Virus record (IMG/VR): IMGVR_UViG_3300046454_000555
Coordinates: 1-56,045 of that record
From: a virus
Reading direction: 5' to 3' (one strand)
DNA length: 56,045 nt
Positions 1 through 56,045 of the stretch are shown piece by piece. Each line of letters starts with the position of its first letter. Within the stretch, counting starts at the first letter, position 1. The position numbers were made by a program, and so were the translations under genes. Below the pieces are notes generated by a model. The model was not told the origin of the DNA, did not search any database, and saw only the letters and a list, made by a program, of their open reading frames with translations.

Positions 1-257
1 CGTGCCGCGCGCTGTCGATCCCGGACCTGCACCTCCATGACATGCGGCACGAGGGCACGTCGCGGCTCTTCGAGGAGGGCTACGAGATTCAGGAGGCGGC
101 GCTGGTGACCGGCCACAAGGACTGGCGCAACCTCAAGCGCTACACGAACCTGCGGCCGGAGGACCTGACTAAGCGGCAAGGGCCCGGCAAGCGTCGAGGT
201 GTTCCGCGACGTGCTGGTAGTCGGCCCAACGCTTCCCGCCATCCAGGTAGGTCTTGA
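1..257 (+). CDS. int: Tyrosine recombinase/integrase, C-terminal part (partial at window edge)
   Basis: This is the C-terminal end of a phage tyrosine integrase read in the frame starting at base 3. It contains the HDMRHEGTSRL box (the conserved H-x-x-R motif) and the ALVTGHKDWRNLKRYTNL box, with the second conserved His and the nucleophilic Tyr at the expected spacing. It is therefore the strand-exchange half of the enzyme. The N-terminal part of what looks like the same gene begins at 55258 and runs off the right end. The last 89 bases overlap the convergent excisionase-like gene, so the true protein end may include a non-conserved tail. The DNA-level reading is clear; joining the two halves is inference. 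Confidence 0.9.
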   Translation, partial: CRALSIPDLHLHDMRHEGTSRLFEEGYEIQEAALVTGHKDWRNLKRYTNLRPEDLTKRQGPGKRRGVPRRAGSRPNASRHPGRS

Positions 258-387
258 CCGGGAGCGTGCCGGCGCTGATCTGGTTGTAGAGCGCCCCCTT
301 CGTGATGCCGAGCACGTCGGCCAGTTGCTCGACGTTGAGCCGCAGGCCGTAGTGCTCGACGATGAAGGCTTGTGTGATGAGGCTCAC
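169..387 (-). CDS. Small HTH protein, candidate excisionase or PrtN/AlpA-like regulator
   Basis: A 72-residue protein if the GTG at 387 is used; a TTG at 417 would add 10 residues but would overlap the upstream gene. It has a helix-turn-helix-like core (LADVLGITKGALYNQISAG) followed by a basic wing-like stretch (KTYLDGGKRW) and a helix (VAEHLDACRAL). That layout resembles AlpA/excisionase and PrtN-type phage proteins. It is the last gene of the leftward operon and converges on the integrase, the usual place for a recombination directionality factor that would favour excision. The family assignment is by pattern only. It overlaps the integrase 3' end by 89 bases. Confidence 0.6.
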   Translation of the reverse strand: MSLITQAFIVEHYGLRLNVEQLADVLGITKGALYNQISAGTLPVKTYLDGGKRWADYQHVAEHLDACRALAA

Positions 388-394
388 GGCTCGC

Positions 395-571
395 TCACTT
401 CGGGGAATCCCCAGCAATAGCGCGATAGGCGGCGGTTCGCTCGGGATGCGGCCGAGGCAACTTCAGACTGCTCTGGCGCATGTTCACGCACCACTCGCCG
501 GCCTTCGCTCGGCAGTACGGGCACTGGACGCTGCCGACCCTGACACCGAACGGCGCCCATGGACTGCTCAT
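395..571 (-). CDS. Small phage zinc-binding protein
   Basis: A 58-residue ORF. It carries a CPYC pair, a later WC and a closing His (RPHPERTAAYR), the layout of the small phage zinc-binding domain proteins that read roughly C-P-x-C, G-x-x-C, ending in H-x-x-R. It is probably a nucleic-acid-binding accessory protein. The ATG at 571-569 overlaps the TGA (570-568) of the gene upstream as ATGA, which indicates translational coupling in the leftward operon. Function unknown beyond likely Zn binding. Confidence 0.65.
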   Translation of the reverse strand: MSSPWAPFGVRVGSVQCPYCRAKAGEWCVNMRQSSLKLPRPHPERTAAYRAIAGDSPK

Positions 572-1140
572 GGCTGGCTCCCTGCGCTCGGGATAGGAGA
601 GGCGAGGGCGCGGCGGGCGTATTCGTGCAACTGTTCGACAGTGAAAAGAGGATGGTCGATAGCAATGACCGATCCGATTTCAATCGGGCATACGTCTTTG
701 TGCTCGCGGTAGTAGCCAAACGGTTTTGGCAACTCGGGCAACTCAGCGAGCACCGGCTCTGTCATAGGCTGTGCTGCTGGCTCTGCTGCGAGGGCGGCGG
801 CATAGATGGAGCGAGCTTGGTCGCTCTTGACGAAGCAATCTAGCGTGTCGGCGATGACTTGGGCGAAGTCGTCGGCTTGCTCGTGATTCAGGGCGAAAAA
901 CGCTTTATGCGCGGCCAGATATGAGGCGTCGTCGTGGAAATGCTCACGGCGCTCGGGCCGCTCTGCTGGCCGGGCTTCGGGAGGGCGAGAGGCGCGCTCG
1001 ATGGCTCTGGAGAATGTGAGGATCAAGTTGGCATCTAAGTCTTGGCTGTAGCGCGTTGAGATAGGAAGCGTCTCGACTGCGATTGCGAGGATCTGTTCGT
1101 CTGTGAGCGCCTCGCGCCCCTGATTGGTGGCTTCAGTCAT
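568..1140 (-). CDS. Hypothetical phage protein, left early operon
   Basis: A 190-residue acidic protein with a good Shine-Dalgarno (AAAGGAAGG, 4-5 bases before the ATG). The C-terminal part (FGYYREHKD ... PLFTVEQLHEYARRAL) resembles the conserved tail of many small hypothetical proteins from phage early regions, where a 'display value then PLFT..QL..YA' segment recurs. No catalytic motif seen. It sits between the NinB gene and the zinc-binding mini gene and is coupled to the latter by an ATGA overlap. Function unknown. Confidence 0.7.
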   Translation of the reverse strand: MTEATNQGREALTDEQILAIAVETLPISTRYSQDLDANLILTFSRAIERASRPPEARPAERPERREHFHDDASYLAAHKAFFALNHEQADDFAQVIADTLDCFVKSDQARSIYAAALAAEPAAQPMTEPVLAELPELPKPFGYYREHKDVCPIEIGSVIAIDHPLFTVEQLHEYARRALASPIPSAGSQP

Positions 1141-1167
1141 GGCGTCCTTCCTTTGTTGGGAGCGCGG

Positions 1168-1185
1168 CCAGTCCGCAACGACTGG
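1168..1185. other. Hairpin in 121-bp intergenic stretch
   Basis: CCAGTC, a 6-base loop and GACTGG form a perfect 6-bp stem in the gap 1141-1261 between the NinB gene and the next gene. There is no T-run, so it is not an intrinsic terminator. It could slow transcription or shape the leader of the 568-1140 gene. The gap also contains a 34-codon GTG ORF on the minus strand that is not convincing. Confidence 0.35.
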
Positions 1186-1261
1186 CTATTGGCGGGCGGT
1201 AGAACAAGTCCCCAGCGATTAAAAGTGCCCACCTCACCCCGGCATCGGGGCCGCGCGTTGA

Positions 1262-1684
1262 TCATTTGGACTCGGGCAACTGAACCCCGAGCTCCGTTGA
1301 AACGTAAGCCTCGATCTTTTGCAGGTAGACCGCGAACGGCTTCACCTTCAGGTCGCGAGTGCTGCGAAGGCGTCGGATGATGGTCGGCCGCTTCTTGCCG
1401 GCGACCAGTTCCTTCTTGATCTCGTAGCCGAGAAACATCCGACGAAAGAGGTGGTGCCATGCCTCCTGCGTCCAGCGGTCCGGCGTCCTGGCCTGCTCAG
1501 AGACGGCGCCGAGCAGCGGCCCCCAGTAGTAGCGGTTCTGCTCGATCGAGCGCTGGTCCTCTGCCTCCCCGGCGGTGATCTGCACCGGCTTGCCGGCCAG
1601 GGTCAATTCCTTGCAGACGCGCCACGCCTCAGAGCAGGCGTCGTGCGCTGCCTGCGGGCTGGTGGCGATGACGTCCAGGCTCAT
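1262..1684 (-). CDS. ninB: NinB-like recombination mediator
   Basis: A 140-residue protein, the normal size for NinB (λ Orf), which helps load recombination proteins on single-stranded DNA. The family core is visible: RSIEQNRYYWGPLLGAVSEQ near the middle, then W-x-x-E-A-W-H-H-L-F and a basic C-terminal part. The ATG at 1684-1682 overlaps the stop of the exonuclease gene (ATGA). The exonuclease, Bet and NinB order makes this a λ Red-like module acting on phage DNA ends or replication intermediates. Confidence 0.88.
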   Translation of the reverse strand: MSLDVIATSPQAAHDACSEAWRVCKELTLAGKPVQITAGEAEDQRSIEQNRYYWGPLLGAVSEQARTPDRWTQEAWHHLFRRMFLGYEIKKELVAGKKRPTIIRRLRSTRDLKVKPFAVYLQKIEAYVSTELGVQLPESK

Positions 1685-2316
1685 GCGGCCACCGGCAGCG
1701 CGCGGATCTCGGACTCTTCGGCGCGGACCTCGTCCATGAAGGCGCGGACCATGAATTCGAGTTGCTTGATGTAGGCGTCGTCGCGAATGACGGTGCGCAC
1801 GACGAGCTGCAGGTGCTCCGGAAAATCCGGGTTGAAGCTCATGAAGTGGCACCACTCGCGCTCCGCGTTCCAGAGCTCGCCCTGGATCTGCGCGCGGTAC
1901 TCGGGCGGCACGTCCGGCCGGCGCAGGCACTCGAGGTGCATCGAAAGCTCGTGGCACTTGATCTCGATCAGCCCGTCGGCGTTGACCAGGCCATCGGGGC
2001 TGGCGCCGCATTCGATCTCGTCGTGCCGACAGAACCCGACCAGTTGGACGATGTTGCCGCTATGGACCTCGTAGGCCGCGCGCGCCAGCGGCTCGCGTTC
2101 CTTGCCCTGCTCCATCGCCTTCGACGTGTATCCCCCGGACACCGGGCGCCCGCTCAGGCGCTCGACGACGAGGCGCGCGCGGTAGTTGCGCCGGCCGACG
2201 GCCTCGGCCTTTTCCTTGCCCTTCGACAGGATGGTGGAGAACTCCGAAGCGGTCGCAATGCCGCCGCGGGCCGCGAACCACTCAGGCGAGCCCTGCTCGC
2301 AAGAGATGATCTTCAC
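1681..2316 (-). CDS. YqaJ/λ-type 5'-3' exonuclease
   Basis: A 211-residue protein starting at GTG 2316, chosen because it overlaps the Bet stop as GTGA and begins directly at the conserved N-terminus (QGSPEWFAARGGIATASEF). It has the PD-(D/E)XK nuclease core: ASPDGLV, then LIEIKC, giving the D and E-x-K metal-binding residues. It would resect double-stranded ends to make 3' single-strand tails for Bet. Length and partner match the viral recombinase family. It is followed by NinB with a 4-bp overlap. Confidence 0.88.
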   Translation of the reverse strand: MKIISCEQGSPEWFAARGGIATASEFSTILSKGKEKAEAVGRRNYRARLVVERLSGRPVSGGYTSKAMEQGKEREPLARAAYEVHSGNIVQLVGFCRHDEIECGASPDGLVNADGLIEIKCHELSMHLECLRRPDVPPEYRAQIQGELWNAEREWCHFMSFNPDFPEHLQLVVRTVIRDDAYIKQLEFMVRAFMDEVRAEESEIRALPVAA

Positions 2317-3179
2317 GCCGGCTGCTCCACGATGTCGCCGAAGCTCGGCTCGGCCGGCTGCTCGACGATCTCGCCCGACTCGGCGTCGATGACGGTCGCC
2401 ACCTTGGCGGCTTCGGCCTTCTCGGTCCGCGACTTCAGGTCGGCCAGATGAGGGGCGAGCAGGTTGCGCTCGACCCCCTTGATGTCGTTCTTCCAGAACG
2501 CGGCGAAGGTATCCCGGCCACCGTCGGCGGCGGCGGTCGCCTTCGTCAGCAGTTCGGGCGGGCAGGCGGCCGGCGCCTCGACGTGGTCCTCGACATGCAG
2601 CGTCTTGCCTTCCATCTCGTCGGCGGTCGGCTGGCTGGCGATCTCGGGGAAGGCCTTGCGCAGCGCCTGCGCCTCGGCGCACTTGGCCAGTTGCCCATAG
2701 GGGCGCTTGAACCACATCGCGTTCGGGGCGATGCTTTTCTCCGGGCCACCCTTGACCGCGTAGTTCTCCTTCCAGAACTCGCGCGCGGTGAAGTCGACGA
2801 TCTCTCCGGTCACGAGCCGGCGCTTGACCGTCACCCGGGTCCACTGCGGATAGGTGATCTCAACCCCGCCGATCGCCTCGGTCACGTCGGGGCCGTGCTC
2901 TGCCTCGGTGATGCCGGCGCAGCCGGCGCGCGCCGCCAGCGTGCGATACAGACCAATGCCGGGCATCACGACGTCGCGCATCCGCTTGGCCTTGCCGTCC
3001 CACATCGGCACGATATGCACCGGCTTTTGCATCGGGTCGAATCCGCCGGCCTCGCAGTAGCCGAGGACGAGCTCGATCGACTCGGCCGACGCGCCAGGGT
3101 AGAGCGAATTGCCCAGCACGCGGACCAGTTCATTGCGCGGCAGCGCCAGCGCGCCTTCGTGCTTCGTGATTGCGTTCAT
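2313..3179 (-). CDS. bet: Single-strand annealing recombinase, Bet/RecT family
   Basis: A 288-residue protein. The start at 3179 has a strong Shine-Dalgarno (GAGGAG, 6 bases upstream) and marks where the family homology starts. Core features of the phage Bet family are visible: LVLGYCEAGGFDPMQKPVHIVP, then VMPGIGLYRTLAARAGCAGI, an aromatic-basic segment (REFWKENYAVKG) and WFKRPYGQLAKCAEAQALRKAFPE. It would anneal strands exposed by the neighbouring exonuclease. The last 80 residues are a charged low-complexity tail (repeated EIVEQPAEPS-type) of the kind that binds SSB in related proteins. Confidence 0.9.
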   Translation of the reverse strand: MNAITKHEGALALPRNELVRVLGNSLYPGASAESIELVLGYCEAGGFDPMQKPVHIVPMWDGKAKRMRDVVMPGIGLYRTLAARAGCAGITEAEHGPDVTEAIGGVEITYPQWTRVTVKRRLVTGEIVDFTAREFWKENYAVKGGPEKSIAPNAMWFKRPYGQLAKCAEAQALRKAFPEIASQPTADEMEGKTLHVEDHVEAPAACPPELLTKATAAADGGRDTFAAFWKNDIKGVERNLLAPHLADLKSRTEKAEAAKVATVIDAESGEIVEQPAEPSFGDIVEQPA

Positions 3180-3313
3180 TGCGATCTCCTCAGGAGTGAA
3201 ACCAGCCACGCGCCGAGCGCGCGGAAGAAGCAGTGCCGCTCGGACTCGAAGTGGCTCGAGGTGTACGGGCCGAAGGCCTCGGAGAGGGTGCGCGGGAAAC
3301 GGTCGCGGGTCAT
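3176..3313 (-). CDS. 45-residue conserved-type phage mini protein
   Basis: A short ORF. It starts TRDRFPRTLSEAFGPYTSSH and ends with an amphipathic/hydrophobic stretch (ALGAWLVSLLRR). Its TGA overlaps the bet ATG, and its ATG overlaps the stop of the next gene upstream, so it sits inside an unbroken run of coupled genes. Short proteins starting R-F-P-R-T-L-x-E-A-F-G-P-Y are familiar from proteobacterial prophages; their function is not known to me. Confidence 0.65.
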   Translation of the reverse strand: MTRDRFPRTLSEAFGPYTSSHFESERHCFFRALGAWLVSLLRRSQ

Positions 3314-3585
3314 GGGTAGCCTCGCTCTTGCCGGTATTCCCACGCGGCCTCAGCGTCCTGTTCGGCCGCTCGCTTGACGAGGTCGTCCATGATTTCGTCA
3401 TCCCACTTGTCGAGAAGGCTCTCGGAGAAGTGGCGGGGGGCCAGCGCGGCCCCGTCAATGACAACCTCCTCAAGCTCGATGTAGGCCGGCGAACTCGGGT
3501 GGTCGCGACCGCCGTCTTCGCCGGGCTCGAAGGTGAAGCGAAGCACGGTGGGCACGCCGTCGAGGGTGGTTTTGTATTCGCTCAT
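3310..3585 (-). CDS. Hypothetical acidic protein
   Basis: A 91-residue protein starting at ATG 3585 behind GGGGAG. The longer in-frame start at 3606 lacks a ribosome site. It is acidic, with a possible small β-rich N-half (TLDGVPTVLRFTFEPGEDGG) and a helical C-half (DKWDDEIMDDLVKRAAEQDAE). No recognised family. Coupled on both sides by ATGA overlaps. Confidence 0.6.
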   Translation of the reverse strand: MSEYKTTLDGVPTVLRFTFEPGEDGGRDHPSSPAYIELEEVVIDGAALAPRHFSESLLDKWDDEIMDDLVKRAAEQDAEAAWEYRQERGYP

Positions 3586-3683
3586 CGTCCGCTCCCCAGA
3601 ATCCACGCCATCAGCCCGACCGCCACGATCACCAGGATCCCGATCGCGGCGTTCGCGGCGTCGTTGTCGGTGAAGCGGGGCAT
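3582..3683 (-). CDS. 33-residue single-span membrane peptide
   Basis: The peptide has a polar N-terminus (MPRFTDNDAAN) followed by one clear transmembrane helix (AIGILVIVAVGLMAWIL). Start and stop both overlap neighbours (TGATG and ATGA), which supports translation. It may act at the inner membrane; its role is unknown. Confidence 0.5.
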   Translation of the reverse strand: MPRFTDNDAANAAIGILVIVAVGLMAWILGSGR

Positions 3684-3940
3684 CACGAGCAGGCCTTGAT
3701 GAGCAGCGCGACCGAGGCCCAGAACGCGGCCAGGAAGAGGAACACCGGCCGCCACGTCTGCAGCGGCAGGGGCAACTCGGGCAGTTGGCACGCCTCGGGG
3801 CTGAAGCAGATGCCGCGGCCTTGATCGCAGGCGCCGCAGCAGGCGGGGAAGGTCTTCGGCTCCGGGAGCGGCCACGGCTGGCGGTGCATCTTCGTGGCCT
3901 GCTCGACGAGCGCGAGGTGGGTGGCGCGGTCGTTCTTCAT
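3683..3940 (-). CDS. Cys-rich protein with C-terminal membrane span
   Basis: An 85-residue protein whose ATG follows GGAGG. Six Cys lie in the middle, including CCGAC, GRGIC and PEAC, suggesting a metal site or disulfides. The C-terminus holds one hydrophobic helix (PVFLFLAAFWASVALLI) ending in KACS. It could be a membrane-tethered phage accessory protein. No family recognised. It lies between two coupled small genes. Confidence 0.55.
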   Translation of the reverse strand: MKNDRATHLALVEQATKMHRQPWPLPEPKTFPACCGACDQGRGICFSPEACQLPELPLPLQTWRPVFLFLAAFWASVALLIKACS

Positions 3941-4119
3941 GACGCCTCCGAGATGAGAATGATCTTCTCGACGTCCGAGACCAGCGACGCGCACAGCGCC
4001 CGGTGCTCGGGGTTGGGCAGGATCGAGCCCGCCGACTTCAGCGCGGCGTTGACCATCTTCAGGGTCTGCAGCAACTGCGCGTTCACTTGCGCGAGGTGCA
4101 TCAGCTTGGTGGCACTCAT
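3937..4119 (-). CDS. Small helical protein, unknown
   Basis: A 60-residue, mostly helical protein (HLAQVNAQLLQTLKMVNAALKSA). GAGG lies upstream of the ATG. The stop overlaps the next start as ATGA. No motif; possibly a small binding partner encoded in the early operon. Confidence 0.55.
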   Translation of the reverse strand: MSATKLMHLAQVNAQLLQTLKMVNAALKSAGSILPNPEHRALCASLVSDVEKIILISEAS

Positions 4120-4340
4120 TTGCTGTACCTCGCCAGAGTTGCGGCTGCGTGCTTGTCGGCCTCGCCGGCGGCAGTGCTCGCATCGGCAGTCGACTCCCTC
4201 GGCTCGAGGCCCCAGATCGCTTCCATGCGCTCGACCAGCGAATCGGTCGGGAGCAGCGGGCCGAAGCCGGTGATCGGGGTGCCAGTGAAGCGGCGGCGCG
4301 CGGCCTTGCGGGCGGCTTGCTTGAGGTAGCTACTCGGCAT
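4116..4340 (-). CDS. Small basic protein, unknown
   Basis: A 74-residue protein with a basic N-terminus (SSYLKQAARKAARRRFTG) and an acidic C-half. TAGGAG precedes the ATG. Coupled to the next gene by an overlap. The basic start could contact DNA, but nothing more specific can be said. Confidence 0.55.
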   Translation of the reverse strand: MPSSYLKQAARKAARRRFTGTPITGFGPLLPTDSLVERMEAIWGLEPRESTADASTAAGEADKHAAATLARYSK

Positions 4341-4349
4341 CTGCTACTC

Positions 4350-4628
4350 CTAGTAGTGGTGGCGCGAGCCAACGTAGTTGAAGTCGTTCAGCGCGCGTTC
4401 GGCGGCGGATTCACGCTTCTCTTCGCCCTCCATTCGCTCGGCTCGCCTCAGCGCGCGCTGGGCCGCGGCGTAGGTGCGAAAGATCGACACCTTTCCGCTG
4501 GCCGAGCGGATGAACTCGGGGCCGTCTTCGAGCGTGCGGACCACGCGAAAGAACAACTTGACCGGCTCACGCTCGATGCGCCATGCGCTGCGGAGGTGGA
4601 ACTCGGCGATTTCGCTTTCGGTTGTCAT
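4350..4628 (-). CDS. Hypothetical early protein
   Basis: A 92-residue protein with a GGAGG ribosome site. It has a β-type middle (VKLFFRVVRTLEDGPEFIRSASGKVSIFRTYAAAQRAL) and an Arg/Glu-rich helical end. No recognised domain. Ten bases separate it from the following gene, one of the few uncoupled junctions in this operon. Confidence 0.6.
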   Translation of the reverse strand: MTTESEIAEFHLRSAWRIEREPVKLFFRVVRTLEDGPEFIRSASGKVSIFRTYAAAQRALRRAERMEGEEKRESAAERALNDFNYVGSRHHY

Positions 4629-4639
4629 GCGGCCTCCGC

Positions 4640-4882
4640 TTAGGCGGCGAGGGGGTCTTCTTCCATCGCGCCCTCGGTCTTGTTCTCGATGGGCACCGAG
4701 ACGCTGCCGAAGGACCGGCTTAGTTCCTCAGCGATGCGCGACCGCACGTAGCGGTGCGCGTCCACGTTGGCGGGAAGGTTCTCGATGACCGAGAGATCGA
4801 CCGGCCTGATCTCGGGGTAGGTAGTGGCCTTGTCATGGATCACGACAGTGAAGGTGACCCGGTACTGCTTCGGCTTGTGCAT
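4640..4882 (-). CDS. First gene of the PL operon, hypothetical
   Basis: An 80-residue protein. The start at ATG 4882 is chosen because GAGGAGAG lies 6-8 bases upstream and because the predicted PL transcript begins near 4921, which rules out the longer start at 5011. It is a mixed α/β protein (YRVTFTVVIHDKATTYPEI). Being the promoter-proximal gene, it is expected to be made early. Function unknown. Confidence 0.65.
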   Translation of the reverse strand: MHKPKQYRVTFTVVIHDKATTYPEIRPVDLSVIENLPANVDAHRYVRSRIAEELSRSFGSVSVPIENKTEGAMEEDPLAA

Positions 4883-4927
4883 CTCTCTGCTCTCCTCGCC
4901 ACCGGGTATCGGCAGCGCATGGAGAGC

Positions 4928-4957
4928 ATTACACCATCCGGTGTCAGATGGTGTCAA
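4928..4957 (-). promoter_or_regulatory. Leftward early promoter PL
   Basis: On the minus strand: TTGACA (4957-4952), an 18-bp spacer and TGTAAT (4933-4928). Transcription should start near 4921 and run into the recombination operon. The layout is the same as the rightward promoter at 5755-5784, including the operators, which strongly supports both. Confidence 0.82.
4931..4944. promoter_or_regulatory. Operator OL1, overlapping the PL -10
   Basis: The minus-strand sequence ACACCGGATGGTGT is a near-perfect inverted repeat lying in the PL spacer and touching the -10 box. It matches ACACTGGATGATGT in the same place at PR (5768-5781). A repressor bound here would block RNA polymerase. Confidence 0.75.
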
Positions 4958-4970
4958 CACCGTTCGGTGT
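4957..4970. promoter_or_regulatory. Operator OL2, next to the PL -35
   Basis: ACACCGAACGGTGT on the minus strand is a perfect palindrome in its ACACCG/CGGTGT arms and abuts the TTGACA box. It starts exactly 26 bp before OL1, the same spacing as the pair at PR. A further weaker match (ACACCTTTCGGACA) overlaps it at 4968-4981. Confidence 0.75.
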
Positions 4971-5032
4971 CCGAAAGGTGTAACAGTTTCCCAACCGGCC
5001 GGCGCCGGCAATTCAGCGCAGGGGAGGGGTGG

Positions 5033-5287
5033 CTACTGGCCCGCCCTGACGCGGGCGCTCAGTTCGTCATCGAGCGCTGCGACCATGCCGCGCGCGAACG
5101 TCGGGTTCTGGTGCGCTATCCCGGCGGTGTCGACGATGAACGCGCGCTGGCGCAGCATCCCCACGTAGGCCAGTCCGACCACCTCGCCCTTCCTGGCCTG
5201 GGCCAGGAGTTGCCGCAGGCACTCCACCGTGTCGTGGCTGACGTTGTCGGGGACGAGGCGGAAGTGGGTGGGGGGTGTTCTCGTCAT
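5033..5287 (-). CDS. Conserved-type hypothetical, second gene of repressor operon
   Basis: An 84-residue protein whose ATG overlaps the repressor stop (ATGA). The body (TVECLRQLLAQARKGEVVGLAYVGMLRQRAFIVDTAGIAHQNP, then FARGMVAALDDEL) matches a small family often seen in proteobacterial genomes and prophages, without known function. Because it is co-transcribed with the repressor it would be made in the lysogen, so a maintenance or exclusion role is possible but unproven. Confidence 0.7.
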   Translation of the reverse strand: MTRTPPTHFRLVPDNVSHDTVECLRQLLAQARKGEVVGLAYVGMLRQRAFIVDTAGIAHQNPTFARGMVAALDDELSARVRAGQ

Positions 5288-5718
5288 TTCGTGATTCTTT
5301 TGGACTTTGCCGGGGTCTTGGCCGAACTGTCTTCGATGATCCTGCCGCGCGGGATGGTGGGTCTCAGCACGTCGGTCAGCCGCTCGCTCATCGCGGAGAT
5401 GACACGCTGCTGCTCCTCGGCGCCGCCGGCCTCGCCCAGTTGGCGAAAGATCGTCACCGCCTGCGCCTCGTACGGCGACAGGTCGCGAAACGGCGCGCTC
5501 GCCTGTTCCGCCTCGCGCCGGTCGAGCCAGCCCCGCGGCAGCCCCAGGTCGTCCTCGATCGAGCGCGCCGCCTTCTCGGCGAACGGCCGGCTGCCGTTGA
5601 GGAGCCCCTGCCAGTACGAGTAGCCCTTGGTCTCGACCCGCTCGGCGAGCTGGCGCGCGCTCAGCTTGAGCTTTTTCAGGTTGGCGACCCGGACGTCCTT
5701 CTCGGTGTTCTTGGCCAC
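5284..5718 (-). CDS. CI-type repressor, HTH only, no peptidase domain
   Basis: A 144-residue protein from GTG 5718, the first start downstream of the operator region. The N-terminal half is an XRE-like DNA-binding domain (LSARQLAERVETKGYSYWQGLLNGSRPFAEKAARSIEDDLGL). The C-terminal half is short and helical (YEAQAVTIFRQLGEAGGAEEQQRVISAMSERLTDVL) and may dimerise. There is no Ser/Lys S24 peptidase domain, so RecA-stimulated self-cleavage is not expected. It is divergent from the cro-like gene and lies between PL and PR, so it is the natural ligand of the 14-bp operators. A weak promoter for itself would overlap the PR operators, implying autoregulation. Confidence 0.8.
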   Translation of the reverse strand: MAKNTEKDVRVANLKKLKLSARQLAERVETKGYSYWQGLLNGSRPFAEKAARSIEDDLGLPRGWLDRREAEQASAPFRDLSPYEAQAVTIFRQLGEAGGAEEQQRVISAMSERLTDVLRPTIPRGRIIEDSSAKTPAKSKRITK

Positions 5719-5741
5719 GGCCTCAGTAGACTGCGCCGAAG

Positions 5742-5755
5742 ACACTGAGCGGTGT
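5742..5755. promoter_or_regulatory. Operator OR2, next to the PR -35
   Basis: ACACTGAGCGGTGT, the PR counterpart of OL2. It ends at the first base of the PR TTGACA box and lies 24 bp upstream of the repressor start codon, so it could control both promoters. Confidence 0.72.
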
Positions 5756-5784
5756 TGACAGGGGCCGACACTGGATGATGTAAT
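5755..5784 (+). promoter_or_regulatory. Rightward early promoter PR
   Basis: TTGACA (5755-5760), 18-bp spacer, TGTAAT (5779-5784). The predicted start of transcription falls at 5790-5792, that is on the ATG of the cro-like gene. It drives the replication and downstream genes. Confidence 0.82.
5768..5781. promoter_or_regulatory. Operator OR1, in the PR spacer and -10
   Basis: ACACTGGATGATGT, an imperfect inverted repeat starting 26 bp after OR2 and overlapping the -10 element. It matches OL1 at 12 of 14 positions. Confidence 0.68.
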
Positions 5785-5790
5785 CCAGCG

Positions 5791-6021
5791 ATGGACCTGA
5801 AAACCTTCCTGAAGACCTTCCCCGACGAAGACTCGCGCCTGACCTTCGCGGCCAAGTGCGAGACGAGCCTGGGGCACCTGCGAAACATCGGCTACGGGCT
5901 GCGGTCTTGCGCGCCTGTGATCGCCGTGGCGGTCGAGCGCGAGTCGGGGGGAAAGGTCACCCGCCAGGAACTGTGTCCAGCCGACTGGGTGAAGGTCTGG
6001 CCTGAATTGCAAGGCGCCTGA
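5791..6021 (+). CDS. Cro-like YdaS-family regulator
   Basis: A 76-residue protein of the YdaS/Cro type: helical N-terminus (LKTFLKTFPDEDSRLTFAAKCETSLGHLRNIGYGLR), then VIAVAVERESGGKVTRQELCPADW, the familiar 'ERaTgG.VtR.eLrPd.W' tail. It should compete with the repressor at the operators and commit the phage to lytic growth. There is no Shine-Dalgarno before the ATG and PR is predicted to start on the ATG, so the mRNA appears leaderless. It is the first gene of the rightward operon. Confidence 0.85.
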   Translation: MDLKTFLKTFPDEDSRLTFAAKCETSLGHLRNIGYGLRSCAPVIAVAVERESGGKVTRQELCPADWVKVWPELQGA

Positions 6022-6054
6022 GTTCATCGCTTCACCTCCCGCGATCCGACCTCA

Positions 6055-6141
6055 ATGATCTGCTGCAGAAGCGCCGCGACACACCTCCGCAGCATGAGCG
6101 CTACCGCCGCCTTGGCCCACGTTTCCGAGTTCATGCAATGA
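6055..6141 (+). CDS. Possible 28-residue leader peptide
   Basis: A short ORF in the 116-bp gap after cro. Its TGA overlaps the ATG of the next gene (ATGA), the junction style used throughout this operon. It has Cys near the start (ICCRS) and no family signal. A competing 36-codon ORF exists on the other strand. The gap shows no clear terminator. Confidence 0.25.
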   Translation: MICCRSAATHLRSMSATAALAHVSEFMQ

Positions 6142-6371
6142 CCGATCCCGTTGAAGAGCAGGTCGAGATGCCCCGTGGATTCATGTCCCGGCGCGTTTAC
6201 AACGTCTTCGACGCCGTCTCCAAGGCGAGAAGGACGGCCAAAAACAAACTCTTGGCCGAGATCATCGAGGAGTGGGCGGCGGCGCGTCTGCATGAGGCCA
6301 GTCTGATTCAGCGCCTCAACAGGGGCAACGGAAACGACTCCCACTCGGATTGGGCGGAGTTGCCCGAATGA
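6138..6371 (+). CDS. Small basic-helical early protein
   Basis: A 77-residue protein with a helical core rich in Arg/Lys (RRVYNVFDAVSKARRTAKNKLLAEIIEEWAAARL), which may be a nucleic-acid-binding or regulatory protein at the place where λ has cII. No clear HTH match. Coupled to the next gene by ATGA at 6368. Confidence 0.6.
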   Translation: MTDPVEEQVEMPRGFMSRRVYNVFDAVSKARRTAKNKLLAEIIEEWAAARLHEASLIQRLNRGNGNDSHSDWAELPE

Positions 6372-6628
6372 ACCCCCCCGTTCGTGGGGGGCCGCAAATC
6401 GCGTGCCCAACCGACTGCGCCGAGTGCGCGCTCGCGCAGGCCAGCGCGTGGCATTGCATCTACCTCGCGGGCTGTCCTGGCTGCGAGATTCGCGCCGTCG
6501 GCAACGCCCCCAAGCGCTTTCGGGAGCGGTTCCTCGAGCGCTTCGCCGACCCGGCCGAGCGCGAGCAGAAGCGGGTGCAGATCGTGGCCGAGTACCACCG
6601 ACGCAAGGCGCTCGAGAGGGCCGCGTAA
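6368..6628 (+). CDS. Cys-rich putative zinc-binding protein
   Basis: An 86-residue protein; the start at ATG 6368 is chosen for its ATGA overlap with the upstream stop. Six Cys lie in the first half (CPTDCAECALA, WHCIY, GCPGCEIR), enough for a zinc site, followed by a long charged helix (FRERFLERFADPAEREQKRVQIV). It precedes the replication initiator with a TAATG junction. Possibly a replication accessory protein; not recognised. Confidence 0.6.
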   Translation: MNPPVRGGPQIACPTDCAECALAQASAWHCIYLAGCPGCEIRAVGNAPKRFRERFLERFADPAEREQKRVQIVAEYHRRKALERAA

Positions 6629-7278
6629 TGGCCAGGATCCGCACGATCAAGCCCGAGTTCTTCACGAGCGAGGACATCGTTTCCCGCACGCCGATGGCCC
6701 GGCTCCTCTACATCGCCCTCTGGTGCGAGGCCGACAAGGAAGGTCGGCTGGTCTGGAAGCCGGCGACGTTCAAGCTGCGCTACCTGCCGGGCGACCCCTG
6801 CGACGTCATCGCGCTGTGCAACGAGCTGCTCGACTCCGGGCTGGTCGTCCTCTACGGCGAGGGATTCGCCCACATCCCGGCCTTCAAGGCGCACCAGCAC
6901 ATCAACCCACGCGAGAGCGCCAGCCAGCTGCCCGACCCTTACGAGTGCGCCACGCGTAAGCCACGCGTCGGCACGCGTGAGTCACGCGACAGTGACGCAC
7001 AGGGAGGAAGGGAAGGGAAGGGAAGGGAAAGTAAAGCGCGTCAACGCGCCACACAACTTCCCGAGGAGTTCGGAATCTCCGAGCGAGTTCGGACGTGGGC
7101 TGCCGGGAAGGGACTGAACCATCTCGACAAGCAACTCGAGGCATTCCTGTCCTACGTCAAGCGCAAGGGCGCCACCTACGTCGACTGGGACGAGGCCCTC
7201 ATGAACGCCATCCGCGACGACTGGGCCAAGGCGCGCAAGCCCGGCGAGACCGCCGACGTCTTCGCAGGAGCGATCTGA
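6628..7278 (+). CDS. Replication initiator, O-like winged-helix protein
   Basis: A 216-residue protein starting MARIRTIKPEFFTSEDIVSRTPMARLLYIALWCEADKEGR in the sequence, the classic N-terminus of phage replisome organisers with a winged-helix domain (about residues 1-95). A low-complexity Gly/Arg/Lys linker (about 105-140) is encoded by repeat DNA that looks like a replication origin. The C-terminal helical domain (LDKQLEAFLSYVKRKGATYVDWDEALMNAIRDDWAK) resembles the helicase-loading part of such proteins. The start overlaps the upstream TAA, and the stop overlaps the helicase ATG. Confidence 0.82.
   Translation: MARIRTIKPEFFTSEDIVSRTPMARLLYIALWCEADKEGRLVWKPATFKLRYLPGDPCDVIALCNELLDSGLVVLYGEGFAHIPAFKAHQHINPRESASQLPDPYECATRKPRVGTRESRDSDAQGGREGKGRESKARQRATQLPEEFGISERVRTWAAGKGLNHLDKQLEAFLSYVKRKGATYVDWDEALMNAIRDDWAKARKPGETADVFAGAI
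6951..6988 (+). repeat. Iteron-like CACGCG repeats, candidate replication origin
   Basis: CACGCG occurs at 6951, 6962, 6972 and 6983, i.e. every 10-11 bp, about one helical turn, so all copies face the same side of DNA. A stray copy is at 6909. They lie inside the initiator gene, as the λ O-binding iterons do. The initiator encoded by the same gene would be the binding protein. Confidence 0.6.
7001..7031 (+). repeat. Purine-only GGGAA repeats beside the iterons
   Basis: A 30-base run of purines built from repeated GGGAA/GGAAG units, directly after the CACGCG array. Strand-asymmetric tracts next to iterons commonly form the melting part of phage origins. In protein it encodes a Gly/Arg/Lys linker. 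Confidence 0.5.
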
Positions 7279-8198
7279 TGGCCGAACTGCTCGACATCGA
7301 AGAGGTATCGCTCGAGGAGTACTACGAGCAGATCGAGCGCGTCTTCGTCCTCAAGGCCTCGAGCTACGCCGAGCAACTGGTGGCCGAGTTCGCGCCCCGG
7401 ACCGATGCCCGCCGGCCGACGATGTTCTCGACCAAGCTGCGCCTCGGCCTCGAGTTCCGGCCCGGCGAGGTGACCTGCTACGCCGGCTACAACGGCCACC
7501 GCAAGAGCATGTTCACGGGCCAGGTCGTGATCGACCTCGTGGCCCAGAAGCAGCGCATCCTCGTCGCCAGCCTCGAGATGCAGCCGGTCCAGACCCTGGC
7601 GCGGATGGCCCGCCAGGCCTGGGGCGACGAGCGCCTCACCGCGGAGCAGTTGCGCCGGTTCGCCGAGTGGACGAACGGCAAGCTCTGGCTGCTGAACCAC
7701 CTCGGCCGGCTCAGTCCTCACAAACTCCTGGCCCTTGCCCGGTACTTCGGCGACAAGCTCTGCGGCCACCACATCGTCATCGACTCGATGATGATGGTCT
7801 GCGCCAGCGAGGAATCGCTCGACGAGCAGAAGCAGTTCGTGACCGATCTCGTCCGGTTCGCGCAGGAGGCGGGCGTCCACATCCACCTCGTGACGCACTG
7901 CAGGAAGCCGCAGAACGGGGAAGAGCGGCCGCCGACGAAGTACGACCTCCGCGGCTCCGCGGCGATCTCCGACCAGGCCCACAACGTCGTGACGATCTGG
8001 GCCAACAAGGCGAAGAAGGCCAAGGCCGACGAGGGATCGCTCTCGGCCATCAACGAGCCCGACGCCCGGGTCTCGGTCGAGAAGCAGCGCAACGGCCGCT
8101 GGGAGGGCGCCTGCAAGCTCTGGTTCGACGAGTCGAGCCTGCGCTTTCGGGACGACTCATCGAGCGCGATTCACCCCTACGCAGGACTCCAGCCATGA
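7278..8198 (+). CDS. DnaB-type replicative helicase, RecA-fold domain
   Basis: A 306-residue protein lacking the DnaB N-terminal domain and holding the RecA-like motor. The P-loop reads G70-Y-N-G-H-R-K76-S77, so the usual last Gly is Arg. Next come the SLEM box (LVASLEMQPVQTLARMARQA), the Walker B region (HHIVIDSMMMV) and the DnaB H3/H4-like segments (VHIHLVTHCRKP, DLRGSAAISDQAHNVV). It would unwind phage DNA after loading by the adjacent initiator. GGAG precedes the ATG, which overlaps the upstream TGA. Confidence 0.82.
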   Translation: MAELLDIEEVSLEEYYEQIERVFVLKASSYAEQLVAEFAPRTDARRPTMFSTKLRLGLEFRPGEVTCYAGYNGHRKSMFTGQVVIDLVAQKQRILVASLEMQPVQTLARMARQAWGDERLTAEQLRRFAEWTNGKLWLLNHLGRLSPHKLLALARYFGDKLCGHHIVIDSMMMVCASEESLDEQKQFVTDLVRFAQEAGVHIHLVTHCRKPQNGEERPPTKYDLRGSAAISDQAHNVVTIWANKAKKAKADEGSLSAINEPDARVSVEKQRNGRWEGACKLWFDESSLRFRDDSSSAIHPYAGLQP

Positions 8199-8368
8199 AG
8201 ACCGACTTCTATCTCGAGATCCGGATCATCGCCCGCCGCGTGCTGGCCGAGCAGGAAGCCGGGAGGCCGGTCGATTCGACGCGACTGGAATGGGCGACGG
8301 CGGTGCTTCGTGGCGAGCGTCCGGTCCCGATTCAACGAGTCAGCATGCCGCGATCTGAGGCCGCATGA
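8195..8368 (+). CDS. Small early protein, unknown
   Basis: A 57-residue protein, start and stop both in ATGA overlaps with neighbours. Helical with charged character (EIRIIARRVLAEQEAGRPV). No family recognised. Confidence 0.5.
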   Translation: MKTDFYLEIRIIARRVLAEQEAGRPVDSTRLEWATAVLRGERPVPIQRVSMPRSEAA

Positions 8369-8595
8369 GCGAGCGCTTCGTCTGCTTTCGGGTCGAGGCG
8401 TGCCGGCCGATGGGCGGCCCGGTCGCCGACGAGTTCGAGGTCCAGCGGGCCGCTCTCGACTGCGCGCAACTACTTGAGGCGAAGGGCTACGGCGGGGTGA
8501 CTTGCACGGCCGTCCATGAGTTCGACACGCCGGCCGGCACGGGAACAACGCGGCAACGCATCTGGCCGCTGGTCGAGCCCTGGGAGGATGCATGA
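8365..8595 (+). CDS. Small early protein, unknown
   Basis: A 76-residue mixed α/β protein (RFVCFRVEACRPMGG ... YGGVTCTAVHEF). Coupled on both sides by ATGA overlaps between the helicase and NinG. No motif to assign function. Confidence 0.55.
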   Translation: MSERFVCFRVEACRPMGGPVADEFEVQRAALDCAQLLEAKGYGGVTCTAVHEFDTPAGTGTTRQRIWPLVEPWEDA

Positions 8596-9146
8596 TCATC
8601 CTGGCGGTCTCGTCCAGGTCCTGCCGCGTCTGCAAGGGCACGTTCGTGCCCTTCTCGAGCACGCAGATCGTCTGCGGGGTGAAGTGTGCCCGCCAGGTCC
8701 CGATCGTCGCCAGGAAGGCTGCCAAGGACGACCGCAAGGCCACGAAGGCGAGGATCGAGGAGTTGCGGCCGCTCTCGTACTGGGTCAAGCAGGCCCAGGT
8801 CGCCTTCAACGCCTGGGTTCGGGAGCGCGATCGCCATCTGCCTTGCATCAGTTGCGGCCGCATGCACGAAGGCTCGTGGGACGCCGGCCACTACCTCTCG
8901 ACTGGCTCATCGCCCGAGCTACGGTTCGACGAGTGGAACGTGCATCGCCAGTGCGTCCCCTGCAACCAGCATCTGCACGGGAATATCGCCAAGTTCCGGC
9001 AGAGGCTCATCGAGCGCATCGGGCTCGCGCGAGTGCTGCACCTCGAAGGCCCGCACCGTCCGAAGCAGTACCGCGCCGCCGAGCTCAAGGCGATTCGCGA
9101 CGACTGCCGGGCGCGGACGAAGGCGCTGCAGCGATGCGCTTCCTGA
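8592..9146 (+). CDS. ninG: NinG/Rap-like recombination endonuclease
   Basis: A 184-residue protein. An N-terminal zinc-finger-like CRVCKGTFVPF ... VCGVKC is followed by the NinG core: HLPCISCGR, WDAGHYLSTGS, FDEWNVHRQCVPCNQHLHGN. This is the HNH-like nuclease layout of λ Rap, which cuts branched recombination intermediates. It pairs functionally with NinB/Bet/exonuclease on the left operon. It overlaps the methyltransferase gene by 13 bp. Confidence 0.9.
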   Translation: MIILAVSSRSCRVCKGTFVPFSSTQIVCGVKCARQVPIVARKAAKDDRKATKARIEELRPLSYWVKQAQVAFNAWVRERDRHLPCISCGRMHEGSWDAGHYLSTGSSPELRFDEWNVHRQCVPCNQHLHGNIAKFRQRLIERIGLARVLHLEGPHRPKQYRAAELKAIRDDCRARTKALQRCAS

Positions 9147-10279
9147 GCGTCTGCTCCGGCATCGAGGCGGCGTCAGTCGCCTGGCGCCCGCTCGGCTGGC
9201 GCGCCGCTGCGTTCTCGGAGATCGAGCCGTTCCCGTGCGCCGTGCTCGCGCACCACTATCCCGACACGCCGAACCGCGGCGACATGACACGCTTTGCGGA
9301 GTGGCCCGATGACCCAATTGACCTTCTTTGCGGAGGAACCCCTTGCCAGTCCTTCAGCGTCGCCGGCCTCCGAGCGGGACTGGATGACCCGCGTGGCAAC
9401 CTCATGCTTACCTTTGGTGCCATTGCTGCAAAGCATCGGCCCAAGTGGCTGGTTTGGGAGAACGTCCCCGGCGTTCTGTCCTCAAACGGAGGACGGGACT
9501 TTGGTTCCTTCCTCGGGCTCCTGGGCGAGCTCGGGTATGGGTTCGCCTACCGGGTTCTTGACGCTCAGTATTTCGGACTGGCCCAGCGACGGAAGCGCGT
9601 GTTCGTTGTCGGATGTCTTGGAGACTGGCGCCGTGCCGCCGCAGTACTTTTTGAGCGCGCGAGCCTGTCAGGGAATCCTGCCAAGAACGGCGGCAACAAC
9701 ACCGCCGGCCCGATCGACGTCGCCACCGCGCGCAACGCCTGCGCGAGCGCGAGCGGGCGGATGGATTTCGAGACGGAGACTTTTCTGGTCACGCACGCGC
9801 TGACCGGAGAAGGCTTCGACGCCAGCGAGGACGGGACGGGGGGAGGGGCGCCGCTGATTGCATTCGACACCACGCAGATGACGCACAAGGCGAACCGCTC
9901 TCAGCCGAAGGCCGGCGATCCCTGCCACCCGCTCGCCGCTGGAGCACATCCGCCGGCCATCGCCTTCAACGCCCGCCAAGACCCGATCAACGGCCCGATC
10001 AACGGCCCGATCAACGGCCCGATCGACACCGACGGATCGACGAGCGCGGTGATGGTTCCGTCAATGCAAGTCCGAAGACTCACGCCGCGCGAATGCGAAA
10101 GATTGATGGGATTCCCGGACTTCTACACGCTGATCCCACTGCGCAACGCTAAGGGCCTGCCGAACGGCAAATGGTCGAAAGACGGCCCTCGCTACAAGGC
10201 GCTCGGGAATAGCTGGGCGGTTCCCTGCATCCGCTGGATCGGTCGCCGGATCGACGCCGTGAACAACCTCCGACACTGA
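9134..10279 (+). CDS. C5-cytosine DNA methyltransferase
   Basis: A 381-residue Dcm-type enzyme that methylates cytosine in DNA with SAM. Motif I is FLSVCSGIEAASVAW, motif IV is GGTPCQSFSVAG with catalytic Cys71, motif VI is WENVPG, motif VIII is QRRKRVFVVG; motifs IX-X are RLTPRECERLMGFP and ALGNSWAVPC. The target recognition region (about residues 180-310) contains a perfect 12-bp tandem repeat. No restriction enzyme gene is next to it, so it is an orphan methylase, likely protecting phage DNA from host restriction. It starts inside the end of the NinG gene. Confidence 0.92.
   Translation: MRFLSVCSGIEAASVAWRPLGWRAAAFSEIEPFPCAVLAHHYPDTPNRGDMTRFAEWPDDPIDLLCGGTPCQSFSVAGLRAGLDDPRGNLMLTFGAIAAKHRPKWLVWENVPGVLSSNGGRDFGSFLGLLGELGYGFAYRVLDAQYFGLAQRRKRVFVVGCLGDWRRAAAVLFERASLSGNPAKNGGNNTAGPIDVATARNACASASGRMDFETETFLVTHALTGEGFDASEDGTGGGAPLIAFDTTQMTHKANRSQPKAGDPCHPLAAGAHPPAIAFNARQDPINGPINGPINGPIDTDGSTSAVMVPSMQVRRLTPRECERLMGFPDFYTLIPLRNAKGLPNGKWSKDGPRYKALGNSWAVPCIRWIGRRIDAVNNLRH
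9982..10025 (+). repeat. 12-bp tandem repeat inside the methyltransferase gene
   Basis: Three perfect copies of CCCGATCAACGG (9982, 9994, 10006) plus a partial fourth at 10018, encoding PINGPINGPINGPI. Twelve is a multiple of three, so slippage would add or remove PING units without breaking the frame. Confidence 0.9.
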
Positions 10280-10289
10280 AAGGCCCACC

Positions 10290-10628
10290 ATGCCCTTCCG
10301 CTTCAGCACCACATTTCTCGGCCGTCCCATCGTTCAGGTCAGCGACGGAGAGCGATGGTCGAACTTCATGCCCACGATGGACGAGAGCTACGAGTTCCAC
10401 ATCGTCAACGTCGCCGAGTTCAAGGCCATGCGCGATCGGATCGCGAAGGCCGACAAGCACGCCGCGGCCTGCCGGAAGAGCCGGGCGAAGAAGAAGTTCG
10501 ACGCGCTGCCGGTGCTGACCGCGGAGGCGGCGGGCGAGCACTACCACCGGTTCCCGGCGCCGCAGAGCGTAAGCGGCACCGTCGAGCCGAACCTGGCGTG
10601 GGCGTTCGGGTTCGAGCCGCTTGCATGA
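10290..10628 (+). CDS. Hypothetical early protein
   Basis: A 112-residue protein with a β-rich first half (RFSTTFLGRPIVQVSDGERW) and a basic middle (RIAKADKHAAACRKSRAKKKF). A weak ribosome site (AAAGG) precedes the ATG. It lies 10 bp after the methyltransferase. No family recognised. Confidence 0.55.
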   Translation: MPFRFSTTFLGRPIVQVSDGERWSNFMPTMDESYEFHIVNVAEFKAMRDRIAKADKHAAACRKSRAKKKFDALPVLTAEAAGEHYHRFPAPQSVSGTVEPNLAWAFGFEPLA

Positions 10629-10849
10629 ACGCCAGCGCGTTCTGCGACGTGATGACCCTGCTGCGCAAGGCGCCGCGGGACAAGAACGAGCTCTCTCGAA
10701 TCACCGGCCTGCACCCGAACACGGTCCACCTCTACGTCAAGGCGCTCCTCGACGAGGGCCACATCAGGCTCGAGGCGGAGAGGCGCATGTCGACCCGTGG
10801 TCGGCCGTCGTTCGTCTACGCCTGGCAAGAATCACTGCACGGGCAATGA
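10625..10849 (+). CDS. Winged-helix DNA-binding protein
   Basis: A 74-residue protein: MTLLRKAPRDKNELSRITGLHPNTVHLYVKALLDEGHIRLEAE, a clear winged HTH with recognition helix near residues 28-42, followed by a β-wing ending RGRPSFVYAW as in MarR/TrmB-like regulators. It precedes the sugar cassette and is coupled to it (ATGA at 10846), so it may control the downstream genes or late transcription. That role is inference. Confidence 0.7.
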   Translation: MNASAFCDVMTLLRKAPRDKNELSRITGLHPNTVHLYVKALLDEGHIRLEAERRMSTRGRPSFVYAWQESLHGQ

Positions 10850-11685
10850 AGCGAATTCTCGTCACCGGCGGATCGGGATTCTTCGGCCGCGGCTTCGTCC
10901 GCAAGGCCCTCGACCAGGGGGCCGAGCGGGTCTGCGTCCTCAGCCGCGGGGAGTTCTCCCAGCACCTGATGCGCCAGGAGTTCGGGCACGACCCGAGGCT
11001 GCGCTTCTTCATCGGCGACGTCCGGGACCAGCCGCGGCTCGTCCGCGCGATGGACGGCGTCGACCTGGTCGTCCACGCCGCGGCGCTGAAGCGGGTCGAG
11101 GTGGGCCAGTACAACCCGACCGAGATGGTCCTGACGAACGTGATCGGCGCGATGAACGTCATCGAGGCCGCGCAGACCGTGGGCGTGCCGAAGGTCGTTG
11201 CGCTGTCGAGCGACAAGGCCTTCCAGCCCGCCAACGCCTACGGCTGCTCGAAGGCGATGGCCGAGACGTTGTTCCTGGCCGCCAACGACAGCGTCGGCGC
11301 CAAAGGGCCGCGCTTTGCCGTGACCCGCTACGGCAATGTCGCCGGCTCCACGGGATCCGTGATCCCGACCTGGAGGCACGAGCAGGCGCGCGGCCGCCAG
11401 GTCCGCCTGACCGATCCCGACGCGACCCGGTTCTACATGACCCTGACGCAGGCGGTCGACCTCGTCAACCGCACCGCCGAGACGATGGAGGGGGGAGAAC
11501 TCTCCATTCCGGTGCTGCCGGCATACCGGCTGGGCGACCTGGCCGAGGCGATGAAGGTCGAGTACCACGTCGCCGGCCTGGGCGAGGGCGAGAAGCTGCA
11601 CGAGAGCATGAGCGAGGGCCAGCCGAGCGACAAGGCGCGGCGGATGAGCGTGCCCGAGATCGAGGAGGCGCTGGCGTATGTCTAG
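10846..11685 (+). CDS. pseB: PseB-like UDP-GlcNAc 4,6-dehydratase
   Basis: A 279-residue short-chain dehydrogenase/reductase. An NAD(P)-binding VTGGSGFFGRG lies at the N-terminus. FFIGDVRDQPRL, HAAALKRVEVGQYNP, SSDKAFQPANAYGCSK (Tyr132, Lys136) and RYGNVAGSTGSVIP match the PseB/FlaA1 group. The Asp-Lys before the Y-x-x-x-K motif is the mark of these inverting dehydratases. It would make the 4-keto-6-deoxy sugar that begins pseudaminic acid synthesis. It is slightly shorter than bacterial PseB (about 330) at the C-terminus. It is the first gene of an eight-enzyme cassette. Confidence 0.85.
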   Translation: MKRILVTGGSGFFGRGFVRKALDQGAERVCVLSRGEFSQHLMRQEFGHDPRLRFFIGDVRDQPRLVRAMDGVDLVVHAAALKRVEVGQYNPTEMVLTNVIGAMNVIEAAQTVGVPKVVALSSDKAFQPANAYGCSKAMAETLFLAANDSVGAKGPRFAVTRYGNVAGSTGSVIPTWRHEQARGRQVRLTDPDATRFYMTLTQAVDLVNRTAETMEGGELSIPVLPAYRLGDLAEAMKVEYHVAGLGEGEKLHESMSEGQPSDKARRMSVPEIEEALAYV

Positions 11686-12286
11686 CCCTCACGACGTGAC
11701 CCGCGCCTTCGAGGCTGCCCTGTGCGAGTACACCGGGGCGCGCTACGCCGTGGCGACGACGAGCTGCACGCAGGCGATCCTCATGGCGTGCGCGTGGTCT
11801 CGCCATGCATACGACGTAAGGGGCCCGGTTTGGATGCCCGCCCGTTCCTACGTTGGTGTTCCTGCCGCGATCCTCAACGCCGGCATATCCGTCGGGTTTC
11901 TGGATCTCGCATGGGAGGGCGAATACGTTCTCTCCCCGCTCAATGTCTGGGACTCCGCGCGACGCTTCACCTCGGGCATGTATCGGCCGGAGCAGATGCA
12001 GTGCGTCTCGTTCCATGCGACCAAGATCCTCGCGGACAGTCAGGGCGGCGCGATCCTCCACGACGATCCGGATGCTGATGCGTGGCTGCGCCGCGCTCGC
12101 TTCGACGGCAGGGCCGAGGGCGTTGACCCGAAGGACGACCAGGTCACGTACCCATCGTGGCACGCCTATCTTTCGCCCGATGTCGCTGCGCGCCTGCTCT
12201 GGAAGCTGCAGGGCCTGCCGAAGCACAACCCCGACCTCCCGCGCTCCGACTACCCCGACCTGAGCAAGATGAAAGCCTTCCAATGA
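11678..12286 (+). CDS. pseC: Compact DegT-type sugar aminotransferase, PseC-like
   Basis: A 202-residue protein, about half the usual length of PseC. The PLP-dependent DegT/DnrJ/EryC1 features remain: FEAALCEYTGARYAVATTSCTQAIL, the sheet VWMPARSYVGVPAAILNAG, and the lysine loop VSFHATKILADSQGGAIL with Lys116 as the likely Schiff-base residue. The C-terminal domain is nearly absent. In the pathway it would transfer an amino group to the PseB product. The gene is not frameshifted: it ends in an ATGA overlap with the next gene, so it is a real compact version. Activity of the short form is uncertain. Confidence 0.7.
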   Translation: MSSPHDVTRAFEAALCEYTGARYAVATTSCTQAILMACAWSRHAYDVRGPVWMPARSYVGVPAAILNAGISVGFLDLAWEGEYVLSPLNVWDSARRFTSGMYRPEQMQCVSFHATKILADSQGGAILHDDPDADAWLRRARFDGRAEGVDPKDDQVTYPSWHAYLSPDVAARLLWKLQGLPKHNPDLPRSDYPDLSKMKAFQ

Positions 12287-12600
12287 CCGAGCCCACCACG
12301 ATCGCCGTCAAGCGCGAGGGCGAGTTCATCGTCCTCAAGTTCTCGAGGAACGTCGACTACATCGAGATGGCCGAGCAGAACGCGAAGGACATCGCCTGCG
12401 CGATCACCGACGCGGCCTTCGAGGGCGGGGTCAAGCCGGCCAACGACTCGATCAAGGCGGCGCTGACGGAGCGCCACTTCCACGTCCTCGTGCCGCGCCT
12501 GACCCTGGTCCTCAACACCCTGCGCGAGAAGAAGCGACTGAGCAACGGGCAGCTGGCGATGAAGGTCGTCGAGGTCTGCCTCAACGAGATCTTCACGTGA
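12283..12600 (+). CDS. Hypothetical protein inside the sugar cassette
   Basis: A 105-residue protein with a β-strand start (TTIAVKREGEFIVLKFSR) and a helical remainder. No recognised motif. It is coupled on both sides (ATGA, GTGA) between the aminotransferase and the cytidylyltransferase. Its small size argues against it being the missing UDP-sugar hydrolase PseG. Confidence 0.55.
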   Translation: MTEPTTIAVKREGEFIVLKFSRNVDYIEMAEQNAKDIACAITDAAFEGGVKPANDSIKAALTERHFHVLVPRLTLVLNTLREKKRLSNGQLAMKVVEVCLNEIFT

Positions 12601-13157
12601 GGACGGTGTGCCTGATTCCGGCGCGCGGTGGCAGCGTCAGATTGCCGCGCAAGAACATCCGCATGTTCCACGGTAAACCGATCATCGCCTACTCCATCGA
12701 GAACGCCCGCAAGTCCGGCCTGTTCGATGCGGTGGTGGTATCGACCGACGACGACGAGATCGCGAACATCGCTGCGGAGTACGGCGCCCACTACGTTCGC
12801 CGGCCGAAGGACGACGGTACGCAGGGGACGCAGGAACTCGCGGGCGACTACCTGCGTGAGCGGCCGGAGATCGGCATCTGCTGCGTGCTTTACCCGTGCG
12901 CGCCGCTGATCAACTGGGCGCATCTGGTCGAGGGCTGGCGCACTCTGCAAACCGAGCCCGGCTGCTTGTTCGCGCCCTCGACCGACGCGCAGGGGAACGA
13001 CGCCGGCTGCTTTTATTGGGGCTTCGCGCAGGCGTTCCGCGAATCTTGGAGTCTCGACGGTTGGGGTGAGCCGGTCGTGCTGCAGCCTGGGCGCTGCTGC
13101 GACATCAACACCGAAGACGACTGGAAGCGCGCCGAGCGCATGTACGAACTGCTCTGA
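12597..13157 (+). CDS. pseF: CMP-nonulosonic acid synthetase, PseF-like
   Basis: A 186-residue protein of the NeuA/PseF cytidylyltransferase family. It opens LIPARGGSVRLPRKNIRMFHGKPIIAYSIENA, the nucleotide-binding signature of these enzymes, followed by VVVSTDDDEIANIA and an INTEDDWKRAERMYELL end. It would couple CMP to the finished acid, making the donor for a glycosyltransferase. It starts at GTG overlapping the upstream TGA and is shorter than bacterial PseF (about 230), missing part of the central region. Pse versus other nonulosonic acids is decided by the neighbours. Confidence 0.82.
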   Translation: MRTVCLIPARGGSVRLPRKNIRMFHGKPIIAYSIENARKSGLFDAVVVSTDDDEIANIAAEYGAHYVRRPKDDGTQGTQELAGDYLRERPEIGICCVLYPCAPLINWAHLVEGWRTLQTEPGCLFAPSTDAQGNDAGCFYWGFAQAFRESWSLDGWGEPVVLQPGRCCDINTEDDWKRAERMYELL

Positions 13158-13166
13158 GGAGGGCTG

Positions 13167-13748
13167 ATGGAAACGACGACTGAGTTCTGGGCGGGCACCT
13201 TCGGCGATGAATATGGTCGAAGGAACCGTGTCGTGTGGGAGCACCGCATCCCCTTCTGGCGCCGGATTCTCGAGATCACCCGGGCCAAGACCTTCTGCGA
13301 GGCAGGGGTCAACGCCGGCTGGAACTTCCAGGCCATCCGCCGGATCGATCCCGAGGCGTCGATGAGCGGCGTCGACGTCAACCAGTCGGCGATCGAGTCC
13401 GCGCAGGAGTTCGGCTTCGACGTGATGAAGGCTCCTGCCTCGGACGTGGCCACGCTCTTCGGCCCGAGCGCCTGCGACATGAGCCTCACGAGCGGCGTCC
13501 TGATCCACGTTGCGCCGGACGACCTCAAGGCGACGATGCAGGCCCTGATCGACGTCAGCAGCAAATGGGTTCTGGCGGTCGAGTACGCCGCCGACGAGGA
13601 GGTGGCGATCACCTACCGCGAGCACAAGGGAAGGCTCTGGAAGCGGCCCTTCGGCAAGCTCTACGAGGATCTCGGGCTGGACTTGTTCGAGACCGGGCCG
13701 GCTGAGGGTTTCATGGACTGCCAGTACTGGCTGCTGTCCAAGCCATGA
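13167..13748 (+). CDS. Pseudaminic-acid-associated SAM methyltransferase
   Basis: A 193-residue class I methyltransferase. It starts ETTTEFWAGTFGDEYGRRN, the opening seen in the methylase family that travels with Pse genes. The SAM fold shows CEAGVNAGWNFQAI (motif I) and MSGVDVNQSAIESAQ (motif II), then SLTSGVLIHVAPDD (motif IV-like). It might O- or N-methylate the sugar or its acyl group. AGGAGG lies before the ATG, one of the best ribosome sites in the cassette. Substrate is inferred from context only. Confidence 0.75.
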   Translation: METTTEFWAGTFGDEYGRRNRVVWEHRIPFWRRILEITRAKTFCEAGVNAGWNFQAIRRIDPEASMSGVDVNQSAIESAQEFGFDVMKAPASDVATLFGPSACDMSLTSGVLIHVAPDDLKATMQALIDVSSKWVLAVEYAADEEVAITYREHKGRLWKRPFGKLYEDLGLDLFETGPAEGFMDCQYWLLSKP

Positions 13749-14782
13749 GGTGCCTCCGCTGCGTGATGCCGAACACGCGCCCCGACACGGCGTTCGTCGA
13801 CGGCGTGTGCTCTGCCTGCCTCAGCTACGAGCGCAGGCCGACGATCGACTGGGAGGCGCGCCGGGCCGAGCTGGTGGCGCTGCTCGACCGGCACGACGGG
13901 CGGTGCATCGTTCCGTCCTCGGGCGGCAAGGACTCGACCTACCAGGTCCTGACCCTGCTCGAGCTCGGCGCGGACGTGACCGTGGTCACCGCCAGGACCT
14001 GCCACCTGACGGCGATGGGCCGGGCCAACATCGACAACCTTGCCAGGCATGCGAGAACCATCGAGGTCGTGCCGAACATGACCGTGCGTGCGAAGCTCAA
14101 CCGGCTGGCGCTTGAACTGGTGGGCGACATCTCCTGGCCGGAGCACGCGGCGATCTTCTCGACGCCATTCAGCGTGGCGCTGGATCTGGGGATCGACCTG
14201 CTCATCTACGGCGAGAACAGCCAGGACCAGTACGGCGGGCCGATCGGGAGCGATGCGGCCAAGCAACTGACGATGCGCTGGCGCTCGGAGTTCGGCGGCT
14301 TCCTGGGGCTCAGGCCGGGCGACTTCGTGGGCATGGAAGGGATCACCGAGCGCGACATGGAGGACTACATGGTCCGCACCAACCAGTCGCGCGAGGTTGA
14401 GGCCCACTTCCTCGGCGCCTACATCCCCTGGGACAGCCACCGCAACGCCTCAGTCGCCTGCGCGGCGGGCTTCGGGTTTTCGCTGCCGGCCGCCGCGAAC
14501 TGGTGGCCTTTCGAGAACCTCGACAACGCCCAGACCGGCATCCACGACCACTTTATGTTTCTCAAGTACGGCTTCGGTCGCGGCTGCCAGCAGGTGAGCG
14601 TCGACGTCCGGACCGGCAGGACGTCGCGCGAGTTTGCGCTGGAGTTCGTGGACGAGTTCGATGGATTGTTCCCGCGCACTTACGCAGGCGTGACGCATAA
14701 GGAGATCCTCGACCGCATCGGCATGACGCCGGAGCAGTTCGACGAGGTCGAGGAGCGGTTCTCGTGCTCTGCAAGCGCGTGA
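13745..14782 (+). CDS. pseA: N-acetyl sugar amidotransferase, PseA/WbpG family
   Basis: A 345-residue protein of the family that turns an acetamido group into an acetamidino group on surface sugars. The N-terminus reads CLRCVMPNTRPDTAFVDGVCSACLSYE (a Cys4 zinc knuckle), followed by the ATP PP-loop SSGGKDSTYQVL and YGENSQDQYGGP. It needs ammonia, normally supplied by a HisH-like glutaminase with a HisF-like partner; the HisF-like gene follows with a 19-bp overlap, but no glutaminase is seen. Length is a little under the usual 370-380. It is an optional decoration step in Pse pathways. Confidence 0.85.
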   Translation: MRCLRCVMPNTRPDTAFVDGVCSACLSYERRPTIDWEARRAELVALLDRHDGRCIVPSSGGKDSTYQVLTLLELGADVTVVTARTCHLTAMGRANIDNLARHARTIEVVPNMTVRAKLNRLALELVGDISWPEHAAIFSTPFSVALDLGIDLLIYGENSQDQYGGPIGSDAAKQLTMRWRSEFGGFLGLRPGDFVGMEGITERDMEDYMVRTNQSREVEAHFLGAYIPWDSHRNASVACAAGFGFSLPAAANWWPFENLDNAQTGIHDHFMFLKYGFGRGCQQVSVDVRTGRTSREFALEFVDEFDGLFPRTYAGVTHKEILDRIGMTPEQFDEVEERFSCSASA

Positions 14783-15516
14783 TCCCTGTGATGCTGGTCA
14801 AGGGGAGAACCTTGGTTAAGGGCCGCTCGTTCAAGGCCGACCGCAGCATTGGCCATGTCATGCAGGCCGCGAAGGTTCACGCGATCAGGGGGGTCGACGA
14901 GCTTTGCATCCTCGACATCGCCGCCACCGCAGAGGGCAGGGGACCGGACCTCGACATGGTTCGGGAACTCTCTGCCGGCTGCTTCATTCCGATCACAGTG
15001 GGTGGCGGGGTGAAGAGCCTGCAGGACATCGACGCGCTGCTCAGGGCGGGCGCCGACAAGGTGGCGATCGGTGAGGCCATCCACCACAGCCCGGGGCTGC
15101 TCGCTGACGCCTCTGCTCGATTCGGCCGGCAGGCGATCGTCGCGATCCTCGACGTAAAGGATGGCATCACGGTAACCGGCTCGCGGGCAAGCAGCCTCGG
15201 AGTTCACGCTTGCGCGCTAGATCCGGTCATTTGGGCGCAGGCGCTTGGTGATCTGGCCGGCGAGATCCTCCTTCAATCCGTAGAGCGCGACGGCACGATG
15301 GAAGGCTACGACCTCGACCTGATCCGCGAGGTGTCCGAGGCCGTCTCCATTCCCGTCATCGCCTCCGGTGGCTGCTCGGGCTACGAGGACATGCTCGCCG
15401 CCATCAAGGCCGGGGCCGATGGCGTGGCCGCCGGCGCGCTCTTCGCCTTCACCGACTCGACGCCCAAGGGCGCGGCCAAGTACCTGCGCGAGCACGGGGT
15501 CGAGGTGCGGGCATGA
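14764..15516 (+). CDS. HisF-like cyclase homologue working with the amidotransferase
   Basis: A 250-residue (βα)8 barrel of the HisF family, GTG start at 14764. Recognisable: VDELCILDIAATAEGR, FIPITVGGGVKSLQDIDALLRAGADKVAIG, EILLQSVERDGTMEGYDLDLI, PVIASGGCSGYEDMLAAIKAGADGVAAG. In O-antigen and flagellin sugar loci a HisF2 protein sits next to WbpG/PseA and is thought to channel ammonia to it. Here it overlaps that gene, so the same role is likely; histidine synthesis is not. The HisH glutaminase partner is not present in the window. Confidence 0.83.
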   Translation: MLCKRVIPVMLVKGRTLVKGRSFKADRSIGHVMQAAKVHAIRGVDELCILDIAATAEGRGPDLDMVRELSAGCFIPITVGGGVKSLQDIDALLRAGADKVAIGEAIHHSPGLLADASARFGRQAIVAILDVKDGITVTGSRASSLGVHACALDPVIWAQALGDLAGEILLQSVERDGTMEGYDLDLIREVSEAVSIPVIASGGCSGYEDMLAAIKAGADGVAAGALFAFTDSTPKGAAKYLREHGVEVRA

Positions 15517-15926
15517 GACTGGTCGACGTCTACGACTCGCCCGGCTACAGCTCGTCAGACTGCCGCCAAGTGCTCTGGGACTTGCTTGCAGAGCGCACCC
15601 CTGAGCAGTCGATCTCCCACAAGTGGATGCCGACCCCGGAGGAGCACGAGGCCTTCGTGAAATCGCGCCCCTACCTCGCCTGGTATCTGATCGAGGTCCA
15701 CGGCTGCATCCGCGGCGCCTGCTACCTCAGCAAGCAGAGAGAGATCGGCGTGGCCGTCCTCAAGGACTTCCGCGGCTCGGGCTTCGGCCACCGCGCCGTG
15801 CAGCTCCTGATGGGCCGGCACCCGGGGAAGTTCCTGGCCAACGTCAACCCGGCCAACATCCCGAGCGCGAACCTCTTCAAGAGCCTCGGGTTCGGCCTCA
15901 TCCAGCACACGTACGCCCATGGGTAG
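15513..15926 (+). CDS. pseH: GNAT N-acetyltransferase, PseH-like
   Basis: A 137-residue GNAT fold. The acetyl-CoA loop is DFRGSGFGHRAVQLLMG (R/Q-x-x-G-x-G/A type) and the C-terminal NVNPANIPSANLFKSLGFG is the usual β6-α4 ending. In the pathway PseH acetylates the 4-amino group of the PseC product. The N-terminal third (SPEQ-SISHKWMPT-type region) is not typical, so a different acyl-acceptor is possible. Coupled upstream by ATGA and overlaps the synthase by 8 bp. Confidence 0.72.
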   Translation: MRLVDVYDSPGYSSSDCRQVLWDLLAERTPEQSISHKWMPTPEEHEAFVKSRPYLAWYLIEVHGCIRGACYLSKQREIGVAVLKDFRGSGFGHRAVQLLMGRHPGKFLANVNPANIPSANLFKSLGFGLIQHTYAHG

Positions 15927-16899
15927 CCCGTTCATCGTCGCCGAGCTATCGGCCAACCACAACGGCAGCCTCGTCCGCGCCTACGAGATCATCGAGGCCG
16001 CCGCAGATGCGGGGGCTGACGCGGTCAAGTTCCAGACATGGGCCCCCGGGACGATGTGCGTCAGCGACTACAGGCTCGACCACGGTCCATGGAAGGGCAG
16101 AAGCCTCCGCGACCTCTATGAGCAGGCCCAGACGCCGTGGGAGTGGCACGCCGAACTCTTCGCGACCGTGCGCCGAATGGGCATGGTCCCGTTCTCGGCC
16201 GCCTTCGACAACGCGAGCGTCGACTTCCTCGAAACCTTGGGCGTTGATCGCCACAAGGTCGCGAGCTTCGAGCTCACCGATCTCCCCCTGATCCGCTACA
16301 TGGCCAGCAAGGGCAAGCCGATGATCCTCAGCACGGGGATGGCGACAAAGGCGGAGATCGAGGCTGCGCTCATGGCGGCATGGGGCGGCATGGACCGGGG
16401 TCTGACCGTGCTCAAGTGCACCAGCGCCTACCCGGCCAATGCCTCGGATGCAAACTTGTCCACTCTGGTGGACGAAGACTTCTACGTTGCTTGCGACTGG
16501 GGCCTTTCCGATCATTCCCTAGGCATCGGTGTAGCAGTAGCGGCCGCCGCCCACGGCTGGTCCTACATCGAGAAGCATCTCACCCTCAAACGCTCGGACG
16601 GCGGCCTCGACAGCGGTTTTTCGATGGAACCTGCCGAGTTCAAGCAGATGGTCACCGAATGCCGGCGCGCCGCGGCAGCGATAGGTGTGCCTTCCTACGG
16701 CCCGGGACCCAACGAGTCTACCGAACTCAGGAGGAGCCTGTGGGTCATTCGGGACACAAGGCAGGGCGACCCCTTGATCCTCGGAGAAAACGTCGCCACG
16801 GCCCGTCCTGCCCTCGGCGCGAGCCCCTCTCTCGCCCTCACCACCGCAGCCCGAGACCTGAAGGCAGGCGCTCCCCTCAAGGCGGAAGACGTGGCATGA
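15919..16899 (+). CDS. pseI: Pseudaminic/nonulosonic acid synthase, PseI/NeuB family
   Basis: A 326-residue protein that condenses the hexose precursor with phosphoenolpyruvate. The NeuB barrel starts FIVAELSANHNGSLVRAYEIIEAAADAGADAVKFQTW; later come VASFELTDLPLIRYMASKGKPMILSTGMAT, LKCTSAYPA, GLSDHSLGIGVAVAAAAHG and EKHLTLKRSDGGLDSGFSMEP. These include the Asn-His-Asn-Gly, Lys and Glu-Lys-His residues of the active site. A short SAF (antifreeze-like) domain follows (RSLWVIRDTRQGDPL to the end). It is the defining enzyme of the cassette. Confidence 0.92.
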   Translation: MGSPFIVAELSANHNGSLVRAYEIIEAAADAGADAVKFQTWAPGTMCVSDYRLDHGPWKGRSLRDLYEQAQTPWEWHAELFATVRRMGMVPFSAAFDNASVDFLETLGVDRHKVASFELTDLPLIRYMASKGKPMILSTGMATKAEIEAALMAAWGGMDRGLTVLKCTSAYPANASDANLSTLVDEDFYVACDWGLSDHSLGIGVAVAAAAHGWSYIEKHLTLKRSDGGLDSGFSMEPAEFKQMVTECRRAAAAIGVPSYGPGPNESTELRRSLWVIRDTRQGDPLILGENVATARPALGASPSLALTTAARDLKAGAPLKAEDVA

Positions 16900-17129
16900 C
16901 CCCGCAGCCGATCCCGGTCCGGATCGACGTCGAGCAGATCCTGCGCGACCTCCATGCCCTCGGCTGGCGCGACTACAAGGTCGAGATCATCTGCGCCATG
17001 CCCCGAGGAATGATCTCCAAGCTTCGCAGCGGCTACATCGCCCAGCCCAGCTACGGCCACGCCGCGCGACTGCACAACTTCTGGGTCGACCAGTCTGCTT
17101 TTCTACTGACTCTCAGTACCACGGCATAG
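16896..17129 (+). CDS. Small HTH-type protein before the terminase
   Basis: A 77-residue protein: VEQILRDLHALGWRDYKVEIICAMPRGMISKLRSGYIAQPSYGHAARLHNFW, a likely HTH with the turn at MPRG. Small proteins of this type often precede terminase genes in proteobacterial phages. ATGA overlap with the synthase. It might regulate the switch to late genes or bind the packaging site; not proven. Confidence 0.6.
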   Translation: MTPQPIPVRIDVEQILRDLHALGWRDYKVEIICAMPRGMISKLRSGYIAQPSYGHAARLHNFWVDQSAFLLTLSTTA

Positions 17130-17149
17130 GAAATCTGGTATCAAATTCC

Positions 17150-17169
17150 GGTCCATGTTGACGTGGACC
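17150..17169. other. Inverted repeat upstream of terminase small subunit
   Basis: GGTCCA, 8-base loop, TGGACC: a perfect 6-bp stem in the 66-bp gap between the HTH gene and the TerS start. No T-run. A protein-binding site, packaging-related site or mRNA structure is possible. It covers the alternative GTG start at 17163, which argues for the TTG start at 17196. Confidence 0.4.
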
Positions 17170-17195
17170 CTCGGCCCCTTCACAAGGGATTCCCT

Positions 17196-17759
17196 TTGAA
17201 CGCGCGCCACCAGCGCTTCGTCGCCGAGTACCTGATCGACCAGAACGCGGCCGCCGCGTACCGGCGCGCAGGCTACAAAGCTACAGAGGGCAGCGCCCGG
17301 GTAAATGCTTCAAGGCTGCTCACCAATGCTGACATTCGTGCAGCAATTGCTACAGCCCAGGGCAAGATCCTCGACAAGCTGGAACTGACCGCCGAGCGCG
17401 TCCTTCAGGAACTGGCGCGCATCGCCTTCTTCGACGCCCGCAAGATGTTCGACGGCAAGGGGAATCCGATCCCGCTGCACGAACTCGACTCCGACACCGC
17501 CGCCGTCATCAACGGCCTGGACGTGCTGGAAGAGACCGAAGGCTCAGGCAAGGACCGGGTCGTGGTTGGCTACGTCAAGAAGTACAAGCTCGCCGACAAG
17601 AACACCGCCCTCGGCAATGCCCTGAAGGTGCTCGGCCTCCTGCGCGAGAAGGTCGAGGTCAACGACACCACGCCGGCCGACAAGTACTCGGACATCGAAC
17701 TCGCCCGCCGCGCTGCCTTCCTCTTCGCCAAGGCCAGCCGAAGCAATGAACTGCATTAG
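17196..17759 (+). CDS. terS: Terminase small subunit
   Basis: A 187-residue protein. The TTG at 17196 is preferred over GTG 17163 because AAGGGA lies 6 bases upstream and the family homology starts right there (NARHQRFVAEYLIDQNAAAAYRRAGYK). This is the N-terminal HTH of the Terminase_2 family, followed by ASRLLTNADIRAAIATAQ and a helical oligomerisation region. It recognises phage DNA and hands it to TerL. It is separated from TerL by five genes, a less common arrangement. Confidence 0.85.
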   Translation: MNARHQRFVAEYLIDQNAAAAYRRAGYKATEGSARVNASRLLTNADIRAAIATAQGKILDKLELTAERVLQELARIAFFDARKMFDGKGNPIPLHELDSDTAAVINGLDVLEETEGSGKDRVVVGYVKKYKLADKNTALGNALKVLGLLREKVEVNDTTPADKYSDIELARRAAFLFAKASRSNELH

Positions 17760-17787
17760 GCGGCTCCTCCACGACCTAAGGAATCTC

Positions 17788-17964
17788 ATGAGCGCAATCT
17801 CCGACCTCACCGATGCCGTCAAGGCCAACAGCGCCTCCGTCGACGCCCTGGCCGCGCGCATCGCCGCCCTGCCGCCGACCGTGAGCGATGCTGAACTGCA
17901 GGCGCTGACCGCCGAGCTCGCCGCCGCCAAGGTCAAGATCGACGCGATCGCTCCCGCCGCCTGA
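17788..17964 (+). CDS. Small coiled-coil-like protein
   Basis: A 58-residue protein with a good Shine-Dalgarno (TAAGGA, 6 bases before ATG 17788). Ala/Leu/Asp heptad-like sequence (ISDLTDAVKANSASVDALAARIAAL ... LQALTAELAAAKVKI) suggests a coiled coil. Proteins like this accompany structural genes in phages. Function unknown. Confidence 0.6.
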   Translation: MSAISDLTDAVKANSASVDALAARIAALPPTVSDAELQALTAELAAAKVKIDAIAPAA

Positions 17965-17965
17965 C

Positions 17966-18298
17966 ATGGGACTCGCTGCCTTTCAGCCCCTGGGCGGGGG
18001 CACAAGGATCAGTTCCACGCTGGGCTCGGCGACGGTCGCGATCCAGCCTTCGGTGGCCGGCTTGCAGTTCGCCAAGGTGACCAACCAGTCCACCCTCGAC
18101 GCGTGGATCGCGATCAGCGCCTCGAGCGCGGTGGCGGCGAAGGCCTCGACCACCGTCGCCAGCAGCGGCAACATGCTCATCATGCAGCGCGAGACGTTCG
18201 TGGTCGGCACGCCGCCGAGCTGCTGGGTGTCGGCGATCACCACCGCCGGCCAGGCTGACCTGATCTTCCAGCCGGGCAACGCCGGGACGCTCGGCTGA
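17966..18298 (+). CDS. Small structural-type protein
   Basis: A 110-residue Ala/Ser/Thr/Gly-rich protein of β type (TVAIQPSVAGLQFAKVTNQSTLDAWIAIS). Composition fits a virion decoration or fibre component. No motif. TGATG junction with the next gene. Confidence 0.55.
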   Translation: MGLAAFQPLGGGTRISSTLGSATVAIQPSVAGLQFAKVTNQSTLDAWIAISASSAVAAKASTTVASSGNMLIMQRETFVVGTPPSCWVSAITTAGQADLIFQPGNAGTLG

Positions 18299-18564
18299 TG
18301 CCCGACATCAAGGACTTCATCGCCGAGACGGAGGCGAAGTTCGCCGCCGAGGCGCAGGCGACTGGCTCGACGGCTACCGGCTCGGCGCTGCAGAACCCGC
18401 CTCCTTATCGCTTCGGGCCCGGGCCCGACTTCCTGTCGAAGCCCGACCTAAGGCCTGGAGCGCCCAACTACGGGCCGGCGCCAGAGGACAAGGCCACCCG
18501 GCTTCTCGCACTGATCGAGAAGCTCACCGATTGCTTGAACCTAGAACTCACCAGGAGAACCTGA
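18298..18564 (+). CDS. Small hypothetical protein
   Basis: An 88-residue protein with a helical N-terminus (DIKDFIAETEAKFAAEAQA), a Pro/Gly-rich centre (PPPYRFGPGPDF) and a helical C-terminus. No family recognised. Lies in the terminase/head region. Confidence 0.55.
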   Translation: MPDIKDFIAETEAKFAAEAQATGSTATGSALQNPPPYRFGPGPDFLSKPDLRPGAPNYGPAPEDKATRLLALIEKLTDCLNLELTRRT

Positions 18565-18565
18565 C

Positions 18566-19069
18566 ATGGCAGGCTACACCAGCACCGCAGTGACCGCAGT
18601 GTCGCGCGAGCAGATGCGCAACGGCATGGAGACCTCGATGCTCGGCCGGCGCGCCGGGATCGACTTCCGCGGCTTCGAAGTGGGCGAGGAAGACACCCGG
18701 CTGCCGGTCGACGTGATCACGACCACGGTCCAGACCTCGCTGATCCCGAACGGCTTTTCGATCATCGCCTGCACGGTGGCGAGCACGGCCGTCTACACGC
18801 TGCAGAACCCGGTCCCGGGCATCTACAAGCAGATCACCCAGATCACGACCTCCACCGGCACCGCGGGTGGCGGCCAGGCCTACATCCAGCTCGGCGCCAA
18901 CGCCAACATCGTCACCTCGGCGGGCTCGAGCTTCAACCAGGTGGTCCTGGCCGGCATCGGCCACACCGCCAGCCTGTCGTGCGTCTCGACCTCGGGCGGC
19001 TCGCTGGGAGGCCCGGTGTGGATCAGCGCCTCGGTGGCATCGCCCGGGATCACGTTCTCGACGTACTGA
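18566..19069 (+). CDS. Putative virion decoration or structural protein
   Basis: A 167-residue protein, N-terminal helix (REQMRNGMETSMLGRR), then a Thr/Ser/Val-rich β domain (YTLQNPVPGIYKQITQITTSTGTAGGGQAYIQLG) typical of small head or fibre proteins. GGAGAACC before the ATG is a good ribosome site. Assignment is from composition and position only. Confidence 0.55.
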   Translation: MAGYTSTAVTAVSREQMRNGMETSMLGRRAGIDFRGFEVGEEDTRLPVDVITTTVQTSLIPNGFSIIACTVASTAVYTLQNPVPGIYKQITQITTSTGTAGGGQAYIQLGANANIVTSAGSSFNQVVLAGIGHTASLSCVSTSGGSLGGPVWISASVASPGITFSTY

Positions 19070-19105
19070 TTTTCAACGCCCTGAGGGGGGCGAATTGGAG
19101 GGCGA

Positions 19106-19843
19106 ATGAAGATCGCGCTAGTGGGGAGTGCGCCGAGTTCGGTGCGTCTGGCACCCTATCAGGATCCGGAGTGGAAGATCTTCGGCTGCTCGCCGGGCGT
19201 CTACGGCGTCGCGCCGCGGGTCGACGCATGGTTCGAGACCCACCTCTGGGAGCCGGGGCAGCAGTGGTTCAGCCCCGAGTACTGCCAGTGGATGTCCAAG
19301 CTCCCCGAGCGCGGGGTGGATCTCTTCGTGGGCGGGCCGATCGCGGAGTTGCCGGGGTCGGTGATCTACCCCTTCGAGGAAGTCCTCGATGAGTTCGACC
19401 CGCATCGGTGGTTTTGCACCTCGAGCCTCTTCTGGATGATGGCCATGGCCATGAAGCGGGGCGCGACCAAGATCGGCTTCTGGGGCGTGGACATGGCCGC
19501 CACCGAGGAGTACCAGATGCAGCGAGCCGGCATCCACCACCTCAGCTACATCGCCCATGCCCGAGGGATCGAGGTCGGCGCGCCGCACGAGTCCGACCTC
19601 TTCACGCCGCGCTTCAGATACGGCGCCGACGAGTGGACGCACAGCTTTCGCAAGACGCGCATGCGCCGGCTCGAGATGGAGCAGAGGAAGCGCGACGCCG
19701 AGGCGCAGGAGCAGGTGTCCGCGGGCGCCAAGCACTTCTTCAACGGCGCGCTCGAGAACCTGGAGTACATGGGCCAGACCTGGAGCGACAAGAGCACGCA
19801 CCTCGGCCCGATGAAGTCCCCGGTGATCACGAGGACCCCGTGA
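19106..19843 (+). CDS. DUF115/Maf-like Rossmann protein, candidate glycosyltransferase
   Basis: A 245-residue protein. It starts KIALVGSAPSSVRLAPY, then IFGCSPGVYGVAPRVDAWFETH, FCTSSLFWMMAMAMKRGATKIGFWGVDMAATEEYQMQRAGIHHLSYIA. The 'G.aPSs', 'vD.wfe.H', 'TSS..W..A.A...Ga..I...GvDm' order resembles the DUF115/MptE and GT42-like fold used by Maf proteins, which put Pse or related sugars on flagellin. Similar proteins occur near terminases in phages without sugar cassettes, so the link to Pse is inference. GGAGGG precedes the ATG; the stop overlaps the TerL GTG. Confidence 0.6.
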   Translation: MKIALVGSAPSSVRLAPYQDPEWKIFGCSPGVYGVAPRVDAWFETHLWEPGQQWFSPEYCQWMSKLPERGVDLFVGGPIAELPGSVIYPFEEVLDEFDPHRWFCTSSLFWMMAMAMKRGATKIGFWGVDMAATEEYQMQRAGIHHLSYIAHARGIEVGAPHESDLFTPRFRYGADEWTHSFRKTRMRRLEMEQRKRDAEAQEQVSAGAKHFFNGALENLEYMGQTWSDKSTHLGPMKSPVITRTP

Positions 19844-21471
19844 GCCTCGACGACTACGTCGCGCGCTTCGCCGGACAGACTGCCGAGGAAAAGCAGCAAC
19901 TGGCCGAGCTGATCGCCGCCGGAGTCACCGAGAAGTGGGTGCCCAACCCGGGACCGCAGACCGACGCCTACCTGTCGCTCGCCGACGTCCTCCTCTACGG
20001 TGGCCAGGCCGGAGGCGGCAAGACCCACCTCGAGCTCGGCTGGGGCGTCAACGAGTCCGACAACGGCATCATCTTTCGGCGCGAGCGGACGCAGACCGAC
20101 GGCCTCGAGAAGGAGGGCAAGTCGATCATCGGCAACGCCGCCAGCTTCAACGGCCAGGACCTCGAGTGGAACTGGCCGAGCGGCAAGTCCTTGAAGCTCG
20201 GCGGCATGCAGCAGCCCGACGACTGGCAAGGACATGCCGGTCGGGAGCGGGACTTCATGGCCTTCGACGAGGGCGGCGAGTTCCTCGAGCTGCAGGTGGC
20301 ATCGATCGTTGCCTGGCTGCGTGCTCCACCGGGCAAGAGAACCCGGGTGGTGATCGGCTCCAACCCTCCCCGTACGGCCGACGGCCTCTGGCTCCTGAAG
20401 TGGTTCGCGCCCTGGCTCGACGACAAGTACCCAGAACCTGCGCATCCTGGTGAGCTTCGCTGGGCGATCTACATCAGCGTCGACGGCGAGGGGCAGATGG
20501 TCTGGGTCAAGGGGCCGGGCGAGTACGAGATCGAGGACCAGAAGTACACCGCCAAGTCCTACACCTTCATCCCTGCCTCGCTCGAGGACAACCCCTATCG
20601 CAACACGCCCGAGTACCGGGCGCAACTGCAGTCCCTGCCCGAGCCGCTGCGCTCGCAACTCCTCTACGGCAAGTTCGGCAGCGGGTTGAAGGACAGCGAG
20701 AACCAGTGCATCCCGACCGAGTGGGTGCGGGCAGCGATGGCGCGCTGGACCGAAAAGCCTCCTCCGAACGTGCCGATGTGCTCGATCGGCGTCGACTGCT
20801 CCGGCGGTGGCGAGGATCCGATGGTCCAGGCGCCGCGCTACGACTCGTGGTTTGGCAAGCTCATCAAGACCCCCGGCAAGAACATCCCGATGGACAAGGC
20901 CGGTGGCTATGCGGCAGGCCTGGTGCTGTCCACGCGCCGCGACAAGGCGCTCGTCATCGTCGACATGGGAGGAGGCTATGGCGGGCCGCTCTACGAGCAC
21001 CTCAAGGACAACGAGATCGACTGCGTCGGCTACCGCGGCGCCGAGAGCTCGACCCGACGCTCGCTCGACGGCAACTACAAGTTCACCAACAAGAGAAGTG
21101 CGGCCTATTGGTTCATGCGCGAGGGACTGGATCCGGGACAGCCGAATGGTTCTCCGGTGGCCCTGCCACCCGACCCCAGACTCCTGGCAGGTCTGACCGC
21201 GCCGACCTTCAAGATCACGCCGCACGGCATCCAGGTGGAACCCAAGGTCACCTACGACGAGCGCGGCAAGGTCAAGGGCGGCGTGAAGGCCAAGCTGGGC
21301 TTTTCTCCCGACGAAGCGGACGCGGTGGTGATGGGCTGGTTCGAGGGACCGCGACAACTCACGCACGCGGCCGACTGGCTCGACATGCAGTCCGGACGGC
21401 GAGGCATGTCGCACCGGCCGCAGGTGCTGCTCAACCTCAACGGCAGGCAGCCCCTGTCGGCGCGCAAATGA
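19840..21471 (+). CDS. terL: Terminase large subunit
   Basis: A 543-residue packaging motor and nuclease. The GTG start at 19840 overlaps the upstream stop. Walker A is GGQAGGGKTH (residues 54-63), Walker B FMAFDEGG (Asp143, Glu144), motif III VIGSNPP. The C-terminal RNase H-like nuclease has VDCSGGGEDP (Asp319), LVIVDMGGGYGG and DEADAVVMGW (Asp491-Asp494). It drives DNA into the prohead through the portal encoded downstream. Confidence 0.93.
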   Translation: MSLDDYVARFAGQTAEEKQQLAELIAAGVTEKWVPNPGPQTDAYLSLADVLLYGGQAGGGKTHLELGWGVNESDNGIIFRRERTQTDGLEKEGKSIIGNAASFNGQDLEWNWPSGKSLKLGGMQQPDDWQGHAGRERDFMAFDEGGEFLELQVASIVAWLRAPPGKRTRVVIGSNPPRTADGLWLLKWFAPWLDDKYPEPAHPGELRWAIYISVDGEGQMVWVKGPGEYEIEDQKYTAKSYTFIPASLEDNPYRNTPEYRAQLQSLPEPLRSQLLYGKFGSGLKDSENQCIPTEWVRAAMARWTEKPPPNVPMCSIGVDCSGGGEDPMVQAPRYDSWFGKLIKTPGKNIPMDKAGGYAAGLVLSTRRDKALVIVDMGGGYGGPLYEHLKDNEIDCVGYRGAESSTRRSLDGNYKFTNKRSAAYWFMREGLDPGQPNGSPVALPPDPRLLAGLTAPTFKITPHGIQVEPKVTYDERGKVKGGVKAKLGFSPDEADAVVMGWFEGPRQLTHAADWLDMQSGRRGMSHRPQVLLNLNGRQPLSARK

Positions 21472-21908
21472 CCGTCTACCAGCGCGAGACGGTCGAGCTC
21501 GTGATCGACGAGATCGGGCCGCTGCTCGAGAAGCACTGGCGCGAGATCGCGCGCTACCGGGACCTCCCGCTGGTGCCGCACTGGGACGGCTACTACGCGG
21601 CGCAGGAGGCCGGAAGGCTCTACATCTTCACCGCGCGCAGGCAGGGCACGCTGGTGGGCTATGCGGTCTTCTTCAAGGGCCACATGCACTACCGCTCGAG
21701 CCAGATCTACACGCAGGACATCCTCTACGTTCTGCCGGAATGCAGAGGAATGATCGGCGCGCGGCTGCTCAAATTCTGCGACGATTCACTAAAGGCTGAG
21801 GGGGCTCAAGCCGTCTATCACCACTGTAAGACGGACCATGACTTTGGTCCGCTGCTCAAGAAAATGGGCTACGAGGCGATCGACACCGTTTATGGACGGA
21901 GATTCTGA
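21468..21908 (+). CDS. GNAT-family acetyltransferase in head module
   Basis: A 146-residue protein with the GNAT layout: YYAAQEAGRLYIFTARRQGTLVGYAVFF, then IYTQDILYVLPECRGMIGARLLKFCDDSLKAEGAQAVYHHC and a C-terminal LLKKMGYEAIDTVYGR. The acetyl-CoA loop is CRGMIGARL. Such GNAT genes occur beside podovirus portals. Substrate unknown; it may acetylate a host or virion protein. ATGA overlap with TerL. Confidence 0.75.
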   Translation: MTVYQRETVELVIDEIGPLLEKHWREIARYRDLPLVPHWDGYYAAQEAGRLYIFTARRQGTLVGYAVFFKGHMHYRSSQIYTQDILYVLPECRGMIGARLLKFCDDSLKAEGAQAVYHHCKTDHDFGPLLKKMGYEAIDTVYGRRF

Positions 21909-22321
21909 TGGGCCTCAGCATTGGAGCGATAGGCACGTTTCTCGGCAGCCTTGGCGCCGAGAGCGCGCTGGTGCCGGTGGCGGATGCGGCGTTCGGTGAC
22001 CTGGCCGGCGGCATCTCGCTGACCGCCGCCGAGACGGCCGCTGGAGGTGCTTCCGCGGCGGGTTACGCCGCAGCAGGAGCGGCGGGAGGGTCGGGGCTGC
22101 TCGGCAAGGCGGGCGAGACCGCGGCCGGTGCTGCGGCATCGGCCGGAGTGACCAAGCTCCTCGCCCCCAAGCCGCCGACGATCCCGGGCGCGACGCCGAT
22201 GCCCGACCTGCAGGCGCAGGACGAAGCGAGGAAGCGCTCGATCGCCGAGCAGATGGCGCGCAGAGGCAGAGCCTCGACCATCCTCACCGATGCCCCGACC
22301 TCCGGCACGCTGGGAGGCTGA
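21908..22321 (+). CDS. Ala/Gly-rich small virion protein
   Basis: A 137-residue protein whose first 85 residues are almost all Ala/Gly/Ser/Leu and may insert in membranes, followed by a polar tail (PPTIPGATPMPDLQAQDEARKRSIAEQMARRGRASTIL). The RRGRASTIL ending is common in small proteins next to podovirus portals. Possibly an ejected or head-associated protein. Confidence 0.6.
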   Translation: MGLSIGAIGTFLGSLGAESALVPVADAAFGDLAGGISLTAAETAAGGASAAGYAAAGAAGGSGLLGKAGETAAGAAASAGVTKLLAPKPPTIPGATPMPDLQAQDEARKRSIAEQMARRGRASTILTDAPTSGTLGG

Positions 22322-22322
22322 G

Positions 22323-23966
22323 GTGAACATCAAGCAACTCAGCGAGACGATCGACGACCTCTTCACCAAGAAGATGTCGCTCACCTCCCTGCATCAGGAG
22401 GTCGCGGACCACTTCTATCCGGAGCGGGCGGACTTCACGATCAAGCGCGCATGGGGCAGCGACTTCGCCGCCAACCTGATGAGCTCGTACCCGGTCCAGT
22501 GCCGCAGAAACCTCGGCAACCAGTTCTCGACCATGCTGCGTCCGACGGCACGGCCGTGGTTTCACGTCCGGCGCCGGCACGAAGACCGCGACGGCGAGGA
22601 CACCGAGCTCAAGCAGTGGCTGGAATGGTTCGAGAAGGTCGAGCGCCGGACGATGTACGACCCCGGTTCTCTGTTCACCCGGGCGACCAAGGAAGGCGAC
22701 CACGACTACGCGGCCTTCGGCCAGTGCGTGATCTCGGTCGAGATGAACAAGCTCGCCAACGGCATCCTCTACCGCAACTGGCACCTGCGCGACTGCGCCT
22801 GGGCCGAGAACGAGCAGGGCAAGATCGGCACCGTTGGCCGACGCTGGAAGCCGACCGTGCAGACCCTTTGCCGGACCTTCAAGGACGTCCATCCCGAGGT
22901 CACGCGCGCCTGCGAGAAAAATCCCTTCGAGGAGATCGAGGTCGTCCACATGGTGGTCGATGCCGACATGTACGACCAGAAGACAGCGCTCCCACGCTGG
23001 TCGCTCTGGTACGACAAGGCCCACGACCACCTCATGGAGGCGACGCCGATCTGGGGCCGCCACTACGTCATCCCTCGCTGGCAGACGGTCTCGGGCTCGC
23101 AGTACAGCTACAGCCCGGCAACGGTCTGCGCGCTCCCGGATGCACGACTCCTCCAGGCGATGACCTACACGCTCCTCGAGGCAGGAGAGAAGGCCGCCAG
23201 TCCGCCGATGCTGGCGACCCAGAACGCGATCCGCTCCGACCTGGCGCTCTTTGCCGGAGGAGTGACCTGGGTGAGCGACGAGTACGACGAGAAGACCGGC
23301 GAAGCGCTCCGTCCCCTGAACCAGGACTTCCGGGGCTTCGAGTTCGGCGTCAACATGAACCAGGACACGCGGGCGATGCTGCACTCGGCGTTCTTCCTCG
23401 ATGCGCTGAAGCTACCGGAAAGAGCGCCCGAGATGACCGCCTACGAGGTCGGACAGCGGGTGCAGGAGTACATCCGAAACGCTCTGCCGCTCTTCGAGCC
23501 GATGGAGATGGACTACAACGCCTCGCTCTGCGACGAGACGTTCGACCTCCTGTGGAGAAACGGTGGTCTGGGCGATCCCCGGGCCTGGCCGAAGAAGCTC
23601 CGCGGTGCCGAGATCGACTTCACCTTCGAGAGCCCGCTGCACGACGCGATCGACCAGCAGAAGGGGCAGATCTTCCAGCAGGGCCAGGCCTTGATCGGCG
23701 CCGCAGTGGCGCTGGATCCGTCGTGCGGCTTCGTGCCCAAGGCCGAGGTGGCATTGAGGGACGCGCTCTCGGGCATCGGCTTCCCGGCCGACTGGATGAA
23801 CACCGAGGCCTTCGTCACCAAGGCCAAGGAGGCCAAGCAGGCCAACGACGCGCGCCAGGCGCAACTCGCGCAACTCGAGCAGGGCTCCAACATCGCCAAG
23901 AACATCGGCCAGTCGGGCCTGGCGCCTGCCACGGCGCCGAACGCGTCGAGTGCCGTTCCTGCATGA
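22323..23966 (+). CDS. Portal (head-tail connector) protein, T7 type
   Basis: A 547-residue protein of the podovirus head-to-tail connector family. The GTG start follows GGGAGG. Family segments: LSETIDDLFTKKMSLTSLHQEVADHFYPERADF, then RRNLGNQFSTMLRPTARPWFHVR, EGDHDYAAFGQCVISVEMN, SASPPMLATQNAI-type stretch, and MTAYEVGQRVQEYIRNALPLFEPMEMDY. It forms the DNA entry ring and fixes the short tail. This assigns the phage to the podovirus morphology. Confidence 0.9.
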   Translation: MNIKQLSETIDDLFTKKMSLTSLHQEVADHFYPERADFTIKRAWGSDFAANLMSSYPVQCRRNLGNQFSTMLRPTARPWFHVRRRHEDRDGEDTELKQWLEWFEKVERRTMYDPGSLFTRATKEGDHDYAAFGQCVISVEMNKLANGILYRNWHLRDCAWAENEQGKIGTVGRRWKPTVQTLCRTFKDVHPEVTRACEKNPFEEIEVVHMVVDADMYDQKTALPRWSLWYDKAHDHLMEATPIWGRHYVIPRWQTVSGSQYSYSPATVCALPDARLLQAMTYTLLEAGEKAASPPMLATQNAIRSDLALFAGGVTWVSDEYDEKTGEALRPLNQDFRGFEFGVNMNQDTRAMLHSAFFLDALKLPERAPEMTAYEVGQRVQEYIRNALPLFEPMEMDYNASLCDETFDLLWRNGGLGDPRAWPKKLRGAEIDFTFESPLHDAIDQQKGQIFQQGQALIGAAVALDPSCGFVPKAEVALRDALSGIGFPADWMNTEAFVTKAKEAKQANDARQAQLAQLEQGSNIAKNIGQSGLAPATAPNASSAVPA

Positions 23967-24241
23967 CCAAGGCCCTTCGAGCCCCCGCCAACGAGCCGGC
24001 GCCGATCAGCCTGTTCATGGCGACGGCCGCGCGAGCATTGGCAGAAGGACAGGCCTCGGAGCACCAGCAGAAGGAGCTCCTCCAGTGGCTGGTGCTGAAG
24101 GCCTGCGGGAAGAGCTATCCCCCCTACTTCACCGACCCGCATGACACCGCCTTCGCACTGGGGCGGCATTTCGTGGCAGACCAGATCAATGGCCTGCTGA
24201 CCGTGGACCTTGAACTCCTGAGGGGGAAGAAAGATGCCTGA
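23963..24241 (+). CDS. Small hypothetical protein between portal and scaffold
   Basis: A 92-residue helical protein (SLFMATAARALAEGQASEHQQKELLQWLVLKACGKSYPPYF, then FALGRHFVADQINGLLTVDLELL). Genes of similar size lie here in related podoviruses. Function unknown. Overlaps both neighbours. Confidence 0.65.
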   Translation: MTKALRAPANEPAPISLFMATAARALAEGQASEHQQKELLQWLVLKACGKSYPPYFTDPHDTAFALGRHFVADQINGLLTVDLELLRGKKDA

Positions 24242-25166
24242 AGAAATCGCCGCAGCGCCTGCCGCTGCACCCGCACCCGCGGCACCCGCGCCTGCTCCTG
24301 CTGCGGCGGCTCCTGCTCCTGCGCCTGCAGAGAGTCCCGCCCCCGCTCCCGCCCCCGTCGCCGCCGACTGGGCCGCCGACTGGCGCGACAAGATCGGTGG
24401 CACCGACGAGGCCTTCAGGAAGCAACTCGACCGCTTCGGCTCGCCGGTCGAGGTCGCCAAGTCCTGGCGTGCGCTGCAGGTCAAGCTCTCCTCCGGCGAC
24501 CTCAAGCCCGTCCTCGCCAAGGACGCCAAGCCCGAGGAGATCGCCGAGTACCGAAAGGCCCACGGCATCCCCGAGGCGGCCGACAAGTACGACCTGAAGG
24601 ACGTCAAGTTCGACGACGGCGACAAGCCGTTCGTGGCCGAGCTCCTGAAGTCTGCGCACGCCACCAACCAGACCCCGGAGCAGGTCCAGGCCAACCTCAA
24701 GACCTGGACCCAGATCAAGGCCCTGGCCTTCGAGCACCAGGCCGAGAGCGACCGCAACACGCAGACCAAGGCCGAGGACACGCTGCGCGCGGAGTGGGGC
24801 GCCGAGTACCGGCTGAACCGGAACCTGATCGACAACCTCCTGAACGGCTCGGGCGACCAGAAGCTGAAGGACCAGTTGCTCCATGGACGTCTTGCAGACG
24901 GCACGCCGATCGGGAGCTCTCCGGCGGCGCTCAAGATGCTGCTCGGCGTGGCGCTGGCCGCCAACCCGACCCGCACCCTCGTCCCGGGCGGCGACGCCAA
25001 CCCGCAGCTCGGCCTGAAGGAAGAGCTCGACAAGATCGCCAAGGTGCGCAGCGAGAACCGCGCCGCCTACACCAAGGACGACAAGATGCAGGCGCGCGAG
25101 CGCGACCTCATCAATGCGGCGGTGAGCCAGGGCTTCATGGACTCGCAGGGGAACTGGAAGAAGTAG
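24234..25166 (+). CDS. Capsid scaffolding protein
   Basis: A 310-residue protein starting with an Ala/Pro repeat tail (about residues 6-42), then ADWAADWRDKIGGTDEAFRKQLDRFGSPVEVAKSWRALQVKLSSGDLK and a charged helical body, the standard composition of podovirus scaffolds placed between portal and capsid. It organises coat assembly and is absent from mature heads. AGGGGGAA precedes the ATG. Confidence 0.82.
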   Translation: MPEEIAAAPAAAPAPAAPAPAPAAAAPAPAPAESPAPAPAPVAADWAADWRDKIGGTDEAFRKQLDRFGSPVEVAKSWRALQVKLSSGDLKPVLAKDAKPEEIAEYRKAHGIPEAADKYDLKDVKFDDGDKPFVAELLKSAHATNQTPEQVQANLKTWTQIKALAFEHQAESDRNTQTKAEDTLRAEWGAEYRLNRNLIDNLLNGSGDQKLKDQLLHGRLADGTPIGSSPAALKMLLGVALAANPTRTLVPGGDANPQLGLKEELDKIAKVRSENRAAYTKDDKMQARERDLINAAVSQGFMDSQGNWKK

Positions 25167-25180
25167 CGATTCTGCTCATA

Positions 25181-25213
25181 GGCGACCCGAGTTCTGGACG
25201 ACGGCGGGTCGCC
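25181..25213. other. Strong hairpin between scaffold and capsid genes
   Basis: GGCGACCCG, 15-base loop, CGGGTCGCC: a perfect 9-bp GC stem right after the scaffold stop. No T-run follows, so it may act as a 3' stability element or attenuator that lets capsid mRNA differ from scaffold mRNA. The rest of the 187-bp gap has a second GC-rich palindrome (about 25246-25273) and two copies of GGACAACCCGA (25277 and 25300). Confidence 0.6.
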
Positions 25214-25353
25214 TGCCGCATATTGCCAATCGTTACCAGTAGCTAGGCCCCCGATGGCGGGCCGTCGGCCCCGCGAGGACAACCCGACGATGCCATGACG
25301 GACAACCCGAGGCGAATGGTTGATTTCGATCAATCCTCTTCGGGAGAATCGCC

Positions 25354-26208
25354 TTGGCAGATTCAGCGTTCCAGATCCAGTACCGCCAGGAGTTCATCCA
25401 GGCGTTCGAGCAGCACGGTTCCTTCCTCAAGGAAACGGTCACCACCGAGGCGGTGATCAAGGGCAACCAGGCTGTCTTCCTCGTCGCCGGCTCCGGCGGC
25501 GCAAGCGCGGTGACGCGCGGCATCGGCGGCCGCATCCCGGCACGCGTCGACAGCAACACCCAGAACACCTGCACGCTGCAAGAGTGGCATGACCTGGTGA
25601 GGAAGGACGGCTTCAACGTCTTCGCCTCGCAGGGCAATCAGAAGGCCATCATGCAGATGACCACGATGGCGGTGATCAACCGGCTGATCGACAGCCTGAT
25701 CATCACCCAGCTCAACACCGCGACCGTCGGCATCGGCACCGCGGCGGTGACGCTGCCGACCTTCTCGCTGGTCCAGAACGGCCTGGTCAAGCTCGGCAAC
25801 GCCGCCGTGCCGATGGACTCGAACATCACGCTGCTCTGCCAGCCGTCGTTCCTGGCCTACCTCGAGCAGGCGACCGAGTTCTCGAACGCGCAGTACGTCG
25901 ACATCAAGCCGATGGCCGGCGCCAACAACGCCTCGTGGCGCGACAAGCCTGCTGCCTACCGCTGGAGAAACCTGCTGATCATGGCGCACCCCAACCTTCC
26001 GGGGCGCGGCACCACGAGCGAGAAGAGCTTCCTCTACCACAAGGTCGCGGCGGGCTTCGCCGCCGACACGGGCGGCATGCAGACCCCGGTGGGCTACGAG
26101 GAGGAGCAGGACTACTCCTGGGCGCGGGCCACGGTCTACGCGGGCGCGCTCCTGCTGCAGAACTCCGGCGTCGTGGTGATCACGCACGACGGCTCGGCTT
26201 ACGCCTGA
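25354..26208 (+). CDS. Major capsid protein
   Basis: A 284-residue protein, TTG start 25354 with CGGGAGA 6 bases upstream. Segments such as FQIQYRQEFIQAFEQHGSFLKETV, NTCTLQEWHDLVRKDGFNVFASQGNQ and FLYHKVAAGFAADTGGMQ fit podovirus capsid proteins with the HK97-type fold. Position after the scaffold and its own leader region support it. It is expected to be the most abundant virion protein. Confidence 0.82.
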   Translation: MADSAFQIQYRQEFIQAFEQHGSFLKETVTTEAVIKGNQAVFLVAGSGGASAVTRGIGGRIPARVDSNTQNTCTLQEWHDLVRKDGFNVFASQGNQKAIMQMTTMAVINRLIDSLIITQLNTATVGIGTAAVTLPTFSLVQNGLVKLGNAAVPMDSNITLLCQPSFLAYLEQATEFSNAQYVDIKPMAGANNASWRDKPAAYRWRNLLIMAHPNLPGRGTTSEKSFLYHKVAAGFAADTGGMQTPVGYEEEQDYSWARATVYAGALLLQNSGVVVITHDGSAYA

Positions 26209-26224
26209 ACGAGGAGAACCACAC

Positions 26225-26617
26225 ATGTCCTACTACGGCACCACGCAGCTTTCATCGCTGGTCAACCCGCCGCGCCAACTGGTCGCGGGGATCGCCAACG
26301 TCCCCGCGCTCACCGGCTCGACCGCCTACCTCACCACCCAGGGCTCGACCGCGGCATTCGCCCAAGGCCCGGGCAACGCGGGCGGCGGCCTCTGGTACTA
26401 CTGCTCGACGAACACGTCGACCGAGGCCCAGGCGACGAACTTCTTCAGCGACGGCTTCTACCTCGGCATGCGCCCGGGCGACATCGTGATGGGCGTGAGC
26501 TTCACCTCGCTCGGCTCGTCGGTCACGACATGGCTCGGCGCGGTCACGGTGGTCTCGACGGCAGGCGCGCAGTTGTCTACCGGCTCAGTGATGAGCTCGT
26601 CGTTCAACTCGTCTTGA
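26225..26617 (+). CDS. Head decoration or minor capsid protein
   Basis: A 130-residue β-rich protein with many Ser/Thr/Gly (VPALTGSTAYLTTQGSTAAFAQGPGN ... DGFYLGMRPGDIVMGVSFTSLGSS). GAGGAG lies upstream of the ATG. It sits directly after the capsid gene and before a strong terminator, so it is expressed with the capsid. Decoration role is by position. Confidence 0.65.
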   Translation: MSYYGTTQLSSLVNPPRQLVAGIANVPALTGSTAYLTTQGSTAAFAQGPGNAGGGLWYYCSTNTSTEAQATNFFSDGFYLGMRPGDIVMGVSFTSLGSSVTTWLGAVTVVSTAGAQLSTGSVMSSSFNSS

Positions 26618-26638
26618 TCGCTGGGGCCATCCAGTAGC

Positions 26639-26673
26639 GGGCGCGCCCTTCGCAAAGGGGCGCGCCCTTTTTT
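26639..26673 (+). terminator. Intrinsic terminator after the capsid genes
   Basis: A GC-rich stem (GGGCGCGCCCTT ... AAGGGGCGCGCCC) with a short loop, followed by six T. It is the clearest rho-independent terminator in the window. It separates head genes from the tail/ejection genes, which then need readthrough or their own promoter. Confidence 0.9.
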
Positions 26674-26694
26674 CAAACCACAAGAGGAGTGGAC

Positions 26695-27141
26695 ATGGAA
26701 GAACAGAAGCGAATCGCACCGGCGCCGATCGACCAGCGCAGGTTCTCGCTCGCGGAGCACACCCGGCAGGACTTCACCTGCAACGCCGCCGACGGCACCA
26801 CCGTCGAGGACATCCTGAAGACCGAGTACTGGTCGCATGTCGGAGCGCTCCTGCAGCCGCTGGACCGGATCGAGGTCCGCCACGAGTTCGGCTCGTGGAT
26901 CGCCGAGTGCGTGGTCCTCTCCTGCGGGAAGAACTGGGCCAAGCTCAAGCTCCTGCAGAAGTACGACCTCGAGGTCATCGCCAAGAGCGACGACTCGCTC
27001 GAGTACCGGATCGAGCACAAGGGCGCGCAGCACAAGTGGTCGGCGATCCGCATCCGCGACAACGAGATCGTCCAGAGCGGCTTCCAGAACAAGTCCGCCG
27101 CCGAGGGCTGGCTGAAGAACCACGAGGCGGCCACCGCTTGA
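26695..27141 (+). CDS. Hypothetical structural-region protein
   Basis: A 148-residue protein; ATG 26695 follows GAGGAG. Mixed α/β (DILKTEYWSHVGALLQPLDRIEVRHEFGSWIAECVVLSCGKNWAKLKLLQKYDLEVI). A short protein at this position is common in related podoviruses, without a known role. First gene after the terminator. Confidence 0.65.
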   Translation: MEEQKRIAPAPIDQRRFSLAEHTRQDFTCNAADGTTVEDILKTEYWSHVGALLQPLDRIEVRHEFGSWIAECVVLSCGKNWAKLKLLQKYDLEVIAKSDDSLEYRIEHKGAQHKWSAIRIRDNEIVQSGFQNKSAAEGWLKNHEAATA

Positions 27142-27142
27142 G

Positions 27143-27787
27143 ATGGCCTCGCAACTCTCGCTCTACAACGGCGCGCTGCTGCTCGTCGGGGAGAGGTTCC
27201 TCGAGTCGCTGACCGAGGAGTGCGAGCCGCGCCGGCTGCTCGACTTCCTGTGGAGCGCGGGCGCCCTGAAGCACTGCCTGGAGCGCGGCCAGTGGCACTT
27301 CGCCATGCGCACGGTCCAGATCGACTACGACCCGAGCATCGAGCCGCCGTTCGGCTATCGACGGGCCTTCCAGAAGCCCGACGACTGGGTCTTCACCTCG
27401 GGCCTGTGCTCCGACGAGTTCTTCCGCTCGCCGCTCACCCGCTACATCGACGAGGCCGGCTTCTGGTACGCCGACCTCGACACGCTCTACGTTCGATTCG
27501 TCTCCGACGACCTCGCCTACGGGATGAACCTCGCGGGCTGGCCGGAGACCTTTCGCGAGTACGTCGAGGCCTACTTCGCCTCGCGCATCGTCGCCAAGCT
27601 CTCCGACTCCGAAGAAGAAGAGAAGGAGATGCACGCGCTGGCGCAGGAGCGACTGAAGATCGCCCTCAGCGCGGCGGCGATGGCGCAGGGGACGGCCTTT
27701 CCGGCGCAGGGCTCGTGGAGCGCCGCGCGGAACCGCTACCCCAACCGTCGTGATGGCGGCAACCGCAGCGGCCCGCTCATCGGATGA
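27143..27787 (+). CDS. Tail tubular protein A (gatekeeper)
   Basis: A 214-residue protein of the T7 gp11 type: LSLYNGALLLVGERFLESLTEECEPRRLLDFLWSAGALKHCLERGQWHFAMRTV, the typical opening. It forms the ring under the portal that holds the nozzle. Followed with a 4-bp overlap by the tail tubular B gene. Confidence 0.85.
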   Translation: MASQLSLYNGALLLVGERFLESLTEECEPRRLLDFLWSAGALKHCLERGQWHFAMRTVQIDYDPSIEPPFGYRRAFQKPDDWVFTSGLCSDEFFRSPLTRYIDEAGFWYADLDTLYVRFVSDDLAYGMNLAGWPETFREYVEAYFASRIVAKLSDSEEEEKEMHALAQERLKIALSAAAMAQGTAFPAQGSWSAARNRYPNRRDGGNRSGPLIG

Positions 27788-30489
27788 GAGAGAAGAACTC
27801 CCTCGTGAGCCTGAACCGGGGCATCGTGTCCCGGCTCGGCCTCGCGCGGATCGACCTCAAGCGCCTGGCGCTCGGTGCGGAGGTGATGACGAACTGGATG
27901 CCTCGTGTTCTGGGGGCGATGAGCCTGCGGGTCGGCTGGAAGTACCTGCTGGCGCCGCTCGGCAAGCCGCGCTATGTGAAGTTCATCTTCTCGACCAGCG
28001 ACACCGCCCTGGTGGAGCTCACCCACCTGGCGGCGCGGATCGTCATCAACGACGTCCTCCTGACCCGCCCCGCGGTCGCGACGACGGTCACCAACGGCGC
28101 CTTCGCCACCGACCTCACCGGCTGGACCGACAGCGACGACAGCGGCGCCGCGTCGACCTGGGCGGCCCCGCACTTCATGCAGCTCATCGGCAATGGAACA
28201 GCACGGGCGATGCGCGACCAGCAGGTCACCTGCCTGAACGCCGGCGTCGAGCATGCCCTCAGAATCGTCGTCGCGCGCGGCCCGGTCACCCTCAGCGTCG
28301 GTGCTGCGCAGGGGAGCGACTCGCTGGTCAAGGAGACCACGCTCTACAGCGGCACACACTCGATCTCGCTCGTTCCTGCGGGCAACTTCTGGATCCGCTT
28401 CGCGAGCACGCAGGTGCCCGCGGTCTGGGTCTCCAACTGCACCGTCGAGCCGGCCGGGATCGTCACCCTGCCGACGCCCTGGACCTCGAGCAACCTCGTC
28501 AACGTCAGGACCGACCAGTCGGGCGACGTGATCTTCGCCGCCTGCGCCGGCCTTCAGCAGCGGCGGATCGAGCGCCGCGGCGTCCACCCTGGCGGCAGGT
28601 CCTGGTCGGTGGCCCTCTACTCGCCCGCCAACGGGCCGTTCCAGATCCAGAACATCACGCCGACGACGCTCACCCCGAGTGCGATCACCGGCAACATCGC
28701 CATCACCTCGTCGGTGCCGTACTTCAAGACGAGCCACGTCGGCGCGCTCTTCAGCCTCACCTCGGTGGGCCAGATCACGACCGCGACCGCCGGAGCACCC
28801 AGCGTGGCGACGCCGAGCATCCGGGTGAGCGGGGTCTCCGACAGCCGGGCCTTCAGTTGGGAGATCACGGGCTTCGGCACGGCGACGATCGACCTGCAGC
28901 GCTCCTACGACAACCTGACCTGGGTCAACACCGGTGGCGGCTTCACCTTCACCGCCAACAACACCGGAAGCCTCAACGACACCCTCACCAACCAGATCGT
29001 CTACTACCGGCTGAACGCGACCGCGTGGGTCTCGGGCGAGATCGTGATGACGATGCGCTACTCGGGCGGCTCGATCCGCGGCGTGGTGCGGGTCACCGAC
29101 TTCTCGGACTCGAGCACCGTCGGCGCGGAGGTCCTGGTGGCTCTTGGCGGGACCACCGCCAACACCGTCTGGCAGGAGGGCCAGTGGTCCGACCTGAAGG
29201 GCTGGCCGACCGCGGTGCGACTGCACGAGGGGCGCCTCTGGTGGGCCGGGCAGAACGGCATCTGGGGCTCGATCTCGGATGCCTACGACAGCTACGACGA
29301 GACCTTCCTGGGCGATGCCGGACCGATCAACCGGACCATCGGCTCGGGGCCGGTGGACACGATCAACTGGCTGCTCTCGATGAGAGGCCTCCTGATGGGC
29401 GCGCAGGGGTCGGAACTGACCGCTCGCTCCTCGTCGCTCGACGAGCCGCTGACGCCGACCAACTTCAACGTCAAGACCCCCTCGACGCAGGGCTCCGGGT
29501 CGGTCGAGGCGCTGAAGGTCGACCAGATGGGCTACTTCGTCAACCGAAGCCTGAACAAGGTCTACGAGCTCGCCTTCGACATCCGCTCCTACGACTACAC
29601 CTCCAACGACCTCATGGCGATCGTCCCCGACCTTGCGGCTGCGGGGATCGTCCGGATCGACGTCCAGCGCCAACCCGACACGCGCATCCACTGCGTGCTC
29701 GCCGACGGGACCGCGATCGTCGGCGTGATGGACAAGATGGAAGAGGTCCTCGCCTGGGTGAAGGTGACGACGCTCGGCGCGATCGAGGACGTGGTGATCC
29801 TGCCGGCGCTCGCCGGCAACATCGACGACCAGATCTACTACGTCGTCAACCGCACCATCCGGGGCCAGCCGGTGCGCTACCTCGAGAAGTGGGCGCAGGA
29901 GGTCGACTGCCGCGGCGACAAGCCGCTCTGCAACCTCGGCGACGCCTACCTCAGCTACTCGGGCGCGCCGGTCACGACCGTCTCCGCACCCCACCTCGAG
30001 GGCCAGCAGGTCACCGTCTGGGCCGACGGCCAGGACGTCGGCACCGACGACTCGGCCCGCCCCTGGACGCAGCGCTATTCGATCGCGGGCGGCAACCTCA
30101 CCCCTCCGTTGGCGAAGGCGGCCTCGAACATCGTCGTCGCGCTGCCTGTCGTGGCGCCCTTCAAGAGCGTCAAGCTCGGCCAGTTGACGCAGCAGGGCAC
30201 GCCCCTGAACGTCCAGAAGAAGGTGATCAAGGTCGGCTTCGTGGCCGCCGACATCCACCCCAGGGGGCTGAAGTTCGGCGACACGCTCGACGACACGGGC
30301 TCGCACCGGATGGACGACATGCCGGCGATGGAGTCGGGCGCTCCCGTCAAGGGAATGCGCGCCGCCTACGACGAAAACATGATCCCGTTTCCCGGGACGT
30401 GGTCGACCGACGTGCGCGTCTGCCTGCAGGCGCAGTCGCCCCGGCCTGCCACGGTCCTCGGCATCACCTACGACGTCTCGGTGTACTGA
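27784..30489 (+). CDS. Tail tubular protein B (nozzle)
   Basis: A 901-residue protein of the T7 gp12/nozzle type. N-terminus: LNRGIVSRLGLARIDLKRLALGAEVMTNWMPRVLGAMSLRVGWKYL; the middle contains long β domains; the end has SLDEPLTPTNFNVKTPSTQGSG and VDQMGYFVNRSLNKVYELAFD, conserved in this family. It makes the distal tube of the short tail. A 856-residue ORF on the opposite strand over the same stretch is a GC-bias shadow. Confidence 0.85.
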   Translation: MREKNSLVSLNRGIVSRLGLARIDLKRLALGAEVMTNWMPRVLGAMSLRVGWKYLLAPLGKPRYVKFIFSTSDTALVELTHLAARIVINDVLLTRPAVATTVTNGAFATDLTGWTDSDDSGAASTWAAPHFMQLIGNGTARAMRDQQVTCLNAGVEHALRIVVARGPVTLSVGAAQGSDSLVKETTLYSGTHSISLVPAGNFWIRFASTQVPAVWVSNCTVEPAGIVTLPTPWTSSNLVNVRTDQSGDVIFAACAGLQQRRIERRGVHPGGRSWSVALYSPANGPFQIQNITPTTLTPSAITGNIAITSSVPYFKTSHVGALFSLTSVGQITTATAGAPSVATPSIRVSGVSDSRAFSWEITGFGTATIDLQRSYDNLTWVNTGGGFTFTANNTGSLNDTLTNQIVYYRLNATAWVSGEIVMTMRYSGGSIRGVVRVTDFSDSSTVGAEVLVALGGTTANTVWQEGQWSDLKGWPTAVRLHEGRLWWAGQNGIWGSISDAYDSYDETFLGDAGPINRTIGSGPVDTINWLLSMRGLLMGAQGSELTARSSSLDEPLTPTNFNVKTPSTQGSGSVEALKVDQMGYFVNRSLNKVYELAFDIRSYDYTSNDLMAIVPDLAAAGIVRIDVQRQPDTRIHCVLADGTAIVGVMDKMEEVLAWVKVTTLGAIEDVVILPALAGNIDDQIYYVVNRTIRGQPVRYLEKWAQEVDCRGDKPLCNLGDAYLSYSGAPVTTVSAPHLEGQQVTVWADGQDVGTDDSARPWTQRYSIAGGNLTPPLAKAASNIVVALPVVAPFKSVKLGQLTQQGTPLNVQKKVIKVGFVAADIHPRGLKFGDTLDDTGSHRMDDMPAMESGAPVKGMRAAYDENMIPFPGTWSTDVRVCLQAQSPRPATVLGITYDVSVY

Positions 30490-31028
30490 TGAGCGCGCTC
30501 GACGACCTCATCGCCCAGAACACGCAGGGCTTCAACATCGACGCCTTCGGGCGCGTGATCGGCGCCGCAAGTCACTTCTCGTTCGGCCAGACGGCTGCTG
30601 CGGGGGAGACCTTCCAGGCCAACCAGTTGCGCCAGGAGGCCAGCAACGCCGCCGGCACCGGGCAGAGGCAGTCGCAGGACACCCAACTGCAGAGCCAGTA
30701 CATCGCCTCGCGCGCACTGGCGGTTGCGGCCGCAGGGGGCGGCGGGGCGTCCGATCCCGGCGTGGTGAGCCTGATGGCCCGAAACGCGCAGGTCGGCGCC
30801 TACAAGCAGTCGGTGGCGCTCTACCAGGGCCAGGACAAGGCCCGGGCGCTCGGACTTTCTGCGGCCGCGCATGACTACCAGGGCAAGGAGATCGCCTTCA
30901 ACAGCGACCTCGTCGCCGGATCGCAGACCTTCGGCGCGGCCACGACCTTGATGTCGCGCGACGCGAGCAATGCCTCCCTCTACAAGCGCTTCGGCGGCGG
31001 GATGCCGTCGATGCCGGTGGAGCAGTGA
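30489..31028 (+). CDS. Internal virion protein, small
   Basis: A 179-residue Ala/Gln-rich helical protein (FQANQLRQEASNAAGTGQRQSQDTQLQSQYIASRALAVAAAGG). In T7-like phages an internal core protein of this kind (gp14) lies right here and is ejected into the cell envelope. TGATG junctions on both sides. Confidence 0.72.
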   Translation: MSALDDLIAQNTQGFNIDAFGRVIGAASHFSFGQTAAAGETFQANQLRQEASNAAGTGQRQSQDTQLQSQYIASRALAVAAAGGGGASDPGVVSLMARNAQVGAYKQSVALYQGQDKARALGLSAAAHDYQGKEIAFNSDLVAGSQTFGAATTLMSRDASNASLYKRFGGGMPSMPVEQ

Positions 31029-33322
31029 TGGCGACGCTTCCCGACGCCACCGCCCTCGGCGAGCAGTCGCTCCCGGTCCCGCAGTCGAGCGGGGTCGTGG
31101 CCCAGTACCAGCCGCCGAACTGGCGCCAGACGGGGATGGCCGGGCAGTACGTCTCCGAGGGCGGCCGGGACATCGACCGCGCCGCCCAGGAGATGATGAG
31201 CGCCAACGCGCAGCAGGATTCGATCGTCGCCCAGAGCGCAGCGAACGCGCTCGAGCAGGCGCGGATCAAGCAGCAGTTCGACCCCAAGACCGGGTGGGCG
31301 AACGCCAAGGAAGGGCGCGCCGTCGGCCAGCAGTTCATCGACGAGAACACCGCCAACTTCACCGACACCCAGCAGCAGATCCGCGACTCGCTGACCAACG
31401 ACTTCCAGAAGAAGGTCTTCGACCAGCACGCGCAGCAGCAGATGGCGCGCTTCCAGTCGGCCATCTACTCGCACCAGGCGCAAGAGACCGAGAAGTTCAA
31501 CGACGCCACCGCCAACGGCAACGTCACCTCGGCGCTCCAGACCGCATCGCTCGACCCGGCCTCGGGCACGAGCATCGACAGGTCCGGAAACCTCGTCGAC
31601 CGAAACGTCCCGGCGATGATGTCGGCCGCCCAGATCGAGGGAACGATCGACGACATGGGCAAGCGAAAGGGCTGGCCCGCCGTCGTCACCGACAACGCCA
31701 AGCGGACGGCCCTGAGCGCCCTCTACTCGGCTCGCATCCAGGCGCTCAACGACGGCGTCCCGGGTGCGGTTCAAGCAAGCCCCTACCTGGCCGAGAAGCT
31801 CTTCGAGTCCACGCAGGGGCAGATGGACGAGAAGACGAGGCTCTTCCTGGGCAACCAGGTGCTGAAGTCCGTGAAGGGTGTTCAAGCACGCGACACCGCG
31901 CAGGCGATCGTCTCCGGACATCCGCCGACCGCGCCGCTCGACCTCACTCCTGCAGTCACCGGCAAGCCGCTCCAGGCAGTGGTCGAGACCCTGGAGAGCG
32001 GCGGCCGCGACTTCGGACCCGACGGCAAGATCCTCACCTCCGACAAGGGCGCGCAGGGATCGATGCAGGTCATGCCTGCCACTGCGTCGAACCCGGGCTA
32101 CGGCGTTCGCCCCGCGGCCGACGACAGCCCCGGCGAGCTCGCGCGCGTCGGCCGCGACTACCTCGGCGCCATGAGCGCGCGCTTTGAGGAGCCCGCGCTC
32201 GTCCTGGCCGCCTACAACGCCGGCCCTGGACGAGTGGACGGCTGGATCAAGCAGTTCGGCGATCCGAGGTCAGGTGCCATCAGCCCTGCCGACTGGGCCG
32301 CCAAGATCCCGCTTGCGGAGACCAAGAACTACGTCACCGCGGGGCTCGCCAAGCTCGGCACCCAGCCGCAGACGGCCTCGACCCTCAAGGTCGACCTCTA
32401 CTCGCGCGCCGAGCAGGCGCGTGCTATCGCCGAGCAACAGTACCCGGGCGATACCGCCTACGCCGACTCGGTGGTCTCGCGCGTCCTCAACTACGGGAAC
32501 ATGGTCATCGCCGACCAGCGGGCCAAGGAGCAGGGCGCTCACGAGGCGCTCGTCAACGGGATGATCGGCACCAAGCCCGACGGCAGCGACGCGCCGCAGA
32601 CGATCGACGCGCTCCTCGCCGATCCGCAGCAGAAGGCGAACTGGGACCAGGCCACGCCCGAGGTGAAGAAGGCGATCCAGGACCGCTTCGCGGCGATGGA
32701 CAAGAAGAGCGCCAACGTCCTCACCAAGGACGGGATGAGCACCTACTACGCGCTCCTCGGCAAGGCCGGAACGGACCCCGAGGGCTTCACCAAGGAAGAC
32801 CTCTCGAGCCACTTCGGCGAGATCCCCGACCACCTCCTCCTCGGACTGATGCAGGCGCAGAAGTCGATCAACGCCAAGGACGCTGCGACTCAAGCAAAGG
32901 GCGAGCAGTGGACCAAGGCGCGGTCGGTGGTCGACGACATGCTGAAACCCATTGGCCTGGGCCAAACAGCGAAGCCGAACAGCGCCAACGCCAAGACCAC
33001 CGAGCAGTTCTACGGCCGCCTCCAGGAGGCGATGCAGGACTTCCACGACCAGAACGGCAAGTGGCCGCAGCAGCAGGACCTGAGGAAGATGGCCGGTGGC
33101 CTCCTGATGCAGGGCAAGGAATCGGGCGGCACCCTCTGGGACTCGAGCAAGCGCTCCTTCGAGACCGACCCGGGCAAGTTCTACGTGCCCCTGCCGGCCG
33201 CACGCACCGGTGAGTACAGCGGCGCGGTCGACCGGTTCTCGCGCTCGATGGGCAGAAAGCCCGCGACCGAGAGCGAGCTCCAGCGCTGGTACAGCGTCTA
33301 TCGCCAGGCGGGTGGCCAGTGA
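31028..33322 (+). CDS. Internal virion protein with lytic transglycosylase domain
   Basis: A 764-residue protein. Residues about 315-425 form an SLT-type transglycosylase: TLESGGRDF with catalytic Glu323, KGAQGSMQVMPATA and LAAYNAGPGRVDGWI. The rest is helical and Gln-rich, as in ejected core proteins. It would cut peptidoglycan during DNA entry. It lies between the small core protein and the giant protein, in the T7 gp14-gp15-gp16 order, with the lysozyme domain on a different partner than in T7. Confidence 0.85.
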   Translation: MATLPDATALGEQSLPVPQSSGVVAQYQPPNWRQTGMAGQYVSEGGRDIDRAAQEMMSANAQQDSIVAQSAANALEQARIKQQFDPKTGWANAKEGRAVGQQFIDENTANFTDTQQQIRDSLTNDFQKKVFDQHAQQQMARFQSAIYSHQAQETEKFNDATANGNVTSALQTASLDPASGTSIDRSGNLVDRNVPAMMSAAQIEGTIDDMGKRKGWPAVVTDNAKRTALSALYSARIQALNDGVPGAVQASPYLAEKLFESTQGQMDEKTRLFLGNQVLKSVKGVQARDTAQAIVSGHPPTAPLDLTPAVTGKPLQAVVETLESGGRDFGPDGKILTSDKGAQGSMQVMPATASNPGYGVRPAADDSPGELARVGRDYLGAMSARFEEPALVLAAYNAGPGRVDGWIKQFGDPRSGAISPADWAAKIPLAETKNYVTAGLAKLGTQPQTASTLKVDLYSRAEQARAIAEQQYPGDTAYADSVVSRVLNYGNMVIADQRAKEQGAHEALVNGMIGTKPDGSDAPQTIDALLADPQQKANWDQATPEVKKAIQDRFAAMDKKSANVLTKDGMSTYYALLGKAGTDPEGFTKEDLSSHFGEIPDHLLLGLMQAQKSINAKDAATQAKGEQWTKARSVVDDMLKPIGLGQTAKPNSANAKTTEQFYGRLQEAMQDFHDQNGKWPQQQDLRKMAGGLLMQGKESGGTLWDSSKRSFETDPGKFYVPLPAARTGEYSGAVDRFSRSMGRKPATESELQRWYSVYRQAGGQ

Positions 33323-36300
33323 ACGACGCCCTCGCCCCCGACGACTACGCCGCGCAGCAGGCCAACCTGGCCGTGCAGAAGGCGATGGCGCCGCAGCCGA
33401 ACGACCCCAACGAACTGGCAGCGCAGACGGCCGCGGGCGTCCTGCAGGCGCCAAGGATGCAGGCCCAGGCGGTGAGCGTCGCCAATGCCCATTCGGGGAT
33501 CACGGCACAGACCGCGGGGCAGTCGGCGCAGACGGCGCGCCAGTTGGGCGTGCCGCAGGCCGCGGTCGAGACCGACCCGGCCACCTACGCGAGCCAGGCG
33601 CTGGCGCAGAAGAACGCCGCGGTCGTCGGAGCCAACCCGGTGCTCGCGAAGTGGGTGGCGGCCAATCCGGATTCAGCCCGCATTGCCCAGGACGAGTACG
33701 ACAAGCTCGGCGCGATCGAGAAGATGTGGGACCAGGGCAAGGACGCCGGCTACGCGCTCGTGCAGCAGCTCGGCCATTCCTTTGCATCCGCTTCGCTCGG
33801 GCTGAACCGGGCGCTCGCGCCGATCGCCAACGCGGTCGGTGGCGGGCAGTGGTGGGCGAAGAACTTCCTGCAGACGCAGGAGGACCTCGAGACCTCGCTG
33901 CGCCAGGCACCCGATGCGCCGATCCTGCAGAAGGCCACCGGCACGGCTGGCAGCCTCCTGGGGCTCTTGTCGCAGGTCGCCCTGACGGGTGGGGGCGGCG
34001 CGGCTCCGGAAGCCGCTGCAGGCGTCGCAGACACGCTCGCCAACGCCGCGACCCACGCCGGCAAGTCGATGGCCTTCCCGTCGCTGACCGCATCGGCGAA
34101 CGCCGCCCACGACACCTATGAGCAGACCGGAGACGCCTCGGCAGCGGCGCGGGCTGCCATCGGCTCGTACGCATTTTCGACGCTACAGGGCGCCGTCCCC
34201 TTCTCGGCCCCGGGGACTCTGGCTTCGCGCGCTCTATCCGGTGCCGCTGCAGGACTTGCCACGAGCGAAGGCCAGCGCGCGGCGATGAACCTGCTCGTGC
34301 CGTCCACGGCACGACCGTTCGATCCGCAGGAGGCGATCTTCCAGGCGCTCACGGGTGCAGTCCTCGGCGGGGCGATGGGGCCGCGTCCGGACCTGAACCT
34401 GCACGAGGCGGTCCGGAAGACCTACGACGACGCGGTCAAGGCGGGGCTGGCGGAGCGCGACATCGGCCGCGTCGTCGCCCTCAGCAAGATCGCCCAGGAA
34501 TCTGCCCTGCGCGAGCACGACCCCGACGCCTTCCACGAGTTCGTCCGCACCGTCACCGACAAGAGCGACCTCGACGCGGTCTACGTCGACGGCGTGAAGC
34601 TCTCCGAAGCGTTCGCGCAGTCGGCGATCAAGCCGACACCCGAACTGGCTCAGGAGATGAGCGAGGCGCTGAAGACCGGTGGGGATGTCCGCATCCCGAT
34701 CGCCGACTACGCGACCCACATCGCAGGGACCGACCTCGAGAAGGCGATCCTCCCCGACATGAAGGCATCCCCCGACGGGATGACCATGAAGGAGGGCCAG
34801 CAGTTCTTCCAGAAGGCCGCTGCCGACATGAAGGCCAAGGCGGCCGAGATGATGCAGTCGGCGCAGGAGCGGGCGGATCTTGAGACCGACAAGCAGGGCG
34901 TCTTCCAGAGCATCCACGAGCAGATGGTGGCTGCAGGAAGAGACCCCGGCATCGCCAGGACCGAAGCCCAGCTCGCGACCGAGTTCTATTCCTCGATGGC
35001 CGCCCGCGAGGGGATGAAGCCGAGCGAGTTCCTGAAGCAGAACCCGATCAACTTCGAGGGCGACACCGCGCGCGAGCAGGCCCGGCTCGGGCAGGTCTTC
35101 GCGCAGCGCGAGAGCGACGTCGGTCACAAGCGCATCGGCGAGGCCGGGCGCTACGTCGGCGCCCCCGACTTCGTGGGCTCGAGCCCGCAGAAGCTCACCG
35201 TCCTGCGCAAGAACCTGCAAAAGCTCACCACCGAGGGGGCGGTCGGCCGCTACTGGTACGAGCGCTCGGCGCGCGCGGTGCTCAATTTCGTGGGCGGCGA
35301 CAAGGGCGACGCGGAGAAGTTCATCGGCCTGCTCGCCGTCTATTCGCAGGGCACCTCGGTCCCCGCGAACACGACCTCCGCAGTCAAGGCCTGGTATCAG
35401 TGGAAGAACGGCGAGCCGATCACCGCCGGGCGCTTCCCGGCGGCGATGGGCAAGAAGGCCGAGGCGTGGCTCAACCGCGGCGAGGACTGGGGCGGGATCA
35501 AGACCAACAACTTCTACACCGACCTGATGGAGGAGATCGACCCGAGCAAGCTCGACTCTCACCACTCCACCATGGACATGTGGATGGCGCTGGCCGGCGA
35601 CTACGGCGCGAAGGTCCTCGACCAGGGTCCGAAGTACACCTTCATGCAGCGCGAGATCGCGCGCATCGCCGACCAGATCGGCTGGCGGCCGCACCAGGTC
35701 CAGGCCGCGATCTGGACCGCGATCAAGGCCCGCGTCGAGGGCAGCGAGAAGGCCCGCAACGCCTTCGAGGACGCGCAGGGCATCCGCATCGCCAGCGCCG
35801 AGGGCGGCCACGAGATCGCCAAGGGCCGCGAGTACGAGCACTACCGCGCCGCCACCCGCTTCGGCCTCGAGTCGCCGATCACGCAGGACGAGATCAACAG
35901 CAGCAACTACGACTTCGGCCACGCGCTCGCCGAGCGCACGGCGCAGATCTCGTGGGAGGCGACCCCTGGCGCGACCACAGGCGTCCTGCCGGGCATCCAC
36001 AACGCGCCCATGCATCAGGTGCTGGAGTACCTCGGCGCCATCCGCCAGGCGCTCTCGGACGAGAAGGGCCGCGACCTCATCGACCAGCGCCTCGGGCTGC
36101 TGACGACCAAGGGCGAGGCGCTCTACTCGGGCTGGCAGGGCAAGACCACCGCCGGGGTGCAGCAGGGCGCCGGCGTGACCGTCACCGACGGTGCCGTGGC
36201 TGGGCAGTCGCGGGTGCGCGTCAACCTCGCCGCCGACATCCGCGGCCTGGTGCTCTCGCAGGAAGCGGTCGCCTGGCACTTCCCGATCTTCGGCGGCGCC

Positions 36301-39300
36301 AAGTTCGGCCAGAACGGCGTCGAGTTCAATCTCGGCCGGACCCTCGCCGAGGGCGAGACCCGGGGCCTCTACGAGGCGCTCACCCGAGAACTCGGCCACT
36401 CGGAGTCGCCTCCCATCCCCACGAAGGAGGGGTTTCGCGTCCTCAACTTCCCGGACGAGAAATTCGCCCTCCAGAGCGAGACCGACAAGGGTAAAATCAA
36501 GGAGCTGCAGAAGGGCGCCCGCGAGAAGAACGAGGCGTTTCATGCGGCTGTAGAGCGGGCAGTTGCCGCTCAGGACTTCGGCCATGAAATCACCGACCGG
36601 ACCCACTTCGAAAGCGACGGCGAACTCCGCCCAAACGACTGGAGCAAAGGCGACTCGGATTACCGAGGAAGAATTGCAGAGGCGGATAGCAGCGTTGCCC
36701 AAAGCAAGAGTGGCGGGTCCGAACGATCCGATCTACTCGGGTGGGTTGACGATGAACTCCGTCCCCGCGTCCAAGCCGTCAACGACGACTTCGCCGCCCG
36801 CTACGGCTGGGACCAGCCAGGACCTGCAGGACTAGACCAGTCCTTCCACCAGGGCGAGCGCGGCGCGTTCGACCCTGCGACCCGCACCGTCTCCATCCTC
36901 AAGGGGGCCGACCTCAGCACGGTCGTGCATGAGCTCGGCCACGGCTTCCTCGACACCCTGAGTCGCGTCGCTGTCGGCGAGAAGGCGTCCGAAGGCGCCA
37001 AGGCCGACTTCAAGACCATCCTCGACTGGTTCGGCGTCAAGGACGAGGCGACCTGGCATGCGATGTCGCTCGACGAGCAGCGCCAGTACCACGAGAAGTT
37101 CGCCCAGTCCTTCGAGCGCTATCTCTTCGAGGGCAAGGCTCCCACCCAGGCGCTGCAGCCGCTCTTCAGCCGCGTGCGCTCGTGGATGCTCTCGGTCTAC
37201 TCCAAGCTCTCCAACCTCGGCGTCGGCCACATCGATCCCGAGGTGAAGGCCGTCTTCGACCGGATGCTGGCCTCCGACGAGGCGATCAAGCAGGCCGAGG
37301 CGATCCGCTCCTACGCGCCCCTCTTCACCGACGCGAAGGCGTTCGGAGGAGACGAGGCAAGGCTCAGTGCCTACCTGAAGATGGGTCAAGAGGCCACGGG
37401 CGAGGCCGTCGACTCCATGCAGGCCCGATCACTTCGGGACATGAAGTGGCTCTCGAACGCCAAGAACAAGGCGATCCGGGCGATGCAGAAGGAGGCCCTC
37501 GCCGCGCGCAAGGAAGTGCAGGCCGAGGTCACCGCCGAAGTCAACCAACGTCCGGAGTACGCCGCCAAGGACTACCTGCGCGCGAACAAGGGATCGGACA
37601 AGGAGATCGTCGCCGGCATGCACGGCTACGGCTCGGCCGAGGAGATGCAGCAGGCGATCGACTCTGCCCCGAACCGGAAGGACGTCGTCCGCGAGCAGAC
37701 CGACCAGAAGATGCTGCAGCGCCACGGCGAGTTGACCGACCCCGGTGCCGTTGAACTGGCCGCCAACGAGGCCGTCCACAACGAGGCCCGCGCCCGCTTC
37801 ATGGCCACGGGCCTGAAGATCCTCACCGACTCGCCGCTGCCCGCGAACCAGATCGCCAAGGCGGCAAAGGAAGCAGCAGAGGCGACCGTTGCCAAGAAGG
37901 CAGTCGGCGACCTGAGATCCGACCGCTATCTCGCTGCCGAGGCCAAGGCCAACAAGGAGGCGATCAAGCAGGCCCCCAAGAGCCCCGAGAAGGCGGTCGA
38001 TGCGCAGAGAGCTGCCATCCTCAACAACCGCCTCGCCAAGGCGGCGATGGACGCCCAGGCAGAAGTCCAGAAGGGCCTCGACTACCTCAAGAAGTTCGAC
38101 AAGCCGACGATCGCCAAGGCGGTCGGGTCCGAGTACATGGACCGGATCAACGAGCTTCTCTCCGGGTTCGACATCACGAACCGCTTCAGCACCGGCTCCG
38201 ACGTCGCCCAGCGCCAGCAGATGCGCGACTGGCTGCAGAGCGAGTACCAGCGGACCGGGGTGATGCCCGAGGTCTCCGATGCCCTCATGGACTTCACCAA
38301 CCAGAGGCACTGGAAGGAGTTGTCGGTCGAGGAGTTCCGCGGCCTGGTCGACGCGGTGAAGAGCCTCGAGCACGTTGGAAGAGAACAGCAGCTCGTGACC
38401 GTCAACGGACAGCGCGTGGCTCTTCAGGACCAGGTCGATCGCGCCAAGGCCGACATGGCAGACATGCCGCACAGCGTCCCGGTCGACATCCAGCCGCACC
38501 TCCTCCACGCCGAGGGGCTGAGCAGGCTCAGTGCCCAGTGGCTGAACCTGAAGTCCAAGCTCAGGGGCATGGACGCGGCGCTCCTGAAGATGGAGCAGCT
38601 CTTCCAGTGGCTCACCTACGGCCGAAAGGCCGGTCTCGGCGAGACGCGCACCGGACCGTTCCTCGAGATGATGACCCGCGCCGGCAGTGCGGAGGGCCGC
38701 GAGCGCGCGATGCGCGCCGAGTCCGCCAAGGCGATGAAGGACCTCGGCGAGTCGCTCCGGGACGCCAAGGTCAACATCAACGAGTCGCTCGACCTGCCGG
38801 GACTTTCACGGCAGGGCCGGGGGACGCAGTGGTATCGCGAGGAACTCCTCTCGGCTGCCCTCAACATGGGCAACAAGGAGGGCCTGAAGAACCTCGTCGA
38901 GGGCAACGGCCTGAACGAGCGGGCGCTGCGTCAAGCGCTGAAGGACCACCTCTCGCCGGCAGAGTGGAAGTTCGTCCAGGGGACCCTGGACCACATCAAC
39001 TCCTACTGGCCGCAGATCGAGGCGCTGCAGAAGCGGATGGTCGGCGTCGCCCCGCCGAAGGTCGAGGCACTGCCGATCGGCGACATCGAGGGCGGCTACT
39101 TCCCGATCGTCCGCGACGCCTTCACCGACCGCAACATCGACGAGCACCACGCCAAGGATGCGGCCTCCCTCTTCGAGAACCAGTTCTCCAAGCCGGTGAC
39201 CAACAAGGGCCACACGGTCGCCAGAACCGGCTACGTCGGGCCGCTGCACCTGAGCCTGGGCAACATCGCCCGCCACATCGACCAGGTGACGCACGACCTC

Positions 39301-40587
39301 GCCTGGCGGGAAGCGATCGTTGACATGAACAAGTTCCTGTCGCACCCCGAGATCCAGAGCGAGGTCGACCAGGTGATGGGCCGCGAGTACCGGAAGCAAT
39401 TCCGCCCGTGGCTGCAGTCGATGGCCAACGACAAGGTCTTCAACACCTCGGGCGACACCGCCTGGGAGCGCTTCTACCGGACTGCGCGAACCAATGCGAC
39501 GCTCGTCGGGCTGGGCTTTCGCCTTTCGACGATGCTGATCCACGGCAGCTCGGCCCTGTCCACGTCGATCGGCGAGGTCGGGACGAAGTGGTTCGCCAAG
39601 GGAGCAGCCGAATTCGCCACCCCCGAGCGCTGGGCCTCGGCCAAGCAGTTCATGTTCGACCGCTCCCCGGAGATGGCGAACCGCTTCAACGAGAGCGACC
39701 GCAACATCCACGAGGCGATCGACCAGATCAACGAGCACCAACGCTCCCTCGGTCCGATCTCGGGGACGCAGAAGGTCTTCGACGGCGCGCGCAAGTTCGC
39801 GTTCTACGGCGTTCAAGCCCTGGACATGGGCTCGGCCGCGCCGACCTGGATGGCCTCCTACCTGAAGGGCATGGCGCCCGAGTCGAAGGGCGGCCATGGC
39901 CTGAGCGAAGAAGCAGCGGTCGAGCTCGCCAACCGCGCCGTCAGAAACGCGCACGGTGGTGGCGGAGTGAAGGACCTATCGGCAGTGCAGCGCGACAAGG
40001 GCGTGATGAGCATGGCGACCATGTTCTATTCGTTCTGGAACCACATGTACAACCGGCAGCGGGACCTCGGCAAGGGCTACGCCAACCTGCCGGATTCGTT
40101 TCGCCAGGGCACGGGGGTGAAGGACTTCTCCAAGCTCCTCGCCCGCTCCTGGTGGTACTTCGTCGTCCCGCAGGTCCTGCATGCCGCGCTCAAGCCCAGC
40201 CCGCAGGACCAGGAGGATTCGCTCGAGGCGAACCTGAAGCACTTCGCCGAGGAGATCGGCCTCGGCTTCGTCTCCGGCGTCCCGGTGCTGCGCGACCTCG
40301 CCAATGCGGCAGTCAACGGCCGCGACTACACGATCACGCCGCTCGAGCAGGCCGGCAAGGCGATCGTCAAGGCGGGGACCGATCTCTACAAGGTCTCGAC
40401 CGGCGAGGAGCCGTCGAAGCACGCGGGCAAGAACGCCGCCCAGGCAGTCGGCTACGCCGCGGGACTCCCTACAGGACAGCTCTCCCAGACGGGGACTTTC
40501 CTGTGGGATGTCTACAGCGGGGACGCCGACCCGCAGGGCATCAAGGACTGGTACGAGGGCATCCAGAACGGAAGGCTCTCGCAATGA
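33319..40587 (+). CDS. Giant 2422-residue internal virion/polyvalent protein with zinc-peptidase motif
   Basis: The largest gene here. GTG start overlapping the upstream TGA. Domains in order: Ala/Gln-rich helical N-terminus (1-150); a head-core-like region; a conserved block near residues 600-830 (SPQKLTVLRKNLQKLTTEGAVGRYWYERSARAVLNFVGGD in the sequence); a zincin-type motif VVHELGHGFLDTL with H1204-E-L-G-H1208 and a downstream Glu-rich helix; long charged coiled-coil segments; and a C-terminal region with amphipathic helices (RLSTMLIHGSSALS, SWWYFVVPQVLHAALK). This matches large polyvalent ejected proteins. It should enter the host with the DNA, where the peptidase could act on a host target. 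Confidence 0.8.
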   Translation: MNDALAPDDYAAQQANLAVQKAMAPQPNDPNELAAQTAAGVLQAPRMQAQAVSVANAHSGITAQTAGQSAQTARQLGVPQAAVETDPATYASQALAQKNAAVVGANPVLAKWVAANPDSARIAQDEYDKLGAIEKMWDQGKDAGYALVQQLGHSFASASLGLNRALAPIANAVGGGQWWAKNFLQTQEDLETSLRQAPDAPILQKATGTAGSLLGLLSQVALTGGGGAAPEAAAGVADTLANAATHAGKSMAFPSLTASANAAHDTYEQTGDASAAARAAIGSYAFSTLQGAVPFSAPGTLASRALSGAAAGLATSEGQRAAMNLLVPSTARPFDPQEAIFQALTGAVLGGAMGPRPDLNLHEAVRKTYDDAVKAGLAERDIGRVVALSKIAQESALREHDPDAFHEFVRTVTDKSDLDAVYVDGVKLSEAFAQSAIKPTPELAQEMSEALKTGGDVRIPIADYATHIAGTDLEKAILPDMKASPDGMTMKEGQQFFQKAAADMKAKAAEMMQSAQERADLETDKQGVFQSIHEQMVAAGRDPGIARTEAQLATEFYSSMAAREGMKPSEFLKQNPINFEGDTAREQARLGQVFAQRESDVGHKRIGEAGRYVGAPDFVGSSPQKLTVLRKNLQKLTTEGAVGRYWYERSARAVLNFVGGDKGDAEKFIGLLAVYSQGTSVPANTTSAVKAWYQWKNGEPITAGRFPAAMGKKAEAWLNRGEDWGGIKTNNFYTDLMEEIDPSKLDSHHSTMDMWMALAGDYGAKVLDQGPKYTFMQREIARIADQIGWRPHQVQAAIWTAIKARVEGSEKARNAFEDAQGIRIASAEGGHEIAKGREYEHYRAATRFGLESPITQDEINSSNYDFGHALAERTAQISWEATPGATTGVLPGIHNAPMHQVLEYLGAIRQALSDEKGRDLIDQRLGLLTTKGEALYSGWQGKTTAGVQQGAGVTVTDGAVAGQSRVRVNLAADIRGLVLSQEAVAWHFPIFGGAKFGQNGVEFNLGRTLAEGETRGLYEALTRELGHSESPPIPTKEGFRVLNFPDEKFALQSETDKGKIKELQKGAREKNEAFHAAVERAVAAQDFGHEITDRTHFESDGELRPNDWSKGDSDYRGRIAEADSSVAQSKSGGSERSDLLGWVDDELRPRVQAVNDDFAARYGWDQPGPAGLDQSFHQGERGAFDPATRTVSILKGADLSTVVHELGHGFLDTLSRVAVGEKASEGAKADFKTILDWFGVKDEATWHAMSLDEQRQYHEKFAQSFERYLFEGKAPTQALQPLFSRVRSWMLSVYSKLSNLGVGHIDPEVKAVFDRMLASDEAIKQAEAIRSYAPLFTDAKAFGGDEARLSAYLKMGQEATGEAVDSMQARSLRDMKWLSNAKNKAIRAMQKEALAARKEVQAEVTAEVNQRPEYAAKDYLRANKGSDKEIVAGMHGYGSAEEMQQAIDSAPNRKDVVREQTDQKMLQRHGELTDPGAVELAANEAVHNEARARFMATGLKILTDSPLPANQIAKAAKEAAEATVAKKAVGDLRSDRYLAAEAKANKEAIKQAPKSPEKAVDAQRAAILNNRLAKAAMDAQAEVQKGLDYLKKFDKPTIAKAVGSEYMDRINELLSGFDITNRFSTGSDVAQRQQMRDWLQSEYQRTGVMPEVSDALMDFTNQRHWKELSVEEFRGLVDAVKSLEHVGREQQLVTVNGQRVALQDQVDRAKADMADMPHSVPVDIQPHLLHAEGLSRLSAQWLNLKSKLRGMDAALLKMEQLFQWLTYGRKAGLGETRTGPFLEMMTRAGSAEGRERAMRAESAKAMKDLGESLRDAKVNINESLDLPGLSRQGRGTQWYREELLSAALNMGNKEGLKNLVEGNGLNERALRQALKDHLSPAEWKFVQGTLDHINSYWPQIEALQKRMVGVAPPKVEALPIGDIEGGYFPIVRDAFTDRNIDEHHAKDAASLFENQFSKPVTNKGHTVARTGYVGPLHLSLGNIARHIDQVTHDLAWREAIVDMNKFLSHPEIQSEVDQVMGREYRKQFRPWLQSMANDKVFNTSGDTAWERFYRTARTNATLVGLGFRLSTMLIHGSSALSTSIGEVGTKWFAKGAAEFATPERWASAKQFMFDRSPEMANRFNESDRNIHEAIDQINEHQRSLGPISGTQKVFDGARKFAFYGVQALDMGSAAPTWMASYLKGMAPESKGGHGLSEEAAVELANRAVRNAHGGGGVKDLSAVQRDKGVMSMATMFYSFWNHMYNRQRDLGKGYANLPDSFRQGTGVKDFSKLLARSWWYFVVPQVLHAALKPSPQDQEDSLEANLKHFAEEIGLGFVSGVPVLRDLANAAVNGRDYTITPLEQAGKAIVKAGTDLYKVSTGEEPSKHAGKNAAQAVGYAAGLPTGQLSQTGTFLWDVYSGDADPQGIKDWYEGIQNGRLSQ

Positions 40588-40670
40588 TCAACGCGGCCCG
40601 GTCCCCGAAGGGATTCTCCCTCCTCGCCCCGAGGGGGCCGGCGCCCGCGTTGTTCTCGAGGAAAAACTAG
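40584..40670 (+). CDS. Possible 28-residue ORF
   Basis: An ATGA overlap with the giant gene opens a 28-codon ORF ending in TAG one base before the next ATG. Content is basic and Pro-rich (SPKGFSLLAPRGPAPALF). It could be a coupling peptide or chance; the junction style is the only support. Confidence 0.3.
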   Translation: MINAARSPKGFSLLAPRGPAPALFSRKN

Positions 40671-42695
40671 ATGGGCAGCGCAACGACCGACCGTCGAATG
40701 GGGTTGACCGGCGACAAGGGCATGAAGGCCCCCGCCGACTGCGCCACGACATCGAACATCACCCTCTACGGCGAGCAGGTGATCGACGGCATCACGACCA
40801 ACCAGAGCCGGGTCCTGGTGATGGCCCAGACGGTCGCCGCCGAGAACGGGGTCTACGACTCGAGCTCGGCGCAGTGGACGCGGGCGATCGACGCCAACGG
40901 CTACTCGGACCTGACGCAAGGCACGCAGATCCGGGTCAATCGCGGCAGCCAGGCCGGGTCGAACTTCGCGGTCACGACCGCCAATCCGATCCAGATCGGC
41001 ACCAGCGCGCTCACGTTCGGTCCCGGCCAGCCGCTCACCATCCCGACGATCGACGAGTTCGTCGGCGACGGGGTGACCACCGTCTTCGCGTTGAGCGGGA
41101 ACCCCGGTGCGCAGTCGAACCTCGACGTCTGGATCGGCGGCGTGCTGCAGAGCAATGGAGACGACTTCACCTGGTCGAGCGCGAGCCCCATGAGCGTGAC
41201 ATTCACGACGGCGCCGCCCACGGCGCCGATCCGGGTCAAGTACGTGCGCGCGGTGCCGATCGGCACGGGCGACGCCAGCGTCACCGCATACCTGACCCAG
41301 GGCGGCACTCCCCGGACGGTCCAGGACAAGCTGCGCGATGAGGTCAGCGTCAAGGACTTCGGCGCCGTCGGCGACGGGATCGTTGACGACACATCAGCCG
41401 TCGTCAACGCCGTCAACTCGGTCAATGCCGCAGGGGGCGGTGATGTCTATTTCCCCCCGGGCAACTACCTCGTCTCGCCGAGGACCCTGTCGAATCTCAG
41501 CTTCGTGACGCTGCGCGGCGCGAACAAGTACGCCAGCACGCTCACCCTCGCCTCGGCCGGCTCGCTGCTCAACTTCGACGGCGGCGGATGGGTGCGACTG
41601 GAGAAGCTCGGGTTCTATCCCAGCGGCGCGGCACAGACGCTTGCGAACGCCAACGGGGTCACGTTCTTCGGCAACTCGGGAAACTGCACGATCGACGACT
41701 GCCTCTTTCAGGGGTTCTCGAAGAACGGCCTTTCCATCATCGGGGACGTCGGGCTGCAACTCAGCGGATTCAAGGTCACGAACTGCTACTTCCTCGGCAA
41801 CGGGCAGTACCAGTTCTACAGCACCTACTGCAACGACTTCATGCACACGAACAACCAGTTCGGGTCGCTCGTCGGCATTGCGCCCGCCACCCGGGGCTCG
41901 TACCACGTCAGCTCCAGCGCCGGCACCTATTCCTCCAACCTGCATTGGTCGAACGTGGTCGCGGCGGAGTTTGACTCCTGCAGCTTCAACCGCTATGTCG
42001 GCAACCGTTTCGAGATGTCGGACCGGCAGAACGTCTACTTCAACGGCGGCGGCGACACGGTCTTCGTGGGCAATATGTGCCACACGGCCTCCCAGTCGTC
42101 GGCTGGAACGTATGACAACGTCTACGCGACCGGCTTGATCACGGCCATCTTCGGCAACAACAGCCTCTTCACCTACGGCGGACAGTCGGCTTGGGGGATG
42201 AACTTCGACATCGGATGCGGAGACATCACTCTCGGCAAGAACAAGATCAGGGTGGATTCCGTGTCGTCATCAACTGGGCCGGTGCGTTTGGCCAGTTCCG
42301 CCTACGACCAGTTGTCCGCCGATGCGGTGCAGTCGTTCGCGACCACTTCGGTCGCGGCGGCCGCGACCGTATTCATTGGAGCCAACGGAAATCAGGCAAC
42401 AGAGAACGCGACGTGCGCCATGGTCGGCCGCCAGGCCACGGCGGTCTTGCTCTACGCCGCAGCCGCCAACGCGCCCGGCGCGGGCGAGACGTACACCTAC
42501 ACGCTGCGCATCAACAACGCGGACACGGCGATGACGTTCTCGATCAGCGGCGCATCTTCATTCTTTGGAACGGCGGTTCCTGCCGGCCCCTCGATCCTCC
42601 TGGGGCCGAATGACATCTATGCCGTGAAGCTGGTGACCAGCGCGGGAGCGACGACCACCAATCACCGCGTCCGTGTCGCCTTTGTTGAGAACTAA
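40671..42695 (+). CDS. Tail spike with pectate-lyase-like β-helix
   Basis: A 674-residue protein. The N-terminal part (about 1-215) is a virion-binding domain; then VSVKDFGAVGDGIVDDTSAVVNAVNSVNAAGGGDVYFPPGNYLV, the opening of the Pectate_lyase_3 β-helix used by spikes that bind or cut surface polysaccharide. Regular short β turns follow to about residue 560, then a C-terminal β domain. GAGGAAAA lies upstream of the ATG. Confidence 0.86.
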   Translation: MGSATTDRRMGLTGDKGMKAPADCATTSNITLYGEQVIDGITTNQSRVLVMAQTVAAENGVYDSSSAQWTRAIDANGYSDLTQGTQIRVNRGSQAGSNFAVTTANPIQIGTSALTFGPGQPLTIPTIDEFVGDGVTTVFALSGNPGAQSNLDVWIGGVLQSNGDDFTWSSASPMSVTFTTAPPTAPIRVKYVRAVPIGTGDASVTAYLTQGGTPRTVQDKLRDEVSVKDFGAVGDGIVDDTSAVVNAVNSVNAAGGGDVYFPPGNYLVSPRTLSNLSFVTLRGANKYASTLTLASAGSLLNFDGGGWVRLEKLGFYPSGAAQTLANANGVTFFGNSGNCTIDDCLFQGFSKNGLSIIGDVGLQLSGFKVTNCYFLGNGQYQFYSTYCNDFMHTNNQFGSLVGIAPATRGSYHVSSSAGTYSSNLHWSNVVAAEFDSCSFNRYVGNRFEMSDRQNVYFNGGGDTVFVGNMCHTASQSSAGTYDNVYATGLITAIFGNNSLFTYGGQSAWGMNFDIGCGDITLGKNKIRVDSVSSSTGPVRLASSAYDQLSADAVQSFATTSVAAAATVFIGANGNQATENATCAMVGRQATAVLLYAAAANAPGAGETYTYTLRINNADTAMTFSISGASSFFGTAVPAGPSILLGPNDIYAVKLVTSAGATTTNHRVRVAFVEN

Positions 42696-42713
42696 GTAAC
42701 GAGGTCTGAAGCA

Positions 42714-42869
42714 ATGTCACTCACCAAGGTCCCTGATTCGATGCTCCAAAACCCCGGTGGTGGTGGTGGAGGCGGCGGCAGCTCCGGCGGGATTGATGGC
42801 GGCACCGCGACCAGCAACGAGACCGGGACCGTGCCGATCGACGGCGGAACAGCAACGAGCACACCATGA
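42714..42869 (+). CDS. Gly-rich 51-residue tail-associated peptide
   Basis: The ORF starts SLTKVPDSMLQNP, like the N-terminal opening of many tail fibres (SLTKVxxSM), then a run of eight Gly and two copies of IDGGTATS. GAGG precedes the ATG; the TGA overlaps the next ATG (ATGA). It looks like a split-off fibre N-terminus or a flexible linker protein. Confidence 0.6.
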   Translation: MSLTKVPDSMLQNPGGGGGGGGSSGGIDGGTATSNETGTVPIDGGTATSTP

Positions 42870-44425
42870 CCCAAGTAGTCCAGCTTCGCGGCGACACCGC
42901 GGCCAACCTCGCCTCGACCAATCGAGTCTTCGCGGTTCGCGAGGTCATCATCGAGACCGACACCCTCAAGATGAAGGTCGGCAACGGAGGGACGGCCTAC
43001 AACAGCCTGTCCTACGTGGTCGGCGGCGGGGGCGGAGGTGGCTCGTCGACCTACGCCGGCCTGACGGACGCGGCGACGGCCAACCTGCCGTCGCTCAACG
43101 GCCCGCTGAACACCGCGCTCACGCTGAAGGCGGCGCTCGCCTCGCCGGCATTGACCGGGACGCCGACAGCGCCCACGGCGGCCGCGGCGACCAACACCAC
43201 GCAGCTCGCAACCACCGCCCACGTTTTTGCCGAGCGCGCCAACGCAGCCACGCTCATCAGCAAGACGATGAGCGGCTCGAGCAACACGTTCACGAACCTG
43301 CCGGCCACCGGCATCTCGGGCGTCATCCCGATTGCCAACCTCGGCGTCGGCACGCCGACCGGATTCAAGTTCCTGCGCGACGACAACACGCTGCAGACGA
43401 TCGCCGGCGGTGGTGATGCGCTTGTCGCCAATCCCCTGAGCCAGTTCGCGGCGACGACCTCCGCGCAACTGAAGGGCATCATCAGCGACGAGACCGGCAC
43501 GGGGGGCGCGCTGGTCTTCGCGGCCGACCCGGCCCTGACGGGTGTCCCTACCGCTCCGACTGCCGCCGCAGGCACGAACACGACCCAACTCGCCACCACG
43601 GCGCACGTCTTCGGCGAGCGGTCGAACGTCGCGACGCTGGCGAACAAGACCCTCACGACTCCGGTCTGCAACACGCCGACGCTGAACACCCCGGTCTTCA
43701 GCGGCACGTCGTCGGGCACGGCCACGCTGCCCAGCACGGTGACGATGGCGGCGTCTCCGTCCCAGGCCGACAACAGCCTGAAGATCGCGACCACGGCCTA
43801 CGTCGACACGCTCGGTGCCACCAAGGTCACGGCCAACGCGGCGGTGTCGCTCACCGGCGCGAACACGCTGACGCAGGCCTCGCACTCGAACCGCTCGCTG
43901 AACTGGACCGGCTCGAGCACCGCTGCACAAGCGTTGCCGACGACGCAGAGCGCGGGCGACTTCGTCGAGATGTCGAACAACGGCAGCGTGCCGATCACCT
44001 TCACGAATGGCACGGCTGCTGCGGGCTTCAAGATGTCCGCCCTGCCCGGCGAGACCTTCCAGGCCAAGACCGACGGCTCGTCGTGGAAATCGCTCACGCC
44101 CCGGGTCAACAACGCGATCCAGGTGCTCACCCCCGGCACGACGGTCGCCACCGACGTCGACATCGGCACCATGTCGTCGCTCACCCCGGCGCAGAACTTC
44201 ACGCTGTCGAACCCGACCAATCCTGCGGATGGCGGCGTCTACGGCTGGTGGATCACGCAGGACGCCACCGGCTCGCGGGTCCTCACGCTGGGCTCGAAGT
44301 TCAAGAAGCCCGCGGCCGACAGCGTCACGCTCTCGACCGGCGCGAACAAGGTCGACTTCCTGAGCGCGACCTACAACGCGACGAAGGACATCTACCTCAC
44401 CAAGCTCGTGCTGGACATCGGCTGA
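42866..44425 (+). CDS. Tail fibre with Mtd-N-like head domain and internal repeats
   Basis: A 519-residue protein. Residues 1-50 (VVQLRGDTAANLASTNRVFAVREVIIETDTLKMKVGNGGTAYNSL) match the N-terminal domain of major-tropism-determinant-type fibres. A Gly hinge follows (eight Gly near residue 55). A block GTPTAPTAAAATNTTQLATTAHVFAERANAATL near residue 95 recurs near residue 230 with small changes. The C-terminal third is a β domain for trimer or receptor contact. No reverse transcriptase or template repeat is seen, so it is not a diversity-generating system here. Confidence 0.8.
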   Translation: MTQVVQLRGDTAANLASTNRVFAVREVIIETDTLKMKVGNGGTAYNSLSYVVGGGGGGGSSTYAGLTDAATANLPSLNGPLNTALTLKAALASPALTGTPTAPTAAAATNTTQLATTAHVFAERANAATLISKTMSGSSNTFTNLPATGISGVIPIANLGVGTPTGFKFLRDDNTLQTIAGGGDALVANPLSQFAATTSAQLKGIISDETGTGGALVFAADPALTGVPTAPTAAAGTNTTQLATTAHVFGERSNVATLANKTLTTPVCNTPTLNTPVFSGTSSGTATLPSTVTMAASPSQADNSLKIATTAYVDTLGATKVTANAAVSLTGANTLTQASHSNRSLNWTGSSTAAQALPTTQSAGDFVEMSNNGSVPITFTNGTAAAGFKMSALPGETFQAKTDGSSWKSLTPRVNNAIQVLTPGTTVATDVDIGTMSSLTPAQNFTLSNPTNPADGGVYGWWITQDATGSRVLTLGSKFKKPAADSVTLSTGANKVDFLSATYNATKDIYLTKLVLDIG

Positions 44426-47400
44426 TGCAACTGCTTCGCGCCACTCGTCTGCGACCGACCGCCGTATTCGGCGGTCAGTTCTCGACATTGAGCGTGCAGG
44501 CCGGCGCGGCCGGGACCTATCCCTACTCGGCGACGGTGTTCCCGTTGATCGGCGCGGTCCCGGCCGGGACGTTCGTGAGCAGCTTCGATGACCCGGCGAT
44601 GCGCTCGTCGGTTCTGTCCACGCACAGCGACGGCAGCGCCTCGGTTGTCGTTGTGTCGGGCCAAGTGACTGTCACGCTCAACCAGGCGAGCACGCTGCGC
44701 CTGAGCACCTCGACGGGCTCGGGCGGTGGCGCGCTCACCACTGCGGCCATTTCGGACATGGTCACCAATGTCTCCGTCGCGTTCGGAAGCCCCTACGGCA
44801 CGGCGAGCATCAGCAGCTTCGGCTCGCCTGAGCGTATCTGGTGGGCCAATGGGCAAGTGATCTGCGCTCGATATCGGGTAGCAGCACCGACCCCTGGCTC
44901 GACCTCCCTGGAAGCGGTGATTGACATCCACGCCTATGCCGGCCGCGCGTTGGTCGAGGTTGTGGTCGAGAACTGTCGGTTCACGGCTTCTTCGGCAACC
45001 ACGGCAAGCAAGCCAGCAGCAGCAAACTACACCGCAGCAGTAGTGAGCGTCAACGGCTCGACGGTCACAACGGTCAACGGCAACGGCGCACCGGAGGGCA
45101 ATCACGCTGCGTTCCGTTCCTGGTACGCAAGCACTTGGGTCGGTGGCGATCCGGGGCTGAGGGTCACGCAAGCGGTCGCCGACCTGCAACAGCACCCGCT
45201 GCTGTTCAAGATGGCTCGAGCCAGTACGTTCGATATGACGACGTATGCAAGCGATGCATACACGCCGTGGAGTACGGGCCGGCAAAGAGCCACGGACATG
45301 GGCGGGACCGGGGATCACGACTCCATCGGCACCCTGCCGAAGTGGGAGGCGCATTTCCTCCAGTCCGGTGACTATCGGGCGGCTAAAGCGGTCGAGGCCA
45401 GTGCGCTTGCGCTACTGGGCTACAACATCAACTACCGGGACACCTCTGGAGTCGTCCCGGACGCGACGCTCGTCGCCGGCAAGACGCAGAGCGGCAGCAG
45501 CCAGAACTGGCCCAGGGAGCAGCCCGGAGGCGGGACGGGGGCAATGGAGTGGGACGCTCCACACCAGCCCGCAGCGGGCCTCATGGCGTTCGCATGCAGA
45601 CCTTCCCCGGTCTATATCGAGCTTGCTCAGAAGGTCAGCGTCTGGAACGCGACGTGGAGCGCGGAAAGCAGCAACCTCGGCGGCTACACGGCGACTTGGC
45701 CCGATGCGGACTACACGGGCATCTTCGGCAACGCCTACACGCTTCGGGGCCGGGCGTGGTCGCTGCGGAACCTCGGTTATGCGACGTTCCTGTCACCCGA
45801 CGGGTCGGCCTGGAAGACCGGCGGACGGTTCTGGCTAAACCGCAACCGCATCTATCTTGAGAACTGGACGACCGACAGCAAGGCCCTGCTCAATTGCATG
45901 TGGGACTCGGCGCCCAACGACCTCACCGACCACGACCCCGGAACCGTGGGCCTGCAGCAGCCGCTGTGGATGTATCACTGGCTCATCACCGAGCTGCACA
46001 AGATCGCCTCGACGGGCATCCTCTCTGGTTCCCAGCAGACCTCGCTCAATGCCTTGGCCGACTGGTGCGCGCAGCAGCCCGTTCGGTGGGTCAACGAGCA
46101 GGCCAATGGTGGCTGGCGATATGTCACCTACGACACGTCGATGGGTCGCAGCGGGACGACGGTTGACTCCCTCCCCGACTGGGGGTCGCAAAGAGCGTGG
46201 CAGAAGCTGGATTCGCCCCCGACCGTCGCGGGAACATTCTTCACATCGATTTCGACCGAGCCGAACACCTACGCGGCTCACACGGTTGACACTCACGGAC
46301 TTAACTACGTCGAGAGCTACTGGCAAGCGTTCTGCGTGGCGATGGAGCGGCAGGTATCGGGCTATCAGGCTGCGTGGAACACCGTCCAGGCCAACGTCAC
46401 CAACCTCTCGACGTGGCTGGATGGGTTCGCCACCGACCCGAGGCAGGGTAACTATCCCAAGGTGGTGCCGTCAGTGTGGGGAGCCGGCGCGACGCCTGGC
46501 ACCGCTCCGACCTTGGCAAACGGGTACGTCTGGACACCAGGCGTTGATTCGAGTGGGCTCGTCAATCAGGTTTCGTGGAATCTGGTCCCGCCCGGTCAGT
46601 GGACGAAGGTCGCCAGTTCTTCGATCCTGAACCTTGACACCCGCGTCAAGAACACCAACCCCGCTTGGCGAGGTTACGGCAGCAATGACACAGACTGGAG
46701 CGGAGTGGTGTCTCCGTGGACGGGGGTTGCAAAAGATCCTCTGGGCGGCCGCATGTGGCTGTTCGGCGGGGGCCATAACGACTCCAGCAACAACGGCCTG
46801 TACCGTTTCGACGCCTTCAAGATGGCATGGGCCGTTGAGAAGCAGCCGAGCGACCCAACCCCCTGGACTCCGTCGTACAAGGCGGGCGGGCCTGCGGCGA
46901 CCTTCACCATCGACGCCACTTCTGGGGTGAACGCCAAGACCGCGTATGACGCCGGCCACCTTTCGGCGACCAATGACCTCGGCTACGAAGAACTCGTCTC
47001 GGACCATCAGCCGACCGCGCGCCACACCTATAACGGTCTGGTCTACATGGCTGGCCGCAACCAGATCGCGATGGCTGGCCGCAGGCTGTGGATCTTCGAC
47101 CTTGCCACGAACTCGTGGAACTACAAGCGCGCGTGGAACGATGAGCTGACCAGTCTCCTTGATTCGTCAGTCTGGACCAGTCTCGCCACCAATAGGTGGG
47201 GCGAGAACATGTTCGGCATGTACGACGAGGCGACCAGCGAGTTGCTGGTGTCGTCGCGCGGCAGCTCTGGCTCATTCGACAACATCAAGTTCAACGCCTC
47301 GGCGCAGACGTGGGGCTCGTGGACGTGGACGGCAAGCAGTTGGAACCTCGGCGGTATGGTTCGCAACGGGCGCAACGTGACAATCGTTCGGCCACCGGGC

Positions 47401-47817
47401 TACTCCATCGCGGACGGGGGCAACCCCGAGTACGCGGTTTACAACCTCGACAGCCGAACGACGACTGTTTCGGGCGTTCTCAGTTGTGGTTCGGGAGTCA
47501 ACACCCGGCAGGATTTGAACAGCACCGTGCAGACGATGCAGTCGCTGATCTACGTCCCGAGCATCAATCGTTACTGGTATCTCGCGTGGGACAACACCCC
47601 GGCAGACACCAACATGACGTGGCACGAGATCGACCCCACGGTTTCCCCTTGGACGATCAAGCTGAAGACTGACTTCACCGGCGCGGTGCCGGTGATCGCT
47701 GCCGCCGGCCCGACCGAGCCTGGTGGCAAGCACATGTATATCCCCTCGATTGATTCGATCCTGTTCTTCTATCGCGGCGGATCGTCGGGCGAAATGTTCA
47801 TCTACAGGCTGAGCTGA
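44425..47817 (+). CDS. Large tail protein: lyase-like toroid plus Kelch-like propeller
   Basis: A 1130-residue protein. N-terminal β domains (about 1-200) open with MQLLRATRLRPT, similar to the 49931 gene. The middle (about 270-680) has alternating helices rich in Trp/Tyr (ATDMGGTGDHDSIGTLPKWEAHFLQSGDYRAAKAVEASALALLGY), resembling α/α toroids of polysaccharide lyases. From about 770 on there are Kelch-like blades (GGRMWLFGGGHNDSSNNGLYRFD, GRRLWIFDLATNSWNYKR). It probably binds or degrades host exopolysaccharide. Family names are by resemblance only. Confidence 0.7.
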   Translation: MQLLRATRLRPTAVFGGQFSTLSVQAGAAGTYPYSATVFPLIGAVPAGTFVSSFDDPAMRSSVLSTHSDGSASVVVVSGQVTVTLNQASTLRLSTSTGSGGGALTTAAISDMVTNVSVAFGSPYGTASISSFGSPERIWWANGQVICARYRVAAPTPGSTSLEAVIDIHAYAGRALVEVVVENCRFTASSATTASKPAAANYTAAVVSVNGSTVTTVNGNGAPEGNHAAFRSWYASTWVGGDPGLRVTQAVADLQQHPLLFKMARASTFDMTTYASDAYTPWSTGRQRATDMGGTGDHDSIGTLPKWEAHFLQSGDYRAAKAVEASALALLGYNINYRDTSGVVPDATLVAGKTQSGSSQNWPREQPGGGTGAMEWDAPHQPAAGLMAFACRPSPVYIELAQKVSVWNATWSAESSNLGGYTATWPDADYTGIFGNAYTLRGRAWSLRNLGYATFLSPDGSAWKTGGRFWLNRNRIYLENWTTDSKALLNCMWDSAPNDLTDHDPGTVGLQQPLWMYHWLITELHKIASTGILSGSQQTSLNALADWCAQQPVRWVNEQANGGWRYVTYDTSMGRSGTTVDSLPDWGSQRAWQKLDSPPTVAGTFFTSISTEPNTYAAHTVDTHGLNYVESYWQAFCVAMERQVSGYQAAWNTVQANVTNLSTWLDGFATDPRQGNYPKVVPSVWGAGATPGTAPTLANGYVWTPGVDSSGLVNQVSWNLVPPGQWTKVASSSILNLDTRVKNTNPAWRGYGSNDTDWSGVVSPWTGVAKDPLGGRMWLFGGGHNDSSNNGLYRFDAFKMAWAVEKQPSDPTPWTPSYKAGGPAATFTIDATSGVNAKTAYDAGHLSATNDLGYEELVSDHQPTARHTYNGLVYMAGRNQIAMAGRRLWIFDLATNSWNYKRAWNDELTSLLDSSVWTSLATNRWGENMFGMYDEATSELLVSSRGSSGSFDNIKFNASAQTWGSWTWTASSWNLGGMVRNGRNVTIVRPPGYSIADGGNPEYAVYNLDSRTTTVSGVLSCGSGVNTRQDLNSTVQTMQSLIYVPSINRYWYLAWDNTPADTNMTWHEIDPTVSPWTIKLKTDFTGAVPVIAAAGPTEPGGKHMYIPSIDSILFFYRGGSSGEMFIYRLS

Positions 47818-47818
47818 C

Positions 47819-48520
47819 ATGGCAATCGCATTCGTAAACGCTCCGACCGTCTTCGAGGACGACGGAGGCGACCACTCATCGGGGGCCACGGGTACGTTCA
47901 CGGCCACTGCTGGCAATACGATCATCGTCGCAGTCTGGTGGGTCAACAACGCCACGAACAGCTTGACTAGCGTTACCGATACGGCGGGCAACAGTTATAC
48001 GCTCATCGGTACCAAGCTGTTAAACAGTGTCACCGGCAAGTACATGCAGTGGGCGTATGTCACCAACTGCCTGGGAAATGCATCGAACGCCGTCACCGCT
48101 AACCTTAATGTCTCGGCGAGAATAACAGTCATCGCGGTGCAGTACAGCGGGCTTGCAACCTCTTCGGTACTGGATCAAACCGCGAGCGGGAAGGACGAGG
48201 CTGGAGGTTCTGCCACGCTTACCTCGGCCGCATTCACTACGACCCAAGCAGACGAATTGATATTGGAATGGGGACACGCAATTGGCAGCGTCCCCACTGC
48301 TGGCGCGGGCTACACCTCCAGGGTCGCGACCGTGCGAACCCGGCTTGCTGAACAGATCGTTTCCACGGTCCAGACCGGCGCAACGGCCACGCAGACGCTG
48401 GGAGGCGCCGACAACTGGTCGATCCTCGTCGCCACTTTCAAGATGGCTGGCGGGGGCGCGCCTTCTCTCGTTCAACTCGAGCGCCGCGTCGATCGCGGCT
48501 CATTCCGCGGCCAATACTAA
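47819..48520 (+). CDS. Tail-associated β-sandwich protein
   Basis: A 233-residue protein of Thr/Ser/Ala-rich β type (FTATAGNTIIVAVWWVNNATNSLTSVTDTAGNSYTLIG). The pattern fits a jelly-roll or Ig-like domain used in receptor binding. One base separates it from the preceding gene. No catalytic motif. Confidence 0.65.
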   Translation: MAIAFVNAPTVFEDDGGDHSSGATGTFTATAGNTIIVAVWWVNNATNSLTSVTDTAGNSYTLIGTKLLNSVTGKYMQWAYVTNCLGNASNAVTANLNVSARITVIAVQYSGLATSSVLDQTASGKDEAGGSATLTSAAFTTTQADELILEWGHAIGSVPTAGAGYTSRVATVRTRLAEQIVSTVQTGATATQTLGGADNWSILVATFKMAGGGAPSLVQLERRVDRGSFRGQY

Positions 48521-48529
48521 GGAAGCACC

Positions 48530-49246
48530 ATGTTTCTCCTCGCCAAGTACAACACCCAGACGGCCTTCTCGTTCGCAATGGTCAAGCGCGGCGTGGTCGA
48601 TCTCGCGACCGCAAGCGACTGGACGCCAGCCACTGGCGACGTGAAGCAGACCAAGGACCAGGGCACGCTCACCAACACGACCAACCTGCCGTCGAGCGGC
48701 GGCGGCTCTGTTTTGTGGGCTCTCACCTGCACGGCTGCCGAACTCTCCTGCGCCGAGCTGATGGTGCAGATCGTCGACTCCGCGACCAAGGCGGTCGAGG
48801 ACAACGTCATCCGCATCTACACCTACGGCAACGCGAGCGCCAAGTTCCCGTGCGACTTCTCCGATCTCGTGCGGATGGGCCTCACCGCGCTGCCCAATGC
48901 CAACGCTGCGGCGTCGGGTGGCCTGCCGACGGTCGACTCGACCAACAGCGTGAAGATCCAGACCGTCAACAAGAAGAACACGGCCCTCTCGAACTACGAG
49001 TTCCCGATGTTCCTCTCCAACACCAACACCCCTGCAACGGGCAAGACGGTCACCGTGCAGCGCTCGATCGATGGTGGTGCCTACGGTGTCGGAACCCTGA
49101 GCGCGAGCGGTGTGGCGACCGAGGTCACGCTCGGCACCTACAAGATCGACTTCGCCGCCGGAGACCGAAACGGCAACGTCATCAAGTGCGTCGCCAACGC
49201 CACCGGCTGCGACCAGACCGAGTTCACCTTCCTGATGGAGCCCTGA
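48530..49246 (+). CDS. Tail-associated protein, unknown
   Basis: A 238-residue protein; AAGGAAG precedes the ATG. An N-terminal LAKYNTQTAFSFAMVKRGVVDLATASDW is followed by β-rich domains, ending KCVANATGCDQTEFTFLMEP. Similar 'two β-domain' proteins sit in tail fibre arrays and may cap or connect fibres. Function inferred from position. Confidence 0.65.
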   Translation: MFLLAKYNTQTAFSFAMVKRGVVDLATASDWTPATGDVKQTKDQGTLTNTTNLPSSGGGSVLWALTCTAAELSCAELMVQIVDSATKAVEDNVIRIYTYGNASAKFPCDFSDLVRMGLTALPNANAAASGGLPTVDSTNSVKIQTVNKKNTALSNYEFPMFLSNTNTPATGKTVTVQRSIDGGAYGVGTLSASGVATEVTLGTYKIDFAAGDRNGNVIKCVANATGCDQTEFTFLMEP

Positions 49247-49247
49247 G

Positions 49248-49931
49248 ATGTTCGGGCTCCTTCCCACGTTCCTCGGCGCCGGTGGTGGTGGTACGCCTCC
49301 GGTGACCGAGCCGCGGCGGCGGCGCACGCTCGATCTGTCGCGCTCGGGCATGCACATCCAGACGGTCGGGCCGGTGACCTACACCCCGGCCGCGATCAGC
49401 CTGGTGAGATTCGGCACGCTCTCGAGCGCCAACGTCGTCCAGTCCGGGACGGGGCCATACACCTACACGCTGGCCGTCGCAGGGGGCCCGTACAGCCTCA
49501 CGAACAGCAACCTCAAGTTCCCGGCCAGCGTGGCCGCGAGCATGACGGTGCAGCGCGTTGCCCTGCCATCGGCCGGCGCAACCGACGACTACTTCTCGCT
49601 CGGGTTCGACGTCGACAACACGACGATCAGGAGCGCGCCGACCACGCCGACGCAGGGCGGCGTGGGCACGCAGGGCTCGTTCTGGTACTACCCGTTCAAG
49701 TCCGGCTCGTTCGGCTCCGCGGGCGACGTCACCGGCGTGGGCTCGTTCTGCCGCATCCGTCGTGATGCATCGAACGTCCTCTATTTCGAGTCCTCGCCCG
49801 ACAACGTCACCTGGACGACGATGGACACCAACCCGGGAGCCAACGTCGACTACTGGCCGAAGATGCAGATGAACACCGCCGCCTCGACCGGCGCCGCGTG
49901 GCTGCTCCATTCGCAGACGGGGATGGTCTGA
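49248..49931 (+). CDS. Tail-associated β-sandwich protein with basic N-terminal tag
   Basis: A 227-residue protein. N-terminus FGLLPTFLGAGGGGTPPVTEPRRRRTLDL is a Gly/Arg tag, then a lectin-like β domain (SLGFDVDNTTIRSAPTTPTQGGVGTQGSFWYYPF ... YFESSPDNVTWTTMD) resembling concanavalin-like modules of phage tails. TGATG junction with the next gene. Confidence 0.65.
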   Translation: MFGLLPTFLGAGGGGTPPVTEPRRRRTLDLSRSGMHIQTVGPVTYTPAAISLVRFGTLSSANVVQSGTGPYTYTLAVAGGPYSLTNSNLKFPASVAASMTVQRVALPSAGATDDYFSLGFDVDNTTIRSAPTTPTQGGVGTQGSFWYYPFKSGSFGSAGDVTGVGSFCRIRRDASNVLYFESSPDNVTWTTMDTNPGANVDYWPKMQMNTAASTGAAWLLHSQTGMV

Positions 49932-52498
49932 TGCTGCTTCGCTCTACGCGCACGAGGTCCAGCTCGCCGGCTCAATCGCCGATGATGCTGGGCATCAACC
50001 TCGGGAGCGTCTTCTACTTCAACGGCGAGCCGATCTTCGTCGACCTGATGAAACAGGGGGCCGGGATCTACAACGCGGACGGCTCCGGGTTGGCGCCCGT
50101 GGATGGAAACGGATTCCCGACCGTTGATTTCGGCATCGGCCTGCAGCGCCTGCCGCCTGATGCGCCGCCCAGCCAGTCGGTGACGGTCAGGGTCGACGGC
50201 AACCCCGGCACGGTGACGATGCCCCAGGCGAACGGTTGGACCCTGGGTGCCACGACGTACGACTCGGGGACCGATACCGGGACGGTCACGCTCACCACGC
50301 CCTCGGTCGAAATCACCGCCCAGGGATGCCACTTGCTGTTCACGGGCACCAAGAGGACGCCAGCCAGTGCAACCAACACCGGGGTGCGCAAGATCCGCGT
50401 CCCGCGCCACGGCTACGAAGGGCGGCCCGACCAGAACATCACCGACGAGTTCATCGCGCAGATGGCTCCCTTCAAGTGCATCCGGTTCGTGAAGGTGATG
50501 GGCGCAGAGACGCGCAACGACTTCACCGCGTGGTCCAACTATCCGCGCAGGAGCGGGGTACACGGCCAGTCCTACGGCGGCGAAGAGTCCGGGATCATGC
50601 CGATCGAGGACATCGTCGACATCGCGAACGTCTGCAACTGCAACGTGTGGGTGAACCACTGCGGAGGCGGGGATCAGTCGCTCGGCACGCTCTCGTTTGC
50701 CTACGGGATCGCGGCGTACCTCGAGGCCAATCTCAACCCGGGCCTGTTCATCGTCCACGAGGACGTGAACGAGACGTGGAACCTGAGCGGCTACCAGTGG
50801 TTCGGTTATGGCAACGACGCGGCCATGCGGGAGCTGCACGGCTTCTGGAGCGACAACTTCGACCGCGCCTCGGTGAACCTGGCGAGCGCGCAGCGCACGA
50901 GCAACGTCGTCACCATGAGCCTCAACTATGCCCACGGCATGGGCGGCGACCAGACCTATTCCTGCCAGTTCCAGGGCCGCGTCGGCACGGGCACCGTCAC
51001 TGCCCACCCGACCGATTCGACCCACTTCACCATCCCGGACACCGGCACGGATTGCAAGATCGCGGTGACCCTCGGGACGCACTACTTCGACTCCCCGTTC
51101 TTCGACGCGAGGATCGGCGGCACGCGGACGAGCGGGGTGGTCACGGCCCACTGCCGGCTCAATCACGGCTTCACCTCCGGCGACAGCGTCTACGTGCCGC
51201 TCAACGGCCTGACCTCGACGACCAAGATCTTCACGATCACCGTCGTCGACGTGAAGACGTTCACCTTCGCCGATGCGGGCGCTGATGGCGGCCTGGCGAT
51301 GACCGGCGACAACAATTCCACGGGCGGCAGCCTGTCGACGGGCTCGGCATTGACGTTCGACGGCGATGCTTCTGGCTCTGCCTACATGAGCGAGAAGTAC
51401 TGGACCCGACACAAGGTCCAGATGAGCGACAACATCCGCCTGGCGGTGGGCGACTCGCTCATGATGAATCGCCACCGGCCGGTCTTCATGACCCAGTGGG
51501 CGAGCGGGACGATCTATCGGTTCTACGACGCCAAGGCCATGATCGAGAGCGGACTCGGCACGACCTACGCCGCCAAGTTCTACGCGATCGGGGGGGCTGG
51601 TTATCCGGACGGCACGACCTCGGACAGTGGCTACCTCAAAGGCGACAACTCGGCTGCGCACGCCGCGGCCGAGTACATCGCCGAGTTCCAGGACTCGACC
51701 ACCATCGGCATGGGCGCCAACGTCTTCACGCCCGACCTGTTCAAGACGTTCGCCTTGAGCGAGGGCTGCCACCAGTACATGTACGAGTGCGGCATCGACA
51801 CCAAGATGTACCAGGCCAATACCGGGTTCTATGCGGCCAACGCTGCCCAGTTGCGGGCCGCAACACTGGACCCCGCGTGGAAGCAGATCGAGAGGAACTT
51901 CCCCGAGCAGCAGGCAAACCTTGGGACCGAGCTCGCGAACATCTTCAACGCCGAGATGATCTCGCAGGCGACGGTCGATGGGCAGGGCTATTGGGCATTG
52001 ACCTGGGGCACGCTGACGCGCTCGCCGAAGCAGCAGGCCTTCATCGACTGGGCCGCGAGCCCGCCCACTGCCACTCGCAACGTGGTCCCGGGCACGGTCG
52101 ACGCGCGCAATCCGATCACCTTCTACGAGACATCGAACGGCGTCGGTGGTGCGAACTTCAACTACGGCGGCTTCTCGTATCCGACGATGGCGACCCCGTG
52201 GTCCGCCTACCCGCAGCCCTTCGCCGATCGCTGGCAATACATCATCAACTCGACGCAGGCCCGGTCGATGTCGATGACCATCACCTACAAGACCCTCGCG
52301 GCGGTCAGCCACACGATCACGCTGCTGCGCAACGGCTCGTCGATCGGCACCTTCAGCGTTCCCAGCGTGGGCGTGGGGAACCTGGGCACGACAACGCCGA
52401 TCACGGTCACGATGGCACTGGGGACCCAGAACGCGATCGCCCTGCAGCGCGACTCCGCGAATTCGGACTTCGAGATCCACTCGATGACGTTCTCGTGA
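49931..52498 (+). CDS. Large tail protein with glycoside-hydrolase-like barrel
   Basis: An 855-residue protein starting MLLRSTRTRSSSP, resembling the start of the 44425 gene. After a β domain comes a TIM-barrel-like part: FIAQMAPFKCIRFVKVMG, VNHCGGGDQSL, NPGLFIVHEDVNETWNLSGYQW; the Asn280-Glu281 pair looks like the acid/base of clan GH-A hydrolases. A second nucleophile Glu is expected later but not certain. A β-sandwich (NYGGFSYPTMATPWSAYP to the end) may bind sugar. It likely cleaves or reads host glycan. Confidence 0.65.
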   Translation: MLLRSTRTRSSSPAQSPMMLGINLGSVFYFNGEPIFVDLMKQGAGIYNADGSGLAPVDGNGFPTVDFGIGLQRLPPDAPPSQSVTVRVDGNPGTVTMPQANGWTLGATTYDSGTDTGTVTLTTPSVEITAQGCHLLFTGTKRTPASATNTGVRKIRVPRHGYEGRPDQNITDEFIAQMAPFKCIRFVKVMGAETRNDFTAWSNYPRRSGVHGQSYGGEESGIMPIEDIVDIANVCNCNVWVNHCGGGDQSLGTLSFAYGIAAYLEANLNPGLFIVHEDVNETWNLSGYQWFGYGNDAAMRELHGFWSDNFDRASVNLASAQRTSNVVTMSLNYAHGMGGDQTYSCQFQGRVGTGTVTAHPTDSTHFTIPDTGTDCKIAVTLGTHYFDSPFFDARIGGTRTSGVVTAHCRLNHGFTSGDSVYVPLNGLTSTTKIFTITVVDVKTFTFADAGADGGLAMTGDNNSTGGSLSTGSALTFDGDASGSAYMSEKYWTRHKVQMSDNIRLAVGDSLMMNRHRPVFMTQWASGTIYRFYDAKAMIESGLGTTYAAKFYAIGGAGYPDGTTSDSGYLKGDNSAAHAAAEYIAEFQDSTTIGMGANVFTPDLFKTFALSEGCHQYMYECGIDTKMYQANTGFYAANAAQLRAATLDPAWKQIERNFPEQQANLGTELANIFNAEMISQATVDGQGYWALTWGTLTRSPKQQAFIDWAASPPTATRNVVPGTVDARNPITFYETSNGVGGANFNYGGFSYPTMATPWSAYPQPFADRWQYIINSTQARSMSMTITYKTLAAVSHTITLLRNGSSIGTFSVPSVGVGNLGTTTPITVTMALGTQNAIALQRDSANSDFEIHSMTFS

Positions 52499-53051
52499 GC
52501 AGCGCCAGCCCCGCGATGAGCAGCAGCCAGGTCCCGGGCTCGGGCACGCTCGTCACGGTGCCGCCTGCGTTCGTCGAGCCGGCGTGGAACGACTGCTCCG
52601 TGAAGCTGACGGACAGGCCGGCGAAGGTGATCTGTCCCTGGCCCTGGAAGAACCCCTGGCCGACGATCGACGTGATGGCGCCGTTCTCGACCGTGACCAC
52701 CGGAGGCGGCCCGAAACCTTGGAAGGGGCTCTGCAATCCGTTCAGGCCGTTGCCGTTCCCGTCCGATGCGAAGTCGAACCCGAACACCGCGAAGTCGACG
52801 GGCGGATCGACTGCTGCGCTTCCCGAGAAGAGCAGCAGGCTGTCGCGGCTGAAGGTGCCATCGCCGCCGGTCGTGGTGATGTCGAAGGCCCCGGTCCAAT
52901 GAAAGCCGACGACCAGGCCATTGCAGGTCGGGCACCGGTTGCCGTCGACGAAGGTGACTCCGTTGCCCTGGGCCTGCAGAACGAAATCCTGCGTCGCCCA
53001 TGCACTGCTCGCGACGCACAGCAGCATCGCCAGGCCGACTCGTTTCAGCAT
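52407..53051 (-). CDS. PEP-CTERM secreted protein (phage cargo, moron)
   Basis: A 214-residue protein on the strand opposite to the late genes. GGGAGG precedes the ATG. Signal peptide LKRVGLAMLLCVASSAWA (cleavage near residue 20), a Gly/Thr-rich β body, then VPEPGTWLLLIAGLALLTRT at 169-188: a full PEP-CTERM sorting signal (motif plus membrane helix) for a host exosortase/archaeosortase-type enzyme. Normal family members end with a few Arg; this one runs 26 residues further into the antisense of the preceding gene. It likely coats the cell or biofilm matrix of lysogens. No phage role is expected. Confidence 0.85.
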   Translation of the reverse strand: MLKRVGLAMLLCVASSAWATQDFVLQAQGNGVTFVDGNRCPTCNGLVVGFHWTGAFDITTTGGDGTFSRDSLLLFSGSAAVDPPVDFAVFGFDFASDGNGNGLNGLQSPFQGFGPPPVVTVENGAITSIVGQGFFQGQGQITFAGLSVSFTEQSFHAGSTNAGGTVTSVPEPGTWLLLIAGLALLTRTSSSGSRSPNSRSRAAGRSRSGSPVPS

Positions 53052-53106
53052 CGTCGTCCTCCCGTAACCGGAGACCGCAGCGTAGGGCGGCCCGACGGAG
53101 AACGGT

Positions 53107-53122
53107 CCCCCGGGTTCGGGGG
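53107..53122. other. GC hairpin between the moron and the lysis genes
   Basis: CCCCCG, GGTT loop, CGGGGG: a compact 6-bp stem in the 99-bp divergent gap 53052-53150. No T-run on either side. The gap must hold the moron promoter on the minus strand, but no good -35/-10 pair stands out. Confidence 0.4.
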
Positions 53123-53150
53123 CGAGTAAACCCTAGACGGAGCCCGCCCC

Positions 53151-53360
53151 ATGGCCGACATGACCCAAGAGACGCACATCGCCTTACTCGAGCGCGATGT
53201 CGGCAACCTCAGGTCCGAGCTCGACGAGATGCGCGCCGAGATCCTGGCGCTGCAGGGCGAGCGGGACCGGGCGCTCAAGTGGGGGATCGCCACCCTCGGG
53301 GCGATGGTGCTCACCCTCGGCGGGTTCATCGTCAACTTCCTGAAGGACCACCTCAAGTGA
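53151..53360 (+). CDS. Small membrane protein, holin-like or spanin-related
   Basis: A 69-residue protein: coiled-coil-like N-half (HIALLERDVGNLRSELDEMRAEILALQGE) and one C-terminal membrane helix (WGIATLGAMVLTLGGFIVNFL) with a basic end. This coiled-coil plus single span layout is common for lysis-cassette proteins next to endolysins. First gene of the lysis region. Confidence 0.7.
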   Translation: MADMTQETHIALLERDVGNLRSELDEMRAEILALQGERDRALKWGIATLGAMVLTLGGFIVNFLKDHLK

Positions 53361-53362
53361 CC

Positions 53363-53872
53363 ATGAAAGCGTCGCCCGATTGCTTCGCCGTCATCAAGCA
53401 CTTTGAGGAGTGCCGCCTGCGCGCCTACCCCGATCCGGGGACGGGCAGTTCGCCCTGGACGAACGGCTGGGGCGCCACGGGCGAGGGCATCGGCCCGGGC
53501 ACCGAGTGGACGCAACTGCAGGCCGATAACCGGCTGATCTGGGACGTGGGCCTGCGCGAGGCCGACGCCAACAACGCCATCATCGTGCCGGTGACGCAGG
53601 GCATCTTCGACGCCTTCGTCTCGGCGCTCTACAACATCGGCCACGGCTCGCCGATCAAGGATGGCCTGATCCGCCTGCGCTCCGGCTACCCGTCGACATG
53701 CCTGCGCCTGCTCAACGGCGGCCAGCCCGACCTGGCGCGCGACGCGCTCGGCAAATGGGTGAGCCCGGGCACGAAGCTCGAGCACGGCCTGCATCGCCGC
53801 CGCGTGGCCGAGCAGGCGCTTTGGGAAGGCTACAGCGCAGAGGTCGCAATCGCCAGGGGCGACGCAGCATGA
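53363..53872 (+). CDS. Endolysin, GH24 (T4-lysozyme-like)
   Basis: A 169-residue muramidase that cuts peptidoglycan at the end of infection. IKHFEECRLRAYPDPGTG... WTNGWGAT holds the catalytic Glu15, Asp24 and Thr33 with the family's E-8-D spacing and a small insertion before Thr. No signal peptide or SAR helix is seen, so it needs a holin. A GTG at 53357 overlapping the upstream stop is an alternative start. Confidence 0.87.
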   Translation: MKASPDCFAVIKHFEECRLRAYPDPGTGSSPWTNGWGATGEGIGPGTEWTQLQADNRLIWDVGLREADANNAIIVPVTQGIFDAFVSALYNIGHGSPIKDGLIRLRSGYPSTCLRLLNGGQPDLARDALGKWVSPGTKLEHGLHRRRVAEQALWEGYSAEVAIARGDAA

Positions 53873-54093
53873 CCGACGAACGATTTCCTCTCGGCAAACC
53901 CCTGAACCGCAGGGAGCCGGCCAGGCGCGCGCCCGAGCGCGTCAATCTCAAGCGCGGGATCTTCAGCGTCGACGGCAAGCTGCAGACCGAACTCCCGCTC
54001 CCGGGGCCGCAGTTCGCGCCGGTGCCAACGCCGGCCCCCGTTCAGTCCGACGACGCAGTGGAGTTCTGGTATGCCCGACGCATCGATCTTTGA
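53869..54093 (+). CDS. Small lysis-region protein, unknown
   Basis: A 74-residue, Arg/Pro-rich soluble protein (LNRREPARRAPERVNLKRGIF ... LPLPGPQFAPVPTPAPV). Coupled to the endolysin by ATGA and overlapping the next gene by 23 bp. No recognised function. Confidence 0.55.
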   Translation: MTDERFPLGKPLNRREPARRAPERVNLKRGIFSVDGKLQTELPLPGPQFAPVPTPAPVQSDDAVEFWYARRIDL

Positions 54094-54364
54094 CCGGCGC
54101 TTCATCGCCGCCTTCGCCGTCCTGATCACCGTGGTCGGGATGGCCTTCGTCTTCATGGTCGTCTTCGGCGCGGTGCCGAAGGACAACCAGCAGAACGCTT
54201 CGATGTCGCTGGGCTTCGTCCTCGGGACGCTGCTTGCGGCGCCCATAGGCTTCTTCTACGGGGCGAGCAAGGCCCAGCCTACTGCCACGCCCCCCGCGCC
54301 CGCTGTAGCGCCGCCCGGCCCCGTTCCCGAGCCATCCCCAGACGCCCTGAAAGGCACACCATGA
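54071..54364 (+). CDS. Holin-like protein with two membrane spans
   Basis: A 97-residue protein. Two hydrophobic helices (FIAAFAVLITVVGMAFVFMVVFG and SLGFVLGTLLAAPIGFFYGA) are joined by a polar loop, followed by a Pro/Ala tail. The topology fits a class II holin or another lysis membrane protein. Overlap by coupling with both neighbours. Confidence 0.7.
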   Translation: MPDASIFDRRFIAAFAVLITVVGMAFVFMVVFGAVPKDNQQNASMSLGFVLGTLLAAPIGFFYGASKAQPTATPPAPAVAPPGPVPEPSPDALKGTP

Positions 54365-54651
54365 AGCGGATCCTCTTTCTCCTCGCGATCATCATCGCCG
54401 GCTGCGCGACCCCGCCGCCCGGCAGCCCGCCAGTCTCTCCGGCGCAGCAGGCCCTCGACACCATGGTCACCTCCTGCAAGGGGGTCGACACGTCGATCGT
54501 GCTCGCCGACCAGGCCGTGCTGCAGGGCGTCCTCAAGGGCCAGGACAAGGCCAACGCCATCAAGGGCCTGACGACGGCCCAGGCAGGTTGCGTCGCCACC
54601 CTGGCCGCCCTTCAATCCGCCGCTTCTGCGGCCTCAGGAGCATCGAAATGA
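54361..54651 (+). CDS. Small lipoprotein in lysis cassette
   Basis: A 96-residue protein with a lipobox: KRILFLLAIIIAGCATPP, Cys at residue 15, so an envelope lipoprotein. It could be the outer-membrane partner of a spanin pair or an unrelated exclusion lipoprotein. The mature part is Ala-rich and helical. ATGA junction with the next gene. Confidence 0.72.
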   Translation: MKRILFLLAIIIAGCATPPPGSPPVSPAQQALDTMVTSCKGVDTSIVLADQAVLQGVLKGQDKANAIKGLTTAQAGCVATLAALQSAASAASGASK

Positions 54652-54890
54652 CCGATCCCGTCCAACCCACCACCGAGCAGCTCGTCGCGGCTCTGGCGTC
54701 CGGCCTGCTGCCCCTGATGGGGCCGTACGGCATTGCCGCCTCGGCGCTCGTCCCCGCCGCTCAAGGGCTGGTCGACATCTTCACCACCCACCCGAACGCC
54801 AACTACACGCTCGATGACGCCGCGGCAGTCGTGGCGCAAGGCAACGCCGACCTGGCCAAGCTCAAGGCCGACGGCGCGGCCACCGCTTAG
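54648..54890 (+). CDS. Small hydrophobic-helix protein
   Basis: An 80-residue protein with a helix-prone hydrophobic segment (LVAALASGLLPLMGPYGIAASALVPAAQGLVDIF) and a polar acidic tail. Position suggests a lysis or envelope role. Coupled to the lipoprotein gene by overlap. Confidence 0.6.
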   Translation: MTDPVQPTTEQLVAALASGLLPLMGPYGIAASALVPAAQGLVDIFTTHPNANYTLDDAAAVVAQGNADLAKLKADGAATA

Positions 54891-54898
54891 GGTTTGTC

Positions 54899-55087
54899 GT
54901 GTCCACCGTCTTCCTGGCTTTCGTGATCTTCGCGAAGCTGGGGACGGAGGCGCCGCTCATCGTCGCGGGCTACCGGACCCTCGACGCCTGCCTGGCGGAT
55001 GCGGGCAGCAGGAACCGCGCGATCGGAGTGACTGCGCCGGCTCCGGGTTCGGGGTTCGTCTGCCTGGAGATGAGGGGCGAGACGTGA
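54899..55087 (+). CDS. Small protein with N-terminal hydrophobic segment
   Basis: A 62-residue protein from GTG 54899. The first 20 residues are hydrophobic (STVFLAFVIFAKLGTEAPL) and could be a signal or membrane anchor; two Cys follow (DACLADAG, FVCLEM). It is the last gene before the attachment-site region. Weak ribosome site; moderate support. Confidence 0.45.
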   Translation: MSTVFLAFVIFAKLGTEAPLIVAGYRTLDACLADAGSRNRAIGVTAPAPGSGFVCLEMRGET

Positions 55088-55258
55088 TACGGCGGTGATA
55101 CGGAGGCGGGCTCTACGCCCGGCGCGCTTCCCCTTGAACTACGGCGGGGCACCCGGCGGGCGCGCCCCGTGAATCTATTCCGCTTCCTCGGTGGCGCTCA
55201 TCCCATTTCGCTGGCTATCATCGGCTGTATCAATTTCGACGATACCGGCGGTGATACG
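55084..55258. other. Candidate attP region with integrase arm-type repeats
   Basis: A 170-bp stretch between the last cargo gene and the integrase. GTGATACGG occurs at 55084 and 55095, and GGCGGTGATACG at 55091-55102 and again at 55247-55258, the second copy ending on the integrase GTG. Such repeats flanking a core are expected for arm-type integrase sites. The middle contains inverted GC-rich pieces and a D-arm-like stretch on the minus strand that suggests a tRNA remnant. The core sequence cannot be fixed without the host junctions. Confidence 0.5.
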
Positions 55259-56045
55259 TGGCAAGCGTGCTCGAGGTCAATGGCAAGTGGCGCGCGCTCG
55301 TCCGGCGCAAGGGCTTCAAGGCCCAGTGTAAGACGTTCGACACGAAGGCCAAGGCCGTGCGCTGGGCCAAGACGATCGAGGACGGCATCGCCGCGGGCGG
55401 CCCGCAGGCGCTGGGCGACCTGACCGTCGCCCAGGTGATACAGGCGTATCAGACGCTCCGGGACGAATCGCGGCCGATCGACGACACCTCGAACGAGCAC
55501 TACATGCTCAAGGCGCTGCGCCGCGGGCTCGGCGGGCAGCGTGTCGCGTCCTTCGGGCCGGAGCACCTGGTCTCCTACGCCAACATGCGGCGCGAGGAGG
55601 GCGCCGGCCCGTACACCATCAACATGGACGTCTCGAAGCTCGGGACCGTCATGCGCTACGGCGGCGCGGCGCTGAAGGTTGCGCTTCCCGACGTCGTCGG
55701 CGCGGCGCGGCCGCTCCTGACGCACCTGCGGCTGATCGGCGGCGGCGGCAAGCGCGAGCGCCGGCCGACCGAGGACGAGCTGGTCCGGGTGATCGCCTGG
55801 CTGCACGAGAACAAGGGCCTCGTCTATGCAGAGGCGCTCGTCTTCGCGGTGCATACCGCGATGCGCCGTGGCGAAATTTGCGCGGTGCTGCGTACCAAGA
55901 TCGACATGGTGACGCGCGTCGTGCCCATCTGGCGCAAGCACCCGAGGAAGGGCAAGGTGCTCGAGAACGTGCCGCTGCTTGGCGAGGCGTGGGACGTGGC
56001 GATGCGGCAGCCGGCGAGCGCCGATGGTCGGCTCTTCCCGCTGCA
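55258..56045 (+). CDS. int: Tyrosine recombinase/integrase, N-terminal part (partial at window edge)
   Basis: 262 codons open to the window end. GTG start at 55258 (VASVLEVNGKWRALVRRKGFK), an arm-binding N-terminal domain (AKAVRWAKTIEDGIAAGGPQ), the SAM-like core-binding domain (LTVAQVIQAYQTLRDESRP), then the catalytic domain with the first conserved Arg in AVHTAMRRGEICAVL and the Lys-containing β-hairpin (PRKGKVLENVPLL). It breaks off after DGRLFPL; the remaining H-x-x-R, H and Tyr motifs are on the left end of the window. Confidence 0.92.
   Translation, partial: MASVLEVNGKWRALVRRKGFKAQCKTFDTKAKAVRWAKTIEDGIAAGGPQALGDLTVAQVIQAYQTLRDESRPIDDTSNEHYMLKALRRGLGGQRVASFGPEHLVSYANMRREEGAGPYTINMDVSKLGTVMRYGGAALKVALPDVVGAARPLLTHLRLIGGGGKRERRPTEDELVRVIAWLHENKGLVYAEALVFAVHTAMRRGEICAVLRTKIDMVTRVVPIWRKHPRKGKVLENVPLLGEAWDVAMRQPASADGRLFPL

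Follow-up and report, generated by a model that had tools for sequence, protein, structure and literature searches.

The window, meaning the entire stretch of DNA that was analysed, comprises the whole of IMG/VR record IMGVR_UViG_3300046454_000555, which is 56,045 bases long and classed as linear. Genes for terminase, capsid, tail, lysis and integrase functions are present according to PHROG matches, and identify the record as a tailed temperate phage. Between the last tail-region gene and the lysis cassette lies an inverted ORF (52407-53051, minus strand) of 214 amino acids with its ATG at 53051, hereafter the cargo gene, whose product carries the sorting signal of PEP-CTERM proteins, the substrates of exosortases. 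The tail gene, which ends at 52498, overlaps the cargo ORF by 92 bp, and this overlap divides the cargo into a native part and a run-on tail (Table 1). Among the genes on the other side of the cargo, the product of the first is holin-like purely by position and hydrophobicity, and the small lipoprotein-like ORF downstream of the endolysin is a possible spanin.

Table 1. Features of the cargo locus and its surroundings
Feature	Position	Strand	Evidence
Last tail-region gene, 866 aa; the run-on tail is antisense to its 3′ end	49898..52498	+	
PEP-CTERM cargo, native part, codons 1-185	52497..53051	-	ORF, PF07589, GC3
Layout of the native part: signal peptide 1-19, body, VPEP motif 169-172, hydrophobic stretch 173-185			
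Cargo run-on tail, codons 186-214 and stop; TRTSSSGSRSPNSRSRAAGRSRSGSPVPS	52407..52496	-	GC pattern, change point
Shine-Dalgarno GGGAGGA, 5 nt before the cargo ATG	53057..53063	-	sequence
Divergent intergenic region, 99 bp; a cargo promoter would have to sit here	53052..53150		
Small protein with C-terminal hydrophobic helix; opens the lysis cassette	53151..53360	+	
Endolysin (Phage_lysozyme)	53357..53872	+	PF00959 E=8e-23; phrog_7 E=7e-32
Small lipoprotein-like ORF	54361..54651	+	weak phrog_8971 match, E=0.03
Integrase, truncated by the record end	55258..56043	+	phrog_1 E=2.5e-24

The N-terminus of the cargo protein reads, by inspection, as a typical signal peptide (MLKRVGLAMLLCVASSAWA followed by TQ), and residues 168-186 match the PEP-CTERM profile PF07589 with 23.3 bits, the gathering score being 20.7 bits. 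This GC-rich window contains many long spurious ORFs, and the cargo could on that ground be taken for one that arose by chance antisense to phage DNA; such an ORF would not be expected to combine a profile match over the cut-off with a signal peptide and a ribosome site. The codon evidence refutes this reading, which is vanishingly improbable: on the phage's own codon table the cargo frame scores +0.48, against a range of -1.18 to +0.06 for the remaining five frames of 52499-53051. With ORF, profile match and codon score in agreement, the original prediction of a phage-borne PEP-CTERM gene lying antisense to the late genes at the tail/lysis boundary holds.

The body of the cargo contains no frameshift or stop and keeps the full coding signature. 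No recognisable domain was detected in it with Pfam or PHROG, and an AlphaFold2 run on the cargo without an alignment gave a mean pLDDT of 34, so that the fold is not predictable. A CPTC (CxxC) motif occurs at residues 40-43 (window 52923-52934, minus strand). No close homologue or donor was found among viral contigs, genome contigs, isolate phages and plasmids, nor any close homologue in 369 genomes from the class of the nearest capsid-bearing genome. Weak matches are present in 33 of the 399 genomes from the order of that genome, and are mostly confined to the C-terminal third of the protein.

The two parts of the cargo ORF differ sharply in codon structure. Codons 1-185 have GC1/2/3 values of 0.62/0.50/0.88, as in the real genes of the phage, and codons 186-214 have values of 0.48/0.93/0.45, which is the mirror pattern of the tail gene. 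A change-point model with the two states ‘coding’ and ‘antisense of phage genes’ places the switch after codon 186 (52494), a single codon away from where the tail gene stops (52496-52498); the training set contained the tail gene itself, of which the last 30 codons are a tiny part. Because the codon signature switches within one codon of the tail-gene stop, the last 29 residues of the cargo are unselected antisense of the tail gene. Alignments point to the same position, since 30 of 40 full-length alignments to other PEP-CTERM proteins end at cargo residues 183-187. The weak matches in genomes of the order mentioned above also end there, which is weaker evidence as the query stopped at residue 187. 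The end of family homology had been predicted to coincide with the end of the tail gene at 52498, as the alignments bear out, and the antisense of that gene had been predicted to replace the native end over about 26 residues; the replacement stands, and its length is corrected to 29 residues by the GC pattern and the change point.

Related phages show how this region is arranged elsewhere. In G001, whose capsid protein is 82% identical, membrane proteins and the lysozyme come directly after the last tail gene, and none of the genes there is inverted. G019 likewise passes directly from its last tail gene to small membrane proteins, which precede a lysozyme, a spanin-like gene and an integrase, and the window has this same gene order plus the cargo in reverse. 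The absence of an inverted gene at the tail/lysis boundary of both relatives is as expected for an insertion in the window phage. No relative of the cargo was found in any related phage contig examined, and a search for relatives of the 866-aa tail gene returned none; the insertion is thus deduced from gene order rather than from an empty site. As neither the tail gene nor the cargo is shared with any relative, and an empty site cannot be reconstructed, the predicted loss of the cargo's end during insertion is conjectural. The same observations bear on whether the contig is an assembly chimera in which host DNA with a PEP-CTERM gene was wrongly joined to phage DNA. That the junction recurs in no relative, and that the cargo and the neighbouring tail gene both lack homologues, would fit such an artefact, but a misassembly is not expected to place its join so close to a stop, at no more than one codon's distance, the lysis genes and integrase on the other side are ordered as in G019, and GC content is the same throughout. 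A chimera is accordingly very improbable.

PEP-CTERM signals, as defined by Haft and colleagues (PMC1569441), have three elements: a PEP motif, a stretch of 14 hydrophobic residues and a basic region of five residues. The cargo keeps the PEP motif and a 14-residue hydrophobic stretch, GTWLLLIAGLALLT, followed by an Arg. The PF07589 match covers profile positions 1-18 of 24 only, so that the signal lacks its basic last quarter. The original description of the product as a complete exosortase-sorting protein must therefore be withdrawn, as the native end is absent. In its place the run-on tail offers 6 Arg in 29 residues and contains no Asp, Glu or Lys; these are single scattered Arg, where members of the family typically have a contiguous cluster. 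The first basic residue stands at position 18 from the PEP motif, compared with positions 19-22 as a rule in bacterial relatives, and one viral example (L238) also has it at position 18. The distance from PEP to stop is 45 residues in the cargo, 23-32 residues in 13 of 16 bacterial relatives (median 26.5) and a median of 31 in viral examples (130 cases). Distances of 45 residues or more were seen in 4 of the 130 viral and 1 of the 16 bacterial cases, all with unrelated long tails, so that tail length alone proves nothing and it is the codon switch that does; the cargo's own long tail was found in no other context. When the 3′ ends of this phage's genes were read in antisense in the phase of the cargo, 8 of 9 genes gave 6-10 Arg in the first 30 residues and the ninth gave 3, and an Arg-rich tail is thus a tendency of such overprinting.

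Whether this replaced end leaves a working signal separates two views of the cargo. It could be a passenger in decay, a gene that arrived without its end, with a broken sorting signal and a product that, if made, is non-functional and stuck in the membrane. The profile match that ends at position 18 of 24, the missing Arg cluster and an end that exceeds that of most bacterial relatives by 17-22 residues are what such a passenger would show. Decay is nevertheless unlikely, if by some way the most serious of the rival explanations, because the body has suffered no frameshift or stop and retains its coding signature, the tail is basic and free of acidic residues, and some bacterial and viral members of the family likewise have a PEP-to-stop distance of 44-54 residues. 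The truncated signal probably continues to anchor the protein and may still be sorted, with the antisense tail providing positive charge after the hydrophobic stretch, and with a basic run-on tail the three-part sorting signal may still work. Of the earlier claim that the Arg-rich end was lost, what stands is that the native basic end is gone; loss of function does not follow from it, given the composition of the tail and the Arg directly after the hydrophobic stretch.

The cargo is like the exosortase substrates of Gram-negative bacteria (PF07589, TIGR02595; PMC1569441) in its signal peptide and variable body and in its C-terminal PEP motif, 14-residue hydrophobic stretch and positive charge thereafter. 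It differs from them in being phage-borne, in the replacement of the native basic end and stop by tail-gene antisense, and in having scattered Arg rather than an Arg cluster. The original prediction also tied the phage to exosortase-bearing hosts, a link that the nature of the cargo implies but that the genomes sampled do not demonstrate; no exosortase gene is linked to the phage. The nearest capsid relative in bacterial genomes belongs to a Betaproteobacteria MAG (67% identical) in which two models detected no exosortase. Exosortase genes are present in 12 of 60 genomes sampled from the family of that MAG, and in only 2 of the 17 genomes that carry related capsid genes, the other 15 being without one.

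Phage morons, or lysogenic-conversion genes, include lom and bor of phage lambda. The cargo resembles genes of this type in being self-contained, additional to the core phage programme and coding for an envelope or surface product, and the term moron is applied to it here for position and content. It is unlike lom and bor in that its product would depend on sorting by a host exosortase, and in that no promoter or terminator of its own was recognised by consensus scans, which are weak in GC-rich non-enteric DNA; for the promoter, scans for sigma-70-like and sigma-54-like sites found none in 53052-53150. On balance, the cargo is probably a moron of the temperate phage, inserted in reverse where the tail genes give way to the lysis cassette, with a secreted product that carries a PEP-CTERM sorting signal. 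As late transcription runs against the cargo gene, the protein would be made mainly in the lysogen. It would leave the cytoplasm through Sec, stay held by its C-terminal helix and be cleaved by a host exosortase, and the product could then join the cell surface or the exopolysaccharide matrix and alter aggregation or the accessibility of the cell. The best reading of the sequence is that lysogens may display or shed the cargo product via the host exosortase. Overexpression of pepA, a single PEP-CTERM gene, restored floc formation in Aquincola (PMC9850573), which indicates that one gene of this kind can change a cell.

A displayed protein might instead serve superinfection exclusion, in which case it would mask the phage receptor, presumed to be surface polysaccharide, and its role would not lie in aggregation or the matrix. 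The position and orientation of the cargo suit a conversion gene of this sort, and a tail-spike gene with depolymerase-like PHROG matches (40671-42695) implies that the phage may bind surface polysaccharide. The body of the cargo, with no recognisable domain and its low pLDDT, lends nothing to such a function, and exclusion is distinctly unlikely, more so than decay.

Turning from the window to other phages, PEP-CTERM genes are not confined to the cargo described here, and also occur in phages unrelated to this one. One of 34 related phage records carries a PEP-CTERM protein: G016 (IMGVR_UViG_3300045741_000168), whose capsid protein is 78% identical, has a different gene at about 45.07-45.66 kb (L067:1486-2190, minus strand), between Mu-Gam-like and phrog_1048 genes. 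Its product scores 22.7 bits with Pfam and ends in PEPPTLQLIAAGLSLIGLAKRKTKW (RKTKW), and no relative of it was found elsewhere in IMG/VR. Compared with the window cargo, this gene occurs in the same phage group but has an unrelated body, a normal end and a location among early genes, and it is a separate acquisition.

A scan of IMG/VR with the motif VPEPxTWA[M/L], which favours one PEP-CTERM subtype, returned at least 120 stretches, and among the matches listed nearly all have normal PEP-CTERM ends. One of these loci (L158:2381-4249) has two tandem PEP-CTERM genes in a recombination module, with Erf and a RecE/YqaJ-type exonuclease upstream and NinB/Orf downstream. An exonuclease directly adjoins the PEP-CTERM gene in L180, and a YqaJ-like gene lies within a few kb of it in L162 and L241. 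PHROG matches among 99 direct neighbours of IMG/VR PEP-CTERM genes include helicase, RuvC, portal, terminase, exonuclease, baseplate and tail proteins. A large terminase was found in 22 of the 50 PEP-CTERM-bearing records checked, and 16 of these 22 have over 4 kb of sequence between the PEP-CTERM gene and the nearer end of the contig. Some of the records may be host flanks of proviruses; a PHROG scan of the gene neighbours in five other records gave no phage matches, and hence not every PEP-CTERM gene sits among recognisable phage genes. Searches of isolate phages with short PEP-CTERM peptides by BLAST returned no match, although the low-complexity filter may hide such queries, and no description of PEP-CTERM proteins as phage cargo was found in the open-licence literature.

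These observations allow a broader proposal, which is put forward tentatively and at less than even confidence: several phage lineages may recurrently carry exosortase substrates that recode the surface or matrix of exopolysaccharide-producing hosts, and in the present case the signal may have been completed by overprinting. Because the antisense of a GC-rich phage gene is Arg-rich by codon structure, read-through after truncation would, under this proposal, have immediately re-created a positively charged anchor in the cytoplasm. Sludge bacteria require both PEP-CTERM proteins and exopolysaccharide to form flocs, and phages carrying PEP-CTERM genes could therefore change the aggregation of their hosts. 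The cargo probably represents a phage conversion gene with a predicted exosortase-substrate product, of a kind that is easy to find in IMG/VR, and its run-on end is a clean natural test of how much of a basic end a PEP-CTERM signal needs.

Other genes of the window are listed here as separate observations. The ORF at 11678-12286 (plus strand) matches DegT/DnrJ/EryC1 sugar aminotransferases in part, over two short stretches (E=4e-17), and is possibly a second cargo gene related to surface polysaccharide. At 1681-2844 (minus strand) lies a YqaJ-type recombination exonuclease, the true start of which is probably well within the listed ORF. A C-5 cytosine DNA methylase (8516-10279, plus strand; PF00145 E=8e-49) probably serves evasion of host restriction. 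The 2422-aa protein encoded at 33319-40587 (plus strand), which has LPD22 and DUF7178 matches and is about 30% identical to proteins of related phages, is probably a large ejected virion protein.
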